Below are positions 1-64,000 of a stretch of 64,000 nucleotides of DNA, piece after piece. A program made the translations under genes and the position numbers. The stretch comes from Microbacterium sp. LWH11-1.2 (GTDB lineage Bacteria; Actinomycetota; Actinomycetes; Actinomycetales; Microbacteriaceae). Location: NCBI RefSeq assembly GCF_038397745.1, contig NZ_CP151636.1, positions 2,356,001 through 2,420,000 on the forward strand. Direction: 5' to 3'. Within the stretch, counting starts at the first letter, position 1, and every line of letters begins with the position of its first letter. The notes under the pieces are model-generated. The model saw only the letters and a list, made by a program, of their open reading frames with translations, made no database searches and was not told where the DNA came from.

Positions 1-1
1 C

Positions 2-1030
2 TCGCTCATCAGCCCCCGAGGCGCCGTGTTCCTGCTCCTCGTGCTGCTGCTGGTCGCCGTCATGATCCTCAACCCGAGCTTCGCGGAGCCGGGCCAGCTG
101 ATGCGATTCATCCAGCGGGTGGCTCCCATCGCGATCGTCGCGATCGGGCAGTACTTCGTGATCATCGCCGGGGAGTTCGACCTCTCGCAGGGGTCGCTCA
201 TCACCGCGCAGGTGATCGTCGCCGGCAACCTGGTGGGCCAGGACGATTCGCGCACGGTCCCGGTGCTCCTGCTCATGGTGGTCTTCGGCATCGCCGTCGG
301 GCTCGTGAACGGCCTGATCACGACGCTGCTCAAGGTGCCGTCGTTCATCGTGACGCTGGGCATGATGCTCGCGCTCCTCGGCGGGGTCATGTGGTGGACC
401 GGGGGAGCGGCGACCGGGAACCCGGCCGACAGCTTCCGCGAGATCGGCCGCGGCGGGATCCGCGACGTGCCGTTCCTGGAGTTCATCCCGTGGGCTGTGC
501 TGATCCTCATCGCCTGGCTCGCGCTGGGCATCTGGATCACGAAGATGCCCCTCGGCAAGTCCCTCATCGCGGTGGGCGACAACGCCGGCGCGGTCGACTA
601 CGCCGGCGGGCGCCGCGCCTGGGTCACCACACGGGCGTTCGTCATCTCCTCGCTGTCCGCGTCGCTCTCGGCTGTGCTGCTCGTCGGCTACGCCGGTGTG
701 CACCCCTCGGTGGGCCGCGGCTACGAGTTCATCGCCATCACGGCCGTCGTGCTCGGCGGCGTCGTGCTCGGCGGCGGTCGCGGCTGGATCGTCGCCGCCG
801 CGGCCGGGGCGTTCGCGCTCGAAGCGCTCTTCATGCTCCTCAACATCGCGGGGGTCCCGTCGACGCTCCGCGACGCCGTGCAGGGCGTCATCATCATCGC
901 CGCCGTCGCCTACTCCGCCGTCGCCTTCCGCGCCCGGCGCCGGCGCGGCCCACAGGCTTCCCCCGACCTCACGACCGCAGAATCCGTATCAACCAGCACC
1001 ATCCACACAGAGAAGATCAGAGGAGATTAG
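2..1030 (+). CDS. Sugar ABC transporter permease, RbsC type (5' end outside window)
   Basis: Inner-membrane permease of a ribose/xylose-type ABC importer (BPD_transp_2 family). The reading frame is open from base 2, and a GTG at 26 falls inside a hydrophobic segment, so the true start lies upstream. About eight hydrophobic segments are visible, with the family's FDLSQGSL signature (normally FDLSVG) near the start and the VLGGVVLGGGRG loop towards the end. The C-terminal tail is polar and basic. Its stop is 2 bases before the substrate-binding lipoprotein at 1033, so the two are co-transcribed; the ATPase is presumably upstream of the window. The linked epimerase genes suggest a monosaccharide or polyol substrate. 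The exact sugar cannot be read from sequence. Confidence 0.9.
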   Translation, partial: SLISPRGAVFLLLVLLLVAVMILNPSFAEPGQLMRFIQRVAPIAIVAIGQYFVIIAGEFDLSQGSLITAQVIVAGNLVGQDDSRTVPVLLLMVVFGIAVGLVNGLITTLLKVPSFIVTLGMMLALLGGVMWWTGGAATGNPADSFREIGRGGIRDVPFLEFIPWAVLILIAWLALGIWITKMPLGKSLIAVGDNAGAVDYAGGRRAWVTTRAFVISSLSASLSAVLLVGYAGVHPSVGRGYEFIAITAVVLGGVVLGGGRGWIVAAAAGAFALEALFMLLNIAGVPSTLRDAVQGVIIIAAVAYSAVAFRARRRRGPQASPDLTTAESVSTSTIHTEKIRGD

Positions 1031-1032
1031 CA

Positions 1033-2241
1033 ATGCGACGATCAATGAGGATCGCCACCGCAGGGGTGGCTCTCTTCGGACTCATCGCGCTCGCCGGGTG
1101 CACGACCGACCCGTCCGTCGCGCCGGCCGAGTCCGACAGTCCCGAGGAGTCGGCGGAGACGACCGAATGGTTCGATCAGGAGCTGTTCGACAAGCAGAAC
1201 GAGGAGCGAGGTGTCGAGCCGCAGGGGCCGGCCGAGGAGCCGTACCTTCAGCACATCAACGCGGAGATGGTCGACACGGCCGAGTTCGCGAGCGAAGGCG
1301 CCAAGAAGGCCTGTTTCGCGAACGCCTCGATCTCCAACCCGTGGCGTCAGACGGGCTGGATCACCATGAACGAGCAGCTGAAGGCGCTGCAGGCCGACGG
1401 CGCGATCAGCGCGATGGAGACGCGCGACGCGCAGGACTCCGATGACACGCAGATCGCCGACATCGACTACTTCATCGCCGAGGGCAACTGCGATGTGTTC
1501 CTCATCTCGCCGAACAGCACGGCGGCGATGACCCCGGCCGTCGAGCGGGCGTGCGAGACGGGCAAGCCCGTGATCGTGTTCGACCGCGGTGTGAACACCG
1601 ACTGCTACGTGTCGTTCATCCACCCGATCGGCGGCTTCGCCTGGGGCATCGACACGGCCGAGTTCCTGATCGACAACCTCGAGAAGGGCGACAAGGTCGT
1701 GGCGCTTCGCATCCTGCCGGGCGTCGACGTGCTGGAGCACCGCTGGGCCGCTGCCGAGAAGCTCTTCGACGAGGCGGGCATCGAGGCCGTGGACTACTTC
1801 ACGGGCGCTGATCCCGCCGAGATCAAGAGCATCATCTCGGACGAACTGGCCAAGGGCGACGTGCAGGGCATCTGGATGGATGCCGGTGACGGCGCCGTCG
1901 CCGCCATCGAGGCGTTCGAGGACGCCGGAGCGGACTATCCGGTCATGACCGGCGAGGACGAGATGAGCTTCCTCCGCAAGTGGAAGGACACCGGTCTCAC
2001 CGGTCTCGCGCCGGTGTACTCCAACTTCCAGTGGCGCACGCCGCTCCTCGCGGCGCAGAAGATCTTCGCCGGCGAAGAGGTGCCGAAGGAGTGGGTGCTT
2101 CCGCAGAAGCCGATCACGGAGGGCGAGCTCGACCAGTACCTCGAGGCGAACGAGGGCATGCCCGACGGTCACTACGCCAAGTTCGGCGGGGAGAACCTCC
2201 CGGGGTACCCCACCGTGTGGCAGGAACGGCAGATCCCGTAA
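1033..2241 (+). CDS. Sugar ABC transporter substrate-binding lipoprotein (RbsB-like)
   Basis: Extracellular solute-binding lipoprotein, 402 aa, of the Peripla_BP_4 (ribose-binding) type. A basic n-region and hydrophobic core end in the lipobox LAGC with Cys23 as the lipidation site. A Ser/Glu/Pro-rich linker (about residues 25-45) tethers the domain. The body has the alternating fold typical of the family, including segments such as KPVIVFDRG and GIWMDAGDGAVAAIEAF. The protein is longer than RbsB (about 300 aa) because of the linker and extra N-terminal sequence. The start ATG follows AGAGGAG at the proper distance, 2 bases after the permease stop. A large hairpin repeat follows its stop (2257-2329). 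Ligand unknown. Confidence 0.88.
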   Translation: MRRSMRIATAGVALFGLIALAGCTTDPSVAPAESDSPEESAETTEWFDQELFDKQNEERGVEPQGPAEEPYLQHINAEMVDTAEFASEGAKKACFANASISNPWRQTGWITMNEQLKALQADGAISAMETRDAQDSDDTQIADIDYFIAEGNCDVFLISPNSTAAMTPAVERACETGKPVIVFDRGVNTDCYVSFIHPIGGFAWGIDTAEFLIDNLEKGDKVVALRILPGVDVLEHRWAAAEKLFDEAGIEAVDYFTGADPAEIKSIISDELAKGDVQGIWMDAGDGAVAAIEAFEDAGADYPVMTGEDEMSFLRKWKDTGLTGLAPVYSNFQWRTPLLAAQKIFAGEEVPKEWVLPQKPITEGELDQYLEANEGMPDGHYAKFGGENLPGYPTVWQERQIP

Positions 2242-2256
2242 CCTGACGGGACGAGT

Positions 2257-2329
2257 GCGGGCGTTTCGTCTCGCTTCGCTCGCTCAACGACCGAAGCCCG
2301 GTCGTTGAGCGACGAGACGAAACGCCCGC
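2257..2329. terminator. Long imperfect hairpin made from a dispersed repeat; probable terminator or attenuator
   Basis: The outer arms 2257-2273 and 2313-2329 are perfect 17-bp complements (GCGGGCGTTTCGTCTCG type). The inner arms 2281-2293 and 2299-2311 are perfect 13-bp complements (CGCTCAACGACCG type). The loop is AAGCC. The left side carries a 7-base bulge (2274-2280) opposite a single A at 2312. There is no T tract, as usual for GC-rich actinobacteria. It lies between the lipoprotein and the epimerase genes, so it could reduce transcription of the enzymes relative to the transporter. Each arm is a copy of the repeat also found at 16469-16501. Confidence 0.75.
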
Positions 2330-2351
2330 CGGCATGATTCGAAGGAGAAGG

Positions 2352-3206
2352 ATGCCCCGCACGATCGCCGTCAACACGTGGGTGTGGACGTCGCCGCTCA
2401 CGGACGCGACCCTCGAGCCGCTCGCCCGGAAGGCCTCCGGACTCGGCTACGACGCCCTGGAGCTGCCCCTCGAGAACGTGGGGGACTGGGATCCGGTGCG
2501 CGTGCGCGAGACCCTCGACCGATTCGGTCTCGGCGCGATCGTGGTCGGGGCGATGGGACCGGGGCGGTCGCTGATCGCCCGCGTCGGTGATGTGGCCGCC
2601 ACGCAGGACTATCTGCGGGCCTGCATCGCCGCCGCGCGCGAGCTCGGCGCGGATGCCGTCGCCGGCCCGTTCTACGCCCCGACCGGTGTCACCTGGCGCA
2701 TGGACGTCGACGAGCGCACCGCGGTCGTCCGCGAGCTGCGGGAGAACCTCGCACCGATCGCCGCCGAGGCCGCGGCTCTCGGGATCACCCTGGCCGTCGA
2801 GCCCCTCAACCGCTACGAGACGAGCGTGATCAACACGGTCGAGCAGGGGCTCGACGCACTGGCCCCGCTGCTCGGCGCCGGAGTCGGACTCGCTCTGGAC
2901 ACGTACCATCTCAACATCGAGGAGAAGAAGCCCGCAGAGGCGATCCGTGCCGCGGGAGCGGCGATCGCGCACGTGCAGGTGTGCGGCAGCGATCGCGGCG
3001 CCGTCGGCGACGACCACACCGACTGGCCCGAGATCCTGCGGGCGCTGGACGACGCGGGCTACCGGGGTCCGCTGGGACTGGAGAGCTTCACCGGCGAGAA
3101 CGCCACGATCGCCGTCGCCGCGTCGGTGTGGCGCCCGCTCGCGGCGAGCCAGGACGAACTGGCCGCCCGCAGCATCGCGGCACTCCGAGCATTGGAGCAT
3201 TCATGA
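2352..3206 (+). CDS. Sugar epimerase, D-tagatose/D-psicose 3-epimerase-like TIM barrel
   Basis: Cytoplasmic 284-aa AP_endonuc_2 (xylose-isomerase-like) TIM barrel, closest in motifs to ketose 3-epimerases. The family's metal-site signatures are present in order: VEPLNRYET with a Glu ligand, DTYHLNIEE with an Asp ligand, HVQVCGSDRG with a His ligand, and LESF with the last Glu. I chose the ATG at 2352 because AAGGAG sits 5 bases upstream; an in-frame ATG at 2334 has no such site. The stop overlaps the next start (ATGA). Expected reaction: C3 epimerisation of a ketose or a related sugar acid brought in by the adjacent importer. An isomerase acting on another polyol derivative is possible. Confidence 0.8.
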   Translation: MPRTIAVNTWVWTSPLTDATLEPLARKASGLGYDALELPLENVGDWDPVRVRETLDRFGLGAIVVGAMGPGRSLIARVGDVAATQDYLRACIAAARELGADAVAGPFYAPTGVTWRMDVDERTAVVRELRENLAPIAAEAAALGITLAVEPLNRYETSVINTVEQGLDALAPLLGAGVGLALDTYHLNIEEKKPAEAIRAAGAAIAHVQVCGSDRGAVGDDHTDWPEILRALDDAGYRGPLGLESFTGENATIAVAASVWRPLAASQDELAARSIAALRALEHS

Positions 3207-4210
3207 GCACCCACCCCGTCACCCTGTTCACCGGTCAGTGGGCGGATCTGCCGTTCGAGGAGGTCGCCCGTCTCGCGTCCGAGTGGGGCTACGACGGGCT
3301 CGAGGTCGCCGCATCCGGCGACCATCTCGACCTGCGGCGCGCGGACGAGGACGACGCGTACGCGGCTTCCCGTCTCGAGGTCCTCGATCGGCACGGGCTG
3401 AAGATCTTCGCGATCTCGAACCATCTCACCGGTCAGGCGGTGTGCGACGCCCCGATCGACTTCCGGCACAAGGCGATCCTCCGCGACCACGTCTGGGGGG
3501 ACGGTGACGCGGAGGGGGTCCGGCAGCGTGCGGCGGAGGACATGAAGCGCGCGGCGCGTGTGGCCCGCAAGCTCGACATCGACACGGTCGTCGGGTTCAC
3601 CGGTTCGTCGATCTGGCCGTACGTGGCGATGTTCCCGCCGGTGCCGGCATCCGTCATCGAGGGCGGCTTCGAGGACTTCGCGGCCCGCTGGAACCCGATC
3701 CTCGACGTCTTCGACGGCGAGGGCGTGCGTTTCGCGCACGAGGTGCATCCGGGGGAGATCGCGTACGACTACTGGTCGTCGGTGCGGGCGCTCGAGGCGA
3801 TCGATCACCGGAAGGCGTTCGGGTTCAACTGGGATCCCTCGCACATGATGTGGCAGAACATCGACCCGGTCGGGTTCATCGTCGACTTCGCCGACCGCAT
3901 CTACCACGTGGACTGCAAGGACACCCGGATGCGCCCGCACAACGGCCGTGCCGGCGTGCTCGGCTCGCATCTGCCGTGGGGCGATCCCCGCCGCGGGTGG
4001 GATTTCGTCTCGACCGGCCACGGCGACGTGCCCTGGGAGGACTCGTTCCGCGCCCTCGACGCGGTCGGCTACACCGGACCGATCTCGATCGAGTGGGAGG
4101 ACGCGGGGATGGACCGCCTCCACGGCGCCCCCGAGGCACTCGCGTACGTGCGGTCGCTGCTGTGGCCGAAGCCCGAGGCCTCGTTCGACGCCGCCTTCAG
4201 CAACCAGTGA
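3203..4210 (+). CDS. Sugar phosphate isomerase/epimerase family protein
   Basis: 335-aa xylose-isomerase-like TIM barrel, distinct from and longer than the preceding epimerase. Candidate divalent-metal ligands appear in family order: Glu in FAHEVHPGE, Asp in NWDPSHM, His and Asp in YHVDCKD, and Glu in SIEWED. The start ATG overlaps the upstream stop by four bases (ATGA), so translation is coupled. This subgroup occurs in operons for inositol-like and rare-sugar catabolism, and no specific reaction can be assigned. Having two different epimerase/isomerase barrels in one operon suggests two successive steps on the same carbon skeleton. Confidence 0.78.
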   Translation: MSTHPVTLFTGQWADLPFEEVARLASEWGYDGLEVAASGDHLDLRRADEDDAYAASRLEVLDRHGLKIFAISNHLTGQAVCDAPIDFRHKAILRDHVWGDGDAEGVRQRAAEDMKRAARVARKLDIDTVVGFTGSSIWPYVAMFPPVPASVIEGGFEDFAARWNPILDVFDGEGVRFAHEVHPGEIAYDYWSSVRALEAIDHRKAFGFNWDPSHMMWQNIDPVGFIVDFADRIYHVDCKDTRMRPHNGRAGVLGSHLPWGDPRRGWDFVSTGHGDVPWEDSFRALDAVGYTGPISIEWEDAGMDRLHGAPEALAYVRSLLWPKPEASFDAAFSNQ

Positions 4211-4236
4211 CCGCCTCTTCGTCCCACAGGAGCCCC

Positions 4237-4530
4237 ATGTCGATCCAGCACACCGTCGTCTTCCGCCTCGTGCACCCTGCGGGTTCCGCCGAGGAACGCG
4301 AGTTCCTCGCCACGGGTCACGCCGTCCTGACCTCTATCCCGGGGGTTTCGGACTTCACGATCCGCCGCCAGGTCAGCCCGAAGAGCGACCTCGCCCATCA
4401 GTTCTCGATGGTCTTCGCGGATCAGGGCGCCTATGACACGTACAACGCCCACCCTGCGCACACCGCCTTCGTGGCGGAGCGCTGGGTGCCGGAGGTCGAG
4501 GCCTTCCAGGAGTACGACTTCGCCGAGTGA
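4237..4530 (+). CDS. Dabb family (stress-responsive A/B barrel) protein
   Basis: 97-aa single-domain protein of the Dabb ferredoxin-like dimeric barrel family (PF07876). Typical features are the N-terminal HTVVFRL strand, the FTIRRQVSPK segment, and the YNAHPAHTAFV helix start followed by a short C-terminal strand. The start ATG lies 26 bases after the isomerase stop, with ACAGGAG upstream. Dabb proteins often sit in sugar-catabolic operons next to TIM-barrel isomerases and oxidoreductases. Their roles range from small-molecule binding to enzymatic barrels, so its activity here is unknown. Its stop is 12 bases from the stop of the convergent NYN gene. Confidence 0.85.
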   Translation: MSIQHTVVFRLVHPAGSAEEREFLATGHAVLTSIPGVSDFTIRRQVSPKSDLAHQFSMVFADQGAYDTYNAHPAHTAFVAERWVPEVEAFQEYDFAE

Positions 4531-4542
4531 GCGGCGCCGGCT

Positions 4543-5499
4543 CTACTGCTCGCGCAGCTTGACCAGGCGCTCGTGGCCCGTCTCCTCGAGCTCCGCGATG
4601 TCGTCGCGGGACTTGAGGAAGTCGGAGAAAGATCGGTAGCCGAGAGCCTTCTCGCTGAACGACGGATCCATGCGGCGCATGTGCGTCTTGACCGCCGAGC
4701 TGTGCAGCCATTCGTCGGCGTCGGTCTTGTCGTGCCCGAGGCGCAGCGCACGCTCCAGCAGCTGCGTCGCCTCGCCCTGCTCGTCGACCTTGGGCTCCTC
4801 GACCTTGGCCACCGCCGTCTTGGACTTGGCCCTGCGCGGCGCCTTCGCCTTGGGCGCGTCTGCCGGGGCTTCTGCGGCGGGCTCGACGGTCTCCGCGACC
4901 TGCGGGGCGACGGCCGGAGCGGGCTTCGCCGGACGAACGACGCCGGGGAGCGAGTCGTAGGCCTCGAACTCGTCGCAGGCCGCGGCCAGCGACTTGGCGG
5001 TGGAGCCGGCGACGCCGACCCCGATCACGTAGCGTCCGAGCCGCTTGCAGCGCTGTGCGAGCGGCACGTAGTCGCTGTCGCCCGCGACGATCACGACGTG
5101 CGTGAGGTCGGGGAGGCGGAACATGTCCTCGACGGCATCGACCGCGAGACGGATGTCGGCGCCGTTCTTGGCGTATGCCGCCGCCGGGAAGAGCTGCACG
5201 AGGTCGACCGCGCGGGCGACGAGCTGGGAGCGGTACTCGGCGTTGACGGGCGACGACCAGTCGGCGTACGCCCTCGTGAGCACGAGGGTGCCGAAGGAGG
5301 CGGCGTAGTCGATGATCGCGCCGACCTCGATCATGGCCCGGCTGAGCCGCTCGGCGACATCGGGATCGTTCGGGTTCTCGGTGATCCGCTGGCGGTCCTT
5401 GCCATAGGCGTTGCGACCGTGGACGCGGTCGTACCAGGAGATGACGATGTTGTCGAAGTCGAGGTAGACCGCGACGCGGGCGTTCGTGGGCTCAGCCAC
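4543..5499 (-). CDS. NYN domain protein with C-terminal OST-HTH/LOTUS domain
   Basis: 318-aa protein with an N-terminal NYN (LabA-like PIN-fold) putative RNase domain (about residues 8-170). Its acidic residues are visible in VYLDFDNIV, in the NGADIRLAVDAVEDM segment and in VAGDSDYVPL. A Pro/Ala/Lys-rich linker (about 180-240) has KAKAPRRAKSK basic patches. The C-terminal part (about 243-318, EATQLLERALRL to the end) fits an OST-HTH/LOTUS domain, a winged-helix fold that binds RNA, including G-quadruplex RNA in studied cases. The GTG start overlaps the end of the oxidoreductase gene by 8 bases. A combined RNA-binding and RNase role is inferred; the RNA target is unknown. Confidence 0.82.
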   Translation of the reverse strand: MAEPTNARVAVYLDFDNIVISWYDRVHGRNAYGKDRQRITENPNDPDVAERLSRAMIEVGAIIDYAASFGTLVLTRAYADWSSPVNAEYRSQLVARAVDLVQLFPAAAYAKNGADIRLAVDAVEDMFRLPDLTHVVIVAGDSDYVPLAQRCKRLGRYVIGVGVAGSTAKSLAAACDEFEAYDSLPGVVRPAKPAPAVAPQVAETVEPAAEAPADAPKAKAPRRAKSKTAVAKVEEPKVDEQGEATQLLERALRLGHDKTDADEWLHSSAVKTHMRRMDPSFSEKALGYRSFSDFLKSRDDIAELEETGHERLVKLREQ

Positions 5500-6487
5500 G
5501 GTCGGACTCCTCGTGCGGGTAGCGCACGCCGATCTGGGAGCGGATCTCGTCGAGGGTCCCCATGATCGCCACGGTCTCGGAGATCGGGAGCAGATCGCCC
5601 GCGATGTTCCCCTCGGCCACGAGCCGTTCGGCCGCGAGCGCCTCGAACTGCATGCCGCGCCCTTCGATGTCGGAGGCGTACTCCTCGTGGACGGTGCCGT
5701 CCGGCAGCACGACGCGGAACGACGTGGGGGCGTACCAGACGTGGTCGATGTCGATGCGCGCGGCCGTGCCGACGATGCTCGCCGTGTTCGGGCCGGCGGC
5801 GCGGGAGGACGAGAGGGTGGTCGAGATCGCCCCGCCCTCGTGCGTCATGACCGTCGCGACCTCGGCATCCGCCCCGGTTTCGATCAGACGCCCGACGGCG
5901 CGGATGCTGGTGGGCGCCCCGAGGATGTCGTGGACGAACGAGATCGGGTAGATGCCCAGGTCGAGCAGGGCGCCGCCGCCGAGCTCGAGCGCGTTGAGCC
6001 GGTGCGCGGGATCGGAGGGCAGCAGCTGGGTGTGGTCGGCGGTCACGGCCCGGATCTCGCCGAGCGTGCCCTCGGCGATGATCTCGCGGATGCGGATCAT
6101 GTGCGGCAGATACCGCGTCCACATGGCCTCCGTGACGAGCAGCCCCTTCTCGGCGGCCAGCCGCTGCAGGTCCTCGGCCTCGGCGCGATTCAGCGTGAAC
6201 GCCTTCTCGGCGATGACGTGCTTGCCGTGCTCGAGCAGCAGGCGGGCGTTCTCATGGTGCATCGGATGCGGAGTCGAGACGTAGACGATGTCGACATCCG
6301 GGTCCGACGCGAGAGCCTCGTAGGAGGGATGCGCGTGCGGGATGTCGAAGCGGCTCGCGAAGGCGTCGGCCGATTCCTGCGAGCGCGAGCCGACGGCCAC
6401 CAGGTCGAGTCCTGCGGTGCGCAGATCGGATGCGAACGAGGCGGCGATACCGCCGGTTGCGAGGATTCCCCAACGAAGACCAGTCAT
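5492..6487 (-). CDS. Gfo/Idh/MocA family oxidoreductase
   Basis: 331-aa NAD(P)-dependent dehydrogenase. An N-terminal Rossmann domain begins LRWGILATGGIAASFASDL, where GILATGGIA takes the place of the usual GxGxxG. The EKAFTLNRAEAE segment corresponds to the family's conserved EKP/EKA motif, whose Lys is part of the active site. The C-terminal alpha/beta domain includes LLDLGIYPISF and a GTVHEEYASDIEGRGMQFEA substrate loop. I chose the ATG at 6487 because a TACGCT -10 box ends 6 bases upstream, a leaderless layout. Its end overlaps the NYN start, so the two form one operon. Such enzymes oxidise sugars, inositols or trans-dihydrodiols, and the nearby sugar genes favour a carbohydrate substrate. 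Confidence 0.85.
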   Translation of the reverse strand: MTGLRWGILATGGIAASFASDLRTAGLDLVAVGSRSQESADAFASRFDIPHAHPSYEALASDPDVDIVYVSTPHPMHHENARLLLEHGKHVIAEKAFTLNRAEAEDLQRLAAEKGLLVTEAMWTRYLPHMIRIREIIAEGTLGEIRAVTADHTQLLPSDPAHRLNALELGGGALLDLGIYPISFVHDILGAPTSIRAVGRLIETGADAEVATVMTHEGGAISTTLSSSRAAGPNTASIVGTAARIDIDHVWYAPTSFRVVLPDGTVHEEYASDIEGRGMQFEALAAERLVAEGNIAGDLLPISETVAIMGTLDEIRSQIGVRYPHEESDRG

Positions 6488-6493
6488 CGTCTC

Positions 6494-6499
6494 AGCGTA
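6494..6499 (-). promoter_or_regulatory. -10 box, leaderless promoter of the oxidoreductase gene
   Basis: On the minus strand TACGCT ends 6 bases before the ATG at 6487, which puts the predicted transcription start at or next to the start codon. No Shine-Dalgarno site is present. Confidence 0.6.
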
Positions 6500-6580
6500 G
6501 ACGGTGCTGTCGGTGTGACGGACTGTGACATCGCGTGACGCCCGGCATCGACGGCATGGCAGCGGCGCGCTCGCCGAATC

Positions 6581-6586
6581 TACGGT
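6581..6586 (+). promoter_or_regulatory. -10 box, leaderless promoter of the NtaA-like monooxygenase
   Basis: TACGGT ends 7 bases before the ATG at 6594. It is divergent from the oxidoreductase promoter in a 106-base intergenic region. Confidence 0.55.
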
Positions 6587-6593
6587 GGCGATC

Positions 6594-7976
6594 ATGACCG
6601 GACCTCTCATCATCGGCGCCATGGTGCGCACACTCGGCGCGTACCCGTCGGGGTGGCGGCAGCCGGGAGCGCACCGCGACCCGGCGGGCGACGCCGACAT
6701 CCTCCGCCGCATCGCGAGGGAGGGAGAGGATGCCGGCCTCGACTACCTCTTCTTCGGGGACTGGCTGGCGACCGGACCCGACCTGGAGTTCCGCGATCCG
6801 TACCTGCTCGCCCGCATCGATCCGGTCAGCGCGGTGCTGTTCCTCGCCGGCATCACCTCGCGGATCGGGCTCATCGCCACGGTCAACACGACCTACGCCG
6901 ACCCGTACACGACCGCCCGGTCGCTCGCATCGCTCGACGTGCTCTCCGGGGGCCGTGCCGGGATCAATCTCGTGACCGGCGCCGAGCCGCGCGCCGCGGG
7001 CAACCACGGCCGCGACGCGCACGCCGACAACGAGACGCGCTACGACCGCGCCGAGGAGTTCGTCACGGCGCTGCGGCGGCTGTGGGACTCGTGGAGCGAC
7101 GACGCCTGGATCGCGGATGCCGCGCGCGGCGTGCTCATCGACCCCGAGGGTCTTCGGGCCGCCGATCTGGAGGGCGAGCGGGTGCGGGTCACCGGTCCGT
7201 TGAACGTCGCCCGCCCGCCGCAGGGACAGATCCCCATCGTGCACGCCGGCACCTCGCCGCGATCGCGCGCTCTCGCGGCCACGGAGGCCGACCTCGCGCT
7301 CATCGCCGCGCCGAGCCTGGCCGACGCGATCGCCACCCGGGAGGGATTGCGAGCCATCGCCGCGGAGGCGGGACGCTCACCGGAGACGCTGAAGGTGATC
7401 GCCCCCGTGCTCCCGGTCGTCGCCGACACGGATGCCGCGGCGCACCGCATCGTGGAGCGCCTGCTGGCGCTCGTGCCGCTGGCAGAGGGGCATCAGGCCG
7501 CTCGCACGGCTTTCCCGACGAACCGGACCGTCGATGCGCTCGCCGATGCGCTCGGCGTCGCCGCGGACGATCCGCTCCGCGCCGCCGACTTCGACCAGCC
7601 GGTGAGCGTCGATGACGCCGCTCGGCTGGGGGAGCGCGGCGCCGCTCTCGTCGAGAGGGTGTCGCGCATCGCTGGCGTCGGCGTCTCGACCGGAGACCCG
7701 CTCACCTGGCGGCACCTCGTCGCCGCGCACGCCGTGCCCGCCGCCTTCGTGGTGGGCGACGCGCACGCGATCGCCGATCACTTCGAGACCTGGCGCGACG
7801 AGGGCGCGGCCGACGGCTTCAACGTGCTGTCGGCATTCCAGCCGGCGCAGTTCGAGGCGTTCACGCGCCTGGCCGCCCCCGAACTGCGCCGTCGCGGACT
7901 GCTCTCCGACGCCGACGACCGCGCCGGCGCGGCGCTTCGCGATCGCCTGCGTGTGACCTCCCGTGTCGACGCGTGA
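6594..7976 (+). CDS. LLM class flavin-dependent monooxygenase, NtaA/SnaA/DszA family
   Basis: 460-aa bacterial-luciferase-like TIM barrel of the NtaA/SnaA/DszA subgroup, which uses FMNH2 from a separate reductase. Supporting motifs are the early GAYPSGWR segment, YLFFGDWL, TVNTTYADPY, the NLVTGAEPRAAGNHG loop near the flavin phosphate, and HAGTSPRSRALAA. Length matches the subgroup (about 440-460 aa). An earlier in-frame ATG at 6525 is rejected because a TACGGT -10 box sits 7 bases before 6594. It is followed after 135 bases by the ABC/monooxygenase operon on the same strand. The substrate is unknown; characterised relatives oxidise nitrilotriacetate, organosulfur compounds or pristinamycin precursors. 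The FMN reductase at 24365 could supply reduced flavin. Confidence 0.85.
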   Translation: MTGPLIIGAMVRTLGAYPSGWRQPGAHRDPAGDADILRRIAREGEDAGLDYLFFGDWLATGPDLEFRDPYLLARIDPVSAVLFLAGITSRIGLIATVNTTYADPYTTARSLASLDVLSGGRAGINLVTGAEPRAAGNHGRDAHADNETRYDRAEEFVTALRRLWDSWSDDAWIADAARGVLIDPEGLRAADLEGERVRVTGPLNVARPPQGQIPIVHAGTSPRSRALAATEADLALIAAPSLADAIATREGLRAIAAEAGRSPETLKVIAPVLPVVADTDAAAHRIVERLLALVPLAEGHQAARTAFPTNRTVDALADALGVAADDPLRAADFDQPVSVDDAARLGERGAALVERVSRIAGVGVSTGDPLTWRHLVAAHAVPAAFVVGDAHAIADHFETWRDEGAADGFNVLSAFQPAQFEAFTRLAAPELRRRGLLSDADDRAGAALRDRLRVTSRVDA

Positions 7977-7978
7977 CC

Positions 7979-7995
7979 GGACGTTTCGTCTCGCG
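7979..7995 (+). repeat. Partial copy of the GTTTCGTCTCG dispersed repeat
   Basis: Three bases after the monooxygenase stop, ACGTTTCGTCTCGC matches the outer part of the repeat at 2261-2293 and 16469-16501. It then diverges (GACGGTCGG instead of CTCAACGACCG). It forms no convincing hairpin. Confidence 0.55.
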
Positions 7996-8038
7996 ACGGT
8001 CGGTGTCCGGCGCTTCGCCGCGCGGCATCCGTCTTCCC

Positions 8039-8044
8039 TAGCGT
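8039..8044 (+). promoter_or_regulatory. Candidate -10 box of the monooxygenase/ABC operon
   Basis: TAGCGT at 8039-8044 would start transcription near 8051 and leave an untranslated leader of about 60 bases that ends in AGGAGG before the ATG at 8112. No clear -35 hexamer is seen. Unlike most promoters here, this one would not be leaderless. Confidence 0.35.
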
Positions 8045-8111
8045 GATCCTCACCTCGCACCCCTGAATCACCCGCCGCACTCGTGCACCCGAAGCCCAGG
8101 AGGCATCTCCC

Positions 8112-9746
8112 ATGAACCGCCGTCTCATCCGCGCAGCCGCCGTGGCGCTCCCGCTCGTCCTCGCGACGAGCCTCGCCGCCTGCGCCTCCTCGCCGGCCCC
8201 GGCCAACGCGCCCGCCGCGGGGAGCGACCCCGTCACCGGCGGCACGCTCACCTACCTCGAGCACCAGACGTACACGAACCTGTACCCGCCGCAGGCCGGC
8301 TTCTACCCGAATGGCGGCGTCGTCAACAACATCGCCGCCCGGCTCACCTGGCAGAACCCGGAGTCGCTCGAGATCGAGCCGTGGATCGCCACCGACTGGA
8401 CCGTGAACGACGACGCGACCGAGTACACGTTCAACCTGAAGTCCGACGTCACCTTCTCGGACGGCACCCCGCTCGACGCCGCGGCCGTCGCGAAGAACTT
8501 CGACACCTACGGGCTCGGCGTCGCCGACCGCGGGCTCACGATCTCCGAGGCGATCAACAACTACGCCAGCAGCGAGGTCGTCGACGAGGACACCGTCACG
8601 TTCCGCTTCTCGGCACCCGCGCCCGGGTTCCTGCAGGCCACCTCGACGATCAACTCGGGGCTCCTCTCGCCTGCGACGCTCGACGGCACGATCGAGGACT
8701 TCGGCGCCGGCAACGCCGAGGACATCATCGGCTCCGGCCCCTTCACGGTGACCGACGAGAAGCTCGGCACCGAGTACACGCTCACGGCACGCGACGACTA
8801 CGCCTGGGCGCCGGAGAGCGCGGAGAACCAGGGGCGCCCCTACGTGGACGCCGTGCACGTGCTCGTCACGCCGGAGGACTCCGTGCGCATCGGCTCGCTG
8901 CTCGCCGGTCAGGCCGACTACGTCCGCTACGTGCAGGCCTTCGACGAGGACCGGGTCGAGAGCGCGGGCTTCACCCTCTACGCGCCGCAGACCCGCGGTG
9001 TGAACAACGCGATCAGCCTGCGTCCCAGCAACCCGCTGCTCACCGACATCCGCGTCCGCCAGGCGCTGGTGGCCGCGGTCGACGCGCAGGAGGTCGTCGA
9101 CACCCTCTTCACCGAGAACTACCCGGTCGCGAAGTCGGTCCTGTCGTCCGAGGCCCTCGGCTTCAAGGACGAGTCGGAGCACTACGCCTTCGACCCCGAC
9201 AGGGCCGAAGAGCTGCTCGACGAGGCGGGATGGAAGCCGGGAGCCGACGGGATCCGCGAGAAGGACGGCGAGCGCCTCGCCTTCACGGTGTACGAGGCCA
9301 AGCCGCAGCCCCTCTCGAAGCAGACGCTCGAGCTCGTCGCCCAGCAGCTGGCGAAGGTCGGCGTCGAGCTGACGGTCAAGCCCGGCGATGCCGGAAGCGC
9401 GGCCGAGGACAACCGCGACCCGCTCACGACCGGCTTCTACCACTCGATGGTCGGCCGTGCGGACCTCGACGTGATCAAGAGCCAGTACTTCACGAAGAAC
9501 CGCGACACGCTCATCTCGAACGACGCCGAGCTCGACGCTCTGCTGCTCGCCGTGGCATCCGAGCCCGATCCCGAGAAGCGCGTCGCCGCCTCCCAGGCCG
9601 TGCAGGACTACATCGCCGAGCAGGCGTATGTGATCCCGCTGTTCGAGGAGCCGCAGGTCTACGGCGCGGCGACCTACGTGCAGGGCGTGGCCTTCGAGTC
9701 GGTGGGTCGTCCGACCTTCTCCGGCGTGTGGCTCGCCGAGCACTGA
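8112..9746 (+). CDS. ABC transporter substrate-binding lipoprotein (SBP_bac_5), KPN_01854-like
   Basis: 544-aa extracellular lipoprotein of the peptide/nickel-binding family (SBP_bac_5, cluster C). The signal ends in the lipobox LAAC with Cys24. The mature protein has the family's TYLEHQTYTNLYP beginning, the DVTFSDGTPLDAAAV signature (about residue 115) and FDPDRAEELLDEAGW. A strong AGGAGG precedes the start. It leads an operon of two permeases, a double ATPase, a luciferase-like monooxygenase and two CMD-fold proteins. From recalled family definitions (TIGR04028 and its companions) this order matches the Klebsiella KPN_01854-01858 cluster, whose ligand is unknown. The bound compound is probably the substrate of the downstream monooxygenase. 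Confidence 0.87.
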   Translation: MNRRLIRAAAVALPLVLATSLAACASSPAPANAPAAGSDPVTGGTLTYLEHQTYTNLYPPQAGFYPNGGVVNNIAARLTWQNPESLEIEPWIATDWTVNDDATEYTFNLKSDVTFSDGTPLDAAAVAKNFDTYGLGVADRGLTISEAINNYASSEVVDEDTVTFRFSAPAPGFLQATSTINSGLLSPATLDGTIEDFGAGNAEDIIGSGPFTVTDEKLGTEYTLTARDDYAWAPESAENQGRPYVDAVHVLVTPEDSVRIGSLLAGQADYVRYVQAFDEDRVESAGFTLYAPQTRGVNNAISLRPSNPLLTDIRVRQALVAAVDAQEVVDTLFTENYPVAKSVLSSEALGFKDESEHYAFDPDRAEELLDEAGWKPGADGIREKDGERLAFTVYEAKPQPLSKQTLELVAQQLAKVGVELTVKPGDAGSAAEDNRDPLTTGFYHSMVGRADLDVIKSQYFTKNRDTLISNDAELDALLLAVASEPDPEKRVAASQAVQDYIAEQAYVIPLFEEPQVYGAATYVQGVAFESVGRPTFSGVWLAEH

Positions 9747-9776
9747 TGAGCACGGACTGATGGGCACGGTGCACCG

Positions 9777-10745
9777 ATGAGCTTCGTCCTCCGACGAGCC
9801 GGGCAGGCCGCGATCGTTCTGATCGCGGCCTTCACGGCCACCTTCTTCCTGCTGCAGCTGCTTCCGGGCGATGCGATCCTGATCAAGTTCTCGGACCCGA
9901 GCCTCGGGCTCTCACCCGATCAGCTCGACAGCATCCGTGCGACCTACGGCGCGGACCTGCCGTGGTGGCAGCAGTATCTGCACGCGGGCCTGGGCTTCCT
10001 GGCCGGGGACTTCGGGTACTCGACGCAGTTCGGCACTCCCGTGCTCACGATGCTCGGCGAGGCGCTGCCGTCGACGCTGCTCCTCGCCTTCCTCGGCCTG
10101 GTCGTGGCGCTCGTGATCGCGGTGCTCGTCGCCGGGCTCTCATCGCTCGCGCGCTTCGCCTGGCTGCGTGACGGTCTGCGGCAGATCCCCGGGCTTTTCG
10201 TCGCGGTGCCGGTCTTCTGGCTCGGCATCCTGCTCATCCAGGTGTTCTCCTTCGGCCTCGGCTGGGTGCCGATCGTCGGCGCCGATCCGGTCTCGGGGCT
10301 CGTCCTCCCGGTCCTCACGCTCGCGGTGCCGATCTCGGCACCGCTCGCGCAGGTGCTCGTGCGCAGCATCGATCAGGTGCAGGCCCAGCCGTTCATCACG
10401 GTGGTGCGGGCCAAGGGCGCACCCCCGATCTGGGTCCTCACCCGCTCGGTCGCCCGGAACGCGGCCGTGCCGACGCTCACGATCGCGGGCGTCCTGTTCG
10501 GCGAGCTCGTCGGCGGCGCGGTGGTGACGGAGACCGTGTTCGGTCGCACCGGGGTCGGCCGGCTCACCGAGCAGGCCGTGGCGAACCAGGACATCCCGGT
10601 GCTGCAGGGCGTGGTGCTGCTGTCGGCGCTGGGCTTCGTGCTCATCAGCTTCGCGGTCGACCTCGTGACGCCGCTCATCGACCCGCGCCAGCGGAGCGTC
10701 GCGAGGGCGACGGCACCGCGCGCCCTGCAGGAGGTCCCGGCATGA
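9777..10745 (+). CDS. ABC transporter permease, DppB/OppB type
   Basis: 322-aa inner-membrane permease (BPD_transp_1) with the OppB N-terminal domain. It has an N-terminal anchor FVLRRAGQAAIVLIAAF, a LLPGDAI segment, about six membrane helices, and the cytoplasmic EAA-like coupling loop RAKGAPPIWVLTRSVARNA. It starts 30 bases after the lipoprotein, and its stop overlaps the next start (ATGA). It pairs with the DppC-type permease that follows. Confidence 0.88.
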   Translation: MSFVLRRAGQAAIVLIAAFTATFFLLQLLPGDAILIKFSDPSLGLSPDQLDSIRATYGADLPWWQQYLHAGLGFLAGDFGYSTQFGTPVLTMLGEALPSTLLLAFLGLVVALVIAVLVAGLSSLARFAWLRDGLRQIPGLFVAVPVFWLGILLIQVFSFGLGWVPIVGADPVSGLVLPVLTLAVPISAPLAQVLVRSIDQVQAQPFITVVRAKGAPPIWVLTRSVARNAAVPTLTIAGVLFGELVGGAVVTETVFGRTGVGRLTEQAVANQDIPVLQGVVLLSALGFVLISFAVDLVTPLIDPRQRSVARATAPRALQEVPA

Positions 10746-11635
10746 CCGTCCCCGTTCTCACGACTCTTCCCGTCCCGGTCGCCCCCGAACCCGAGGAGGA
10801 TGCCGTCGCCCCGGCATCCGTCCGCCCCGCGAGGCCGCTGCGGGCGCTGCCGTGGGGTCTGTACCTGGCGATCTCGGTCGTCGTGCTGGCCGTGCTCTGG
10901 GCCGTGATCCCCGGGGTCTTCGCGCCGGGCGACCCGCTCACCGGAGCCCCCGCCGACAAGCTGCTGCCTCCGAGCGCCGCCCACTGGTTCGGCACGGACA
11001 CCCTCGGTCGCGATCTGTTCGGCCGCGTCGTCCACGGCGCGGTGCACTCGCTCTCCGGCGCGCTCATCGCCGTGACCGTCGGCCTCGGCCTCGGCACCCT
11101 GATCGGCGCGGTCGCCGGCGCCGTCGGCGGCATCCTCGACGACGTGCTGATGAGGGTCGTCGACGTGCTGCTCGCGATCCCCGGCCTGCTGCTGTCGCTC
11201 TCGGTGATCATCCTGCTCGGCTTCGGAACGGTGAACGCCGCGCTCGCGGTCGGTCTGGGCAGCGTCGCGGCCTTCGCGCGCCTCATGCGCGCCGAGGTCG
11301 CCAGGGTGCGTCGCACCGAGTACGTCGAGGCGGCGTACGGCAGCGGTGCCACCTTCTTCTCGGTGCTCCGCCGGCATGTGCTCCCGAACTCGCTCACGCC
11401 CATCGTGGCGCTCGCCGCCCTGCAGTTCGGCACGGCGATCCTCGCGATCTCGACGCTCGGCTTCCTCGGCTACGGCGCGCCGCCGCCCACTCCCGAATGG
11501 GGACTCCTGATCGCCGAGGGGCGCAACTACATCGGGACGGCGTGGTGGCTCACAGCCCTCCCGGGTCTCGTCGTGGTCGCCGTGGTGCTCAGCGCCAACC
11601 GCATCAGCCACCGACTCGGAAGGAGCACCCGATGA
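10742..11635 (+). CDS. ABC transporter permease, DppC/OppC type
   Basis: 297-aa inner-membrane permease with the OppC signature HWFGTDTLGRDLFGRVVHGA (about residues 80-100), six predicted membrane helices and the EAA-type loop EYVEAAYGSGATFFSVLRRH. The N-terminal 35 residues are Pro/Ala-rich and probably cytoplasmic. It overlaps both neighbours by ATGA junctions, so the transporter subunits are translationally coupled. Confidence 0.88.
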   Translation: MTVPVLTTLPVPVAPEPEEDAVAPASVRPARPLRALPWGLYLAISVVVLAVLWAVIPGVFAPGDPLTGAPADKLLPPSAAHWFGTDTLGRDLFGRVVHGAVHSLSGALIAVTVGLGLGTLIGAVAGAVGGILDDVLMRVVDVLLAIPGLLLSLSVIILLGFGTVNAALAVGLGSVAAFARLMRAEVARVRRTEYVEAAYGSGATFFSVLRRHVLPNSLTPIVALAALQFGTAILAISTLGFLGYGAPPPTPEWGLLIAEGRNYIGTAWWLTALPGLVVVAVVLSANRISHRLGRSTR

Positions 11636-13248
11636 GCGTCCTCGCAGCGACCGATCTGCGGATCTCGTACGCCGGACGCGAGGTCGTGCACGGCGTCTCG
11701 TTCGACATCCAGGAGGGCGAGACGCTCGCGCTCGTCGGCGAATCCGGATCCGGCAAGTCCACCACCGCGCACGCTCTCCTGGGGCTCCTGCCGCAAGGCG
11801 GGCGTGTGGACGGCGGCAGCGTGCGGCTCGGCGATCTCGACATCTCCGGCTGGTCGGACCGTGCTCTGCGCGGCATCCGGGGGCCGGAGATCGGTCTCGT
11901 GCCGCAGGATCCGACGACCTCGCTCGACCCGGTGCGTCCCATCGGCGCGCAGGTCGAGGAGATCCTGCGCCTGCACGGGCATCGGGACGGCAGGGCCCGC
12001 CGCGCCAGGGTCATCGAGCTGCTCGACCGCGTCGGCATCGACGATCCCGACCTCCGCGCCCGTCAGTATCCGCATGAGCTCTCCGGCGGAATGCGGCAGC
12101 GCGTGCTGATCGCCACCGCGATCGCGCTGGGACCCCGGCTGCTGATCGCCGACGAGCCGACGAGCGCCCTCGACGCCACGGTGCAGCGCAAGGTCCTCGA
12201 CCTGCTCGACGAGCTGCGCCGCGATGAGGGCACCAGCATCCTGCTCGTGACGCACGACCTCGGCGTCGCCGCCGACCGCGCAGGACGGCTGGTCGTGCTG
12301 AAGGACGGCCGGATCGTCGAACAGGGCGCGAGCGAGGACGTGCTCGCCGCTCCGTCCGACGCCTACACGAAGCAGCTCCTCGCCGATGCTCCCGCGTTCA
12401 CGACGGGCTTCCGCCGTCCGGACGCACCGCCGTTCCTCCGCGATGCGGCCGCGGTCGCGGCCGAGAACCCCTACGCGATCGTGGCCGAGGGGCTCGTGAA
12501 GGAGTTCCGGGTCGGCGGACGCGAGCGGTTCCGTGCCGTGGACGACGTGTCGTTCCGTGTGCGCAAGGGCACGACGCATGCGCTCGTGGGGGAGTCCGGC
12601 TCGGGGAAGACCACGACCGCCCGGCTCGTCACGCGCTTCCAGCAGCCGGATGCCGGCACGATCGAGATCGCGGGCGACGATGTGACGCGGGCGTCGCGCG
12701 AGCACCTGCGGGCGCTGCGCCGCCGCATCCAGCTCGTGTACCAGAACCCCTTCGCGTCGCTCGATCCGCGCCAGCAGATCGCGGACATCGTCGCCGAGCC
12801 GCTGCGGAACTTCCGCCAGGGTTCGCGAGCCGACCAGCGTGCACGTGCGCTCGCGCTGATCGACCGGGTCTCGCTGCCCGCCGACGTCGCGCGACGCACT
12901 CCGCAGGAGCTGTCCGGCGGGCAGCGCCAGCGCGTGGCGATCGCTCGCGCCCTCGCGATCGACCCGGAGATCGTCGTCCTCGACGAGGCGGTGTCGGCGC
13001 TCGACGTGACTGTGCAGGCGCGCATCCTCGAGCTGCTCACCTCGCTGCAGGCCGAGCTCGGCCTCACCTACCTGTTCATCTCGCACGACCTCGCCGTCGT
13101 GCGCCGGATCAGCCACACGGTCTCGGTCATGCGCCGCGGCCGGATCGTGGAGGAGGGCCCGACCGAAGAGCTGTTCCACGACCCGCAGCACGACTACACC
13201 CGGGAGCTGCTGGCTGCGGTGCCCGGTCGAACGGAGATCCCCGCATGA
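11632..13248 (+). CDS. ABC transporter ATP-binding protein with two ATPase domains (DppD-DppF fusion)
   Basis: 538-aa double nucleotide-binding protein that powers the preceding permeases. Domain 1 has Walker A GESGSGKST (residues about 36-44), signature LSGGMRQR and Walker B LLIADEP. Domain 2 has Walker A GESGSGKTT (about 320-328), signature LSGGQRQR and Walker B IVVLDEA. Both have the D-loop ALD and a switch His (VTHDL, ISHDL). The linker near residue 260 is short, and the oligo_HPY Cys motifs of single-domain DppD/F are missing. The ATG at 11632 overlaps the permease stop and follows GGAAGGAG. A second fusion of this kind is at 38041. Confidence 0.9.
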   Translation: MSVLAATDLRISYAGREVVHGVSFDIQEGETLALVGESGSGKSTTAHALLGLLPQGGRVDGGSVRLGDLDISGWSDRALRGIRGPEIGLVPQDPTTSLDPVRPIGAQVEEILRLHGHRDGRARRARVIELLDRVGIDDPDLRARQYPHELSGGMRQRVLIATAIALGPRLLIADEPTSALDATVQRKVLDLLDELRRDEGTSILLVTHDLGVAADRAGRLVVLKDGRIVEQGASEDVLAAPSDAYTKQLLADAPAFTTGFRRPDAPPFLRDAAAVAAENPYAIVAEGLVKEFRVGGRERFRAVDDVSFRVRKGTTHALVGESGSGKTTTARLVTRFQQPDAGTIEIAGDDVTRASREHLRALRRRIQLVYQNPFASLDPRQQIADIVAEPLRNFRQGSRADQRARALALIDRVSLPADVARRTPQELSGGQRQRVAIARALAIDPEIVVLDEAVSALDVTVQARILELLTSLQAELGLTYLFISHDLAVVRRISHTVSVMRRGRIVEEGPTEELFHDPQHDYTRELLAAVPGRTEIPA

Positions 13249-14264
13249 CCGCCCCCACCGTCGCGTTCTTCACCCGTCTGCTCGACGACGCCTCGCCCGC
13301 GGAGCGCTACGCCCTCGCGGCCGCGCAGATCCAGCAGGCCGAGAGCGTCGGCATCGGACGGGCATGGGTCGCGCAGCACCACTTCCGCGCGGCGGAGGGC
13401 GGTCTCCCCTCGCCCCTGGTGTTCCTCGCGAGCATCGCGGCCCGCACCTCGCGCATCCGGCTGGGGACGGGAGTGATCACCCTGCCGCTGGAGGATCCGG
13501 TGCGCGTGGCCGAAGACGCCGTGGTCGCCGACCTGCTGTCCGACGGACGGATCGACCTGGGGCTCGGCAGCGGCGGCACGCCATCGTCGTTCGTGCCCTT
13601 CGGGGAGGACGTGCGCGACAAGGCGCCGACCTATGATCGCAAGCTCGCGGTGCTGCTCGACGCGCTGAACGGCCGCGACATCGGCGCCGGCAACACGCTC
13701 TACCCGGATGCCGCTGACCTCTCCGACCGTGTCTGGCAGGCCACCTTCTCGGCTCCGGGCGGCCACCGCGCCGGCATCCACGGGCACGGACTGCTGCTCT
13801 CTCGCACGCAGCCCCGCCGCGACGACGCCCTGCATGCGCCGCTGTCGGCGCTGCAGGATCCGATCATCGACGCGTACCTCGAGGCTCTTCCCGAGGGGTC
13901 GACGCCGCGCATCACCGCCTCTCGCACCGTGTTCGTCGCCGATGACCGGGCCGAGGCGCTGCGCTTCGCCGAGGTCGGGCTGCGGCGGGCGGCCGAGGGG
14001 TTCCGCCGACAGGGTCAGACGATCCCCGGCGACAGCATCGACGAGCTGATCGTCGCGCTCGACACGCACCTCGGCACGCCGGAGGAGGTGGCGGAGTCGC
14101 TCGCCGCCGACACCACCCTCGCCCGCGCGACGGAGATCGCGTTCCAGGTCCACTCGGTCGACGCCCCGCACGACCACGTGCTGCGTTCGATCGAGCTCTT
14201 CGCCGAGCAGGTCGCGCCCGCGCTCGGCTACGCACTCACCGACACCATCAAGGAGAAGGCATGA
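13245..14264 (+). CDS. FMN-dependent luciferase-like monooxygenase, KPN_01858 family
   Basis: 339-aa luciferase-like TIM barrel, a different subgroup from the NtaA-like protein at 6594. Motifs include WVAQHHFRAAEGG (the family's E/Q-HH element), RLGTGVITLPLEDPVRVAEDA and DLGLGSGG. Family and gene order fit the 'putative FMN-dependent luciferase-like monooxygenase, KPN_01858 family' as I recall it (TIGR04027). It is coupled by ATGA to the ATPase gene upstream and to the CMD gene downstream. A genetic link with an importer implies that the imported molecule is oxidised in the cytoplasm. No flavin reductase lies in the operon. Confidence 0.82.
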   Translation: MTAPTVAFFTRLLDDASPAERYALAAAQIQQAESVGIGRAWVAQHHFRAAEGGLPSPLVFLASIAARTSRIRLGTGVITLPLEDPVRVAEDAVVADLLSDGRIDLGLGSGGTPSSFVPFGEDVRDKAPTYDRKLAVLLDALNGRDIGAGNTLYPDAADLSDRVWQATFSAPGGHRAGIHGHGLLLSRTQPRRDDALHAPLSALQDPIIDAYLEALPEGSTPRITASRTVFVADDRAEALRFAEVGLRRAAEGFRRQGQTIPGDSIDELIVALDTHLGTPEEVAESLAADTTLARATEIAFQVHSVDAPHDHVLRSIELFAEQVAPALGYALTDTIKEKA

Positions 14265-14887
14265 CGCACGACATCGTCGATCAGATCGCGGGGGTGACGC
14301 CGGCGCTCGATGCACTGCGTCGTCGTCGCCCCGTCACCAGGGAGCAGCTGCAGGCGAGCTTCGACGCGCTGTTCCGTCCCGTCTCGGACGAGCACGTCTC
14401 GCAGGCGGAGCGCGAGCTCGTCGCCGCGTTCGCCACCCGACTCGCCGGCAGCTCCGACGCGACAGGGACGTTCTACGCCGACCGCGCGCTCGCCGCCGAC
14501 CCGCATCGCGCGGCCGTCGTGCTGGCAGAGGCGTCGGACGCCGCGGTCGAGGGACCGTTCGGCGCGTACACCGAGCGCGGCCTGCAGAGCGAGAGCACAG
14601 AGGGCGAGCGCTACACGCCGTCGGATGCCGCGGCCGAGGCGCTCGGCAGCCGGGTCGCCGCGGCTCTGGCGCACACGCATCTGCTGGTGTTCCGTCCGCG
14701 GGAGGCGTCGTCGGCCGACATCGGTCGACTGCTCGCCGCCGGGTGGTCGGCCGACGGCATCGTCACGCTGTCGCAGCTGGTCTCCTTCCTGGCTTTCCAG
14801 CAGCGGGTCATCACGGGGCTCCGGGTGCTCGCCGCCGCCGGTCTCCGGTCGACCGCGCAGACCGATTCCGAGGAGGAGGCAGCTTGA
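14261..14887 (+). CDS. CMD-domain protein, Avi_7170-like, without cysteines
   Basis: 208-aa alpha-helical protein whose place in the operon and character fit the CMD (carboxymuconolactone decarboxylase/AhpD fold) family recalled as Avi_7170 (TIGR04029). The whole sequence contains no cysteine, so it lacks the CxxC redox pair of AhpD-type peroxidases. Its partner at 14884 keeps that pair. A plausible role is a non-catalytic partner, lyase or hydrolase subunit. Both ends overlap neighbours (ATGA upstream; its TGA inside TTGA downstream). A GAGGAGG run near the 3' end serves the next gene. Confidence 0.72.
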   Translation: MTHDIVDQIAGVTPALDALRRRRPVTREQLQASFDALFRPVSDEHVSQAERELVAAFATRLAGSSDATGTFYADRALAADPHRAAVVLAEASDAAVEGPFGAYTERGLQSESTEGERYTPSDAAAEALGSRVAAALAHTHLLVFRPREASSADIGRLLAAGWSADGIVTLSQLVSFLAFQQRVITGLRVLAAAGLRSTAQTDSEEEAA

Positions 14888-15489
14888 CCGTCGACCAGAG
14901 CGTGCTCACGCACGACGCCCCGCACCCGCACGCCTTCACCCGTGGCGAAGTCGGCTGGCTGCCGCACCTCTCGCCGCTGGCCGAGGACGAGCTCACCGAG
15001 CGCCACTACGACGGACTCGTCGATGCGGCCCGGGCCAAAAACGACTACTTCCGTCTGCTCGCCCGTGACCCCGAGATCCTGAAGGCGCGGACGCTCGTCG
15101 ACAAGGACATCTTCTACAACGTCGCCGAGGGTCTTCCTCGGGCCGAGCGCGAGCTCGCGGCGACGGCGGCCTCGCGTCGCAACGGGTGCGTGTTCTGCGC
15201 CTCGGTGCACGCGCGCTTCGCGGCCCACCACGGCAAGCGCGTCGACGATGTCGACCGCCTGCTCGACGAGGGCGTGGAGGCGGACCTCGGCGAGCGGTGG
15301 AACGCCGTCGTCGCGGCATCCGTCGCCCTCACCGACACGCCCGGCGCCTTCGGGGAGGCCGAGATCGCGCGGCTCCGTGCGGCCGGCCTCGACGACCTGG
15401 AGATCGCCGACGTCATCCACGGTGCGGCCTTCTTCAACTGGGCGAACCGGCTGATGCTGTCGATCGGACGGCCGGTCGCCCCGGCGTGA
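14884..15489 (+). CDS. Alkylhydroperoxidase-domain protein, Avi_7169-like, with CxxC
   Basis: 201-aa AhpD/CMD-fold protein with the redox motif CVFCASVH (Cys102, Cys105, His109), the usual catalytic Cys pair and nearby His of AhpD-like peroxidases. The start is an unusual TTG, chosen because GAGGAGG lies just upstream and TTGA couples it to the preceding stop; upstream in-frame starts would overlap the CMD gene deeply. The context (importer, flavin monooxygenase, CMD partner) matches the family recalled as Avi_7169 (TIGR04030). It may detoxify a peroxide made by the flavoenzyme or act on the oxidised product. It ends the operon, 15 bases from a convergent gene. Confidence 0.78.
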   Translation: MTVDQSVLTHDAPHPHAFTRGEVGWLPHLSPLAEDELTERHYDGLVDAARAKNDYFRLLARDPEILKARTLVDKDIFYNVAEGLPRAERELAATAASRRNGCVFCASVHARFAAHHGKRVDDVDRLLDEGVEADLGERWNAVVAASVALTDTPGAFGEAEIARLRAAGLDDLEIADVIHGAAFFNWANRLMLSIGRPVAPA

Positions 15490-15504
15490 CGCGCGAGCCT
15501 CGGC

Positions 15505-16449
15505 CTAGGGGACGAGGATGATCTTGCCCGGGGCGGCGCCGGATTCCATGAGCTCATGGGCCTGCGCCGCTTCGGCGAGCGGAAGCTCCGGGCCGAGCTC
15601 GATCGTGAAGTCGCCGGCCGCGAGCAGCTCGACGGTCTTCGGGAGCGCCTCGGCACGCCAGGCGAGCTCCTCGTCGGTCAGGGGCACGGGGGAGCCCCCG
15701 GAGAACGCGCGGATGCCGAACGACGCGGCATCCGGCCCCCGCACGATCGTCGCGATCCGGTCCCGGTCCGCGACGAGGGCGAGAGAGGTCTCGATCGCCT
15801 CGTCGGTGCCCGCGCAGTCCAGGACGACCGTGACCGGAGCAGGTGCGGCCTCTCGCACGCGCTCCAGGAGGCCCGCGTCGTAGGAGATCGGGATGGCTCC
15901 GAGCTCGCGCAGCTGATCGTGGCGCGCGGGGCTCGCGGTGGCGATCACCGTCGCGCCCCAGGCCACGGCGAACTGCACGGCGGCCTGCCCCACGGCGCCG
16001 GAGCCGGCGTGGACGAGCAGCACGTCGCCATCGGTCACGCCGAGCGATCGCAGCGCCTGGTAGGCGGTGCCCGCAGGGATGCCGATCGCCGCTCCCTCGG
16101 CCGCGGTCACGGCATCCGGAAGGGCGACGAGCTTCCCGGTCGGGATCGCCAGCGCCGAGGCGTAGGTGCCGAGCGCATCACGGATCGCGACTCGGTCGCC
16201 GACCGCGAAGTCGTCGACCCCTTCGCCGAGGACCTCGACGACGCCTGCGCCGTCGAAGCCGACCGGCCGCGGCTCGGTGATGTCCGGCGACGGGCGCTTG
16301 CGGCTGCGCAGCTTCGCGTCGATCGGGTTCACACCGGCGGCCTCGATCCGCACGACCACCTCGCCGCGTGCTGCGACGGGGTCGGGGACCTCGATCTGGT
16401 GAAGGACTGCGGGGGATCCGAACTCGGTGTAGACGATCGCGCGTGCCAT
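15505..16449 (-). CDS. NADP-dependent zinc-independent alcohol dehydrogenase/quinone oxidoreductase
   Basis: 314-aa medium-chain dehydrogenase of the quinone-oxidoreductase (QOR) group. The N-terminal GroES-like domain includes ARGEVVVRIEAAGVNPIDAK and GVDDFAVGDRVA. The Rossmann domain has LLVHAGSGAVGQAAVQFA, where AGSGAVG is the nucleotide-binding loop. The Cys ligands of zinc alcohol dehydrogenases are absent, as expected for QOR. The ATG at 16449 has a minus-strand TACCCT box 6 bases upstream. It converges with the preceding operon and is followed upstream by a repeat and the hrpA end. Likely role: NADPH reduction of quinones or enones; physiological substrate unknown. Confidence 0.87.
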   Translation of the reverse strand: MARAIVYTEFGSPAVLHQIEVPDPVAARGEVVVRIEAAGVNPIDAKLRSRKRPSPDITEPRPVGFDGAGVVEVLGEGVDDFAVGDRVAIRDALGTYASALAIPTGKLVALPDAVTAAEGAAIGIPAGTAYQALRSLGVTDGDVLLVHAGSGAVGQAAVQFAVAWGATVIATASPARHDQLRELGAIPISYDAGLLERVREAAPAPVTVVLDCAGTDEAIETSLALVADRDRIATIVRGPDAASFGIRAFSGGSPVPLTDEELAWRAEALPKTVELLAAGDFTIELGPELPLAEAAQAHELMESGAAPGKIILVP

Positions 16450-16455
16450 GGATTC

Positions 16456-16461
16456 AGGGTA
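16456..16461 (-). promoter_or_regulatory. -10 box, leaderless promoter of the quinone oxidoreductase gene
   Basis: Minus-strand TACCCT ends 6 bases before the ATG at 16449. There is no Shine-Dalgarno site. Confidence 0.55.
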
Positions 16462-16468
16462 CTCGCCG

Positions 16469-16501
16469 CGTTTCGTCTCGCTGGCGCTCGCTCAACGACC
16501 G
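16469..16501 (-). repeat. Dispersed repeat copy that supplies the hrpA stop codon
   Basis: CGTTTCGTCTCG, a GC-rich spacer and CGCTCAACGACCG reproduce one arm of the 2257-2329 hairpin. Read on the minus strand, GGTCGTTGA encodes the last residues and the stop of hrpA (Gly-Arg-stop). The copy is a single arm, so it does not form a hairpin alone. Confidence 0.75.
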
Positions 16502-19500
16502 TTGCCGGCGAGTGCCTTCATGATGCGCTGCGGCGAGACCGCCTGCGCGGTGCCGAGGCGCTGCGCGAACACGCTGATCCGGTACTCCTCCAGGAGCCAG
16601 CGCACCTCGAACAGAGCGGGCGCGGCATCCGCGGCGAGGGGGGTCGTGCCGCCCGCGTCCTCGAAGGCCTTCGCCATCCGCTCGAACTCCGTCATGCGAG
16701 CGCGGTCCTTGCCCGGCTCGTTCGTCAGGGTCTTCAGGCGGTCGAGCATGCCCTCGAGATAGCGCGGGAAGTGCGCGAGCCGCTCGACGCCGGCCGCCGA
16801 GACGAATCCCGGGTGCAGCAGGCCCGACAACTGCGTGCGGATGTCGTTCAGCGGCCCGAGGAGCGCGAGGGAGTTCTGCGCCTTGATCCCGCGCTCGACC
16901 TCCCTGGCCTTCGTCAGGACGCGGGCGACCAGCGAGACGCAGGCGAACAGGTCGTCGACGAGAGAGGCGGAGACGGCGTCGCGCACGCGGGTGAACTCCG
17001 ACTCGCTGCGCACGATCCCGCTGCCGTCGGTCGCCGCATCGATCACCCGTCGCGCGACCGCCGCCCGGCAGTCCTCGATCAGGGCGGCCGCGGTCTGGTA
17101 CGGCGACGCCGCCAGCGCGAGCTTCTCCTGGCTGGTGAGGTGCTCCTGCACGTAGGACGAGGGAGAGGGGACGCCGAGCAGGACCAGTCGCAGCACCCCG
17201 GCGCGGGTCGCCGCCGCCGCGGCATCCGCCGTCGACTCGACGCGCACCGACACGGTCTTGCCCTGGTCGACGATCGCCGGATAGCCGCGCACCACGCCGC
17301 CCGCCACGCGCGTGTCGAGCACCTCGGGGAGATCTCCGACGGTCCAGGCCGTGAGGCCGGTCTGCTCGATCTTCGGGGCTGGATCGCTCGATACCCTCAG
17401 CGGTCCGGAAGTGCGCGGAGGGGCGGCGATCGATCGGGCGACACTGCTGCGGGCCCGATCGGAGAGCTGCGTCTGCAGGGCGCGCAGGTCGCGGTCCGAT
17501 CCGGCGACCCGGCCCCGTTCGTCGACGGCACGGAAGTTCATCCGCAGGTGTGCGGGGACGCGTTGGTCCTCGAAGTCCTTCGCCGTGACGAGCTGGTTGG
17601 CCAGCGGCTGGATCAGTCGCGCGAGCGCCTCCTTGAGCGTGCGCGGCGGCAGGCCGCCGTGGTTCTCCGGGCCCTGGTCCGCGAGCTCGGCCCCGAACTT
17701 CTCTGCCCAGTCCGCGGCGGGGACGACGTGACGGCGGATCGCCTTGGGCAGGGCGCGCAGGAGGCCGGTGACCAGCTCGGCGCGGAGGCCCGGCACCTGC
17801 CAGTCGAAGCCGCGGTCCTCGATCTGCGCGAGCAGGGGAAGGGGCACGACCACGCTCACGCCGTCGTCGGCGGCTCCGGGCTCGAACCGGTACGCGAGAC
17901 CGAGCACCTGATCGCCCTGGTTCCAGCGCGTCGGGAACTCGCTCTGATCGGCTCGGGCCTCGTCGTCGAGCAGATCGGCCTCGCGCATGACCAGAAGCTT
18001 CGGTGTAGCCTGCAGCGCCTCGCGCCACCAGGCCTCGAAGGAGCGCACGTCGAACACCTCAGGCGGGATCCGCTCGTCGTAGAAGCGGAAGACGGCCTCA
18101 TCGCCGGCGAGGATGTCGCGGCGCCGCTCCCGCTCCTCGAGCTTCTCCAGACGCTTGCGGAGTTCGGCGTTGCTGCGCCAGAACGCACTGACCCGCTTGT
18201 CGATGCGCGTCGGATCCCATTCGCCCTCGACGAGCGCGTGTCGCACGAAGAGCTCGCGCGACGCCGCCCGGTCGATGCGCGCGAACTGCACGCGACGTCG
18301 GGGGATGATCTCGACGCCGAACAGCGTGACCTTCTCGAAGGCGACGGCGGCACCGGCATCCTTCGACCAGTGCGGCTCGGTGACCTGCCGCTTGGCGAGG
18401 TCGCCGGCGAGGGGCTCGGCCCACGCCGGATCGATCGCGGCCACCGTGCGCGCGAACGTGCGCGATGTCTCGACGATCTCCGCCGCCATCACCGCCTGCG
18501 GGCTCTTCTTGCGCAGCCCGGAGCCGGGGAAGATCGAGAAGCGGATGCCGCGGGCGCCGCGGTACTCGGCGATGCGCCGCCCCTTCGGCTCCTTGGCGGG
18601 GGAGTGGGACTTGCCCGCCGGTGCGGTGCGCTCGTCGAGGATGCCGATCTGCGAGAGCAGTCCCGACAGCAGTGCGCGGTGGATCGCGTCCGGATCGGAA
18701 GCGCCCTGCGAGGTCCCTGAGCCCTTCCTCGCGTCCTTGACCAGGGTGCTCAACTGGCGGTGCACGTCGAACCACTCGCGCACGCGCACGTAGTTGAGGT
18801 GCTCGGAGCGGCAGAGGCGGCGGAAAGCGCTCGATCCGAGCTCGCGCTGCTGCTCCCGCAGGTGGTTCCAGAGGTTGAGGAGCGTGAGGAAGTCGCTCGT
18901 CGGGTCGACGAAGCGCGCGTGCAGGCGGTCGGCCTCCTCGCGTCGCTCCTCCGGGCGCTCCCTGACGTCCTGGATCGTCAGACCCGACACGATCGGCAGG
19001 ACGTCGTGCACGACCTGGGTCCCTGAGCCTGTCGAAGGGCGCCCCGCCTCGATCAGCATCCGTGCGAATCGCGGGTCGATCGGCATGCGGGAGATCTCGC
19101 GGCCGACGCGCGTGAGGTGAGGGGAATCGTCGCGCCGCGACGGCTCCACCGCGCCGAGCTCGGTGAGCAGGTCGAAGGCGGCCTTCACGCCCCGCGAGTC
19201 CGGCGGGGTGAGGAACGGGAAGGCGGTGATGTCGCCGAAGCCGAGCGACAGCATCTGCAGGATGACCGAGGCCAGCGAGGTGCGCAGGATCTCGGGTTCG
19301 GTGAACTCCGGACGCTTCTCGAAGTCCTCCTCCGCGTACAGGCGGATGGCGATGCCGTCGCTCGTCCGTCCGGCGCGACCCGAGCGCTGATTCGCCGAGG
19401 CCTGCGAGATCGCCTCGATCGGGAGCTGCTGCACCTTGGAGCGGTTGCTGTAGCGCGAGATGCGGGCCGTGCCGGTGTCGATCACGTACCGGATGCCGGG

Positions 19501-20403
19501 AACCGTGAGGCTCGTCTCGGCGACGTTCGTGGCGAGGATCACCCGGCGGCGCACGCCCGCCACGCGGCTGCGCTCGAAGACCCGGTGCTGTTCGGCCGCC
19601 GACAGGCGTCCGTAGAGGGGGAGGACCTCGGTCGGGGAGCGATCCTTCGCGTAGGCGCCGCGCACGGCGTCCGCGGCGTCCCGGATCTCGGCCTCGCCCG
19701 GCAGGAAGACGAGCACGTCGCCGGGCTCCTCGCGGTCGAGTTCGCGGAGGGCCGCGACGATCGCCGACACCTCGTCCTCTTCCTCGGTCTCGTCGGTCTG
19801 CGCGCGGTAGCGGATCTCGACGGGATACGTGCGGCCGGAGACCTCGATGATCGGCGCGGGGGCGCCGCCCTCCGGGGCGAAGTGCTTCGCGAAGCTCTCC
19901 GGATCGATCGTCGCGGAGGTGATGATCACCTTGAGATCGGGACGCTCGGGCAGGATGCGCACCAGGTATCCGATCAGGAAGTCGACGTTGAGCGAGCGCT
20001 CGTGCGCCTCGTCGATGATGATCGTGTCGTAGCGGGTGAGCAGCCGATCGCGATGGATCTCGTTGAGGAGGATGCCGTCGGTCATCAGCGCGACGCGGGT
20101 CTCGTCGGACACCTTGTCGGTGAAGCGCACCTTGTAGCCGACGAGCGTGCCCAGCTCGACCTGGAGCTCCTCCGCCACGCGCTCGGCGATCGTGCGGGCG
20201 GCCAGACGTCGCGGCTGAGTGTGCGCGATACGGGTGCGGCCGAGCTCGAGCGCGATCTTCGGCAGCTGCGTCGTCTTGCCCGATCCGGTCGCGCCGGCGA
20301 CGATGACGACCTGGTTGTCGCGGATGGCGTCGGCGATCTCCTCCCTGGCCGCGCTGACGGGCAGCTCCGGGGGATAGGAGATGAGGGGGAGGGACGCAGA
20401 CAT
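16492..20403 (-). CDS. hrpA: ATP-dependent RNA helicase HrpA (DEAH-box)
   Basis: 1303-aa DEAH-box helicase of the HrpA type; length matches the family (about 1300 aa). Walker A GATGSGKTT lies at residues 37-45, DEAH at 131-134, SAT at 163-165, and motif VI QRSGRAGRT in the second RecA domain. The HA2 and OB-fold regions and the long DUF3418 C-terminal domain characteristic of HrpA follow. An in-frame repeat insertion (PSTGSGTQ, about residues 454-463) sits in the HA2 region. The ATG at 20403 is preceded by minus-strand TACGAT and GGAGGG, so either leaderless or SD-driven initiation is possible. HrpA rescues stalled ribosomes and handles mRNA in E. coli; the same role is inferred here. Confidence 0.95.
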   Translation of the reverse strand: MSASLPLISYPPELPVSAAREEIADAIRDNQVVIVAGATGSGKTTQLPKIALELGRTRIAHTQPRRLAARTIAERVAEELQVELGTLVGYKVRFTDKVSDETRVALMTDGILLNEIHRDRLLTRYDTIIIDEAHERSLNVDFLIGYLVRILPERPDLKVIITSATIDPESFAKHFAPEGGAPAPIIEVSGRTYPVEIRYRAQTDETEEEDEVSAIVAALRELDREEPGDVLVFLPGEAEIRDAADAVRGAYAKDRSPTEVLPLYGRLSAAEQHRVFERSRVAGVRRRVILATNVAETSLTVPGIRYVIDTGTARISRYSNRSKVQQLPIEAISQASANQRSGRAGRTSDGIAIRLYAEEDFEKRPEFTEPEILRTSLASVILQMLSLGFGDITAFPFLTPPDSRGVKAAFDLLTELGAVEPSRRDDSPHLTRVGREISRMPIDPRFARMLIEAGRPSTGSGTQVVHDVLPIVSGLTIQDVRERPEERREEADRLHARFVDPTSDFLTLLNLWNHLREQQRELGSSAFRRLCRSEHLNYVRVREWFDVHRQLSTLVKDARKGSGTSQGASDPDAIHRALLSGLLSQIGILDERTAPAGKSHSPAKEPKGRRIAEYRGARGIRFSIFPGSGLRKKSPQAVMAAEIVETSRTFARTVAAIDPAWAEPLAGDLAKRQVTEPHWSKDAGAAVAFEKVTLFGVEIIPRRRVQFARIDRAASRELFVRHALVEGEWDPTRIDKRVSAFWRSNAELRKRLEKLEERERRRDILAGDEAVFRFYDERIPPEVFDVRSFEAWWREALQATPKLLVMREADLLDDEARADQSEFPTRWNQGDQVLGLAYRFEPGAADDGVSVVVPLPLLAQIEDRGFDWQVPGLRAELVTGLLRALPKAIRRHVVPAADWAEKFGAELADQGPENHGGLPPRTLKEALARLIQPLANQLVTAKDFEDQRVPAHLRMNFRAVDERGRVAGSDRDLRALQTQLSDRARSSVARSIAAPPRTSGPLRVSSDPAPKIEQTGLTAWTVGDLPEVLDTRVAGGVVRGYPAIVDQGKTVSVRVESTADAAAAATRAGVLRLVLLGVPSPSSYVQEHLTSQEKLALAASPYQTAAALIEDCRAAVARRVIDAATDGSGIVRSESEFTRVRDAVSASLVDDLFACVSLVARVLTKAREVERGIKAQNSLALLGPLNDIRTQLSGLLHPGFVSAAGVERLAHFPRYLEGMLDRLKTLTNEPGKDRARMTEFERMAKAFEDAGGTTPLAADAAPALFEVRWLLEEYRISVFAQRLGTAQAVSPQRIMKALAGNGR
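19015..19041 (-). repeat. In-frame copy of the TTCGACAGGCTCAGGGACCC repeat inside hrpA
   Basis: The plus strand reads CTGGGTCCCTGAGCCTG followed by TCGAAGGG. On the coding strand it inserts RPSTGSGTQ in a surface-like position of the HA2 region. The same unit occurs twice in the MFS gene (45681-45727), and a decayed form lies in tatD. Confidence 0.8.
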
Positions 20404-20411
20404 AGCCCTCC

Positions 20412-20417
20412 ATCGTA
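20412..20417 (-). promoter_or_regulatory. -10 box of hrpA
   Basis: Minus-strand TACGAT ends 8 bases before the ATG at 20403; the spacer GGAGGGCT also resembles a ribosome binding site. Confidence 0.45.
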
Positions 20418-20436
20418 TGACGGATCATGGATGCCA

Positions 20437-20467
20437 TTGCCTTGCAAAGCACTTTGAGATACAAAGT
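20437..20467 (+). promoter_or_regulatory. Leaderless promoter with ACTTTG-N5-CAAAGT operator
   Basis: -35 TTGCCT (20437-20442), a 17-base spacer and -10 TACAAA (20460-20465) put the transcription start at the ATG at 20472. A perfect 6-bp inverted repeat ACTTTG (20451-20456) / CAAAGT (20462-20467) with spacer AGATA covers the -10 box. A bound repressor would block RNA polymerase. The natural candidate is the winged-helix protein encoded by the third gene of this operon (21909), which would make the operon autoregulated. Confidence 0.65.
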
Positions 20468-20471
20468 AAGT

Positions 20472-21242
20472 ATGACGACACGGAGATGGGCGATCGGACT
20501 GCCGGTGCTGCGGGTCGCTCTCGTCGCGGCGGCATCCGTCTCGGTCTGGCTCGTCGCCCGGATCGATGAGGTCGACCTCGCCTTCCCGCCGCCGCCGATG
20601 CTCGCGGTCGTCGCGATGCTCCCCGTCAACGTGGTCTGCCTCCTGCTCGTCGCGCGGCTGCTGCGACGCGAGGGGCGTACCGTCCGGGAGCTCCTCGGCT
20701 ATGAGCCGCGGCGCCTCGGACGCGACCTCCTCTGGGGGCTGCTGTGGCTCGTGGTGATGTATCTGCCGTTCGTCGCCACGATCATGCTCGTCGTCTGGCT
20801 GCAGTACGGCAGCGAGATCTTCGTCCGGATGGAGACGATCTTCTTCGACCCGGCAAGCATCCCGGCTCTCGATCCCGTCACCTGGAGCGTCATCGCGGTC
20901 GTCGGGGTGCTCAGCTTCGCGCCGCTGAACGCCCCGGTCGAGGAACTCGTGTATCGCGGCTACGCCCAGGGCGAGCTCGACAGGCGCTGGCCGACGACCC
21001 TCGCGATCCTCGTGCCCGCGGCGCTCTTCGCCACGCAGCACATCTGGTACGCGCCCACACCCGCAGCAGTGCTCGCGTTCGTCTGCGCCTTCTTCGTGTG
21101 GGGCGCGGGATCCGGGCTCATCTATCGGCGTCAGCGCCGGCTGATGCCCCTGGTCCTCGCGCACGGGCTGGTCAACCTGTTCTTCACCCTTCCCGTGCTC
21201 GTCTTCGTCATGATGGGCCTGCCCGTGAACGGAGCCGTCTGA
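20472..21242 (+). CDS. CPBP family intramembrane glutamic protease
   Basis: 256-aa polytopic membrane protein with the three CPBP/Abi (CAAX protease and bacteriocin-processing) motifs: EELVYRG (Glu157, Glu158, Arg162), FATQH (His190) and HGLVN (His231, Asn235). About seven hydrophobic segments are seen. The ATG at 20472 is chosen because the promoter places the transcript start there; the in-frame ATG at 20427 lies upstream of the -10 box. The stop overlaps the next start by one base (TGATG). It heads a three-gene unit with a membrane protein and a small winged-helix regulator. The substrate is unknown; relatives process prenylated or bacteriocin-like peptides. Confidence 0.88.
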   Translation: MTTRRWAIGLPVLRVALVAAASVSVWLVARIDEVDLAFPPPPMLAVVAMLPVNVVCLLLVARLLRREGRTVRELLGYEPRRLGRDLLWGLLWLVVMYLPFVATIMLVVWLQYGSEIFVRMETIFFDPASIPALDPVTWSVIAVVGVLSFAPLNAPVEELVYRGYAQGELDRRWPTTLAILVPAALFATQHIWYAPTPAAVLAFVCAFFVWGAGSGLIYRRQRRLMPLVLAHGLVNLFFTLPVLVFVMMGLPVNGAV

Positions 21243-21916
21243 TGGTCGAGTCGTCGAACCCTGAGGAAGAGGCGCTCGCGCCGGCGGAGATGCTCGCGCT
21301 GATGCAGGCCCAACAGCGCAGCATGGAGGGTCGGATCGCGGCCTTCGTGCCCGTGCTGCTCACCGCGTGGGGCGTCGCGTGGCTCGTCGGTCTCGGATCG
21401 CTGTGGTCGATCGACGGGATGCGTCCTGGTCTCACCGTGCCGCCGGTCGTGGCCCTCACGATCGCCGTGGCGCTGATCGTCGGCGCGATCGTCCTCTCGG
21501 CGGTGCTGGGCGCTCGTTCGGGACGCGGCATGCGCCGTGACGCGGCGACGGCGTTCCCGGCGATCGTCTACGGCTGCACCTGGAGCGTCGGCACCGTCGC
21601 GATCGTCGTCCTCGGGCTCGGCCTGCTCGCGAACGGCATGGACGCCGCGCTCGCGCGCATCTTCTTCCCCACGGCGCTCGTGCTTTTCGCCGGGCTCATG
21701 TTCGTCGTGGGGGCCGCCGTCTGGCGAGCGGTGCCGATGCTGATCCTCGGCGGGTGGATCGTCGTGGTCGCCGCGGCGGCGCCGTTCTTCGGGTACCCCG
21801 CCGTCCTCCTGGTGCTGGCCGTCGGCGGCGGATTCGGCTTCCTCGTTCTGGCGGTGCTGTCGTTCCGCCACCTCGCCCGACTGCGCCGTCCCCTGGCAGG
21901 AGCACGCCGTGGTTGA
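21242..21916 (+). CDS. Hypothetical membrane protein, six hydrophobic segments
   Basis: 224-aa protein, not recognised as a named family. The first 35 residues are acidic and polar (EEEALAPAEMLALMQAQQ) and probably cytoplasmic. They are followed by about six hydrophobic segments in pairs and a basic C-terminal end (ARLRRPLAGARR). The start ATG shares one base with the CPBP stop, and the gene overlaps the regulator start by 8 bases. It is strictly linked to a membrane protease and a small regulator, so it may be the protease's partner or a stress-sensing membrane protein. This is inference from context only. Confidence 0.75.
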   Translation: MVESSNPEEEALAPAEMLALMQAQQRSMEGRIAAFVPVLLTAWGVAWLVGLGSLWSIDGMRPGLTVPPVVALTIAVALIVGAIVLSAVLGARSGRGMRRDAATAFPAIVYGCTWSVGTVAIVVLGLGLLANGMDAALARIFFPTALVLFAGLMFVVGAAVWRAVPMLILGGWIVVVAAAAPFFGYPAVLLVLAVGGGFGFLVLAVLSFRHLARLRRPLAGARRG

Positions 21917-22199
21917 GCTCGACCCGGTGATCCATGCCGCCGCGCGGCTGCGGATCACCGCGGCGCTCGCGACGCTGGAACCCGCCGACAGCATCGCGTT
22001 CCCGCGCCTGCAGGAGCTGCTCGACATGACGGCGGGCAACCTCTCCACGCATCTGCGCAAGCTGGAGGATGCCGGCTACGTCACGGTCGAGAAGACGCAT
22101 CGGGGACGGACGCCGGTCACCTACCTCGCGCTCACTCCGCGGGGGAGGCGGGCGTTCGAGGCCTACACCGAGGCGCTGCGCGCCGTGCTGGGCGGGTGA
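21909..22199 (+). CDS. Small winged-helix transcriptional regulator
   Basis: 96-aa single-domain winged-helix protein (HTH_34/MarR-like type). It shows helices RLRITAALATL, a recognition region LLDMTAGNLSTHLRKLEDAGY, and a wing KTHRGRTPVTYLALT with the common GR-P-TYLALT pattern. The GTG start overlaps the preceding gene by 8 bases. Such small regulators usually bind palindromes in their own operon promoter. The ACTTTG-N5-CAAAGT site at 20451-20467 is the obvious target. No ligand-binding domain is present. Confidence 0.85.
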   Translation: MVELDPVIHAAARLRITAALATLEPADSIAFPRLQELLDMTAGNLSTHLRKLEDAGYVTVEKTHRGRTPVTYLALTPRGRRAFEAYTEALRAVLGG

Positions 22200-22229
22200 C
22201 CTCCGCACCCCATCCACAGTGCAGGGCCC

Positions 22230-22235
22230 TACGAT
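22230..22235 (+). promoter_or_regulatory. -10 box, leaderless promoter of the DUF418/HGSNAT-like gene
   Basis: TACGAT ends 6 bases before the GTG at 22242. No Shine-Dalgarno site is present. Confidence 0.55.
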
Positions 22236-22241
22236 CGTCGG

Positions 22242-24292
<2,051 letters not shown>

Positions 24293-24308
24293 CCCGCACG
24301 GCTCACAT

Positions 24309-24343
24309 GACGCCCCGTGTCGCTCTCCGCGACACGGGGCGTC
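24309..24343 (+). terminator. Perfect 15-bp stem hairpin terminator
   Basis: Arms 24309-24323 (GACGCCCCGTGTCGC) and 24329-24343 are exact reverse complements around the loop TCTCC, 16 bases after the reductase stop. There is no U tract, as often in actinobacterial terminators. Confidence 0.85.
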
Positions 24344-24351
24344 GTCGTGGG

Positions 24352-24357
24352 TACCGT
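24352..24357 (+). promoter_or_regulatory. -10 box, leaderless promoter of the FMN reductase gene
   Basis: TACCGT ends 7 bases before the ATG at 24365, immediately after the terminator hairpin. Confidence 0.5.
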
Positions 24358-24364
24358 CGAGGTC

Positions 24365-24934
24365 ATGACAGCTCCGTTCCGCGTCGTCGCCGTGTCGGGT
24401 TCCCTGCACGAGCCGAGCAAGACGACCGCCCTCGTCCGCGCGATCACGGCCGCCATCGCAGAGCGCGCCCCCATCGAGTCGCAGCTCATCGAGCTGACGC
24501 AGATCGGGCCGGGCCTCGCCGGGGCTCTCCGCCGCGACCAGCTCCCTGCCGAGGTCGAGGAGCAGCTGCGCGCGATCGAGACCGCCGACCTGCTGATCGT
24601 CGGGAGCCCCGTCTACCGGGCATCGTTCACCGGGCTCTTCAAGCACCTCTTCGACTTCGTGGGGCAGTACGACCTGGTCGGCAAGCCGGTGCTGCTGGCG
24701 GCCACCGGCGGCGGTGAGCGACACGCCCTGATCATCGAGCACCAGCTGCGACCGCTGTTCGGCTTCTTCCAGGCCCTCACGCTCCCGCTCGGCGTCTACG
24801 CGAGCGACACCGACTTCGACGGCTACGAGATCACGTCCGAGATCCTGCAGTCGCGCATCTCGCTCGCGGCCGAGCGCGCGCTGCCCCTCGTGGGCTACGC
24901 GGCCTCCCGACCCGTGGAGCTTCTCGTCTCCTGA
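24365..24934 (+). CDS. NADPH-dependent FMN reductase, MsuE/SsuE-like
   Basis: 189-aa flavodoxin-fold reductase. The phosphate-binding loop is VSGSLHEPSKTTALVR near the N-terminus, and LLIVGSPVYRASFTGLFKHLFDFV is shown here by its core SPVYRASFTG, typical of the MsuE/SsuE group that hands FMNH2 to two-component monooxygenases. The ATG at 24365 follows a TACCGT box by 7 bases; an earlier in-frame ATG at 24317 lies inside the terminator. It is a single-gene unit. It is the only recognisable flavin reductase in the window and could serve the luciferase-like monooxygenases at 6594 and 13245. That link is inference. Confidence 0.88.
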   Translation: MTAPFRVVAVSGSLHEPSKTTALVRAITAAIAERAPIESQLIELTQIGPGLAGALRRDQLPAEVEEQLRAIETADLLIVGSPVYRASFTGLFKHLFDFVGQYDLVGKPVLLAATGGGERHALIIEHQLRPLFGFFQALTLPLGVYASDTDFDGYEITSEILQSRISLAAERALPLVGYAASRPVELLVS

Positions 24935-24953
24935 TCTCGCGGCCGGGGCGGCG

Positions 24954-24959
24954 TAGCGT
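24954..24959 (+). promoter_or_regulatory. -10 box, leaderless promoter of the YyaL-family gene
   Basis: TAGCGT ends 6 bases before the ATG at 24966. No Shine-Dalgarno site is present. Confidence 0.55.
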
Positions 24960-24965
24960 GAGTCC

Positions 24966-26765
24966 ATGACCAACCGGCTCGCCGACACCCTCAGTCCGTA
25001 CCTGCGCGCGCACGCCGACAATCCCGTCGACTGGTACCCCTGGGGCGCGGAGGCCTTCGTCGAGGCCCGGCGCCGCGATGTGCCGCTGCTGATCTCGATC
25101 GGCTACTCGACCTGCCATTGGTGCCACGTGATGGCCAGGGAGTCCTTCTCCGATCCCGCGATCGCCGCCCTCATGAACGACGGCTTCGTGTCGGTGAAGA
25201 TCGACCGTGAGGAGCACCCGGAGGTCGACAGCGCCTACATGGCCGCGGCATCCGCCTTCACCCAGAACCTGGGTTGGCCGCTCACCGTGTTCGCCACACC
25301 GCGCGGGCGGGCGTTCTACGCCGGCACCTACTGGCCGCCGGATGCCCGCCCGCCGATGCCGGCGTTCCGCGACGTGCTCGCGGCCGTTCGGGAGGCGTGG
25401 ACCCTGCGGCGTGCGCAGGCTGAGGAGTCTGCGGATGCGGTGACCGAGGCGCTGGCGCGCGCCGCCGAATCCTCGCCCGCCGATCTGCCCGACGACGCCG
25501 CGATCGCCCGCGCGGCCGAATCCGTCGCCGCCCGCGAGGATCGCCGGCACGGCGGGTTCGGCGGGGAGCCGAAGTTCCCGGTCGCCACGACGCTCCGGTT
25601 CCTGCAGGATCCGCTCGTGCGTCGGCAGGCGCCCGAGGCCGCCGCCGCCGTGGGAAGGGCCCTCGCCGCGATGGCCGGCTCCCCGCTGCGCGACGCCGAC
25701 GGCGGCTTCTTCCGCTATGCCACCCGGCGCGACTGGTCGGTGCCGCATTACGAGCGGATGCTGACCGACAACGCGCAGCTGCTCGATGTCGCGCTCGCCG
25801 CGGGCGATGACGAGGTGGTCCGGGGCATCGCGGCCTTCCTGCTCGGAGTGCTCCGCCGCAAGGGCGGCGGCTTCGGTGCGGCGCAGGACTCGGAGTCCTG
25901 GATCGACGGCGTGCGCAGCGAGGGCGGGTACTACCTGCGTGCGGTTCCCGAGCGCGCGGCGCTGTCGCCTCCCGCCGTCGACGGCAAGGTCATCACGGGC
26001 TGGAACGGTCTCGCGATCGGAGCACTCGCCCGCGCCGGCGCGCGTCTCGGCGAGCCGTCGTGGATCGGCGCGTCCGAGGCCGCCGCCGCTCACGTCCTCC
26101 GGGTCAACCGCGGCGCCGGAGGCGCTCTCGTGCGCGCCTCGCTCGACGGGGGAGCCTCGGGCGCGGTCGCGACGGCTGCCGATCTCGGGCTCCTCGCCGA
26201 GGGGCTGTTCGCCCTCGCCTCAGCGACCGGGGAGGCGTCCTGGGCGGTTACGGCGCGCGGCATCCTCGACGACGCGCTGGAGGGCGTGGGGCGAGATCCG
26301 CTGCTGACGGACAACGGCATCGCGACGGCGCCGGATCACACGGACGGCGATCTCCCCTCCGACGCTGCGGCGGTCGCGGCCGCGGCACTGACCGCCTGGC
26401 GACTGGGCGCGGGGGATCGGTACCGCGACGCGGCCGCTCGGACCGTGCGGGACCTCGCGGTCCGGGCGCTCGAGCAGCCGTTCGCGCACGGCAGCCTCCT
26501 GCGGGTGGCGGCGGGGCTCGCCGCACCCCCTCGTCAGATCGTGGTCGTGACGAACGAGCCCGGCGGCGCGCTGGCCCGGTCCGCGCAGCGGGCCGATGCC
26601 GACGTGATCGCCGTGGTCGCCCCCGCCCAGGCGGCGGCGTTCGCGGATGCCGGGTTCGAGCTCTTCGAGGGCAAGGCGGCGACGGTGGAGCGCGCCTACG
26701 ACTGCCGCGCGTTCGTGTGCCGGTTGCCGGTGTCGGATCCGGCCGCGATCTCGTCGGGTCGCTGA
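24966..26765 (+). CDS. Thioredoxin-domain protein of the YyaL/SSP411 (DUF255) family
   Basis: 599-aa two-domain protein. An N-terminal thioredoxin-like domain (about residues 1-165) has the active-site-like motif CHWC (Cys50-Cys53), followed by [16 protein letters not shown] and GWPLTVF. A C-terminal alpha/alpha-barrel, similar to N-acylglucosamine 2-epimerase and glycosidase folds, follows ([34 protein letters not shown]). Length is somewhat below the usual 650-700 aa, with a shortened C-terminus. The family is found in all domains of life and its biochemical function is not settled. Transcription appears monocistronic from the leaderless promoter. Confidence 0.88.
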
Positions 26766-26768
26766 GCG

Positions 26769-26987
26769 TCAGCGGGCGTTGCGCGGGTGCTGTCTCGCGG
26801 TGCGCTCGTTGCCCCGGCGGTAGTTCCCGGTCAGGCGAGCCATCAGCAGCTGGGCATCACCGTGCTCGACGTCCACGAGGAACTCCTCGGCGCGGGCGCC
26901 GCGCAGGACCGCAGCCGTCGTCCCGTGGTGGCGGATGACGACCTCGTCGCCGCGCACGGCGAACTCGAAACCGGAAGGGCTGCCCAT
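26769..26987 (-). CDS. Small hypothetical protein (72 aa)
   Basis: 72-aa protein of unknown function. It begins GSPSGFEFAVRGDEVVIRHH, then an AAVLRG-AEEFL-DVEHG region and a very basic C-terminus (TGNYRRGNERTARQHPRNAR). It resembles small actinobacterial proteins with a beta-rich core and basic tail that could bind nucleic acid. The ATG at 26987 has a minus-strand TACGCT box 6 bases upstream; an ATG further upstream would lie beyond that box. It converges with the YyaL gene, three bases between stops. I do not recognise a family. Confidence 0.7.
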   Translation of the reverse strand: MGSPSGFEFAVRGDEVVIRHHGTTAAVLRGARAEEFLVDVEHGDAQLLMARLTGNYRRGNERTARQHPRNAR

Positions 26988-26993
26988 GCCGCG

Positions 26994-26999
26994 AGCGTA
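26994..26999 (-). promoter_or_regulatory. -10 box, leaderless promoter of the 72-aa protein gene
   Basis: Minus-strand TACGCT ends 6 bases before the ATG at 26987. Confidence 0.55.
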
Positions 27000-27089
27000 G
27001 CGGGTGCTCTGCAGCGGTTGTGCAATCTGCATAGGCTCTCGCGGGAGTTCGGGGAATGATTGCGCGTCATGCCCAGCATCCGGTGCACC

Positions 27090-27119
27090 GATTGCTCAGC
27101 CGATCGGATCCGGTCTAGG
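27090..27119 (+). promoter_or_regulatory. Candidate promoter of the aminotransferase operon
   Basis: TTGCTC, an 18-base spacer and TAGGGT lie about 75 bases before the ATG at 27196. This leaves a leader without a recognised riboswitch. The remaining 26988-27195 interval shows no gene. Confidence 0.35.
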
Positions 27120-27195
27120 GTTGCGCGACGGCGGGAAGGACCACTCGGTCCGCCGCCGGAACGCCGCATCCCCGATCAGCAAGGACGCTCTGACG

Positions 27196-28287
27196 ATGCC
27201 CCTCCCCACCCGTGCCGCCCTCGATGTCGTGCCCGCGTACCGTCAGGGGCGCTCGGCTCCGGCCGGGGCGTCGAAGCTCTCGTCGAACGAGTCGCCGCAC
27301 TCGCCGCTGCCATCGGTCGTCGATGCCGTTCGCGAGCGCCTCGATGCGATCAATCGCTACCCCGACATGAGCGCCGCCGTCCTGCGCGACGACCTGGCCG
27401 CCCGGTACGAGGTGGATCCGGCCCTGGTCACCGTCGGAGCCGGCTCCGTCGAGATCGCCGCGCAGCTCATCCACGCCGTCGCCGGCGAAGGAGACGAGGT
27501 CATGTTCGCATGGCGGTCGTTCGAGGCGTACCCCTCGCTGGTGCGGATCGCGGGCGCCACTCCGATCGCCGTGCCGCTGAACGCCGAGCACGCGCACGAC
27601 CTCGACGCGATGCTCGCGGCGATCACCCCGCGCACCCGTCTCATCTTCGTCTGCAACCCCAACAACCCGACCGGCACCGTCGTCGGCGTCGACGCCCTGG
27701 AGCGCTTCGTCGCAGCCGTGCCGCACGACGTGCTCGTCGTCATCGACGAGGCGTACGTCCACTTCGACAGGACGGCGAGCTACGGCGCCGGCATCCGGCT
27801 GTTCCGCCGCTACCCGCACGTGGCGGTGCTGCACACGTTCTCGAAGGCGTACGGCCTCGCGGGGCTCCGCATCGGCTACGCCATCGCCCCGGCCGAGATC
27901 GCCGAGAGCCAGCGCAAGGTCGCCGTGCCGTTCGGGGTCACCGACCTCGCCCAGACCGCCGCACGCGCCTCGCTGGCGGCCGAGGACGAGCTCGCGGGAC
28001 GCGTCGACGAGGTCGTCGCGCAGCGCGATCGGATGCTCGCGATCCTCACCGAGGCCGGCTGGCCGGCCGTCGCCTCGCAGGCCAACTTCGTGTGGGTGCC
28101 CGCGGGGGAGCGCACCGCGCAGCTCGAGGCGCAGCTCCACGACGGCGGGGTGATCGCCCGGGCGTTCCCCGGGGAGGGCATCCGCATCTCGTCCGGCAGC
28201 GCCGTGGACATCGACCGCGTGGAGGCCGCGCTCTCCGCGGCCGACGCGGGATCAGACCTGACCGATCGCAAGGAGGCGACCGTATGA
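27196..28287 (+). CDS. Histidinol-phosphate/aromatic aminotransferase family
   Basis: 363-aa PLP-dependent class I/II aminotransferase of the HisC/Pat group. Motifs are KLSSNESPHSPLP (the LxxNE start), NPNNPTG, VVIDEAYVHF, and the PLP Lys217 in TFSKAYGLAGLRIGYA. It sits in an operon with an amino-acid permease and an Lrp-type regulator, not with his genes. This favours a catabolic or aromatic amino-acid aminotransferase (Pat) over biosynthetic HisC. The stop overlaps the permease start (ATGA). Confidence 0.85.
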   Translation: MPLPTRAALDVVPAYRQGRSAPAGASKLSSNESPHSPLPSVVDAVRERLDAINRYPDMSAAVLRDDLAARYEVDPALVTVGAGSVEIAAQLIHAVAGEGDEVMFAWRSFEAYPSLVRIAGATPIAVPLNAEHAHDLDAMLAAITPRTRLIFVCNPNNPTGTVVGVDALERFVAAVPHDVLVVIDEAYVHFDRTASYGAGIRLFRRYPHVAVLHTFSKAYGLAGLRIGYAIAPAEIAESQRKVAVPFGVTDLAQTAARASLAAEDELAGRVDEVVAQRDRMLAILTEAGWPAVASQANFVWVPAGERTAQLEAQLHDGGVIARAFPGEGIRISSGSAVDIDRVEAALSAADAGSDLTDRKEATV

Positions 28288-29702
28288 CCGTTGACCGTGA
28301 GACCCGTGACCCCCTGACCGAGCCGCCGGTCACGACGACGACCACCAAGGGCCTGCATCCGGGGCTCACGCGGCGCCAGATCTCGATGATGGGACTCGGC
28401 GGAGCGATCGGCGCCGGCCTGTTCGTCGGATCGGGTCAGGCGATCGGTCTCGCGGGGCCCGCGGTGCTGATCTCGTACCTCGTCGCCGGCGGCATCGTCG
28501 TGCTCGTGATGGCCATGCTCGCCGAGATGGTGGCCGCGCGTCCGAGCTCGGGAGCCTTCAGCTCCTACGCGCAGAAGGCGATGGGCCGCAGCGCCGGGAG
28601 CGCAGTGGGCTGGCTGTACTGGATCCAGCTGGTGGTCGTGATCGCGGCCGAGGCGACCGGTGCCGCGGGGATCGTCGCGAACTGGATCCCCGGCATCCCG
28701 GCCTGGGTCTGGGTCCTCGTGTTCGTCGTGGCGCTCACCGCCGTCAATCTGTTCGGCGTCCGCAACTACGGACGCTTCGAGTTCTGGTTCGCGGCGATCA
28801 AGGTCGTGGCCATCATCGCCTTCCTCGTCGTCGGGGCGTGCGCGATCGTCGGCCTCATCCCGGGTGTCCCCGCGACCGGCATCGCCAACCTCGTGGACAA
28901 CGGCGGCTTCGCCCCGAACGGGCTGACCGGGATCGCCGCCGCGCTGCTCATCGTCGTCTTCGCCTTCGGCGGCACCGAGGTCGTCGCCATCGCCGCGGCC
29001 GAGTCGGACGATCCTTCGCGCAACATCCGGCGGATCGTGCGGGAGGTGCTCGTGCGCATCCTCGTCTTCTACGTCGGCTCGATCTTCGTGATCGTCGCGG
29101 TCCTGCCCTGGAACGACCCGGCGGTGACCGAGGGGCCCTTCTCGGCCGTTCTCGCGACGCTGAACGTGCCGGGCGTCGGCCTCGTGATGGACCTCATCGT
29201 CGTGATCGCGCTCCTCTCCGCCATGAACGCGAACATCTACGGGGCGTCCCGCATGGCGTATTCGCTGGGAGAGCGCGGGCTCGCACCGCTGGCCGCGACC
29301 CGCACCAGCCTCAAGGGCGTTCCCTTCGTGGCGGTCCTGGCATCCGTCGCCTTCGGCTTCGTGACGGTCGGACTCAACTGGGCGTTCCCCGACGTCGTCC
29401 TCCCCGCTCTGCTCAACGTGGTCGGCTCGACCCTCCTCGTCATCTGGACGGCGACGGCCGTCGCGCAGATCATCCTGCGGCGGCGTGCCGACGCCGCGGG
29501 GGAGACGATGCCGATGCGCATGTGGGGCTTCCCGTGGCTCTCCGTGCTCTGCCTGCTGCTGCTGGCCGCTGTCATCGTGCTCGCGATGTTCGACCCGGGG
29601 GCTCGCGTGCAGCTGCTGCTCACCCTCGGGCTCACCGGCGTGCTCCTGCTGGTGGCTCGCGCGACCCGGAGCGTCGCGCGCCCCGGCGTCAGGAAGGACT
29701 AG
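28284..29702 (+). CDS. APC-family amino acid permease
   Basis: 472-aa secondary transporter of the amino acid-polyamine-organocation family (AnsP/GabP/AroP-like) with about 12 membrane helices. The N-terminal cytoplasmic segment ends in LTRRQISMMGLGGAIGAGLF, whose GGxIGxGLF helix-1 motif is diagnostic. The loop SDDPSRNIRRIVREV and the NANIYGASRM segment in helix 8 also fit. AAGGAGG precedes the ATG, which overlaps the aminotransferase stop. It likely brings in the amino acid that the aminotransferase uses; specificity is not readable. Confidence 0.92.
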   Translation: MTVDRETRDPLTEPPVTTTTTKGLHPGLTRRQISMMGLGGAIGAGLFVGSGQAIGLAGPAVLISYLVAGGIVVLVMAMLAEMVAARPSSGAFSSYAQKAMGRSAGSAVGWLYWIQLVVVIAAEATGAAGIVANWIPGIPAWVWVLVFVVALTAVNLFGVRNYGRFEFWFAAIKVVAIIAFLVVGACAIVGLIPGVPATGIANLVDNGGFAPNGLTGIAAALLIVVFAFGGTEVVAIAAAESDDPSRNIRRIVREVLVRILVFYVGSIFVIVAVLPWNDPAVTEGPFSAVLATLNVPGVGLVMDLIVVIALLSAMNANIYGASRMAYSLGERGLAPLAATRTSLKGVPFVAVLASVAFGFVTVGLNWAFPDVVLPALLNVVGSTLLVIWTATAVAQIILRRRADAAGETMPMRMWGFPWLSVLCLLLLAAVIVLAMFDPGARVQLLLTLGLTGVLLLVARATRSVARPGVRKD

Positions 29703-29705
29703 CCG

Positions 29706-30188
29706 ATGCGCATCGATCGCCTCGATGCCGCGCTCATCCGGATGCTCACCGAGTCGCCGCAGCTGCCGATCCTCGAGTGCGCACGGCGACTCGGGATCGC
29801 CCGGGGCACCGCGACCAGTCGCCTCGCGCGGCTGCACGAGGGCGGCGTGATCGAGGCGATCGTGCCCCGCATCGACCCGAGCGGCTTCGGCTACGGGGTG
29901 GTGGCCTTCTGCCTCGTCGAGATCGATCAGAAGGTCGGGCACGACGACGTCGCGGCGGCACTGGCCGACGCGGTGCCGGAGATCGTCGACATGCACACGG
30001 TCACCGGGGCGAGCGACATGCAGCTGCGTCTGGTCGCGCGGGATGCGACGCAGCTGCAGGAGGTGCTCGACCGGGTCGCCCTGGTGCCCGGCGTCGCGCG
30101 GACGGCATCGTCGATCGCGATGCGCACGCACCTGTCCGGGCGCGTGCTGCCGTTGGTGGAGCACGTCGCGACGGATGAGCCGGCATAG
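29706..30188 (+). CDS. Lrp/AsnC family transcriptional regulator
   Basis: 160-aa regulator with an N-terminal winged helix (LPILECARRLGIARGTATSR, recognition helix near residue 30) and a C-terminal RAM (AsnC_trans_reg) ligand-binding domain containing MHTVTGASDMQLRLVARD. It starts 3 bases after the permease stop and ends the operon, 14 bases from the convergent pmt gene. It probably controls the aminotransferase-permease operon in response to the transported amino acid. No clear operator was recognised upstream of 27196. Confidence 0.9.
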   Translation: MRIDRLDAALIRMLTESPQLPILECARRLGIARGTATSRLARLHEGGVIEAIVPRIDPSGFGYGVVAFCLVEIDQKVGHDDVAAALADAVPEIVDMHTVTGASDMQLRLVARDATQLQEVLDRVALVPGVARTASSIAMRTHLSGRVLPLVEHVATDEPA

Positions 30189-30202
30189 CCGAGCCGCCGG
30201 GG

Positions 30203-31756
30203 TCAGACCCAGCCGGGCAGCCAGTTGTGCAGCAGCCAGAAGTCGTACGGCACGCTCATGCCGGTCCAGACCGGGTAGAAGAACGCCGAGACCAGCACGA
30301 TGAACGCGAGGCAGATCAGGACCGTCCGCTCGCCGGACTGGCGCCGGTGCAGCGGATCCTGCCGTCGTCCGGCGATGGTCCGCAGCGTGAGCGCCAGCGC
30401 GATCACGAGGAACGGCATCATCACGACCGTGTAGAACTGGAAGATCGTGCGCTCGGGGAACATCAGCCACGGCAGGTAGGTCGCCGCGAGGCCGACGAGA
30501 GGCAGCCCGACCTCGGCGCCGACCGGTCGGCGCGTGATCCAGCCGCGCACCAGTCGATAGACGAGGTAGACGGACGCCGCGACCCCGCCGTACCAGATGA
30601 GCGGGTTGGGGATCGACGAGATCACGGCGATGCAGTGGTCCACCCCGCACGGCCCCGGATCCGACCCGACCCACACCGCCGTCGGCCGCAGCAGGAAGGG
30701 CCACTCCCAGGCGGGGCTAGCGTACGGGTGCCCCTTGGTCAGCCCGACGTGGAAGCCGAGGATCGTCTGGTGGTAGTTCCAGAGCGCGAGCAGGGGATTC
30801 GCGTCGCTCTCCCTGTCGTAGCCGCCGGCCGTCACGAGCCATCCGGTCCAGCTGACGAGGTACACCGCGAATGCGGGGAGCACCACCAGGACGAACGACA
30901 CGGGGCCCTGGCGGAAGGCGGCGGACGTCGGCCAGAGCACCACGCCGGCACGTCGGCGCGCCAGCGCATCCGTCACGACGACGTACAGACCGAAGGCCGC
31001 CAGTGCGTAGAGTCCCGACCATTTCACCGCGGATGCCGCGCCCAGCGCGGCTCCGGCGGCGACGAGCCAGGGGCGGCGCCACAGCACCGGTCCCCAGAAC
31101 GGGGCCGGCGCGTCGGAGTCCCGTCGTTCGAGCAGCGGGATCGTCCGCTGTCGATCGATGAGCAAGAACAGCGCCCCGAGCAGGAGGAAGAACGTGAGGA
31201 TGCCGTCGAGGAGCGCGATGCGGCTGAGGACGATGCTCAGCCCGTCGATCGCGAGCAGGGTCCCCGCGGCCGTGGCGACCACCACGGAGCCCGAGAGTCG
31301 ACGGGCGATGAGGTAGACGAGGAGGACCGAGGCGGTGCCGAGCAGTGCGGTCGCGAGTCGCCAGCCCGCGCTGTTGTCCGGTCCGCCCAGCGCCATCCCG
31401 AGGGCGATCAGCCACTTGCCCAGCGGCGGATGCACGACGAAGGCGCCCTTGTCGGAGAGCGGCAGCTCCTGCAGCGTGATGAAGGCCTCGTTCGCGTTCT
31501 CGCCCCAGACGCCCTCGTAGCCGAGGGTCCACAGGGACCAGGCGTCCTTGACGTAGTAGGTCTCGTCGAATGCGAGCTGATGCGGGTGGCCGAGGTTCAC
31601 CAGGCGCAGCACGGCCGCCACCGCAGTGACGAGCAGCGGGGCGAGCCAGCGGACGGCCCGTCCCCAGTCCGGGCTCTGCAGCACGCGATCGCGCAGCTGT
31701 CCGTAACGCGTCAGCCGGTCCTCGGGAGCAGGCAGCAGAGGCACGGGCGCGGTCAC
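30203..31756 (-). CDS. pmt: Protein O-mannosyltransferase (dolichyl-phosphate-mannose type)
   Basis: 517-aa polytopic membrane protein of the PMT/GT39 family, orthologous in position to actinobacterial Pmt (Rv1002c). It moves mannose from polyprenyl-phosphomannose to secreted proteins on the outer face of the membrane. Asp64-Glu65 in LAFDETYYVKDAW is the catalytic first-loop motif. HPPLGKWLI and about eleven hydrophobic segments follow, with a C-terminal PMT_4TMC region. The GTG start has a minus-strand TAGGCT box 6 bases upstream. The divergent neighbour rsmI starts 36 bases away, and the same pair is adjacent in mycobacteria. Confidence 0.92.
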   Translation of the reverse strand: MTAPVPLLPAPEDRLTRYGQLRDRVLQSPDWGRAVRWLAPLLVTAVAAVLRLVNLGHPHQLAFDETYYVKDAWSLWTLGYEGVWGENANEAFITLQELPLSDKGAFVVHPPLGKWLIALGMALGGPDNSAGWRLATALLGTASVLLVYLIARRLSGSVVVATAAGTLLAIDGLSIVLSRIALLDGILTFFLLLGALFLLIDRQRTIPLLERRDSDAPAPFWGPVLWRRPWLVAAGAALGAASAVKWSGLYALAAFGLYVVVTDALARRRAGVVLWPTSAAFRQGPVSFVLVVLPAFAVYLVSWTGWLVTAGGYDRESDANPLLALWNYHQTILGFHVGLTKGHPYASPAWEWPFLLRPTAVWVGSDPGPCGVDHCIAVISSIPNPLIWYGGVAASVYLVYRLVRGWITRRPVGAEVGLPLVGLAATYLPWLMFPERTIFQFYTVVMMPFLVIALALTLRTIAGRRQDPLHRRQSGERTVLICLAFIVLVSAFFYPVWTGMSVPYDFWLLHNWLPGWV

Positions 31757-31762
31757 CGGTCC

Positions 31763-31768
31763 AGCCTA
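31763..31768 (-). promoter_or_regulatory. -10 box, leaderless promoter of pmt
   Basis: Minus-strand TAGGCT ends 6 bases before the GTG at 31756. It is back to back with the rsmI promoter. Confidence 0.55.
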
Positions 31769-31779
31769 GACAACGCGCC

Positions 31780-31785
31780 TATGCT
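31780..31785 (+). promoter_or_regulatory. -10 box, leaderless promoter of rsmI
   Basis: TATGCT ends 6 bases before the GTG at 31792. The two divergent start codons are only 35 bases apart. Confidence 0.6.
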
Positions 31786-31791
31786 GAGCGG

Positions 31792-32613
31792 GTGATCATC
31801 CTCGCTGCCACGCCGATCGGAAACCTCGGCGACGTGTCCCGTCGCCTGGTGGAGGTGCTCGAGAACGCGGAGACGATCGTGGCCGAGGACACGCGCACCA
31901 CCCAGAAGCTGCTGAAGGCGTTGCAGATCGACAACCGGCCGCGGCTGATCGCGCTGCACGACCACAACGAGAAGCAGAAGGCGGCGGAGATCACCGCGCT
32001 CGCCGCGGAGTCCGATGTCGTCGTGATGAGCGACGCCGGCATGCCGACGGTCAGCGATCCCGGCTACGGGCTGGTGGCCGAGGCCGTCGCGCAGGGGGTC
32101 ACGGTGACCGCGATCCCCGGGCCGAGCGCCGTGCTGATGGCCCTCGCGATCTCTGGTCTTCCCACAGACCGCTTCACCTTCGAGGGATTCCTCCCGCGCA
32201 AGCCGGGGGAGCGGCGCTCCGTGCTGCGCGCGCTCGCCGCAGAGGCGCGCACCATGGTGTTCTTCGAGTCGCCGGCCCGCCTCGCGAGTGCGCTCGCCGA
32301 CATGGGCGCAGCATTCGGCGATGAGCGGCGCATCGCCGTGTGCCGCGAGCTCACGAAGTTCTACGAGGAGGTGCGCCGGGGCACGGCATCCGAGCTCGTC
32401 GCGTGGGCGCAGGAGGGCGTGAAGGGCGAGATCGTCGTGGTCGTCGAGGGCGCGTCGCGCCGAGACGCCTCGCCGGAGGACGCCCTCGCCCAGGTGCAGA
32501 AGCTCGTGGCCGACGGCATCCGTCTCAAGGACGCCGCCTCCGAGGTCGCCGCGCTCACCGGACTCTCGTCCCGCGATCTGTACCAGGCCGCTCTGGCGGC
32601 CCGCACGCGATGA
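31792..32613 (+). CDS. rsmI: 16S rRNA (cytidine1402-2'-O)-methyltransferase
   Basis: 273-aa SAM-dependent tetrapyrrole-methylase-fold enzyme that 2'-O-methylates C1402 of 16S rRNA in the decoding centre. Motifs: TPIGNLGD (residues 7-14), VAEDTRTTQKLLK, SDAGMPTVSDPG and IPGPSAVLMALA, followed by FEGFLPRK. Length matches the family. The GTG start is set by the -10 box. It is divergent from pmt as in other actinobacteria, and it overlaps the following methyltransferase gene (ATGA). Confidence 0.95.
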   Translation: MIILAATPIGNLGDVSRRLVEVLENAETIVAEDTRTTQKLLKALQIDNRPRLIALHDHNEKQKAAEITALAAESDVVVMSDAGMPTVSDPGYGLVAEAVAQGVTVTAIPGPSAVLMALAISGLPTDRFTFEGFLPRKPGERRSVLRALAAEARTMVFFESPARLASALADMGAAFGDERRIAVCRELTKFYEEVRRGTASELVAWAQEGVKGEIVVVVEGASRRDASPEDALAQVQKLVADGIRLKDAASEVAALTGLSSRDLYQAALAARTR

Positions 32614-33251
32614 GTTCGCCCGCGGATGCGGCGATCGCAGCCGCCTATGACGTGCGGGCCGAGGAGTATCTGAGGCTGGGTGGCGCCGTCGATCAGATGG
32701 ATCCGCGCGATCGTGACGCGATCGCGCGGTGGCGGGACGCGACTCCGGGCCGTCTGCTCGACGCCGGTTGCGGGCCGGGGCACTGGACCGCCTTCCTGGG
32801 CGACGGCGGCAGCGACCGTCGCGAGGTCTCGGGCCTCGACATCTCCGCCGAGTTCATCGCGTCCGCTCGCTCGCGCTTTCCCGACCTCTGCTTCGATCGG
32901 GCGTCGTTCCGTGCGCTCCCGTTCTCCGACGGCTCCGTCGGCGGCATCCTCGCCTGGTACTCGCTGATCCACCTCCCGCCCGCCGACGTGCCGGACGTGC
33001 TCGGAGAGTTCGCCCGCGTGCTCGCGCCGGGCGGCAGTCTGCTCCTCGGTTTCTTCGCCGGAGAGCCGCGCCGGCCCTTCGCGCATGCCGTCGCCACGGC
33101 GTACTTCTGGTCGGCGGATGCTCTCGACGCCCTGCTGGCGGATGCCGGGTTCGAGGTGGCCTTCGCCGAGCAGCGTGAGCGCGAACCCGGAGAGATGAGC
33201 GTGCGCCCCCACGGAGCCCTGATCGCCCGCCGGGTACCCTGGGCAGGATGA
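32610..33251 (+). CDS. Class I SAM-dependent methyltransferase
   Basis: 213-aa Methyltransf_11-type enzyme. Motif I is LLDAGCGPGHWT (about residues 49-60), motif II GLDISAEFI, and the post-II region ILAWYSLIHLPPADV. The rest follows the usual fold, ending with LIARRVPW. The ATG overlaps the rsmI stop, so the two are co-translated. Substrate is unknown; it may act on a small molecule or on RNA, and nothing in the sequence decides this. Its last codons contain a TACCCT box that may serve the next gene. Confidence 0.87.
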   Translation: MSSPADAAIAAAYDVRAEEYLRLGGAVDQMDPRDRDAIARWRDATPGRLLDAGCGPGHWTAFLGDGGSDRREVSGLDISAEFIASARSRFPDLCFDRASFRALPFSDGSVGGILAWYSLIHLPPADVPDVLGEFARVLAPGGSLLLGFFAGEPRRPFAHAVATAYFWSADALDALLADAGFEVAFAEQREREPGEMSVRPHGALIARRVPWAG

Positions 33252-33270
33252 CGGCGACGGAGGGGCGATC

Positions 33271-34377
33271 GTGACCAAGGCGGCGACGGTGTACGACGTC
33301 GCGGACCGTGCGGGCGTCTCGATCGCCACGGTCTCGCGGGTGCTGCGCTCACCGGATGCGGTGCGACCGGTCACACGCGAGCGGGTGCTCGATGCCGTGT
33401 CCGCGCTGGGATACGTGCCCAGCGGCAGCGCGCGCGGCCTCGCCGAGCGGCGCACGGGGGTGCTCGGCCTCTACTTCCCGGGGTTCGACGCCGCCGAAGA
33501 AGCGCCCGCGTTCGACGTGCTCTCGAACATCGAGGGGGCGACGCCGCCGTTCACGATCGTCCAGGACGAGACGGATGCCGAGGGCGAGCATCCCTCGATG
33601 CTCTTCCTCGACGAGGTGCTCCGCGGCGCCGAGCTGGAGGCGTGGAAACAGGGGTTCGTGCTGATGGTCGGCGTCGGACGCGACGACCCCGACCGGTCGA
33701 CCGTGCGGGACATGGCCGGCCGCGTCGACGGCCTCGTGGTGCTGGCGCGCAGTGTCCCGGATGACGTGCTCGCGCGGCTGGCCCGTCGCATCCCGGTCGT
33801 GGTGCTCTCGGGACCGTCCCGCGGCGACAGCTACGATCACGTGACCGTGAGCAACGCCGAGGCGATGGCGGAACTGACCCGCCAGGTGCTCGCGCAGACC
33901 GGCGACACGCCGCCGGTGTTCCTGGCCGGACCCGAGGATTCCCCGGACGGCGCCGAGCGCTGGGAGGGGTTCTCCCGCGCCATCGCCGAGGCCGGGCTCC
34001 GCATCGACGATGTGGTCGTGCTGCGCGGCGACTTCACGCGCGCCTCGGGCCGTCGTGCGGCGGAGCGGCTGATCGCGCACGGCCTGCCGACCGCGTTGAT
34101 GGCGGCCAACGATCAGATGGCGCTCGGCGCGCTGGACGCCTTCGGCTCGGCCGGCATCGAGGTGCCGGAAGACCTGATCGTGACGGGTTTCGACGGCATC
34201 GAGGCGGCAGCGCTGTCGCGTCCGCGCCTGACGACGGTCCGCCAGCCGATGATCGAGCTCGGGCGAGCGGCGGTGCAGGTGCTCGCCCGACGACTGGTGC
34301 GCCCCGATGCGGACCCGGTCGCGGTGCGCCTGCCCCTCGAGATCGTCGTGCGGGAGAGCTCGCTGCGCGCGTCCTGA
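33271..34377 (+). CDS. LacI family transcriptional regulator of the beta-glucoside operon
   Basis: 368-aa LacI/GalR repressor. The N-terminal HTH (VYDVADRAGVSIATVSRVLR, hinge helix about residues 50-58) precedes a periplasmic-binding-like effector domain with RSVPDDVLARLARRIPVVV and ALMAANDQMALGALDAF. The GTG start follows ACGGAGGGG. It lies 84 bases upstream of the importer/GH1 operon. The LacI-type palindrome at 34440-34453 overlaps that operon's -10 box and is its likely target. The expected inducer is a beta-glucoside such as cellobiose. The insert EDAGE-EAPAFDVLSNIEGATPP in the effector domain makes it slightly longer than typical (about 340 aa). Confidence 0.9.
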   Translation: MTKAATVYDVADRAGVSIATVSRVLRSPDAVRPVTRERVLDAVSALGYVPSGSARGLAERRTGVLGLYFPGFDAAEEAPAFDVLSNIEGATPPFTIVQDETDAEGEHPSMLFLDEVLRGAELEAWKQGFVLMVGVGRDDPDRSTVRDMAGRVDGLVVLARSVPDDVLARLARRIPVVVLSGPSRGDSYDHVTVSNAEAMAELTRQVLAQTGDTPPVFLAGPEDSPDGAERWEGFSRAIAEAGLRIDDVVVLRGDFTRASGRRAAERLIAHGLPTALMAANDQMALGALDAFGSAGIEVPEDLIVTGFDGIEAAALSRPRLTTVRQPMIELGRAAVQVLARRLVRPDADPVAVRLPLEIVVRESSLRAS

Positions 34378-34425
34378 CCACGCATCGCAGGGCCGGACAC
34401 ACGGTCCGCGATCGATGTCAAGGGG

Positions 34426-34455
34426 TTGCCGTCGCAAAATGTATGCGCTTACAAT
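34426..34455 (+). promoter_or_regulatory. Leaderless promoter of the beta-glucoside operon
   Basis: -35 TTGCCG (34426-34431), an 18-base spacer and -10 TACAAT (34450-34455) predict transcription from the ATG at 34462. It is the best -10 match in the window. Confidence 0.7.
34440..34453 (+). promoter_or_regulatory. LacI-type operator TGTATGCGCTTACA
   Basis: A 14-bp palindrome with the central CG typical of LacI-family operators and one mismatch between its arms (TGTATGC versus TGTAAGC). It overlaps the -10 box, so binding would exclude RNA polymerase. The regulator gene lies directly upstream. Confidence 0.75.
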
Positions 34456-34461
34456 CGACCC

Positions 34462-36156
34462 ATGGTGACAAAGTTGTCGAAGACGGACAGAGTGTCGGGC
34501 ACGCACATGTTCCGACGCTGGCGGAGAGCGGCTGTCGTCGCGCTCGCCGGCGCAGCGGTCGTGCTGAGCGGATGCAGCATCCAGATCACGTCGCAGCCCG
34601 ATCCCTCGATCGGTGCGGACACGATGCTGATCAACGCCGACAAGGGCAATCCGTTCTTCACCCAGAACTTCAATCCCTACCTCACCAACACGCGCACCGC
34701 CTCGCGGTGGATCTACGAGCCGCTGATCCTGATGAACAACCTCGACGGCTCGCTGAACCCCTGGCTCGCGACCGAATGGGAGCAGCCAGATGCCCGCACC
34801 ATCGTGATGACGCTCCGCGATGACGTGACCTGGAGCGACGGCGAGAAGTTCACCGCCGACGACGTCGCCTTCACCTTCCAGATGCTCAAGGACAATCCCT
34901 CGCTCGACATCAAGGGGGCCTGGCAGCACCTCGAAACCGTCGAGACCGACGGCGACACCGTCACCCTCCACCTGCAGGGCGACGACGCCCCGGCGCTGAC
35001 GATCCTCGGCCAGACCATGATCGTCCCGGAGCACCTCTGGGAGGACGTCAAGGATCCCGGCACGTACCGCAACGAGGACCCGGTGGGCACCGGGCCGTTC
35101 GTGCTCGGCAACTACAACGACCAGCAGTACTCGGTGGACAAGAACCCCGACTACTGGCAGGCCGACAAGATCGACATCGAGCACATCATCCTGCCCGCGA
35201 CGAACTCGCAGCTCGACACCGTCAGCCGCGGCTACGACTGGTCGTACTCGTTCATCTCCGATGTCGAGGGCACGTGGGGCGCGGCGAGTCCGGACAACAC
35301 CTGGTGGTTCCCGCCGGGCGGCGTGATCGCGCTCCTGCCGAACCTCGAGGTCGCCCCGTTCGACGACGTGAACGTGCGTCGCGGCATCGCCCTCTCCCTC
35401 GATCGTGAGGAGATCGCCGAGACGGCATCCGAGGGCTACATGGAACCCGCGGGGCAGACCGGACTCATCCTGCCGAACCAGGAGGAGTACCTCGATCCCG
35501 AGATCCCCGACCAGGGGATGCTCACGCAGGACGCGGATGCCGCGCTCGCAGCCTTCGCCGAGGCGGGGTACACGCTCGAGGGCGATCGCCTGGTCGGCGA
35601 GGACGGCGAGCAGCTCGAGTTCGCGATCACCACCGCGAACGGCTACTCCGACTGGACCAGGGCCGCGCAGACCGTGCAGCGCCAGCTCGCCGAGGTCGGC
35701 GTGAAGGTCAGTCTCAAGCTCCCGCAGCCGGCCGGCTACCAGAGCGCGATCAGCAACGGCGACTTCGAGATGGCGATCGGCGGCATGGGCGGCGGAGACG
35801 TCTACCAGGCCTACAACAACCTGCTCTCCAGCGAGTTCTACGTGCCGTCCGGCGAGGCCACCGCGAACAACTTCGAGCGATTCCGCTCGGAGGAGGCCGA
35901 CGCGCTGCTCGCGGAGTACCGCGGCACCGTCGACACCGCCCGACAGGCGGAGATCGTGTACGAGCTGCAGGGCATCGTCTACGACCAGATGCCGGTCATC
36001 GGCCTCTACTACGGCGGCATCTGGGGGCTGTTCAGCGACGCCAAGTTCACGGGCTGGCCCACCGCGGAGGACCCGTACATGATCCCGCAGAACTACGACA
36101 ACGCGCCGCTGATGATCTTCACGCGGCTCGAGCGAGTCAAGGAGGAGGGCCAGTGA
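34462..36156 (+). CDS. Oligosaccharide/peptide-type ABC substrate-binding lipoprotein
   Basis: 564-aa SBP_bac_5 lipoprotein. The lipobox is LSGC with Cys38. I place the start at the ATG at 34462 because the promoter begins transcription there; a second ATG at 34507 (residue 16) gives a more standard signal peptide but has no ribosome binding site. Motifs include DDVTWSDGEKFTADDVAFTF and DPVGTGPFVLGNY. Opp-type binding proteins linked to GH1 enzymes and LacI repressors bind beta-glucan oligosaccharides such as cellobiose in Thermotoga. That is the inferred ligand here. The stop overlaps the permease start (GTGA). Confidence 0.87.
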   Translation: MVTKLSKTDRVSGTHMFRRWRRAAVVALAGAAVVLSGCSIQITSQPDPSIGADTMLINADKGNPFFTQNFNPYLTNTRTASRWIYEPLILMNNLDGSLNPWLATEWEQPDARTIVMTLRDDVTWSDGEKFTADDVAFTFQMLKDNPSLDIKGAWQHLETVETDGDTVTLHLQGDDAPALTILGQTMIVPEHLWEDVKDPGTYRNEDPVGTGPFVLGNYNDQQYSVDKNPDYWQADKIDIEHIILPATNSQLDTVSRGYDWSYSFISDVEGTWGAASPDNTWWFPPGGVIALLPNLEVAPFDDVNVRRGIALSLDREEIAETASEGYMEPAGQTGLILPNQEEYLDPEIPDQGMLTQDADAALAAFAEAGYTLEGDRLVGEDGEQLEFAITTANGYSDWTRAAQTVQRQLAEVGVKVSLKLPQPAGYQSAISNGDFEMAIGGMGGGDVYQAYNNLLSSEFYVPSGEATANNFERFRSEEADALLAEYRGTVDTARQAEIVYELQGIVYDQMPVIGLYYGGIWGLFSDAKFTGWPTAEDPYMIPQNYDNAPLMIFTRLERVKEEGQ

Positions 36157-37133
36157 AGTACGTCTTCCAGAAGCTCGGCCTGTTCGTGCTCACCCTGTGG
36201 GCCGCGATCACCCTGAACTTCTTCCTCCCGCGTCTCATGCCCGGGTCGCCCGCGGACGCGGCGATCGCGAAGCTGTCGCAGAACGGCCCGGTCTCCGACG
36301 CCACGCGCGCGGCGATCGAGGCGCAGCTCGGCGTGCCGACCGGCTCGATGTGGGATCAGTACGTGGCCTATCTCGGCCAGGTGGCGCGTCTCGACTTCGG
36401 CGTCTCGTACACGTTCTATCCGCAGTCCGTGTCGAGCATGGTGTCGACCGCCCTGCCGTACACGATCGGGCTGGTCGGGATCGTCACGATCCTGGCGTTC
36501 GTGATCGGCACACTCATCGGTGTCGCCGCGGCCTGGCGCCGGGGCACCTGGCTCGACAGCCTGCCGACGCTCACCGGATCGTTCCTCAGCACGTTCCCCT
36601 ACTTCTGGACGGCGCTGCTGCTGCTGTTCTTCTTCGGCTACGTGCTGCACTGGTTCCCGACGACGGGCGCATACTCCGCGACGACGACTCCCGGCTTCAC
36701 CCCCGAGTTCATCGGCGATCTGCTGCTGCACGCGATCCTGCCGGCGCTCACGATCCTGCTCACCTCGCTCGGCGGCTGGATCATCGGCATGCGCAACGCC
36801 ATGATCAACACGCTCGGCGAGGACTACATCACCTTCGCCGAGGCGAACGGTCTGCGCGGTCGCACGATCGCTCTGCGCTATGCGGCCCGCAACGCGATCC
36901 TCCCCAACCTCACCGGCTTCGGGCTCACGCTCGGCGGGGTGGTCGGCGGGTCGATCCTCGTGGAGCAGGTCTTCGGGTACCCCGGCATCGGATACCTGCT
37001 CTTCAACGCCGTGATCGGGCAGGACTACCCGCTCATGCAGGCGCTCTTCCTGATGATCACCGTGAGCGTGCTCATCGCCAACTTCCTCGTAGACATCCTC
37101 TACGGGGTACTCGACCCGAGGACCCGCCGATGA
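36153..37133 (+). CDS. ABC transporter permease, OppB type (beta-glucoside operon)
   Basis: 326-aa inner-membrane permease with an N-terminal anchor (YVFQKLGLFVLTLWAAITL), the RLMPGSPADA segment, six main helices and the coupling loop FAEANGLRGRTIALRYAARN. It ends in LYGVLDPRTRR, the OppB C-terminal signature. The GTG start overlaps the lipoprotein stop (GTGA), and the end overlaps the next permease (ATGA). Confidence 0.9.
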   Translation: MKYVFQKLGLFVLTLWAAITLNFFLPRLMPGSPADAAIAKLSQNGPVSDATRAAIEAQLGVPTGSMWDQYVAYLGQVARLDFGVSYTFYPQSVSSMVSTALPYTIGLVGIVTILAFVIGTLIGVAAAWRRGTWLDSLPTLTGSFLSTFPYFWTALLLLFFFGYVLHWFPTTGAYSATTTPGFTPEFIGDLLLHAILPALTILLTSLGGWIIGMRNAMINTLGEDYITFAEANGLRGRTIALRYAARNAILPNLTGFGLTLGGVVGGSILVEQVFGYPGIGYLLFNAVIGQDYPLMQALFLMITVSVLIANFLVDILYGVLDPRTRR

Positions 37134-38044
37134 CCTCCACGATGAACGTCAAGATCCCGGCCGACCGCATCGCCGCTCCGAGCCCCTGGCGGGCCTTCGG
37201 ACGGATGGTCGGCACCCTCTGGTCCAACGGCAAGGCGCGCCTGGGGCTCTGCATCCTCGCCGTCTTCGTGCTGGTGGCGATCTTCGCCCCGGTGCTGGCG
37301 CCCTACGGGCCGAAGGACAACGACTTCGACCGCAACGCCGACGCCTCGGCGGCGCACTGGCTCGGCACGACCGCGGCGGGGGAGGACGTGCTCAGCCAGC
37401 TCATCTACGGCTCGCAGATCAGCATCCTCGTCGGTTTCGCCGCCGGCGTCCTCTCGACGATCGTCGCCATCCTCATCGGACTGACCTGGGGGTACATGCG
37501 CGGCTTCGGCGGCGACGTGGTCGGCTTCATCGTCAACCTCTTCCTCGTCATCCCCGGCCTGCCGCTGATGATCGTGATCGCCGCGTATCTGCAGAACGGC
37601 GGCATCCTCATGATCATCGCCGTGATCGTGGTCACCGGGTGGGCGTGGGGCGCGCGTGTGCTCCGCAGCCAGACGCAGTCCCTCCGCGGGAACGACTTCG
37701 TCACCTCGGCGCAGTTCTCCGGAGACAGCAGGGCGCGCATCATCTTCCGGGAGATCCTGCCGAACATGACGTCGATCATCGCCGGCACGCTCTTCGGAGC
37801 GGCGACGGCCGCGATCCTCGCCGAGGCGGGCCTCGAGTTCCTCGGACTCGGCGACTCCAGCATCGTCAGCTGGGGCACCATGCTCTACTGGGCGCAGAAC
37901 TCCAACTCGCTGCTCACCGGTCAGTGGCTGCTGCTGTTCGCCCCCGGTCTCTGCATCGCCCTGCTGGCGCTGAGCCTCACACTCATCAACTTCGGCGTGG
38001 ACGGCATATCCAACCCGCGCCTGCGAGAGGGGAAGGGACGATGA
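37130..38044 (+). CDS. ABC transporter permease, OppC type (beta-glucoside operon)
   Basis: 304-aa inner-membrane permease. The OppC hallmark AHWLGTTAAGEDVLSQLIYG lies near residue 75, followed by six helices and the coupling segment GNDFVTSAQFSGDSRARIIF. The end GVDGISNPRLREGK matches the family. It overlaps both neighbours with ATGA junctions, so importer subunits are made in fixed proportion. Confidence 0.9.
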   Translation: MTSTMNVKIPADRIAAPSPWRAFGRMVGTLWSNGKARLGLCILAVFVLVAIFAPVLAPYGPKDNDFDRNADASAAHWLGTTAAGEDVLSQLIYGSQISILVGFAAGVLSTIVAILIGLTWGYMRGFGGDVVGFIVNLFLVIPGLPLMIVIAAYLQNGGILMIIAVIVVTGWAWGARVLRSQTQSLRGNDFVTSAQFSGDSRARIIFREILPNMTSIIAGTLFGAATAAILAEAGLEFLGLGDSSIVSWGTMLYWAQNSNSLLTGQWLLLFAPGLCIALLALSLTLINFGVDGISNPRLREGKGR

Positions 38045-39768
38045 CCGTCTCCGCACAGACGCCCGCCGAGCAGGACGAGATCCTGCTCGACGTGCAGAAC
38101 CTGTCGGTCGAGTACGCCTCGCCCGGCACCGCGCCGGTCGCGGCCGTGCACGACGTGTCCTTCTCGCTGCGGCGCGGCGAGTTCGTCGGCCTGGTCGGCG
38201 AGTCGGGGTCGGGCAAGTCGACGCTCGGCTTCGCACTGACCCGCCTGCAGAAGCCGCCCGCCCGCATCAGCGGCGGACGCATCCTGTTCGGAGGCCGCGA
38301 CATCCGCGAGCTCGACACCGAGGAGCTGCGGCAGCAGCGTCAGGGCGGCTTCGCCATGGTGCTGCAGTCCGGCATGAACGCGCTCAACCCGGTGCGCTCC
38401 GTCGGCGCGCACTTCCAGGACATCTTCGCCGCCCACGGACACGTGCCGCGCGAGGACCGCGATGCGCGTGCCAGGGAGCTCATCGGCAAAGTCGGTCTCG
38501 ACGCCGAGGTGCTGAAGCGCTACCCGGGCGAGCTCTCCGGCGGCATGCGGCAGCGCGCGTCGATCGCGCTCGCGCTGTCGCTCGAACCCCAGCTCATGGT
38601 GTTCGACGAGCCGACGACCGCGCTCGACGTGCTCGTGCAGCACGCCGTGATGGACACGATCAAGGAGCTGCAGCACGCCGAGCACTTCACCGCCATCCTC
38701 ATCAGCCACGATCTCGGCATCGTGCTCGAGGCCACCGATCGCGTGATGGTCATGCACGAGGGGAGGATCGTCGAGGATGCGCCGAGCCGGAAGATCCTCG
38801 AGGACCCGAGCGACGAGTACACCCGGATGCTGCTGAGCCACTACGCCGATCCGCGTGCGAAGACCATCTCCATCCCGGGCTTCGTCGACCTCGGGACCCG
38901 GCGTCGTGAAGGCCGCTCCCGCACCGATGTCACCGAGACCGTGCCGACCGTGTCGGAGCGCGACTCCCGGCGCGCCGATGCGGCAATCGTCGTGGAGGGC
39001 GTGTCGAAGCGCTACCCGGCGCCGCGCCGCGGTCAGGAGGCCGTCACCGCCGTGGACGACGTCTCGTTCCGGCTCGAACCCGGCGAGGCGTTGGCCCTCG
39101 TCGGAGCATCCGGATCGGGCAAGTCGACCATCGCGAAGCTGATCACGGGCGTCGAGAAGCCGACCTCCGGCTCGGTGCGCTTCGGCGACACGGATGTCGC
39201 CTCGCTCAAGCGGCGAGGGCTCCGCGACCTCCGCAAGGACGTGCAGATGGTGTTCCAGGACCCGTATGCGGCGCTCAACCCGCTGCACACGGTCGAGTAC
39301 GCCCTGACGCGGCCGGTCATGAACTACACGAAGCTCCGGGGACAGGAGGCCAGGGCGCGCGTCCTGGAGCTGCTGGAGACCGTGGGCCTCACGCCAGTGG
39401 AGCAGTTCGCGGCGAAGCTGCCGCACCAGCTCTCCGGTGGGCAGCGTCAGCGTGTCGTGATCGCCCGGGCGCTCGCGAGCGACCCCCAGGTGCTGATCGC
39501 CGACGAGCCCGTGTCGATGCTCGACGTCTCCCTCCGTGCCGGCGTGCTGGCGCTCCTCGAGGATCTGCGAGAGCGGTGGGGCATCAGCATGCTCTACATC
39601 ACGCACGATCTGCTCAGCGCCCGCCTCGTGACCGAGAACATCCTGGTGCTGAACAGCGGACGTGTCGTCGAACGCGGCGAGACGAGCGAGGTGCTGCAGC
39701 ACCCGGAGGATCCGTACACGGTCCAGCTGCTGGACGCCGTGCCCAATCCTGCCCGCGCGGCGCGCTGA
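38041..39768 (+). CDS. ABC transporter ATP-binding protein, two ATPase domains (beta-glucoside operon)
   Basis: 575-aa double ATPase. Domain 1: Walker A GESGSGKST from residue 53, signature LSGGMRQR, Walker B LMVFDEP. Domain 2: Walker A GASGSGKST from residue 355, signature LSGGQRQR, Walker B VLIADEP. The linker (about 275-320, RREGRSRTDVTETVPTVSER) is long and charged. It shares architecture with the ATPase at 11632 but differs in sequence. It energises the two preceding permeases. A 40-base gap with AAAGGAG leads to the glycosidase gene. Confidence 0.92.
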   Translation: MTVSAQTPAEQDEILLDVQNLSVEYASPGTAPVAAVHDVSFSLRRGEFVGLVGESGSGKSTLGFALTRLQKPPARISGGRILFGGRDIRELDTEELRQQRQGGFAMVLQSGMNALNPVRSVGAHFQDIFAAHGHVPREDRDARARELIGKVGLDAEVLKRYPGELSGGMRQRASIALALSLEPQLMVFDEPTTALDVLVQHAVMDTIKELQHAEHFTAILISHDLGIVLEATDRVMVMHEGRIVEDAPSRKILEDPSDEYTRMLLSHYADPRAKTISIPGFVDLGTRRREGRSRTDVTETVPTVSERDSRRADAAIVVEGVSKRYPAPRRGQEAVTAVDDVSFRLEPGEALALVGASGSGKSTIAKLITGVEKPTSGSVRFGDTDVASLKRRGLRDLRKDVQMVFQDPYAALNPLHTVEYALTRPVMNYTKLRGQEARARVLELLETVGLTPVEQFAAKLPHQLSGGQRQRVVIARALASDPQVLIADEPVSMLDVSLRAGVLALLEDLRERWGISMLYITHDLLSARLVTENILVLNSGRVVERGETSEVLQHPEDPYTVQLLDAVPNPARAAR

Positions 39769-39808
39769 TCCCCGCGCGATCGCGAACGTACGACCGAAAG
39801 GAGCACTC

Positions 39809-40978
39809 GTGCTCACATTCCCTGACGGCTTTCTCTGGGGAGCTGCGACCGCGGCCCATCAGGTGGAGGGGAACAACACGACCAGCAATTGGTGGGCCAT
39901 GGAGCATGCGCCCGGGTCTCCCATGGTGGAGCCCTCGGGCGATGCGGCCGACCACTTCCACCGGTATCCGGAGGACATGCGTCTGCTGGCGGATGCCGGA
40001 CTGAACTCCTACCGGTTCTCGGTGGAGTGGGCGCGCATCGAGCCGGAGCGCGGCTTCGTGTCGCGCGCGATGCTCGACCACTACCGCCGCATGATCGACA
40101 CGGCGCGGGAGAACGGGCTCGATCCCACGGTCACGCTGATGCACTTCACGGTGCCGCAGTGGTTCCAGAAGGACGGGTTCTGGCGGGCGGATGACGCGGT
40201 CGACCTGTTCTCGCGCTACGTCGAGACCGTGCTGCCGATCCTCGACGGTGTGAGATACGTCTGCACGATCAACGAGCCGAACATCGCCGCGATGCTCGCC
40301 GGGGGAGAGGATGCCGCGAACCTCGTGGCGTTCGGGCTCCCGAACCCCGACCTCGCGGTCGCCGACACCCTGCTCGATGCGCACCACCGGGCATCCGAGA
40401 TCCTGCACTCCGTCTCGGGCGTACAGGCAGGATGGACCATCGCGACGCAGGCCTTCCACTCCACGGGTGAGCCGGGTGCCGACGAGATGGTCGCCACCTA
40501 CGGAGACCCGCGCGACCACTGGTACCTCGACCAGTCGGCCGGCGACGACTTCGTCGGGGTGCAGGCCTACACGCGCACCTTCATCGGTCCGGAGGGCCCG
40601 CGACCGGTCGCCGACGACGTCGAGACCACGCTCACCGGCTGGGAGTTCTTCCCCGAGGCGCTCGAGCTGGGTGTGCGCAGCGCGTGGGAGCGCAGCGGCG
40701 GAGTTCCCGTGCTCGTCACGGAGAACGGCATCGCCACGGCCGACGACCCCCGGCGCATCGCCTACACGCAGGGGGCGCTGGAGGGCCTGCACCGCGCGAT
40801 CTCCGACGGCATCGACGTGCGGGCGTACCAGCACTGGAGCGCCCTCGACAACTACGAGTGGGCGAGCGGGTTCGCGCCGACGTTCGGGCTGATCGGCTTC
40901 GATCACGAGACGTTCGCGCGCTCGCCGAAGCCGTCGCTGGCCTGGCTCGGAGAGGTCGCGCGCCGGAACGGCCTCTGA
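39809..40978 (+). CDS. GH1 beta-glucosidase
   Basis: 389-aa cytoplasmic family 1 glycoside hydrolase. The N-terminal signature FLWGAATAAHQVEG is diagnostic. The acid/base is Glu156 in TINEPN and the nucleophile Glu305 in VTENGIA; the sugar-binding segment NYEWASGF follows. At 389 aa it is shorter than the usual 440-480, with compact loops. The GTG start is fixed by AAAGGAG. As the last gene of a LacI-controlled importer operon it should hydrolyse the imported beta-glucoside to glucose; 6-phospho activity is unlikely because uptake is by ABC transport. Confidence 0.93.
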   Translation: MLTFPDGFLWGAATAAHQVEGNNTTSNWWAMEHAPGSPMVEPSGDAADHFHRYPEDMRLLADAGLNSYRFSVEWARIEPERGFVSRAMLDHYRRMIDTARENGLDPTVTLMHFTVPQWFQKDGFWRADDAVDLFSRYVETVLPILDGVRYVCTINEPNIAAMLAGGEDAANLVAFGLPNPDLAVADTLLDAHHRASEILHSVSGVQAGWTIATQAFHSTGEPGADEMVATYGDPRDHWYLDQSAGDDFVGVQAYTRTFIGPEGPRPVADDVETTLTGWEFFPEALELGVRSAWERSGGVPVLVTENGIATADDPRRIAYTQGALEGLHRAISDGIDVRAYQHWSALDNYEWASGFAPTFGLIGFDHETFARSPKPSLAWLGEVARRNGL

Positions 40979-40994
40979 CGCTCGCGCCCGGGGT

Positions 40995-41000
40995 TACGCT
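40995..41000 (+). promoter_or_regulatory. -10 box, leaderless promoter of the molybdopterin oxidoreductase gene
   Basis: TACGCT ends 6 bases before the ATG at 41007. Confidence 0.55.
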
Positions 41001-41006
41001 CGGGTC

Positions 41007-42548
41007 ATGACGCATGCGATGCGCGAGACGCGCGCCGGCGACCGCCTGCGGTCGGCGGCGGCCGGGCTGAGTGCCGCGGTCATCGGCGTCGGCGTCGCGG
41101 AACTGGTCGCGGCGATCGTCGAACCCGCCGCCAGCCCGTTCGCCGTGATCGGAGGCGGGTTGATCGACCTCGCCCCGGCCTGGGCGAAGGACACGGCCAT
41201 CGCGCTGTTCGGCACCGGAGACAAGATCGCGCTCATCACGGGCATCGCCCTGGTGCTCGCCGTCGTCGCCGCCGGTGCCGGGATGCTGGAGCTGCGACGA
41301 TCGGGCCTCGGCGCGGTGGTCCTGGGCGGACTCGGCGCGCTCGCGCTCGTGGTCGCGATGACCCGTCCCGGCGCCGGACCGTTCGCCTGGGCTCCCGGAC
41401 TGGTCGCCGGCGTCGTGGCGGTGATCGCGGTGCGCACGCTCATCGGCCGGCTGCGGCCGATCGCGGGGCTCGGGCCGGACGGCGAGGACCGCCGGCGGTT
41501 CCTCGTCTGGACCGCGGGGGTCGCCGCCGTGGGCATCGTGACGCTCATCGCCGGCAACGTCGCGCGCGGCGCCACCCGATCGATCGAAGCGGTCCGCGAG
41601 GCGCTTCGGCTGCCCTCGGCGGCGCGGCCGCTGGGCTCCGTTCCCGCGGGTGCCGAGCTCGACATCCCCGGGCTCGCGCCTCTCGTGACTCCGAACGCGG
41701 AGTTCTACCGCATCGACACCGCCCTGATCGTGCCGCGGATCGACCCTGCCGACTGGTCGTTGCGCATCCACGGCATGGTCGACCGTGAGGTGGTGATCAC
41801 CTGGGGCGAGCTGCTGAGCCTGCCGATGCAGGAGGCGGACGTCACGCTCGCGTGCGTCTCGAACGAGGTCGGCGGATCGCTGATCGGCAATGCGCGCTGG
41901 CTCGGCCATCCGGTCCGTGAACTGCTCGCCCGCGCGGGAGTCTCGTCGGATGCCGACATGGTGCTCTCCACGTCGTCGGACGGGTTCACCGCGTCGACGC
42001 CGCTGGAGGCGCTCACGGATGACCGCGACGCCCTGCTCGCGATCGGGATGAACGGCGAGCCGCTGCCGATCGAGCACGGCTTCCCCGTCCGCATGGTCGT
42101 CCCCGGCCTCTACGGCTACGTGTCGGCGACGAAGTGGGTCACGCAGCTCGAGGTCACGCGCTTCGATCGGGCCACCGCGTACTGGACCACGCGCGGCTGG
42201 TCGGAGCGCGGGCCCATCAAGCTGCAGTCGCGCATCGACGTGCCCCGCGGAGGCAGCGTCGAGTCGGGCGAGACCGTCATCGCTGGCATGGCCTGGCAGC
42301 AGCACGTCGGCGTCGCGGGCGTCGAGGTCCGCATCGATGACGGCGAGTGGCAGCGTGCCGAACTCGCCGAAGCTATCTCGGCCGACACCTGGGTGCAGTG
42401 GCGTCTGCCGTGGACCGCTGAGAGCGGTCGGCACGCGATCGAGTGCCGTGCGATCAGCGACGACGGGGAGACCCAGACCGACCAGCCGGCGGCTCCGGCG
42501 CCCGACGGCGCACAGGGTTGGCACCGGGTCGACGTGACGGTGGCCTGA
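41007..42548 (+). CDS. Membrane-anchored sulfite-oxidase-type molybdopterin oxidoreductase
   Basis: 513-aa protein. About five hydrophobic segments occupy residues 15-185, then a sulfite-oxidase-type Mo-cofactor domain (about 215-410) and a C-terminal Ig-like dimerisation domain (about 415-513; IKLQSRIDVPRGGSVESGE). Cys283 in VTLACVSNEVGG is the expected molybdenum ligand. The family is common in actinobacteria. Catalytic domain placement outside the membrane and natural substrate are unproven; candidates are sulfite or oxidised methionine-like compounds. The gene is monocistronic with its own leaderless promoter. Confidence 0.88.
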   Translation: MTHAMRETRAGDRLRSAAAGLSAAVIGVGVAELVAAIVEPAASPFAVIGGGLIDLAPAWAKDTAIALFGTGDKIALITGIALVLAVVAAGAGMLELRRSGLGAVVLGGLGALALVVAMTRPGAGPFAWAPGLVAGVVAVIAVRTLIGRLRPIAGLGPDGEDRRRFLVWTAGVAAVGIVTLIAGNVARGATRSIEAVREALRLPSAARPLGSVPAGAELDIPGLAPLVTPNAEFYRIDTALIVPRIDPADWSLRIHGMVDREVVITWGELLSLPMQEADVTLACVSNEVGGSLIGNARWLGHPVRELLARAGVSSDADMVLSTSSDGFTASTPLEALTDDRDALLAIGMNGEPLPIEHGFPVRMVVPGLYGYVSATKWVTQLEVTRFDRATAYWTTRGWSERGPIKLQSRIDVPRGGSVESGETVIAGMAWQQHVGVAGVEVRIDDGEWQRAELAEAISADTWVQWRLPWTAESGRHAIECRAISDDGETQTDQPAAPAPDGAQGWHRVDVTVA

Positions 42549-42575
42549 GCGCGTAACTCGACCCCTGATCCCACC

Positions 42576-42581
42576 TAGAAT
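42576..42581 (+). promoter_or_regulatory. -10 box, leaderless promoter of metG
   Basis: TAGAAT ends 7 bases before the ATG at 42589. Confidence 0.6.
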
Positions 42582-42588
42582 TGACCCC

Positions 42589-44166
42589 ATGCCCGCAGGC
42601 GAATCGTTCTACATCACCACGCCCATCTACTACCCCTCCGACGTGCCGCACATCGGTCACGGGTACACGACGGTGGCCGTCGACACCCTCGCGCGGTGGC
42701 ACCGCCAGGCGGGCGATGACACCTGGATGCTGACGGGCACCGACGAGCACGGCCAGAAGATGCTGCGGGCCGCTGCCGCCAACAACGTCACGCCGCAGGA
42801 GTGGGTCGACAAGCTCGTCAGCGAGAGCTGGTTCCCGCTGCTGACGACTCTCGACGTCGCCAACGACGACTTCATCCGCACCACGCAGGAGCGCCACGAG
42901 ACGAACGTGCAGACGTTCTTCCAGCGCCTGTACGACCGCGGCTACATCTACGCCGGCGAGTACGAGGCGCTGTACTGCGTGGGCTGCGAGGAGTTCAAGC
43001 CCGAGTCCGAGATCGTCGACGGCACCGGACCCTTCGAAGGTCTCAAGGTCTGCGCGATCCACTCGAAGCCGCTCGAGCTGCTGCAGGAGAAGAACTACTT
43101 CTTCAAGCTGAGCGAGTTCCAGGACAAGCTCCTCGAGCTGTACCGCACCCAGCCCGACTTCGTGCGCCCCGATTCGGCGCGCAACGAGGTCGTCTCCTTC
43201 GTCAGCCAGGGACTGAAGGACCTGTCGATCTCGCGCTCGACCTTCGACTGGGGCATCCCGCTGCCGTGGGACGAGTCGCATGTCATCTACGTGTGGGTCG
43301 ACGCGCTCCTGAACTACGCCACCGCGGTCGGCTACGGCTCGGACGAGGAGACGTTCGAGCGTCGCTGGCCCGCGTACCACGTGGTCGGCAAGGACATCCT
43401 GCGCTTCCACGCCGTGATCTGGCCGGCGCTGCTGATGGCCGCAGGCCTCGAGGTGCCGAAGGGTGTCTTCGCGCACGGCTGGCTGCTCGTCGGCGGCGAG
43501 AAGATGTCGAAGTCGAAGCTCACCGGCATCGCGCCGACCGAGATCACCGACGTCTTCGGCTCCGACGCCTACCGCTACTACTTCCTGTCGGCGATCGCCT
43601 TCGGTCAGGACGGGTCGTTCTCGTGGGAGGACCTGTCGGCGCGCTACCAGTCCGAGCTCGCGAACGGCTTCGGCAACCTCGCCTCGCGCACCACGGCGAT
43701 GATCGAGAAGTACTTCGATGGGATCGTGCCGCCCGCGGCCGAGTACACCGAGCAGGACCTCGCGATCCAGAAGATCGTCGCGGATGCCGCGTCGAAGGCG
43801 GATGCCGCCGTCACGCAGTTCCGCATCGACGAGGCGATCTCGTCGATCTGGACCATCGTCGACGCCCTGAACGGGTACATCACCGAGAACGAGCCGTGGG
43901 CTCTGGCGCGCGATGAGGATCAGCGCGCGCGTCTCGGCACGGTGCTCTACACCTGCGCCGAGGGGCTGCGTGCGCTCGCCGTGCTGCTGTCGCCGGTGAT
44001 GCCGCAGTCCACCGAGAAGCTCTGGCATGCGCTCGGCGCCGGCGCGACGCTCGGACGCCTGCAGGATCAGCCGATCCGCGAGGCCGGCACCTGGGGCGCC
44101 CTGCGCCCCGGCACGAGCGTCAACGGGCTCGCACCGCTGTTCCCGCGGGTGGAGTCCACGGCCTGA
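42589..44166 (+). CDS. metG: Methionine-tRNA ligase
   Basis: 525-aa class I aminoacyl-tRNA synthetase. HIGH is at residues 21-24 and KMSKS at 305-309. The connective peptide has one zinc knuckle-like element (YCVGCEEFKPES) with a single CxxC half-site, as in the short MetG1 type. The anticodon-binding domain is present and the EMAP-like tRNA-binding domain is absent, as in other actinobacteria. tatD follows after 3 bases, the usual actinobacterial order. Confidence 0.97.
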   Translation: MPAGESFYITTPIYYPSDVPHIGHGYTTVAVDTLARWHRQAGDDTWMLTGTDEHGQKMLRAAAANNVTPQEWVDKLVSESWFPLLTTLDVANDDFIRTTQERHETNVQTFFQRLYDRGYIYAGEYEALYCVGCEEFKPESEIVDGTGPFEGLKVCAIHSKPLELLQEKNYFFKLSEFQDKLLELYRTQPDFVRPDSARNEVVSFVSQGLKDLSISRSTFDWGIPLPWDESHVIYVWVDALLNYATAVGYGSDEETFERRWPAYHVVGKDILRFHAVIWPALLMAAGLEVPKGVFAHGWLLVGGEKMSKSKLTGIAPTEITDVFGSDAYRYYFLSAIAFGQDGSFSWEDLSARYQSELANGFGNLASRTTAMIEKYFDGIVPPAAEYTEQDLAIQKIVADAASKADAAVTQFRIDEAISSIWTIVDALNGYITENEPWALARDEDQRARLGTVLYTCAEGLRALAVLLSPVMPQSTEKLWHALGAGATLGRLQDQPIREAGTWGALRPGTSVNGLAPLFPRVESTA

Positions 44167-44169
44167 CGC

Positions 44170-45066
44170 ATGGCTGACACGTACGTCCGCGAGCGCTCGG
44201 GAGACGGCCGCAAGGATCTGAAGTATCCGGCCGCTCCCGAGCCGCTCGCCGTGCCCGTGTATGACAACCACGCGCACCTCGAGATCCTCGACGGCGACCC
44301 GTCGACAGGCTCAGAGAACCACGGGCTGTCGCTCACCGAGCAGCTCGACCGCGCCCAGGCCGTCGGCATCGCGGGCGTCGTGCAGGCTTCGGGCGACATC
44401 GAGTCGTCGCGCTGGGCCGTCGAGGCGGCGGCATCCGATCGTCGCGTGCTGGCAGCCGTGGCCATCCATCCGAACGACGCGCCGACCTACGCCGAGGAAG
44501 GTCGTCTCGATGAGGCGATCGCGGTGATCGACGAGCTCGCCGCGCACCCGCGTACGCGCGCGATCGGCGAGACGGGTCTCGACTTCTTCCGCACGGAGCC
44601 GGAGCGCCGCGCGCCGCAGCACGCGTCGTTCGAAGCGCACATCGCGCTGGCGAAGAAGCACGGCATCGCGATGCAGATCCACGACCGCGATGCGCACGAC
44701 GCGGTGCTCGAGACGCTGGGCCGCGTCGGCGCCCCCGAGCGGACGGTCTTCCACTGCTTCTCCGGCGATGACGCGATGGCGCGGATCTGCGCGGATGCCG
44801 GGTACCACCTGTCGTTCGCCGGCAACGTCACGTTCAAGAACGCCCAGAACCTGCGCGACGCGCTGAAGGTGACCCCGCTCGACCGGATCCTCGTCGAGAC
44901 GGACGCACCGTTCCTCACGCCGGTGCCGCTGCGCGGTCGCCCGAACGCCCCGTACCTCGTGCCGATCACCGTGCGCTTCATGGCCGCAGAGCTCGGGATC
45001 GACGTCGACGAGCTCTCCCGACAGCTCGCCGAGAACACGCTCCGCGTCTACGGCTCGTTCGGCTGA
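44170..45066 (+). CDS. tatD: TatD family metal-dependent hydrolase (DNase)
   Basis: 298-aa TIM-barrel hydrolase. Metal-site motifs: DNHAHLEI (His34, His36), IGETGLDFFRT, QIHDRDAHD, VFHCFSGD and ETDAPFLTP. An N-terminal extension of about 30 polar residues precedes the barrel. Residues 43-52 (DGDPSTGSENH) carry a decayed copy of the PSTGSGTQ repeat. It forms a unit with metG, starting 3 bases after its stop. The last 19 bases overlap the end of the convergent MFS gene. The family repairs or degrades DNA ends and may edit D-aminoacyl-tRNA. Confidence 0.93.
   Translation: MADTYVRERSGDGRKDLKYPAAPEPLAVPVYDNHAHLEILDGDPSTGSENHGLSLTEQLDRAQAVGIAGVVQASGDIESSRWAVEAAASDRRVLAAVAIHPNDAPTYAEEGRLDEAIAVIDELAAHPRTRAIGETGLDFFRTEPERRAPQHASFEAHIALAKKHGIAMQIHDRDAHDAVLETLGRVGAPERTVFHCFSGDDAMARICADAGYHLSFAGNVTFKNAQNLRDALKVTPLDRILVETDAPFLTPVPLRGRPNAPYLVPITVRFMAAELGIDVDELSRQLAENTLRVYGSFG
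44298..44320 (+). repeat. Decayed copy of the TTCGACAGGCTCAGGGACCC repeat in tatD
   Basis: GTCGACAGGCTCAGAGAACC differs from the unit in hrpA and the MFS gene at a few bases and reads PSTGSEN instead of PSTGSGTQ. Confidence 0.65.
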
Positions 45067-46334
45067 GTCGCCGAGACGATCTGCGAGATCGGCTTCCAGA
45101 CGAACAGCAGGGTGAGCGCCGCGCCCGCGAACGCGAACCACCACGGTGCCGTGAGGCCCCAGATCTGAGCGATCGTGCCGCCGAGGGCCTGCCCGATCAC
45201 CATGCCGCCGAAGACGCCGACCATGTTCACGGAAGCCACTCGGCCCTGGAGCTCCGCCGGGACGAGCCGCTGGCGCACGGTGGTCGAGATCGTGCCCCAG
45301 ACGAAGGCGTAGGCGCCGAAGAAGAACATGATGACCAGGGCGACCCATCCGGTGGTCGTGAGCGCGAAGGAGAGATGCATGAGCACCTCGAGCGAGAGCA
45401 CCACGCGCATCAGCGTCGCGAACGACACGTGCCGCTCCAGCCACCCGAAGCATGCGGTGGCGAGCAGTCCACCGACCGCGGACGCCGTCGTGAGCGCGCC
45501 GAACCCGACGGCTCCCATGTGCAGGTGCTCGGTCGCGTAGAGCACCAGCACGCCCCAGGGGGCCGCCCACGTGACGTTGAACACGAGGATGATCAGCACC
45601 AGCATGCGAACGGGAGGGTTGCGCCACAGCCAGCGCAGGCCCTCGGCGATGTCGGTGTGCACGGGAGGGTGCGTTCGCTCCTGGGTCCCTGAGCCTGTCG
45701 ACTGGGTCCCTGAGCCTGTCGAAGGGTCGCGCGGCGGCACCGGCGTCCTGGCCATGCGCGAGATCAGCACGACCGCGAAGCTCACGCACACCACTTCGAC
45801 GAGGAACGGCCAGGCCGTCCCCGCGGCGAAGAGGAACGCGCCGAGCGGCGGCCCGGCGAACTGGTTCGCGACCAGGTACCCGGCCTGCAGCCGTGCGTTC
45901 CCCAGCCCGAGATCGCCCGGCTCCACGAGCATCGGCAGCAGGGTGCTGCCCGCCGTGTCGACGAAGACCTCGGCCGTGCCGTAGAGGAACGCGACCGCGA
46001 GGACGATCCAGATGTTCGCGGTGCCGGTGACGAGGAACACGCAGAGGCCGGCGAGCACGACGGCGCGGGCGCCGTTGGCGAACATCACCAGGCGACGGCG
46101 ATCGAACCGGTCGGCGACGGCGCCCGCGTGCAGACCGAAGAGCAGCCAGGGCAGGAACTGCAGAATGGCGCCGGCGGCCACCAGGATCGGCGACGAGGTC
46201 ATCGACGCGATCAGCAGGGGCGCGGCCGCGAGCGCGACGCCGTCTCCGACGTTGCTCGTCCAGGAGGAGGCGAGCAGCCAGCGGAAATCACGGCCCATGC
46301 GGCGGGGCGCGATGAGTTCGCCGAGGGAGGGCAT
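45048..46334 (-). CDS. MFS transporter (enterobactin-exporter-like MFS_3)
   Basis: 428-aa major facilitator superfamily exporter with 12 predicted helices. MFS motif A appears as GAVADRFDRRRLV in loop 2-3; GNARLQAGYLVANQFAGPP is typical of the EntS-like MFS_3 group. The central loop between helices 6 and 7 (about residues 200-222) carries a tandem repeat insertion (PSTGSGTQSTGSGTQ). The ATG has a minus-strand TAGTCT box 6 bases upstream. It sits between tatD and rsmA, where many actinobacteria have rpfB. Substrate unknown; efflux is likely. Confidence 0.9.
   Translation of the reverse strand: MPSLGELIAPRRMGRDFRWLLASSWTSNVGDGVALAAAPLLIASMTSSPILVAAGAILQFLPWLLFGLHAGAVADRFDRRRLVMFANGARAVVLAGLCVFLVTGTANIWIVLAVAFLYGTAEVFVDTAGSTLLPMLVEPGDLGLGNARLQAGYLVANQFAGPPLGAFLFAAGTAWPFLVEVVCVSFAVVLISRMARTPVPPRDPSTGSGTQSTGSGTQERTHPPVHTDIAEGLRWLWRNPPVRMLVLIILVFNVTWAAPWGVLVLYATEHLHMGAVGFGALTTASAVGGLLATACFGWLERHVSFATLMRVVLSLEVLMHLSFALTTTGWVALVIMFFFGAYAFVWGTISTTVRQRLVPAELQGRVASVNMVGVFGGMVIGQALGGTIAQIWGLTAPWWFAFAGAALTLLFVWKPISQIVSATQPNEP
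45681..45727 (-). repeat. Tandem copies of the TTCGACAGGCTCAGGGACCC repeat in the MFS gene
   Basis: Two 21-base units starting CTGGGTCCCTGAGCCTG lie head to tail (45681-45701 and 45702-45722) with the TCGAAGGG end after the second. A multiple of three bases keeps the frame and adds PSTGSGTQSTGSGTQ to the central loop. Confidence 0.85.
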
Positions 46335-46340
46335 CCCGAA

Positions 46341-46346
46341 AGACTA
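46341..46346 (-). promoter_or_regulatory. -10 box, leaderless promoter of the MFS gene
   Basis: Minus-strand TAGTCT ends 6 bases before the ATG at 46334. It is back to back with the rsmA promoter; the start codons are 36 bases apart. Confidence 0.55.
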
Positions 46347-46358
46347 CTGAGGGTGGGG

Positions 46359-46364
46359 GACAAT
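46359..46364 (+). promoter_or_regulatory. -10 box, leaderless promoter of rsmA
   Basis: GACAAT ends 6 bases before the ATG at 46371. Confidence 0.5.
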
Positions 46365-46370
46365 GGACGG

Positions 46371-47240
46371 ATGACCATCACGCTGCTCGGCGCCACCGAG
46401 ATCCGCCGCCTCGCCGCCGAGCTCGACGTGACCCCGACGAAGAAGCTCGGACAGAACTTCGTCGTCGATGCCAACACGGTGCGCAAGATCGTGCAGGCCG
46501 CTCGCGTCCAGCCGGGGGAGCGGGTGGTCGAGGTCGGGCCCGGACTCGGCTCCCTCACCCTCGCGATCCTCGAGACCGGGGCATCCGTGACCGCGGTCGA
46601 GATCGATCACCGCCTGGCGGCCCGACTGGCCCAGACGGCCGCCGAGCACGGCGTCGAGCCGGACCGGCTCACGGTGGTCGACGCCGACGCCCTCCGCATC
46701 ACCGAGCTGCCCGGTGAACCCACCGTGCTCGTCGCCAACCTGCCGTACAACGTCTCTGTGCCGGTGCTCCTGCACTTCCTCGAGCACTTCGACTACCTGA
46801 AGCGCGGCGTCGTCATGGTGCAGGCCGAGGTCGCCGAGCGGCTGGCGGCCAAGCCCGGCTCGAAGATCTACGGCTCGCCGAGCGTCAAGGCCGCCTGGTA
46901 CGGCGACTGGAAGCTCTCCGGGACCGTGTCGCGCCAGGTGTTCTGGCCCGTGCCGAACGTCGACAGCCTGCTCGTGGGATTCGACCGATCCGAGGGCGAG
47001 CGCGGCACCGAGGACGAGCGTCGTCGCACCTTCCAGATCGTGGATGCCGCCTTCAACCAGCGCCGCAAGATGCTCCGGCAGGCGCTCTCCGGCGTGCTCG
47101 GCAGCTCCGCCGCGGCATCCGAGGTCCTGATCGCCGCCGGCGTCGCGCCGACGGCACGCGGGGAGGACCTCACGGTCGACGACTATCAGCGCATCGCGCA
47201 GCACGCGGCGTCGATGAACGAGGCGGCCGTCAGGGACTAA
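46371..47240 (+). CDS. rsmA: 16S rRNA (adenine1518-N6/adenine1519-N6)-dimethyltransferase
   Basis: 289-aa KsgA/RsmA enzyme that dimethylates A1518 and A1519 near the 3' end of 16S rRNA. Motifs: KKLGQNFVVD at the N-terminus, SAM motif I VVEVGPGLGSLT, and catalytic motif NLPYNVSVP. The C-terminal KsgA domain includes FNQRRKMLRQAL. An upstream in-frame start would overlap the divergent MFS gene and is rejected because of the GACAAT box. It is followed after 9 bases by an aldo-keto reductase instead of directly by ispE. Confidence 0.96.
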   Translation: MTITLLGATEIRRLAAELDVTPTKKLGQNFVVDANTVRKIVQAARVQPGERVVEVGPGLGSLTLAILETGASVTAVEIDHRLAARLAQTAAEHGVEPDRLTVVDADALRITELPGEPTVLVANLPYNVSVPVLLHFLEHFDYLKRGVVMVQAEVAERLAAKPGSKIYGSPSVKAAWYGDWKLSGTVSRQVFWPVPNVDSLLVGFDRSEGERGTEDERRRTFQIVDAAFNQRRKMLRQALSGVLGSSAAASEVLIAAGVAPTARGEDLTVDDYQRIAQHAASMNEAAVRD

Positions 47241-47243
47241 TCT
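47238..47243 (+). promoter_or_regulatory. -10 box, leaderless promoter of the aldo-keto reductase gene
   Basis: TAATCT ends 6 bases before the GTG at 47250 and overlaps the rsmA stop. Confidence 0.55.
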
Positions 47244-47249
47244 GGCACG

Positions 47250-48317
47250 GTGACCGACTCCCCGCGCTTCCGCCCCGACGTTCCCGAGCTGCACCGTCCG
47301 TACACCGCCGACGAGAGCCGCTATCAGCAGTTCGACTACCGTCAGGTCGGCACATCGGGTCTCTACCTCCCGCCGATCTCGCTCGGCCTGTGGTGGAACT
47401 TCGGCGACAACATCCCGCTCGACAACCAGCGCGCGCTGCTGCGCCACGCCTTCGACCGCGGCATCACGCACTTCGATCTGGCGAACAACTACGGCCCGCC
47501 CTACGGTTCGGCCGAGAAGAACTTCGGCCGCATCTTCGCGGAGGACTTCCGTCCGTACCGCGACGAGCTGATCATCTCGTCCAAGGCCGGCTGGGACATG
47601 TGGCCGGGACCGTACGGAGATTTCGCCAGCCGCAAGTACATCCTCGCGAGCGCCGAGCAGTCCCTGACCCGGATGGGCCTGGACCATGTCGACATCTTCT
47701 ACTCGCACCGGGCCGACCCGGTCACGCCGATCGCCGAGACGATCGGCGCGCTCGACACCCTCGTGCGCCAGGGCAAGGCGCTCTACGTCGGCATCTCGTC
47801 CTACAGCGCAGAGCGGACCGCCGAGGCCGTCGCGATCGCGCAGGAGCTCGGTACGCCCCTGGTCATCCACCAGCCCGCGTACTCGATCCTGAACCGCTGG
47901 GTCGAGGACGGTCTCACCGAGACCCTGGAGCAGTCCGGACTCGGCGCCATCGCGTTCACGCCGCTGGCCCAGGGTCTGCTCACCGACAAGTACCTCGGCG
48001 ACGGCACGGCGGATCGTGCGCAGAAGCGCGGATCCCTTCCGGACGGCCCCCTCGGCGACGAGGCCGTGCAGACGCTGAGGGCGCTCAACGAGATCGCGAA
48101 GGGCCGCGGCCAGTCGCTCGCGCAGCTGGCCCTGCAGTGGACTCTGCGCAGCCCCGTCGTCGCCTCGGCGCTGATCGGCGCCTCCCGCCCCGAACAGCTC
48201 GACGAGAACATCGCCGCGGTCAACGGCCCGGCGCTCACCGCGGAGGAGCTCGCGCGCATCGACGAGCTCGCCGGTTCCATCGACGTGGATCTCTGGGCGA
48301 CCTCGACGGAGCTGTGA
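47250..48317 (+). CDS. Aldo/keto reductase, L-glyceraldehyde 3-phosphate reductase (YghZ) type
   Basis: 355-aa AKR of the YghZ/MgrA group, larger than the reductase at 23456. Catalytic residues: Asp and Tyr in HFDLANNYGPPYGSAE, Lys in ISSKAGWDMWPG, and His in FYSHRADP. The conserved N-terminal SRYQQFDYRQVGTSGLYLP and the C-terminal GASRPEQLDENIAAV fit the family, which detoxifies methylglyoxal and reduces L-glyceraldehyde 3-phosphate. The GTG start is placed by the TAATCT box. It is inserted between rsmA and ispE, which are usually adjacent. Confidence 0.92.
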   Translation: MTDSPRFRPDVPELHRPYTADESRYQQFDYRQVGTSGLYLPPISLGLWWNFGDNIPLDNQRALLRHAFDRGITHFDLANNYGPPYGSAEKNFGRIFAEDFRPYRDELIISSKAGWDMWPGPYGDFASRKYILASAEQSLTRMGLDHVDIFYSHRADPVTPIAETIGALDTLVRQGKALYVGISSYSAERTAEAVAIAQELGTPLVIHQPAYSILNRWVEDGLTETLEQSGLGAIAFTPLAQGLLTDKYLGDGTADRAQKRGSLPDGPLGDEAVQTLRALNEIAKGRGQSLAQLALQWTLRSPVVASALIGASRPEQLDENIAAVNGPALTAEELARIDELAGSIDVDLWATSTEL

Positions 48318-48324
48318 CCGGATC

Positions 48325-49254
48325 ATGAGCGTCGCCGCGTCCGCCGGATCCGTGCACGTGCGCGCGCCGGGGAAGATCAACGTCTACCTCGGTGTCGGCG
48401 GGCGTCATGACGACGGCTACCACGCCCTCGCGACGGTGTTCCAGGCGGTCTCCCTCTATGAGGACGTGATCGCGCGGCACGCGGACGACTTCTCCCTCAC
48501 GGTCACCGGCGTCGAGGACGTGGATTCGGTGCCGCTCGACGACAGGAATCTCGCGATGCGAGCGGCCAAGCTGCTCGCGACCGCCACGGAGTACACCGGC
48601 GGTGTGGCGCTGGAGATCCGCAAGAGCGTCCCGGTCGCCGGCGGCATGGGCGGCGGCTCGGCGGATGCCGCGGCTGCGCTGGTCGCGTGCGACGCGCTCT
48701 GGGGCACCGGACTCTCGCCGGCGCGGATGCACGACCTCGCCGCCCGTCTCGGCGCCGACGTGCCGTTCGCGCTCCACGGCGGCACCGCGGTCGGCACCGG
48801 ACGCGGCGACCAGCTCAACCCCGCGCTCGCGCGCGGCCGCTTCGACTGGGTCCTGGTCACGAGCGAGCAGGGGCTGTCGACGCCGGTCGTCTACGAGCGG
48901 CTCGACATCCTGCGCGACGAGGAGGGAGCCCTGGCGGACGATCCTCCGCTGTCGCTCGACGTCCCGATCCCGGTGCTGCAGGCGCTGCGCTCGGGCGACG
49001 CCGCGCAGCTCGCCGAAGGCCTGTTCAACGACCTCCAGGCCGCGGCCGTCTACGAGCGTCCCGACCTCGAGGACGTGATCCGCCAGGGAGTCGAGGCCGG
49101 CGCCCTGCAGGGGCTCGTCTCCGGATCGGGCCCCACCGTCGCGCTGCTCTGCCCCGACCCCGAGACCGCGCAGGACGTGCAGACGACGCTGCGTGGTGCG
49201 GGCCTCGATCCCCTGCACGTGCACGGGCCCGTGGCGGGTGCACGGATTCTGTGA
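48325..49254 (+). CDS. ispE: 4-diphosphocytidyl-2-C-methyl-D-erythritol kinase
   Basis: 309-aa GHMP kinase of the MEP isoprenoid pathway; it phosphorylates CDP-methylerythritol at the 2-position. The substrate motif is APGKINVYLGVGGRHDDGYH near the N-terminus, the ATP-binding glycine loop PVAGGMGGGSADAAAAL, and the third motif VSGSGPTVALL. The ATG at 48325 is 7 bases after the reductase stop. The order rsmA-(AKR)-ispE follows the actinobacterial arrangement. Confidence 0.96.
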   Translation: MSVAASAGSVHVRAPGKINVYLGVGGRHDDGYHALATVFQAVSLYEDVIARHADDFSLTVTGVEDVDSVPLDDRNLAMRAAKLLATATEYTGGVALEIRKSVPVAGGMGGGSADAAAALVACDALWGTGLSPARMHDLAARLGADVPFALHGGTAVGTGRGDQLNPALARGRFDWVLVTSEQGLSTPVVYERLDILRDEEGALADDPPLSLDVPIPVLQALRSGDAAQLAEGLFNDLQAAAVYERPDLEDVIRQGVEAGALQGLVSGSGPTVALLCPDPETAQDVQTTLRGAGLDPLHVHGPVAGARIL

Positions 49255-49311
49255 TCGGTAGTCTCGGCGCCTGAATAGTCTCGGATCACGACCTCGGAGA
49301 AGGAGTGGATC

Positions 49312-49737
49312 ATGGGACTGTTCAGAGTCACCCGCAAGTCGCAGCAGGAGCGCCAGGAGGAAGGTCTCCAGATGGCCGACGACATCGCCGCCGGCCGGGG
49401 GTTCCTCGGCAAGATGACCAAGGCCTTCCTGGGGAGCGAGTTCACCGAGGCGATGCAGCAGGCGACGTCGTCGATCCACCAGGCCGAGCACGTGGCGGCG
49501 CTGCGGGCGGCCGGCGTGCCCACGCAGCCGGCGACGGTGCTCGCGATGCAGGACACCGGCCAGACGATCAACGACAACCCGCGGGTCGTGCTCACGCTGC
49601 AGCTCGGCGTACAGGCCGTGGCCGTCCACGCGCTCATCTCGCGTCTGGAGATCCCCCGGGTGGGGGAGTCGGTTCTCGTGATGACAGATCCCCAGACCGG
49701 GGAGCTGCTCTACGCCGGGCTCGCTCCTCGAGCCTGA
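49312..49737 (+). CDS. Hypothetical protein, 141 aa
   Basis: Not recognised as a named family. The N-terminal half is charged and probably helical (RVTRKSQQERQEEGLQMADD, then FTEAMQQATSSIHQAEHVAALRAAG). The C-terminal half looks like a beta-rich domain (VVLTLQLGVQAVAVHALISRLEIPRVGESVLVMTDPQTGELLYAG is represented by its core PRVGESVLVMTDP), resembling an OB-like or barrel fold. No signal peptide or membrane segment. AAGGAGTGGATC precedes the ATG. The direct repeat TAGTCTCGG (49259 and 49276) in the short upstream region may hold its -10 box. It lies alone after ispE and converges with pucR. Confidence 0.75.
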   Translation: MGLFRVTRKSQQERQEEGLQMADDIAAGRGFLGKMTKAFLGSEFTEAMQQATSSIHQAEHVAALRAAGVPTQPATVLAMQDTGQTINDNPRVVLTLQLGVQAVAVHALISRLEIPRVGESVLVMTDPQTGELLYAGLAPRA

Positions 49738-49743
49738 CGCGGC

Positions 49744-51396
49744 TCAGCGGGCGCCGGGGGCGAGCAGTCGGAGCTGCACCATCGCCGAGAACCGCGCGTC
49801 GGGATCGGCGAGGTCGAGCCCGCTGATCTCCGCGAGCCGGCGCAGCCGATAGCGGAAGGTGTTCGGGTGGGTGTACACCCGGGCGGCGGCGACGGTGACA
49901 TCGCCGAAGGCGTCCAGCCACGCGGCCAGCGTCTCGACGAGGTGCGTGCCCCGTTCCCGATCGTTCTCGATCAGCAGCGCCACCGGGCCGGTGGGCTGAT
50001 CGCCCCGAGCGCGGACGAGATCGCCGAGCTCCACCAGCAGGGCTTCCATCTGCACGGCGGAGAACAGGGCGACGGCATCCTTCCCCGACGACTTCTGCAG
50101 CACGCGCAGGGCGCGGTCGGCGTTGACGCGCGACAGCGGGATGCTCGATGTGTCCTCCGCGAGCGTGCCGATGCCGACGCGGATGTCGGAGGCGGCGCCG
50201 AGTCTGCCGAGGAAGTCGGTGGCGACCGAGGCGGCGCGCAGATCCGTGTCGGCCTGGTCGGGGCGCACACCGACGACCGCGTAGACGACGTTGCCGATGA
50301 CGGCGACGGCGGAGCGCAGGTAGACGGCACCCAGATGCACGGCGAACGCGTCGGCGATGCGGTGCCGCTCCGCCGTGGTCCTGGCATCCGGCGCCAGAAC
50401 GTCGCTCTGCTCGTCTGCCGCGGAGAGCGCCATCACGACGCAGCGATGATCGTTCAGGCGCAGCCGGGCGGCGGCGTCGACGGCGCCGACACCGCCCTCC
50501 AGGATCGTCGAGAGCAGATCGGCGCGGAGTCGTCGTTCCACGTCGGCACCGGCACGGAGGCGCAGCAGGTGCAGCGCCACGAGACCCGCGGAGTCCTTGA
50601 GGGCGCGGACGCGGTCGCTGGTGAGCGGAGCCTGCACGGCGGCCCAGATGGAGCCGAGGATCTCATCGCCGGCGCGCACGGCCAGGGCGACCCGGGGGAA
50701 CGAGGGTGCCCCGTCCGTCGTGCCGACGGGGTCGACGTCGATCGGGTCCTCACTGCGGTACAGCTCCTGGAAGACGCCGCGCTCCTCGAGCTGACGTGTG
50801 AACCGCTCCGGAACCTGGCGCCCCAGCACCGTCTCGATACGCGCAGGGTCGGCCTCGTCCTGCCGACCCGAGAAGGCGACGACCCGGGAGTTCCGGTCCT
50901 CGATCGTCACCGGCGCGTTCAGTAGCGTCGCGATCGCGTTGGCGAGCGCGAACAGGTCGCCCGCCGGCATCCCGCCGAGCATCTGCGCCCCCTGATCGCC
51001 GACGTCTCCCTCCGCGATCAGGGATCGCAGCATGGCCGTGAGCTGCGCCCAGGACGCCCCTCGGGTGAGCGCGAGGACGGGGATGCCGGTCTCCTCCGAG
51101 GCGCGGAGCACACCCTCGTCGGCGCGCACGGGAGCGCGGAGGACCAGTGCCGTCGCCTGCTGCGCCGCGAGCGAGTGCAGGAGCGCGGCGATATCCGCCG
51201 GGTCGCTGAGGCCGACACCGAGGACCAGCGCGCGCCGCATGGGCATCGCGTCGTCGAGCACGTCATGGATGACCACGGTCTCGATCTCGGTGTCCTGATC
51301 GGCGTTGCCGCTCACCACTTCGAGCAGCGTGGTTCCGAGATCTTCGATCACACGGCCGAGGCTGGCACGGGGCCGTGTCGTCAGTGACATGAGCAC
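49744..51396 (-). CDS. PucR family transcriptional regulator
   Basis: 550-aa regulator with an N-terminal PucR sensory domain (about residues 20-145), a middle GGDEF-like degenerate domain (about 290-420) and the C-terminal PucR HTH (YTHPNTFRYRLRRLAEISG, about 510-530). I place the start at the GTG at 51396 because a minus-strand TAACCT box lies 7 bases upstream; an ATG two codons later is the alternative. PucR proteins usually activate neighbouring catabolic genes in response to a metabolite such as an amino acid or purine. It lies directly downstream of the D-amino-acid operon, separated by a strong hairpin, and is its most likely regulator. Confidence 0.88.
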   Translation of the reverse strand: MLMSLTTRPRASLGRVIEDLGTTLLEVVSGNADQDTEIETVVIHDVLDDAMPMRRALVLGVGLSDPADIAALLHSLAAQQATALVLRAPVRADEGVLRASEETGIPVLALTRGASWAQLTAMLRSLIAEGDVGDQGAQMLGGMPAGDLFALANAIATLLNAPVTIEDRNSRVVAFSGRQDEADPARIETVLGRQVPERFTRQLEERGVFQELYRSEDPIDVDPVGTTDGAPSFPRVALAVRAGDEILGSIWAAVQAPLTSDRVRALKDSAGLVALHLLRLRAGADVERRLRADLLSTILEGGVGAVDAAARLRLNDHRCVVMALSAADEQSDVLAPDARTTAERHRIADAFAVHLGAVYLRSAVAVIGNVVYAVVGVRPDQADTDLRAASVATDFLGRLGAASDIRVGIGTLAEDTSSIPLSRVNADRALRVLQKSSGKDAVALFSAVQMEALLVELGDLVRARGDQPTGPVALLIENDRERGTHLVETLAAWLDAFGDVTVAAARVYTHPNTFRYRLRRLAEISGLDLADPDARFSAMVQLRLLAPGAR

Positions 51397-51403
51397 GAGG
51401 CCC

Positions 51404-51409
51404 AGGTTA
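51404..51409 (-). promoter_or_regulatory. -10 box, leaderless promoter of pucR
   Basis: Minus-strand TAACCT ends 7 bases before the GTG at 51396. Confidence 0.5.
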
Positions 51410-51432
51410 GGCGTCGACGGGGGGAGACGAGG

Positions 51433-51479
51433 CTGTGGGGCACGACGAAATCGTATCCGGATTTCGTCGTGCCCCACAG
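51433..51479 (-). terminator. Perfect 20-bp stem hairpin terminator
   Basis: Arms 51433-51452 and 51460-51479 (starting CTGTGGGGCACGACG) are exact reverse complements around the loop GTATCCG. It lies 20 bases after the racemase stop (minus strand) and before the pucR promoter, so it should end the long operon. It has no U tract. Being symmetric, it could act on both strands. Confidence 0.88.
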
Positions 51480-51499
51480 ATTCTGCGTCCGGATCGGCC

Positions 51500-52606
51500 T
51501 CAGAACGTGATCCACTCGGTCCGGGTCGTGACGGCCTCGAGCGCATCGGCGTGCGGCGTCACACCGATGCCGGGACCGGTCGGCACCGTCAGGGTGCCGT
51601 TCTCGACGACGAACGGGTCGGTGATGTCGCTCGTGTAGTAGCGGTTCGAGCCCGAGGTGTCGCCCGGCAGCGTGAATCCGGGGAGCGCGGCGAGGGCGAC
51701 GTTGGCGGCCCGGCCGATCCCGGTCTCGAGCATCCCGCCGGCCCAGACGGGGATCTCGTTGGCGCGGCAGACGTCGTGGATGCGTCGAGCCTCGAGGTAT
51801 CCGCCGACGCGTCCCGGCTTGATGTTCACGATCGAGCAGGCGCCGATCGCGATGGCGTCGGCGGCCGCGCGGGCCGAGACGATCGACTCGTCGAGGCAGA
51901 TCGGCGTCTGCACGAGCGCGGCGAGCTGCGCGTGGCCGAGGAGATCCTCCTCGTCGAGCGGCTGTTCGATCAGGAGCAGGTCGAACGGGTCGAGCTTGGC
52001 CAGGTGCCGGGCGTCGCCGCGCCGGTACGCCGTGTTCGCGTCGACCTGGAGCAGGATGTCGTCGCCGAACCTCTCGCGCACCGCACGGACGGGCTCGATG
52101 TCCCAGCCGGGCTCGATCTTGAGCTTGATGCGCACGTACCCCTCGTCGAGGTACCCGCCTACCGCGTCGAGCAGTTCGGGGATCGAGTCCATGATGCCGA
52201 CGGAGACGCCGCAGTCGACCGTGTCGCGGACGGCGCCGAGCTCACGCGAGAGTGGGACGCCGCTGGCGCGCAGCTCCGCGTCGAGGATGGCGAGCTCGAG
52301 GCCCGCCTTCGACATCCGGTGTCCCTTGAACTTCGCCAGGGCGGGGGCGATCTTCGAGGCGTCCAGGTCGGGGACCTGGGCCAGGGCCGGGAGCAGGAAG
52401 CGCTTGATGACGTCGAGGCTCGCCTCGACGTACTCGGAGGAGTACAGCGGGTCGCTCATCGCCACGCACTCGCCCCAGCCCTCCGCCTCGTCGGTGACGG
52501 CCCGCACCAGGATCGCCTCGCGGACGGTCTCGACCCCGAACGAGGTGCGGAACGGGGCCACCAGGGGCATCTCGATGACGCGGAGCTCGATTCCGGTGAG
52601 CTTCAT
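51500..52606 (-). CDS. N-acylamino-acid racemase / o-succinylbenzoate synthase family enzyme
   Basis: 368-aa enolase-superfamily enzyme of the NAAAR/NSAR/OSBS family. Catalytic acid-base Lys163 (KLK, with Lys161) and Lys263 (NIKPGRVGG), metal ligands Asp189 (QVDANTAY), Glu214 (IEQPLDEE) and Asp239 (CLDES). These residue numbers and the length coincide, as I recall them, with the Amycolatopsis N-acylamino-acid racemase. The end region GGMLETGIGRAANVALA and FTLPGDTSGSNRYY is typical of this branch. AGAGGAG precedes the ATG, which overlaps the GNAT stop. No menaquinone genes are nearby, while an M20 deacylase and a GNAT acyltransferase are, so racemisation of N-acyl (probably N-succinyl) amino acids is favoured over menaquinone synthesis. 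Confidence 0.9.
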   Translation of the reverse strand: MKLTGIELRVIEMPLVAPFRTSFGVETVREAILVRAVTDEAEGWGECVAMSDPLYSSEYVEASLDVIKRFLLPALAQVPDLDASKIAPALAKFKGHRMSKAGLELAILDAELRASGVPLSRELGAVRDTVDCGVSVGIMDSIPELLDAVGGYLDEGYVRIKLKIEPGWDIEPVRAVRERFGDDILLQVDANTAYRRGDARHLAKLDPFDLLLIEQPLDEEDLLGHAQLAALVQTPICLDESIVSARAAADAIAIGACSIVNIKPGRVGGYLEARRIHDVCRANEIPVWAGGMLETGIGRAANVALAALPGFTLPGDTSGSNRYYTSDITDPFVVENGTLTVPTGPGIGVTPHADALEAVTTRTEWITF

Positions 52607-53469
52607 GGGTTTTCTCCTCTGTCGATGGTGTACGTGCCCGTGCGGTCGAAGGACACGACCTCGGCGCCCTGCTCGAGCAGGGAGCCGAGGGTGTCGCGCA
52701 CGGCGAGCCGCCACCGCGTCGCCCGTTCGGGATCGGTCGTGCGGAGCGTCTCGATGTCGCGTGGCAGCGACACCCGCACGAGCCGCGCCGCGGTCTCGTG
52801 CCGCGCGGGCCCGAGATCGGCGTCGACCGTGAGCAGATCGGCGCCCGCGGGCGCCTCGACGGCGGATGCTGTGCCACGGCAGGCGTCGGCCACGCGCGGA
52901 TCGTGCACGTACCAGGTCACGAGCATCCGGTCGGTGTCGTCGCCGCCGTTGAGCGTGTCCGTCATCTGCCCGTAGAAGTTGCTGTGGTACGCCACCGGGG
53001 TCGCCGCGAGCTTGACCAGGTTGAAGTAGGCGTTGCGGCTGATGAGGGGGTCGAACGTCCAGGAGATCTCGTCGAGCTCCTGATCGATCGCCCAGGAGCG
53101 CTGATGGACCTTCAGGGCGAAGCCGACGCTGCGGCCCCGCATCCGCTCGGAGACGCCGGCGATGTGGCTGTGCAGGGCTCGTCGTCCCGGTGCTGCGAAG
53201 AAGCCGAAGCAGGCTCCGACGAGATCATCGCCTTCATAGGCCCCGCCGACGTAGCTGCCGGCTTTGGAGATCGCCCGGAGGGTCTCGACGTTCACGGGCG
53301 ACTGGCTGCCGTCGGAGGCCCAGATGCTCTGGAACAGCCGGGCGACGTCGGCGAACTCGGCGACGGTGGAGAGGAGACGGATCTCCACTCCCGCGTCGGA
53401 CGCGGCCGCCCTCGCGGCGTCCGCCGCGTCCTGGGCGGCGCTCTGCGGCACGGTGTGCATGGTGCTCAT
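52603..53469 (-). CDS. GNAT superfamily acyltransferase, COG3375-like (predicted D-amino acid N-acyltransferase)
   Basis: 288-aa protein. A GNAT fold is suggested by LVGACFGFFAA, LHSHIAGVSERMRGRSVGFALK (acyl-CoA binding loop RMRGRSVGFALK) and WTFDPLISRNAYFNL. The latter two are hallmarks of the predicted GNAT group COG3375. The first 30 residues are Ala/Asp-rich and probably disordered. ATGA overlaps couple it to the M20 gene and to the racemase gene. In the Geobacillus pathway a GNAT enzyme in the same operon N-succinylates D-amino acids; I infer that role here from the matching three-gene set. It acts in the cytoplasm. Confidence 0.8.
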   Translation of the reverse strand: MSTMHTVPQSAAQDAADAARAAASDAGVEIRLLSTVAEFADVARLFQSIWASDGSQSPVNVETLRAISKAGSYVGGAYEGDDLVGACFGFFAAPGRRALHSHIAGVSERMRGRSVGFALKVHQRSWAIDQELDEISWTFDPLISRNAYFNLVKLAATPVAYHSNFYGQMTDTLNGGDDTDRMLVTWYVHDPRVADACRGTASAVEAPAGADLLTVDADLGPARHETAARLVRVSLPRDIETLRTTDPERATRWRLAVRDTLGSLLEQGAEVVSFDRTGTYTIDRGENP

Positions 53470-54581
53470 TCCTGTTCTCCCGCCAGGACGTCGGCGATGA
53501 GCGCCGTCAGGAGGGTCGTGCGTTCCGGGATCATCGAGACGACCACGTGCTCGTCGTCGGCGTGCGCCCCGCCGCCCACGGCCCCGAGGCCGTCGAGTGT
53601 GGGGATGCCGAGACCGGCGGTGAAGTTGCCGTCGGACGCGCCTCCGACCTCGACGCCGTCGAACGGCGTCAGGCCGGCATCGGCCGCGAGCCGGGTCGCC
53701 CGCGCGAACAGGGTGGCGGAGGTACCGGGCTCCATCGGGCGGCGGTTCGCACCGCCCTCGATCCGCACGACGGCGCCGTCGACGCTCGGTCCGATCGCAC
53801 GGATCGCCTGATCGACCCTGTGCTGCTCCGCGGTCGTGCGCACCCGCACGTCGACGGCGAACGCCGCGTCGGACGGGACGGTGTTGGTCGTGTGCCCCGC
53901 ATGCAGCAGCGTGGGGGTCACCGTCGTTCCGCGTTCCGCATCGCCGAGTCCGGCGACCGCCAGGATGAGGTGCGCCGCCTCGACCGCGGCGTTCACGCCG
54001 CGCTCCGGCTCGAGTCCGGCGTGTGCGGCACGGCCGGTCACCACGACGCGGTAGAGCGAGACGCCCTTGCGTGCGACCTTGAGCGCTCCGCCGTCGGCCG
54101 AGGCCTCCAGCACGAACACCGCGTCGCAGTCTCGCGCCTCCTCCTCGATCAGCGTCCGAGAGCTGGGCGAACCCAGCTCCTCGTCGCCGGTGATGAGGAT
54201 GCTGATCCCGTCGCGGTCCGCAAGCGCCGCGGCGGCGTGCAGCGCCATCACGACCCCGGTCTTCATGTCGAAGCATCCGGGCCCGCGGAGGACCCCGTCC
54301 TGCACCTCGAACGGATGCGTCTGCAGCGATCCGAGCGGCCACACCGTGTCGTGATGACCGAGCAGCAGCACCCTCGGTGCGCCGAAGCGCCACCGCAGGT
54401 GGGTGCGCCCGTCGAGCACGATCCGCTCCGGCGCGACGCCGAGGATCCGCTCGCCCAGCTCTGCCGTCACGTCCGCGCTGCGGGCCACGGCGTCGAGGTC
54501 GGTCGACGGCGACTCGCAGGTCACGAGCGTCTCGATGTCCGCGACGAGCGTGTCGACGAGGAGCGCCTCCTGCGTGATCAT
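53466..54581 (-). CDS. M20 family metallohydrolase, predicted N-acyl-L-amino-acid deacylase
   Basis: 371-aa zinc hydrolase related to carboxypeptidase G2. Metal ligands in order: His76 (GHHDTVWP), Asp105 (CFDMKTG), Glu134-Glu135 (TGDEELGS), Glu159 (VLEA) and a C-terminal His (GGGAHADDE). A dimerisation domain lies between about 170 and 285. The ATG at 54581 shares a base with the preceding stop (TGATG); a GTG one codon earlier is possible. In the known D- to L-amino-acid pathway an enzyme of this subgroup removes the succinyl group from the L-form only, which makes the conversion irreversible. Confidence 0.87.
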   Translation of the reverse strand: MITQEALLVDTLVADIETLVTCESPSTDLDAVARSADVTAELGERILGVAPERIVLDGRTHLRWRFGAPRVLLLGHHDTVWPLGSLQTHPFEVQDGVLRGPGCFDMKTGVVMALHAAAALADRDGISILITGDEELGSPSSRTLIEEEARDCDAVFVLEASADGGALKVARKGVSLYRVVVTGRAAHAGLEPERGVNAAVEAAHLILAVAGLGDAERGTTVTPTLLHAGHTTNTVPSDAAFAVDVRVRTTAEQHRVDQAIRAIGPSVDGAVVRIEGGANRRPMEPGTSATLFARATRLAADAGLTPFDGVEVGGASDGNFTAGLGIPTLDGLGAVGGGAHADDEHVVVSMIPERTTLLTALIADVLAGEQE

Positions 54582-57500
54582 CACGACACCTTCGGCGCTG
54601 CACGCACGCCGTAGTGCACGTACTTCTCACCCGTAGCGAGCGTATAGAAGACCAGGGCCTGCCACGCCTGCGTGCCCTCGGGGCGGATCACGAACTCGTT
54701 CTCGCGCACCGGGATCAGGTCATGCTCTTCGATGGGGTCGGGCAGGAGCGACGCGAGCGGTCCCGTGACGACCGTGCGCAGCCGCAGACCGCTGTCTTCG
54801 TCGAAGATCTCCATGCGCACGCCGGCGCGGTCGTAGACGCCGACGATGTCGGAGAAGTCGGCCTCGAACGGCTCGGCCGGCGGCGTCAGGTCGTCGGGCA
54901 GGTGCACATCGGCGAGCTCGGAGAAGATCTCGTCGAAGAGCTCGTCGTACAGGTCGCGCGTGTTCCCGCCGTTCGAGAGCAGCGTGACGGCGAGCCCTTC
55001 CTCGGGGAGGATGCGCAGGAACGACGACTGCCCGATCGTGTTGCCGTCGTGGCCGATGAGCTTCTTGCCGTCCCAGTCGAACAGGATCCACCCGACGCCC
55101 CAGGCGTCGCCGATCGAATACGGGTTGGGAACGGCGACCTGGCGCTCCTGCATCCGGGCGACGCTGTCCTCCGAGAGCACCCGGGTGCCGTCGGCCGACA
55201 GGCCACCGGTGAGGTGCAGGCGGGCGAACTCCAGGACGTCTGCCGTCGTGGAGTTGATCAGCCCTGCGGGACCCATCGAGCGCGGCAGCATCCATGCCGG
55301 GGCGAGCTCAGGCCGCCCGTCGTCGCCGATCGTGGTGTGCCCGCTGGCCGCGCGGAACATGATCGCCTCCTCCGGGAGGGTCGACGAATGCGTGAGCCCG
55401 AGCGGCGTGAACACGAGGTCGCGCATCGCCTGGTCCCAGGTCGTGCCCGTGAGCTTCTCGATGACCCGCCCCGCCAGCACGAAACCGGAGTTGCAGTAAG
55501 ACATCGTCGCTCCGAGCGGATGGTTCTGCGCGACGCCGTCGAGGATCTCGACGTACTTCTCGAGGGTGTCGTCGCCGCGTCCGGTGTCGGTGAAGACGTC
55601 GCCGTCGATGCCGCTCGTGTGGCTGAGCAGGTGGCGCATCGTGACCGTGCGGGTGACCTCGGGGTCGGACGCCCGGAACTCCGGAAGGTACTGCACCACC
55701 GGAGCGTCGAGGTCGAGCAGGCCGTCGTCGACGAGCTTCATGGCCGCCGTCGCCGTCCAGACCTTGCCCATCGACCCGATCTGGAAGACGGAGTCGTCGG
55801 TCGTCTCGATGCCCGTGCGGACGTTGAGGATGCCGTGGTGCGCGAACACCGGCTCCTCGCCGAGGCGCAGGATGCCGAGCGTGGCGCCGGGGACGTGGTG
55901 CGCCTCGGCCAGGGTGCTGAGCCGCTGCTGCCAGCGGGTCGCGTCCAGCCGCGGACGGATGCGCGTTCCGGCAGGCGGGGCGTACTGCTCCACCCAGTCG
56001 ACGATCCGCTGCGAGAAGTCGGCGCGGTGCGACGGCGGACCCGACAGCGGGAACAGGTGCGCACCACCGGGGTACAGCACGAGACGCGCCGGAACGTCGC
56101 GTTCGCGCAGCGCGGCGAACCACTGCTCGGCCTGCCCGACGGGGCAGCGATCGTCGGCGGCGCCGTGCAGGATCAGCGTCGGCGTGGTGACGCGATCGAC
56201 CTGGGTGAAGGGCGACTGGGCCGCCAGCTTCTCCTGGTCGCGCCACGGAAGGCCGCCGTTCTCCTTGGCCGAGAGGTAGTGACCGACGTCCGACGTGCCG
56301 CCGACGCTGGAGAGGTCGCTGACCACGCCACCGGCCACGGCAGCGGCGAAGCGGTCGTCGCGTGACGTCAGGTAGCAGGTCATGAAGCCGCCGTAGCTGT
56401 AGCCCGTGACGCCCAGACGCGCCGGGTCGGCGATGCCCTCGGCCACGAGCTGGTCGATCGGCTCCAGGAAGTCGTTCGCGTCGTTGACGCCCCACCCTCC
56501 CGAGACGGCGCGGAAGAAGGCGTCGCCGTAGCCGTCGCTGCCTCGAGGGTTGATCGTGAGGATCGCCCATCCGCGGTTCGCGAGCAGCTGGTGGTACGGA
56601 TGGGTGAGGTCGGCGGCGCCGTTCCAGGCGTTGTGCGGTCCGCCGTGGATGTCGAGCAGCAGGGGCAGAGGTCCCTGGGCATCGGGGTCGCGGCGCAGCC
56701 AGCCGGTGACGACGGTGCCGTCGGCGATCGTGAAGCGACGCTCCTCAGCCGGGGCGAGCGGGACGTCGACGGACCCGTACTCGGTGAGCGGGCGCAGGGT
56801 TCCGTCCGCGAGGTCGACCAGGCCCACTTCGCCGAAGGAGTCCGGGGTGGCCACGACGACCGCGGCCCGCGAGCCCGACACCGAGAGGCCGGAGACGTTG
56901 GTGGTCCCGGCGACGAGAGCCCGCGCCGCCGTCCCGTCGGCGGCGACCGAGTACAGGTGCGAATAGCCGTTGTCGCGCAGGCAGAACACCAGGCGCCCCG
57001 CATCGTCCTGCTGGGGCATGCCGCCGGGGTAGCCGGGACCGCCCGGCATCACGTTGCGGTCGAGCGCGGCGGCGAGGTCGACCGGCGCACCGCCATCGAC
57101 CGGGAAGAGCAGCAGACCGGCGATGCCGATCGCGGTGTCGGTGCGTCCCGCCGCCACGACGTGCGCGCCATCGGCGGTCCACCCCGTGACCGAGGCCTGC
57201 GTGTCGGCGGATCCGAGTCGCACGGGTGCGGCGTTGGCATCCGTCGACGACGTGACGAAGACCTGGATCCGCATCGTCAGGTCGGCGTCATCGTCGGGCG
57301 CCGAGGAGAACGCGAGACGGGTGCCGTCGGGCGACCAGAAGGGATCGGTCGTGTGCGCGGTGCCGCGCGTGAGCACGGTGACGGCGCCGTCGTCCACGGC
57401 GACGACGTGGATCTGCTGGACGAGCGTGCCCAGGTTGCCGGCGCCGTCCGCCTTGTAGCCGAGACGGTCGGCGACCGCCGGCGCCGACCGACGCGCGAGG

Positions 57501-57919
57501 ATCTTCGCCGTGTCGTCGCCGGGCAGCGCCGCGCTGTCGACGGGGGCGGCGAACGCGATGCGGGTGCCGTCGGGGCTCCACTGCGGGGATCCGGCGCCGA
57601 GCGGCAGCGACGTGAGTGCGCGCGGCTCACCGCCGTTCGCGGGGAGCAGCCAGAGCTGGGCGCCGCTGTCTCCGGCGCGGAGGAACGCGAGCCGGGTGCC
57701 GTCGGGGCTCCACACGGGAGACGAGTCCGCCGTGCCGTGCGTGAGGCGCACCGGAGCGCCACCCGCCGTCGGCACCTGCCAGAGGGAGCGCTGGTCCTTG
57801 TCGCCGTCGCGGTCGGTCGTCCGCAGCGCGTACACGATGCGCGAACCGTCGGGGGAGAGGGCCGGCTGCTCCGGCGAGGTGATCGCGAGGAAGTCGTCGA
57901 TGGTCACGCGGCGGTTCAT
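54581..57919 (-). CDS. Fusion of an S9 prolyl-oligopeptidase-type peptidase with a class C beta-lactamase/D-aminopeptidase-like domain
   Basis: 1112 aa, two hydrolases in one chain, no signal peptide, so probably cytoplasmic. Residues about 1-400: beta-propeller with repeated SPDGTR/WSPDGTRL motifs. About 400-650: S9 alpha/beta-hydrolase with Ser508 (GYSYGG), Asp589 (HGAADDRCP) and His621 (PGGAHLF). About 660-1010: penicillin-recognising domain with Ser716-x-x-Lys719 (GSMGK), Tyr808-x-Asn810 (SYCNSG) and His957-x-Gly959 (GHDGN). His-x-Gly in place of KTG is the pattern of Ochrobactrum D-aminopeptidase. The last 100 residues form a beta-rich lipocalin-like tail. It follows an importer operon and precedes D-amino-acid conversion genes. 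Predicted role: cleave imported peptides that carry L- and D-residues. Confidence 0.88.
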   Translation of the reverse strand: MNRRVTIDDFLAITSPEQPALSPDGSRIVYALRTTDRDGDKDQRSLWQVPTAGGAPVRLTHGTADSSPVWSPDGTRLAFLRAGDSGAQLWLLPANGGEPRALTSLPLGAGSPQWSPDGTRIAFAAPVDSAALPGDDTAKILARRSAPAVADRLGYKADGAGNLGTLVQQIHVVAVDDGAVTVLTRGTAHTTDPFWSPDGTRLAFSSAPDDDADLTMRIQVFVTSSTDANAAPVRLGSADTQASVTGWTADGAHVVAAGRTDTAIGIAGLLLFPVDGGAPVDLAAALDRNVMPGGPGYPGGMPQQDDAGRLVFCLRDNGYSHLYSVAADGTAARALVAGTTNVSGLSVSGSRAAVVVATPDSFGEVGLVDLADGTLRPLTEYGSVDVPLAPAEERRFTIADGTVVTGWLRRDPDAQGPLPLLLDIHGGPHNAWNGAADLTHPYHQLLANRGWAILTINPRGSDGYGDAFFRAVSGGWGVNDANDFLEPIDQLVAEGIADPARLGVTGYSYGGFMTCYLTSRDDRFAAAVAGGVVSDLSSVGGTSDVGHYLSAKENGGLPWRDQEKLAAQSPFTQVDRVTTPTLILHGAADDRCPVGQAEQWFAALRERDVPARLVLYPGGAHLFPLSGPPSHRADFSQRIVDWVEQYAPPAGTRIRPRLDATRWQQRLSTLAEAHHVPGATLGILRLGEEPVFAHHGILNVRTGIETTDDSVFQIGSMGKVWTATAAMKLVDDGLLDLDAPVVQYLPEFRASDPEVTRTVTMRHLLSHTSGIDGDVFTDTGRGDDTLEKYVEILDGVAQNHPLGATMSYCNSGFVLAGRVIEKLTGTTWDQAMRDLVFTPLGLTHSSTLPEEAIMFRAASGHTTIGDDGRPELAPAWMLPRSMGPAGLINSTTADVLEFARLHLTGGLSADGTRVLSEDSVARMQERQVAVPNPYSIGDAWGVGWILFDWDGKKLIGHDGNTIGQSSFLRILPEEGLAVTLLSNGGNTRDLYDELFDEIFSELADVHLPDDLTPPAEPFEADFSDIVGVYDRAGVRMEIFDEDSGLRLRTVVTGPLASLLPDPIEEHDLIPVRENEFVIRPEGTQAWQALVFYTLATGEKYVHYGVRAAPKVS

Positions 57920-57938
57920 GGATGCTCCAATCGGATGG

Positions 57939-59027
57939 TCAGTTCACTGTGTCTGGTGCGAGGGGCAGCAGTGTTGTGTCGTCGGCCGAAAGGATCGCCG
58001 CCCTTTGGGAGTTCGGCACAGTGGTGTTCGGTGCAGTGGTGTTCGGTGCAGTGGTGTTCGGCGGCGTCCCGACCGGGAGGTCCGCTCCCGTGCCGGCGAA
58101 GTGGCAGGCGGCGCCCGCGCTCCCCGAGGGCTGCAAGGGCTCGGAGATGACGCAGAGCTGTCGATCCGGTCGCGCGGCGGGCCCGATCGGGCACCGCGGG
58201 TGGAAGCGGCATCCGCTGGGTGGCGCGTGCGGGTCGGGCGGCTCCACGGCGACGGGCGCGAGCGGATCGATGTCCAGCAGGCTGCCGTGGCGCGTGGGCG
58301 CAGAGGCGAGCAGCTCCTTCGTATAGGGATGCTGGGGATCGGCGAGCACCTGATCGGTCGGACCGACCTCGACGATCTTGCCGAGATACATCACCGCGAT
58401 GTGGTCGCTGAGGTACCGCACCACCGCCAGGTTGTGCGAGATGAAGAGCATGGTCAGGTCGAGCTCGGCGCGCAGCGAGCGGACCAGGTTCAGGACGGAG
58501 CCCTGCACCGACACGTCGAGCGCCGAGGTGATCTCGTCGGCGATGATGACCTCGGGGCGCGCGGCGAGGGCGCGGGCCAGGGCGATGCGCTGACGCTGAC
58601 CGCCGGACAGGGCCCCGGGCAGCGATGCCGCGCGCTCGGGATCGAGGCTCACGAGCTCGAGCAGCCGGGCGACCTCCGCACGTCGGGCTGCGGGCCTGCG
58701 GATGTCGCGGGGAAGCGCCTCGGCGATCGACTCGCCGATCGTCATCCTCGGGTCGAGTGAGGAGAACGGGTCCTGGAACACCATCTGGATGGGACGGTTC
58801 CGGCGGAAGCGGCGCACATCGACGCCGTCGAGGGTGATGGTGCCCTCGCTGATCGGAGAGAGGCCGATGGCGGCCCTGGCGAGCGTGGACTTGCCGGACC
58901 CGGACTCGCCGACCAGACCGACGACCGAGCCGGAGGGAACGACGAGGCTCACGCCGTCCACGGCCGTGAGTCCGGAACGGTGGGTTCCGAACCGCACGCT
59001 CACGGTGTCGAAGCGCAGTTCGCTCAT
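57939..59027 (-). CDS. ABC transporter ATP-binding protein, DppF/OppF type
   Basis: 362-aa single ATPase. Walker A GESGSGKST (residues 40-48), signature LSGGQRQR, Walker B VIIADEI (the usual DEP/DEA is DEI here), switch His in FISHNLAVV. The oligo_HPY C-terminal Cys motif (CRFHPRCP) is present. After it the protein runs on about 45 residues in a low-complexity tail with a PNTTA tandem repeat (see 58009-58068). The ATG overlaps the stop of the fused permease-ATPase gene (ATGA). It pairs with that gene's ATPase half to form the nucleotide-binding heterodimer. Confidence 0.92.
   Translation of the reverse strand: MSELRFDTVSVRFGTHRSGLTAVDGVSLVVPSGSVVGLVGESGSGKSTLARAAIGLSPISEGTITLDGVDVRRFRRNRPIQMVFQDPFSSLDPRMTIGESIAEALPRDIRRPAARRAEVARLLELVSLDPERAASLPGALSGGQRQRIALARALAARPEVIIADEITSALDVSVQGSVLNLVRSLRAELDLTMLFISHNLAVVRYLSDHIAVMYLGKIVEVGPTDQVLADPQHPYTKELLASAPTRHGSLLDIDPLAPVAVEPPDPHAPPSGCRFHPRCPIGPAARPDRQLCVISEPLQPSGSAGAACHFAGTGADLPVGTPPNTTAPNTTAPNTTVPNSQRAAILSADDTTLLPLAPDTVN
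58009..58068 (-). repeat. 15-bp tandem repeat encoding PNTTA in the ATPase C-terminal tail
   Basis: Units of GTGTTCGGTGCAGTG (plus strand) begin near 58009, 58024, 58039 and 58054: two are identical and the outer two diverged. The coding strand reads TPPNTTAPNTTAPNTTVPN. The length is a multiple of three, so copy-number change would keep the frame. Confidence 0.85.
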
Positions 59028-60970
59028 CGGACGGCTCCTTCGTGCTGGGCGATCGGCAGGGCCGACGTGACCGCGGGGATCGCGGCGTCTGCGGCGGGGG
59101 CATCGCCGTCCACCGGATGCCAGCACGCGACGCGGTGGCCGCCGGCGTCGACGACGAGTTCGGGGTCGCTCTCGCGGCAGAGGTCGGTCGCGAGCGGGCA
59201 GCGATCGGCGAAGGCGCAGCCGACGGGGAACGCTCCCGGTGCGGGCGGGCGCCCGGGGATCATCTTGAGCGGCACCGAGCGGTCGGTGTCGAGCTCGGGC
59301 ACCACGTCGAGCAGCGCGCGGGTGTACGGGTGCCTGGCCTCGGTGTGCAGCTGCGCGGCGGGCAGGTCCTCCACGATGCGTCCCGCGTACATCACGAGCA
59401 CGCGGTCGCAGGTCTGCGCGATCACGGCGATGTCATGACTGATCAGCAGGATCGCCGCATCGGTGTCGCGTCGCACGCCCGCCAGCAGCTGCAGGACCTG
59501 GCGCTGGACCGTCACGTCGAGCGCCGTCGTCGGCTCGTCGGCGATGATCAGCTTCGGGTGGTTCATCAGTCCCATCGCGATCATGGCGCGTTGGCGCATG
59601 CCGCCGGAGAACTCGTGCGGGTACTGACGTGCGCGCCGAGCCGCCGCGGGAACGCGAACGGCCTGGAGGCGATCGACGGCGCGGGCCATCGCCTGGCTGC
59701 GGGTGACCTCCTGGTGCTCGGAGGCGGCTTCCGCGAGCTGCGACCCGATCCGCCTGGTCGGGTTGAACGAGGTCATCGGGTCCTGGAACACCATGGCCAG
59801 AGAGGTGCCGAGCAGGCTGCGCACCGAGCGCTCCGGCGCGTCGAGCAGCGGCGTGCCGCAGAACGCGAGCTGCGCCGCCGTGACCTGACCGGGACGCTCG
59901 ATGAGCTGCGCTGCGGCGAGTGCGGTCAGGCTCTTGCCCGAGCCGGACTCTCCGACCACGCCGATCGCCTCGCCGCGCGAGACGGTGAAGCTCACTCCGC
60001 GCACGGGGGTGAGCCAGCCGTCGGGTCCGGGAAAGGACACGCGCAGGTCGTCGACGAGGAGCACCACGTCGTCGCCGCCGACCTGCGCGTGAACGGGGTC
60101 GCCCGTGCGGGCGGTGCGGGGAAGCCTGCGGCGACGGCGGGACGAGCGCCCGCCGATCACGGACGCGGCCGTCTCGCCGAGGAGGTTGAACGCGAGGCCG
60201 GCGACGATGACCGCGACGGCGGGTCCGATCGCCGCTGCCGGGTTCAGGTAGATGCGGTTCAGTCCCTCGCCGAGCAGGCGGCCCCAGTCGTAGGCGGGCA
60301 CCTGCACGCCGAGGCCGAGGAACGACAGGCCGGCGAAGGCGAGCAGAGCCGATCCGGCGCTGACGGTCGCGTTGACGACGAGGGGCTCGCCGATGTTGGG
60401 CAGGACGTGCCGGATGAGCACGCGGACGCGGGAGACCCCGGCGACGCGTGCGGCCGAGATGAAGTCGCGGCCGGCGATCGAGGCGGAGAGGGTCTGGGTC
60501 AGGCGGGCGAACTGGGGCGCCATGGCGAAGCCGATCGCCAGGACCGCGCCGGTCGTGCCGACGCCGAAGATCACGGCGAGGAACAGGGCGAGCAGCAGGC
60601 CGGGGAACGCCACGGCGATGTTCACGGTCCCGGCGATGAAGCGTCCTGCCCAGCGCGGGAGCACCGACGGCGCCGTCCCGAGGAGGGTCCCGGCGGTGAC
60701 GCCGATGAGGACGGCCAGCACCGCCAGCACGATCGACAGCTGCGTGGCGACCATGACCCTGGCCAGCACGTCGCGACCGAGGGAGTCGGTGCCGAGCAGG
60801 TGCGCGGCGCTGGGCCCCTGCATGATGGCCGTCGGATCGACCTGCTCGGCCTGCGGACCCCAGATGAGCGGGGCGAAGACGGCGGTCAGGGCGACGAGGA
60901 TCACCAGCCCGAGCGCGGTGGCCCCGAGCGGGGAGCGGACGACGTCGAGCCATTTCGACTGCGCGGACAT
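59024..60970 (-). CDS. Fused ABC permease-ATPase (DppC-DppD) of the peptide importer
   Basis: 648-aa fusion. Residues about 1-275 are an OppC-type permease with HLLGTDSLGRDVLARVMV and the coupling loop ISAARVAGVSRVRVLIRHVL. A basic linker (RSSRRRRRLPRTAR) follows. Residues about 300-630 are an ATPase with Walker A GESGSGKS (Lys346), signature FSGGMRQR, Walker B LIIADEP, and the oligo_HPY Cys motif (CAFADRCP). This fusion is known in actinobacterial peptide importers. The ATG at 60970 shares one base with the previous stop (TGATG). Confidence 0.92.
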   Translation of the reverse strand: MSAQSKWLDVVRSPLGATALGLVILVALTAVFAPLIWGPQAEQVDPTAIMQGPSAAHLLGTDSLGRDVLARVMVATQLSIVLAVLAVLIGVTAGTLLGTAPSVLPRWAGRFIAGTVNIAVAFPGLLLALFLAVIFGVGTTGAVLAIGFAMAPQFARLTQTLSASIAGRDFISAARVAGVSRVRVLIRHVLPNIGEPLVVNATVSAGSALLAFAGLSFLGLGVQVPAYDWGRLLGEGLNRIYLNPAAAIGPAVAVIVAGLAFNLLGETAASVIGGRSSRRRRRLPRTARTGDPVHAQVGGDDVVLLVDDLRVSFPGPDGWLTPVRGVSFTVSRGEAIGVVGESGSGKSLTALAAAQLIERPGQVTAAQLAFCGTPLLDAPERSVRSLLGTSLAMVFQDPMTSFNPTRRIGSQLAEAASEHQEVTRSQAMARAVDRLQAVRVPAAARRARQYPHEFSGGMRQRAMIAMGLMNHPKLIIADEPTTALDVTVQRQVLQLLAGVRRDTDAAILLISHDIAVIAQTCDRVLVMYAGRIVEDLPAAQLHTEARHPYTRALLDVVPELDTDRSVPLKMIPGRPPAPGAFPVGCAFADRCPLATDLCRESDPELVVDAGGHRVACWHPVDGDAPAADAAIPAVTSALPIAQHEGAVR

Positions 60971-61968
60971 CAGGCCTCCCGGATCGTGGAGCGAGGATCG
61001 AGGAGTGCGAGCACCACGTCGATGATGAGGTTCACCAGGAGCACGCCGATGCCGTAGACGAGGACGATGCCCTGCACGACCGAGTAGTCCTTGGTGAGGA
61101 TGGATTGCACGATCATCGTGCCGAGTCCCGGCCATGCGAAGACGTTCTCGACGAGCACGGTGCCGGCGACCATGCCGGTCAGCAGCAGCCCGGTGAGGGT
61201 CAGAGTCGCCGTCATGGCGTTGGGCAGCGCGTGACGCGAGTAGATGCGGCGTGGGGCGAGGCGCTTGGCGCGGGCGGTGCGGATGAAGTCCTGGCCGAGC
61301 ACCGCGAGCACCTCCACGCGGATGATCCGGGAGAACACCGCGATCGGGCCGATGGCCAGGGCCAGCACGGGGAGGACGAGCGAGAGCGGTGCGGTGTTCC
61401 CCGCCACCGGGAACCAGCCGAGCGAGACGGCGAAGATGTACACGAGACCGACCGCGAGCAGGAACTCGGGGATCGCGGCCAGCACCACGCTCGTCGTCGC
61501 GAAGCCGAGCTCGAGTCCGCGCCGTCGTCCGCCGCGCGTGGCGACGGCCATCGTGACCCCGAGCGGCACCGCCACGAGGAGGACGAGCAGCACCGCCAGC
61601 AGAGCCAGCTGCAGGGTGGCAGGGAGCCGGGTCGCGATGATCTCGCTGACCGGCTGGCTCGTCAGCATCGACGTGCCCATGTCTCCGGTGAAGAGTCCGG
61701 TGATGTAGCGCACATACTGCACGGGGAGCGGCTGGTCGAGGCCGAGCGCCGCACGACGGGCCTCGACCAGCTCGGCGGGGGCGTTCATCCCGAGGGCGGC
61801 GCGGACCGGATCGCCCGGCACCAGGTGGATCATGAGGAAGGCAGCCGTGACCAGCACCCACACCGCGAGGACGAACTGCCCCCCGCGACGGACCAGGAAG
61901 GACAACCAGGGGTTGTCCGACCGTGCGGATCTGATCAATATCGCCTGCGTGGCGGTGGTGCTGGCCAT
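60970..61968 (-). CDS. ABC transporter permease, DppB/OppB type (peptide importer)
   Basis: 332-aa inner-membrane permease. N-terminal anchor FLVRRGGQFVLAVWVLV, LVPGDPVRAALG, six helices, coupling loop RTARAKRLAPRRIYSRHALP, and the OppB end LLDPRSTIREA. The N-terminal 25 residues before the anchor are polar. The ATG at 61968 was chosen by alignment of the anchor; it lies 16 bases after the lipoprotein stop. Confidence 0.9.
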   Translation of the reverse strand: MASTTATQAILIRSARSDNPWLSFLVRRGGQFVLAVWVLVTAAFLMIHLVPGDPVRAALGMNAPAELVEARRAALGLDQPLPVQYVRYITGLFTGDMGTSMLTSQPVSEIIATRLPATLQLALLAVLLVLLVAVPLGVTMAVATRGGRRRGLELGFATTSVVLAAIPEFLLAVGLVYIFAVSLGWFPVAGNTAPLSLVLPVLALAIGPIAVFSRIIRVEVLAVLGQDFIRTARAKRLAPRRIYSRHALPNAMTATLTLTGLLLTGMVAGTVLVENVFAWPGLGTMIVQSILTKDYSVVQGIVLVYGIGVLLVNLIIDVVLALLDPRSTIREA

Positions 61969-61984
61969 CGGCTGCCTTCCGGTC

Positions 61985-63580
61985 TCACTCGTACATGCGG
62001 ATCGACGCGGGGTCGATGCCGTCGTTCTCGATGAAGGTCGCCTTCTGCGCGTACGTCGAACGATCCTGGTTCGCGAACGGGATGACGCTCGTGGTGGCGT
62101 AGAGCGCCTGCTCCGCCTTGCCCCAGTCGTCGCATCCCTCGTCGCCGGCCTTGTTCGACGCGGCCGTGACCGCGGCCGTGTAGTCGGCGTTCTCGATCGA
62201 CGCGAAGTTCGTGCCGTTCGGCGGCGTCGGGCCCGAGTAGAACGGCACGAGCATGCTGGGCAGGGACACCGTGATGGGTGCCGCGGAGACATCCCAGTCG
62301 CCGGTGACGAAGAGCGTCTCGCTGAGCGTGGGGGAGTCGGCCGACTTCACGGTGAGATCCACGCCCAGCTCCTTCCAGGTCGCCTGGATGAGCTCGGCAC
62401 CGGCGTTGCCGGCGTCGCCCTGCAGCGAGGAGTAGATCATCCCCAGCTCGAGCCGCTTCCCGTCCTTCTCGCGGATGCCGTCCGAGCCGGCGATCCAGCC
62501 GGCGTCATCGAGCGCCTTCGCCGCCGCCTTCGCGTCGACCTCGGGGAGGAACCCGTCGACGACGTCGGCACGGCACGGGTTCGGCGAGATGGTGACGAGC
62601 CCGGTGGGCACCGTCCCGACTCCGCCGGTGAGCACCTGCCGCAGCTGGGGGAGATCCAGCGCCTGCATCAGGGCCTCGCGCACCTCTTGATCGGCGGTGG
62701 GGCGTCCCTCCGCCTGGTTGAAGATCATCTGGCCCACGGCGACGGGGAGCGCGGTCTTGAACAACCCGGCATCCTCCAGCCGCTTCGCGTCCGGTCCGAT
62801 CACCAGGGCGGCGTTGACCTCGCCGGAGAGCAGCAGGTTGGTGGCCGTCGTCTCGTTGGGGACGACGCGGAACACCACCTTCTCGGGGAGCCCTGCCTGT
62901 TCCGGGTCCCAGTCGCCGGGGCCCCAGGTGAAGTCCTCGCGGCGGGTGAGGGTGTACTGGCTGTTGGGGATGATCTCGGTCATCGTGAACATGCCGGTCG
63001 CGCCCTCGCCCTTGGCGAGCGCGTCCGGGTCGTCGAGCACGGTGCCGCAGACGATCGCGATGCTGCCGATGTTCTGGAGCAGGAACGAGTCGGGACGGCC
63101 GCTCGTGACGGTGACGGTCCCGGCGTCGTCGTCGCCCACGGCCGACGTGCCCGGCTGCACCTGAAGGCCGACGAGCGGGGAGCCGTTCGCCGGGTCTCCG
63201 ATGTGGCTGATGTTCGCCGCCACGTCGGTCGCGGTCAGTGGCGTCCCGTCCTCGCAGGTGACGCCGTCGCGCAGGGTGAACGTCGCCGTCGTGGTGTCCG
63301 CCTCCCACTCCGAGGCGAGGCCGGACACCACGCTCCCGTCGTCCTGCACCTCGACGAGGCGCGAGTACAGGAAGCGGTCGATCGACCTGGCCACGGACAT
63401 GACCGTGATCAGCGGATCGAGGCTGCCCGGATCGGTGGAAATGACGGTGGTGAAGGTCTTCCCCTCCGCGAGGGCGCCCGTGTCACCGCCCCCGCCCGGC
63501 GAGGCGCCGGACGCGGCGCACGAGGTGAGAGCGAGCGCGGCAGCGCCCATGAGAGCGACCAGCGAGGTACGAGAACGCAT
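61985..63580 (-). CDS. Peptide-type ABC substrate-binding lipoprotein
   Basis: 531-aa SBP_bac_5 lipoprotein with lipobox LTSC (Cys21) and a Gly/Ser-rich linker (ASPGGGGDTG). Motifs: DGVTCEDGTPLTATDVA (the family's TFSDGTP-like element), GEGATGMFTMTEI, and AAAKALDDAGWIAG. GGAGG precedes the ATG. As the first importer gene, located next to peptidase and D-amino-acid genes, it is predicted to bind short peptides, possibly muropeptide stems or other D-residue peptides. The ligand cannot be read from sequence. Confidence 0.88.
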   Translation of the reverse strand: MRSRTSLVALMGAAALALTSCAASGASPGGGGDTGALAEGKTFTTVISTDPGSLDPLITVMSVARSIDRFLYSRLVEVQDDGSVVSGLASEWEADTTTATFTLRDGVTCEDGTPLTATDVAANISHIGDPANGSPLVGLQVQPGTSAVGDDDAGTVTVTSGRPDSFLLQNIGSIAIVCGTVLDDPDALAKGEGATGMFTMTEIIPNSQYTLTRREDFTWGPGDWDPEQAGLPEKVVFRVVPNETTATNLLLSGEVNAALVIGPDAKRLEDAGLFKTALPVAVGQMIFNQAEGRPTADQEVREALMQALDLPQLRQVLTGGVGTVPTGLVTISPNPCRADVVDGFLPEVDAKAAAKALDDAGWIAGSDGIREKDGKRLELGMIYSSLQGDAGNAGAELIQATWKELGVDLTVKSADSPTLSETLFVTGDWDVSAAPITVSLPSMLVPFYSGPTPPNGTNFASIENADYTAAVTAASNKAGDEGCDDWGKAEQALYATTSVIPFANQDRSTYAQKATFIENDGIDPASIRMYE

Positions 63581-63629
63581 CTGTTGCCTCCAGCAGGGGT
63601 GGGTGGTGCTTCGGGTGGGATCGGGTCTT

Positions 63630-64000
63630 TCAGAGGGTGAGCGAGCGGATGTGCTCGACGGCGACGCACGCGGCTCGGCCGATCGACGCGTCGACGGCAG
63701 GCAGGCGCTCGGCGAGCGAGTCGGCGCGGGTGAACACCGCGACCGCGTACTGCCGTCCGTCGGGATAGGTGACGACGCCGGCTTCGTTGCGCCACGCGGG
63801 GACCGTTCCGGTCTTCGCCGCGATCTTCACCTCGGAGGGGAAACCGGAGGAGAGCCGATGCGGCCAGATCTGCTGCGCCATGATCTCGCGGGCGGCGGCG
63901 GATGCCGCGGCGGGCGCTGCCGTGTCCGTCCACAGGGCGTTCAGCAGCGTCGTCACCTCGCGCGGCGTGGATGCCGACGTGCGTGCGGGCTCCAGGACGC
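63630..64000 (-). CDS. Serine beta-lactamase-family protein, class A-like (5' end outside window)
   Basis: C-terminal part of a penicillin-recognising serine hydrolase (Beta-lactamase2/class A fold). The frame is open to the window edge; an internal GTG at 63956 is not the start. Visible: ARTSASTPREVTTLLNALW, typical of the family's helix before the third motif, and KIAAKTGTVPAWRNEAGVV containing the KTG triad, then a final strand-helix ending in IRSLTL. The SxxK and SDN motifs would lie outside. It is 49 bases upstream of the lipoprotein on the same strand and may be the first gene of the operon. True beta-lactamase, DD-peptidase or peptidase activity cannot be separated here. Confidence 0.85.
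   Translation of the reverse strand, partial: VLEPARTSASTPREVTTLLNALWTDTAAPAAASAAAREIMAQQIWPHRLSSGFPSEVKIAAKTGTVPAWRNEAGVVTYPDGRQYAVAVFTRADSLAERLPAVDASIGRAACVAVEHIRSLTL

Follow-up and report, generated by a model that had tools for sequence, protein, structure and literature searches.

Does the run of importer, hydrolase and amino acid-converting genes on the minus strand of Microbacterium sp. LWH11-1.2, a soil bacterium, constitute a single catabolic system and, if so, what does it consume? The window, meaning the whole 64,000 nt stretch analysed, had been annotated in a first pass as holding a candidate complete system for the uptake, cleavage and D- to L-conversion of D-amino-acid peptides between positions 51500 and 64000.

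Layout and extent of the gene run

All of the gene types named in the first-pass annotation were recovered on the minus strand; their frames are intact, and neighbouring genes overlap or are separated by short gaps. Within the window the run opens with the C-terminal end of a serine hydrolase resembling class A beta-lactamases (63630..64000, cut by the window end), followed by a 531 aa family 5 solute-binding lipoprotein of the peptide/nickel type (61985..63580; PF00496, 165.4 bits; lipobox LTSC), a 332 aa OppB/DppB-type permease (60970..61968; PF00528, 117.6 bits), a 648 aa fusion of an OppC-type permease and an OppD-type ATPase in a single frame (59024..60970; PF00528, PF00005 and PF08352) and a 362 aa OppF/DppF-type ATPase (57939..59027; PF00005 and PF08352). 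Downstream lie a 1112 aa fusion of an S9 peptidase (propeller and hydrolase) with an S12 domain of the beta-lactamase/D-peptidase fold (54581..57919; PF00326, 155.6 bits; PF00144, 230.5 bits), a 371 aa M20 amidohydrolase (53466..54581, with a possible GTG start at 54584; PF01546 and PF07687), a 288 aa GNAT N-acyltransferase with a C-terminal extension (52603..53469) and a 368 aa N-acylamino-acid (N-succinylamino-acid) racemase of the enolase superfamily (51500..52606). Gaps of 49 bp and 16 bp separate the binding protein gene from the hydrolase and OppB genes, respectively, and one of 19 bp separates OppF from S9-S12; the remaining junctions are overlaps, of 1 bp (OppB/OppC-OppD), 4 bp (OppC-OppD/OppF), 1 to 4 bp (S9-S12/M20) and 4 bp each (M20/GNAT and GNAT/racemase), leaving the last three genes adjacent on one strand. 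The PucR-family regulator that had been placed alongside (548 aa; PF13556, 74 bits; PF17853, 28 bits; PF07905, 32.4 bits, slightly below its cut-off of 33.5) lies on the same strand at 49744..51390, 109 bp beyond the racemase and just outside 51500..64000. It is a plausible regulator of the operon.

The run continues for approximately 8 kb past the window end on the upstream side. This portion contains the remainder of the class A-like hydrolase (301 aa at full length, reaching L012:5536, equivalent to window position 64535), three S12 hydrolases, a second binding protein 77 % identical to the 61985..63580 copy, and a D-aminoacylase-family amidohydrolase (Daa), followed by a divergent LacI regulator, the other candidate for control of the operon. 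The system is thus not complete within the window, as the Daa-family gene and three S12 hydrolases are located outside it.

Protein families and active-site motifs

All parts of an Opp/Dpp importer were present, namely a binding lipoprotein, two permease domains and two oligo_HPY ATPases; NCBIfam matches of the binding protein mixed nickel, opine and oligopeptide types, all under their own cut-offs. In the S9-S12 fusion, S508/D589/H621 as well as S716-K719, Y808-N810 and H957-G959 of the S12 part were invariant in 16/16 aligned relatives. The SxxK, YxN and HxG motifs of S12 D-stereospecific peptidases were found in the fusion and in the free-standing copies, two of which carry SITK, YNN and HDG, and the 442 aa copy STSK, YSN and HGG. 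These proteins resemble alkaline D-peptidase and D-amino acid amidase; unlike those enzymes, they lack a signal segment and include one copy fused to S9, and their stereospecificity is presumptive. The S12 fold also includes esterases and beta-lactamases. The class A-like hydrolase, whose closest solved relative was BlaB (2wuq, 7.2e-15), displayed SVFK, SDN and KTG motifs, and a search for ExxLN found none; class A beta-lactamases are marked by that omega-loop motif alongside SxxK, SDN and KTG. The Daa protein scored 635.3 bits on PRK09061 (cut-off 340) and has the HxH metal motif, with HSH aligned to HTH of 1m7j, whilst the GNCG motif of D-aminoacylases is altered in it, the Cys, which we take to be a metal-site residue, being replaced. 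No signal segment was detected in any operon hydrolase by a simple hydropathy check, suggesting that import comes first and cleavage follows in the cytoplasm. A Pfam scan of 15 operon proteins, comprising all but LacI, gave no matches (E up to 0.001) to M55, S66, M15 or NlpC/P60.

Pfam assigned every protein of the operon in the window except the GNAT (19.8 bits, under the cut-off of 22), for which an AlphaFold2 model (pLDDT 88.9) and structure matches support the fold. Among solved relatives, the M20 protein was nearest to carboxypeptidase G2 (1cg2, 6e-38) rather than to a known desuccinylase, and its metal-site motifs aligned with those of 1cg2, presumably with the same residue roles. The racemase gave a gapless match to 1sja/4a6g (4e-177) and carries K161, K163, D189, E214, D239, K263 and R266, which we assume to be its catalytic lysines and metal ligands and which were all kept in 147/147 aligned sequences. 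Identity as an L-Ala-D/L-Glu epimerase was considered and rejected, scores on NF041118 (77.6 bits, cut-off 500) and NF011708 (44.4 bits, cut-off 343) being far under threshold.

Conservation of the neighbourhood

The neighbourhood was compared across set A (80 loci), set B (every other GNAT place listed at 285 bits or above in 393 genomes of the class, 55 in total) and, for comparison, set C (20 hand-picked weaker GNAT places). In 80/80 set A loci, GNAT and racemase were close together on a single strand; 70 of these loci held GNAT, M20 and racemase within the stretch compared, and PucR was near GNAT on the same strand in 73/80. In set B, M20 was nearby in 47/55 places, the racemase in 45/55 and both in 38/55; an orthologous importer joined the two in 22/55, with S9 and S12 domains in addition in 21/55, and the order OppB-S9-M20-GNAT-racemase was seen in 21/55. 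M20 or the racemase was missing from the stretch in 17/55, and the orthologous importer from 30/55. Set C contained the racemase in 14/20 places, M20 in 3/20, the importer in 1/20 and S9 and S12 in 1/20, the full set being found once. The GNAT-racemase pair therefore has other settings, as those 14 weaker places mostly have it without peptide genes. Within the genus, we examined the genes upstream of GNAT in 10 other genomes whose GNAT scored above 430 bits: S12, class A-like hydrolase, binding protein, Opp, S9-S12 and M20 genes were present in nine, eight of which add Daa and the divergent LacI. The permease-ATPase fusion was also conserved, OppC-OppD being one frame in 45/48 assessable set A loci and 24/25 in set B, whilst OppB matches of at least 200 residues in both sets were bimodal (22 at 25–44 % and 71 at 55–100 %). 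The gene run is more than a chance grouping, as these neighbourhood counts show.

The gene preceding the core varied. Daa was immediately upstream of M20-GNAT-racemase in eight loci (M20 undetected in one), a membrane dipeptidase preceded M20-GNAT in 10/55 set B places, and in another lineage a true D-aminoacylase relative (L196 protein; 1m7j, 7.6e-78; GNCG kept) fills the upstream slot. In approximately 15 set A loci the core was joined instead to a prolyl oligopeptidase-type set. The Amycolatopsis N-acylamino acid racemase has long been studied as a promiscuous enzyme; its solved form, 1SJA, fell in a clade (0.996 support) with eight other racemases, all from loci with a Daa-family gene that are versions of the same cluster. 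Our judgement tips slightly towards a modular D-peptide utilization system common to actinobacteria, in which an orthologous importer and S9-S12 would feed a fixed core, the front-end hydrolase would swap between lineages, and the Amycolatopsis racemase would natively serve D-residue peptide catabolism. The front-end variants under such a reading are the PRK09061 amidohydrolase, the true D-aminoacylase, the membrane dipeptidase and the S12 or class A-like hydrolases.

Proposed function and competing explanations

We consider it roughly 60 % probable that this is an operon for the catabolism of D-amino-acid-containing peptides, ending in an acylate-racemise-deacylate inversion. The lipoprotein binding proteins and the Opp-type ABC importer, assigned by family and lipobox, would take in peptides, which the S12, S9-S12, class A-like and Daa-family hydrolases may then cut in the cytoplasm with a putative D-specificity. 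By analogy with the described trio, GNAT would acylate the free D-amino acid from a presumed acyl donor, the racemase, as that trio and its solved relative suggest, would equilibrate the N-acyl-D and N-acyl-L forms, and M20 would deacylate the L form, pulling conversion towards L-amino acids that could enter ordinary metabolism. PucR, the divergent LacI or both may regulate the process. In favour of this reading are the intact and tightly spaced genes, the conserved neighbourhood, the Daa, D-aminoacylase and membrane dipeptidase genes of related loci, the separate MenC described below and the placing of 1SJA. Against it stand the o-succinylbenzoate synthase model matched by the racemase, the breadth of the S12 fold, the Cys replaced in Daa, the carboxypeptidase G2 likeness of M20, the mixed models of the binding protein, the set B places without M20, racemase or importer, and the other settings of both the GNAT-racemase pair and the core.

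D- to L-amino acid conversion by a GNAT, an N-succinylamino acid racemase and an M20 hydrolase was reportedly described by Sakai et al. in 2006. The same three families are adjacent here, with 4 bp overlaps, although the GNAT likeness is at fold level; the racemase is close to solved NAAAR/NSAR enzymes. In contrast to that trio, the genes are joined here by importer, S9-S12, S12, class A-like and Daa-family genes, and this in many actinobacteria. The first-pass interpretation is partly supported: the trio belongs to one conserved unit with import genes and hydrolase families that contain D-peptidases, and the racemase is not the only MenC candidate of the genome, whereas D-specific cleavage, the use of succinyl-CoA by GNAT and D-peptides as food are putative. 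The Bacillus subtilis dpp-ykf operon likewise combines a peptide importer, D-residue peptidases and an enolase-superfamily epimerase, but the proteins scanned from the present operon have no Pfam match to M55 DppA, LdcA (S66) or NlpC/P60, and its racemase groups with the N-acylamino acid racemases. In Escherichia coli, ddpXABCDF, for D-Ala-D-Ala uptake, also sets an importer for D-residue peptides beside a peptidase; here the Pfam matches lack the M15 family expected of a DdpX/VanX-type enzyme, and stereo-inversion genes are present. D-glutamate catabolism by N-acetylation and the DgcA racemase follows the same acylate-racemise-deacylate logic, yet our racemase scored just 76.9 bits on the DgcA model NF042940 (cut-off 400). 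NSAR/NAAAR racemases have been studied for their promiscuity. They are used in amino-acid manufacture, according to PMC7431475. If correct, D-peptide catabolism would give them a testable physiological role, name the S9-S12 fusion peptidase and the conserved permease-ATPase fusion as parts of a D-peptide route, and describe a common actinobacterial means of turning D-residue peptides, perhaps peptide antibiotics, into food.

Four other explanations were weighed. An unlikely one, whose substrate the first-pass annotation had named as one of two possibilities, is peptidoglycan scavenging, whereby stem peptides are imported and the hydrolases and trio recover D-Ala and D-Glu. DD-peptidases do occur within both the S12 and the class A-like fold, the importer is by family of the peptide type and related loci carry a membrane dipeptidase; the absence of M55, S66, M15 and NlpC/P60 from the Pfam matches and the 77.6 bits of the racemase on NF041118 weigh against it, as does the described GNAT of the D- to L-pathway, which is reported in PMC8762209 to act on D-Phe, D-Tyr and D-Trp. 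By analogy, reports on the known trio point to D-residues that are hydrophobic or aromatic rather than to peptidoglycan stems. For D-residue peptide catabolism, peptides with such residues, for example nonribosomal peptides, would be the likely substrates.

Somewhat less probable is the scavenging of N-acyl-amino acids, with Daa and M20 acting on imported N-acyl-D- and N-acyl-L-amino acids, the racemase interconverting them and GNAT auxiliary. The Daa score and the position of Daa directly upstream of the core fit this reading, which nevertheless leaves unexplained both an importer of putative peptide type occurring with S9 and S12 domains (21/55) and the constant proximity of GNAT and racemase in set A. 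Self-protection, in which the task of the S12 enzymes is to break down peptide antibiotics with D-residues, leaving the other genes only to dispose of the fragments, is at least as doubtful: the S12 similarities noted above and a D-stereospecific peptidase reported to cut gramicidin speak for it, but hydrolases without a signal segment mean that the drug must be imported first, and three dedicated inversion enzymes would exceed the needs of defence. Finally, it is highly improbable that the racemase serves menaquinone synthesis as o-succinylbenzoate synthase and has merely incidental neighbours, for although its best NCBIfam model is menC_lowGC_arch (TIGR01928; 296.9 bits, cut-off 200.65) and the 4a6g group of entries carries both names, the neighbourhood is conserved and a separate MenC elsewhere in the genome (G000:C1:4178689-4179660; 473.7 bits, cut-off 288) means that the racemase is not its sole menaquinone enzyme.

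Extent and structure of the operon

The first-pass annotation had placed a candidate complete system within positions 51500 to 64000 of the window. This did not hold, as the operon runs past the window end on the same strand, where further hydrolases, a binding protein and an amidohydrolase were seen in L012, the stretch overlapping the window end and extending beyond it (window coordinate = L012 + 58999). In L012 coordinates, the class A-like hydrolase continues to 5536; beyond it, on the operon strand, lie three S12 enzymes (5533-6921, 8668-10056 and 10199-11527), a second binding protein between the first two of them (7070-8671) and a D-aminoacylase-family amidohydrolase (Daa; NCBIfam PRK09061; 11527-13014), and a divergent LacI-like gene, read by eye, follows at 13214-14227. 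The operon genes inside the window are intact. The two binding proteins were 77 % identical to each other and two of the three S12 enzymes 80 %, which suggests that a binding protein gene and an S12 gene were duplicated together in tandem (5533-10056). Genus loci L179-L187 carried a single copy of the binding protein and of that S12. The Daa scored 635.3 bits on PRK09061 (cut-off 340) and aligned with N-acyl-D-glutamate deacylase 3gip (7.2e-27) and D-aminoacylase 1m7j (3.6e-26), an alignment in which the Cys of the GNCG motif was absent.

Within the window, the OppC permease and OppD ATPase of the peptide importer form a single protein (59024-60970), and the OppF-type ATPase has a short repeat, PNTTA-PNTTA-PNTTV (58013-58061), in its C-terminal tail. 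Promoter and terminator scans returned sites no commoner than in shuffled sequence, and no tRNAs were found within the window.

Gene neighbourhoods across the class and the genus

Gene presence was scored as a tblastn match of at least 60 aligned residues anywhere in a fetched stretch, above identity limits of 55 % for the racemase (NSAR), 50 % for M20, 45 % for PucR, 48 % for S9 and S12 (tallied when both domains were present), 55 % for Opp, 50 % for Daa and 60 % for membrane dipeptidase; in set A the importer was counted with at least three of its four genes. Stretches ending at contig edges were included, and absence counts are therefore upper bounds. Set A, made up of the top 80 among 437 GNAT relatives from named genomes, is weighted towards close relatives. 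Set B held all 55 GNAT places besides that of the window that scored at least 285 bits and were listed for 393 class genomes; its source scored up to 6 GNAT candidates per genome, so that copies are at least those listed. The two sets are not independent, since some contigs, matched by length, occur in both (e.g. L082/L106, L059/L108). Set C comprised 20 lower-scoring places picked by hand (L150-L169), including the second GNAT of the family in the window genome (L155; G000:C1:1583423-1583911), which is shorter and has no racemase in its stretch.

The first-pass annotation had asked for a search for all these families together, and the trio (M20, GNAT and racemase), importer, S9 and S12 were indeed co-located in 41 of the 80 set A loci and 21 of the 55 set B places. 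Set A contained the racemase in 80, PucR in 73, M20 in 70, S9 and S12 in 50, the importer in 48 and the trio plus importer in 46 loci, and 39 shared the order OppB-S9-M20-GNAT-racemase. With the 19 Microbacterium-type loci (L015-L033) removed, 61 loci were left, with the racemase in 61, PucR in 56, M20 in 51, the importer in 31 and the trio with importer, S9 and S12 in 24. Genera with this combination were Amycolatopsis, Kribbella, Nocardioides, Streptomyces, Prauserella, Paractinoplanes, Amorphoplanes, Jiangella, Phytoactinopolyspora, Aeromicrobium and Actinoallomurus. The set B counts were M20 47, racemase 45, trio 38, PucR 31, importer 25, S9 and S12 25, and trio plus importer 22, with the same order in 21; class A-like genes were present at 16 places, membrane dipeptidase at 10 and Daa at 4. 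Both co-location and gene order are thus conserved. Among assessable loci of sets A and B, S9 and S12 shared one frame at 48 of 52 and 23 of 26, respectively, and OppC and OppD at 45 of 48 and 24 of 25. Set C yielded the racemase at 14 of its 20 places, M20 at 3, and the importer and S9 and S12 at 1 each, the full cluster being present in one (L161); these low counts therefore indicate that the presence criteria are selective and do not pass everywhere. The peptide genes accompany the higher-scoring GNAT type, and the GNAT-racemase pair alone is more widespread than the peptide part. Such pairs also occurred in small genomes, for example those of L158 (1.2 Mb) and L163 (2.2 Mb).

Within the genus, some GNAT match at 1e-20 was present in 138 of 149 genomes, mostly shorter and lower-scoring, and a match of at least 250 bits in 22 of 149 (list counted by hand). 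The upstream 20 kb was fetched for all 10 other genus genomes with a GNAT above 430 bits. Nine of them carried S12a, the class A-like gene, binding protein, importer, S9-S12 and M20 on one strand; Daa and the divergent LacI were also found in eight of these nine, and in two of the nine the third S12 sat after the binding protein. The tenth (L188) had only the end of an S12 domain before M20. Five more genus places (L170-L174), tallied separately, gave the racemase in 4, M20 in 3 and the importer in 1; Daa-, class A- and Opp-type genes were present in L174, mostly on the opposite strand. The downstream flank of the window cluster (46128-49254) reads by eye as ksgA, an aldo/keto reductase and ispE. 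The chromosomal site looks conserved, since 15 of the Microbacterium-type loci in set A have relatives of the latter two downstream of the cluster.

Exchange of genes upstream of the core

Daa lay directly upstream of the M20-GNAT-racemase core at eight loci (L066, L067, L073, L075, L080, L094, L098 and L118; M20 was not detected in L073) and elsewhere in the stretch at L034, L123 and L129. In a tree of 147 racemases (best match per locus, with matches shorter than 300 residues or containing a stop removed beforehand), the clade of the solved Amycolatopsis N-acylamino acid racemase, 1SJA, comprised exactly those eight loci (support 0.996), and the other three fell outside it. The L066 and L080 racemases were 86 % identical to 1SJA; by this grouping and identity, the solved enzyme is, at the level of sequence, a close relative of cluster members. 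Daa-bearing loci may serve in the scavenging of N-acyl-amino acids.

In 3 of 10 class loci extended upstream (L189-L198), a D-aminoacylase-type gene also precedes that of the binding protein. In the f25 lineage this slot holds, in L196, a genuine D-aminoacylase relative distinct from Daa (L196:1218-2789; 1m7j 7.6e-78, GNCG kept), and weaker D-aminoacylase-type matches (26-29 %) occupy it in L192, L197 and L109. A membrane dipeptidase preceded M20-GNAT at 10 of 55 set B places; that of L040 matched PF01244 at 283.6 bits. The racemase was not found in the stretch at ten set B places, and was present elsewhere at 69 % identity or more in 9 of 9 genomes searched of those ten, the tenth stretch (L141) stopping at a contig edge. 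Membrane dipeptidase-M20-GNAT arrangements lacking an adjacent racemase, with a racemase elsewhere, were L124, L126, L128, L132, L133, L147, L148 and L149. Genes for a prolyl oligopeptidase, a protein of the erythromycin esterase family and a further family 5 binding protein face the core at approximately 15 loci of set A, an arrangement that lends no support to D-residues. In L058:13540-18340 and similar loci, the prolyl oligopeptidase set is divergent from the core and includes Opp permeases.

Putative role, location and active sites

In the trio that Sakai et al. reportedly described in 2006, a D-amino acid is N-acylated, the N-acyl form racemised and the L form hydrolysed. The window operon differs from the known trio in that the three genes are joined to peptide uptake and cleavage genes. 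We infer that a known stereo-inversion trio has here been set within a dedicated peptide-uptake and cleavage operon, with substrates, D-specificity, acyl group, direction of flux and regulation likewise predicted. No description of the combined locus was recognised among the open-access papers searched, and one may have been published elsewhere. The D-Ala and D-Glu of peptidoglycan are manageable by cells' own racemases. Aromatic and hydrophobic D-residues would be likelier substrates than these two, because the GNAT of the known trio is reported to convert D-Phe, D-Tyr and D-Trp to their N-acetyl and N-succinyl derivatives (PMC8762209).

A lipobox was present in both binding proteins, and a simple check of hydropathy, used in place of a trained predictor, found no strong N-terminal hydrophobic segment in the hydrolases, GNAT, racemase or M20. 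Peptide import would accordingly come first in the proposed scheme, with cleavage and conversion following in the cytoplasm. Resistance to D-residue peptide antibiotics is an improbable role for the operon given this predicted cytoplasmic location of the enzymes.

The window racemase aligned without gaps to the Amycolatopsis N-acylamino acid racemase over 366 residues, and K161, K163, D189, E214, D239, K263 and R266 were kept in it and in all 147 racemases aligned. Although it passes an o-succinylbenzoate synthase model, a separate MenC in the genome refutes its reading as the only MenC and speaks strongly against a sole role in menaquinone synthesis. A weak PF13378 match at 3775020, considered as a possible MenC, was rejected as the gene reads by eye as an enolase.

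Across 16 aligned S9-S12 fusions (window 54581-57919), S508, D589 and H621 of S9 and S716, K719, Y808, N810, H957 and G959 of S12 were unchanged, residues which we take to be those of the active sites. The motifs SxxK, YxN and HxG were present in all three free-standing S12 proteins. The class A-like protein had SVFK, SDN and KTG, and a motif scan did not find ExxLN in it. M20 kept the metal-site motifs of carboxypeptidase G2. The AlphaFold2 model of the fusion (pLDDT 71.2, pTM 0.58, several S12 stretches below 50) was left out of the analysis. Comparison of the GNAT sequence with solved structures gave two matches, both at chance level; with its AlphaFold2 model as the query, clear GNAT structure matches were obtained.
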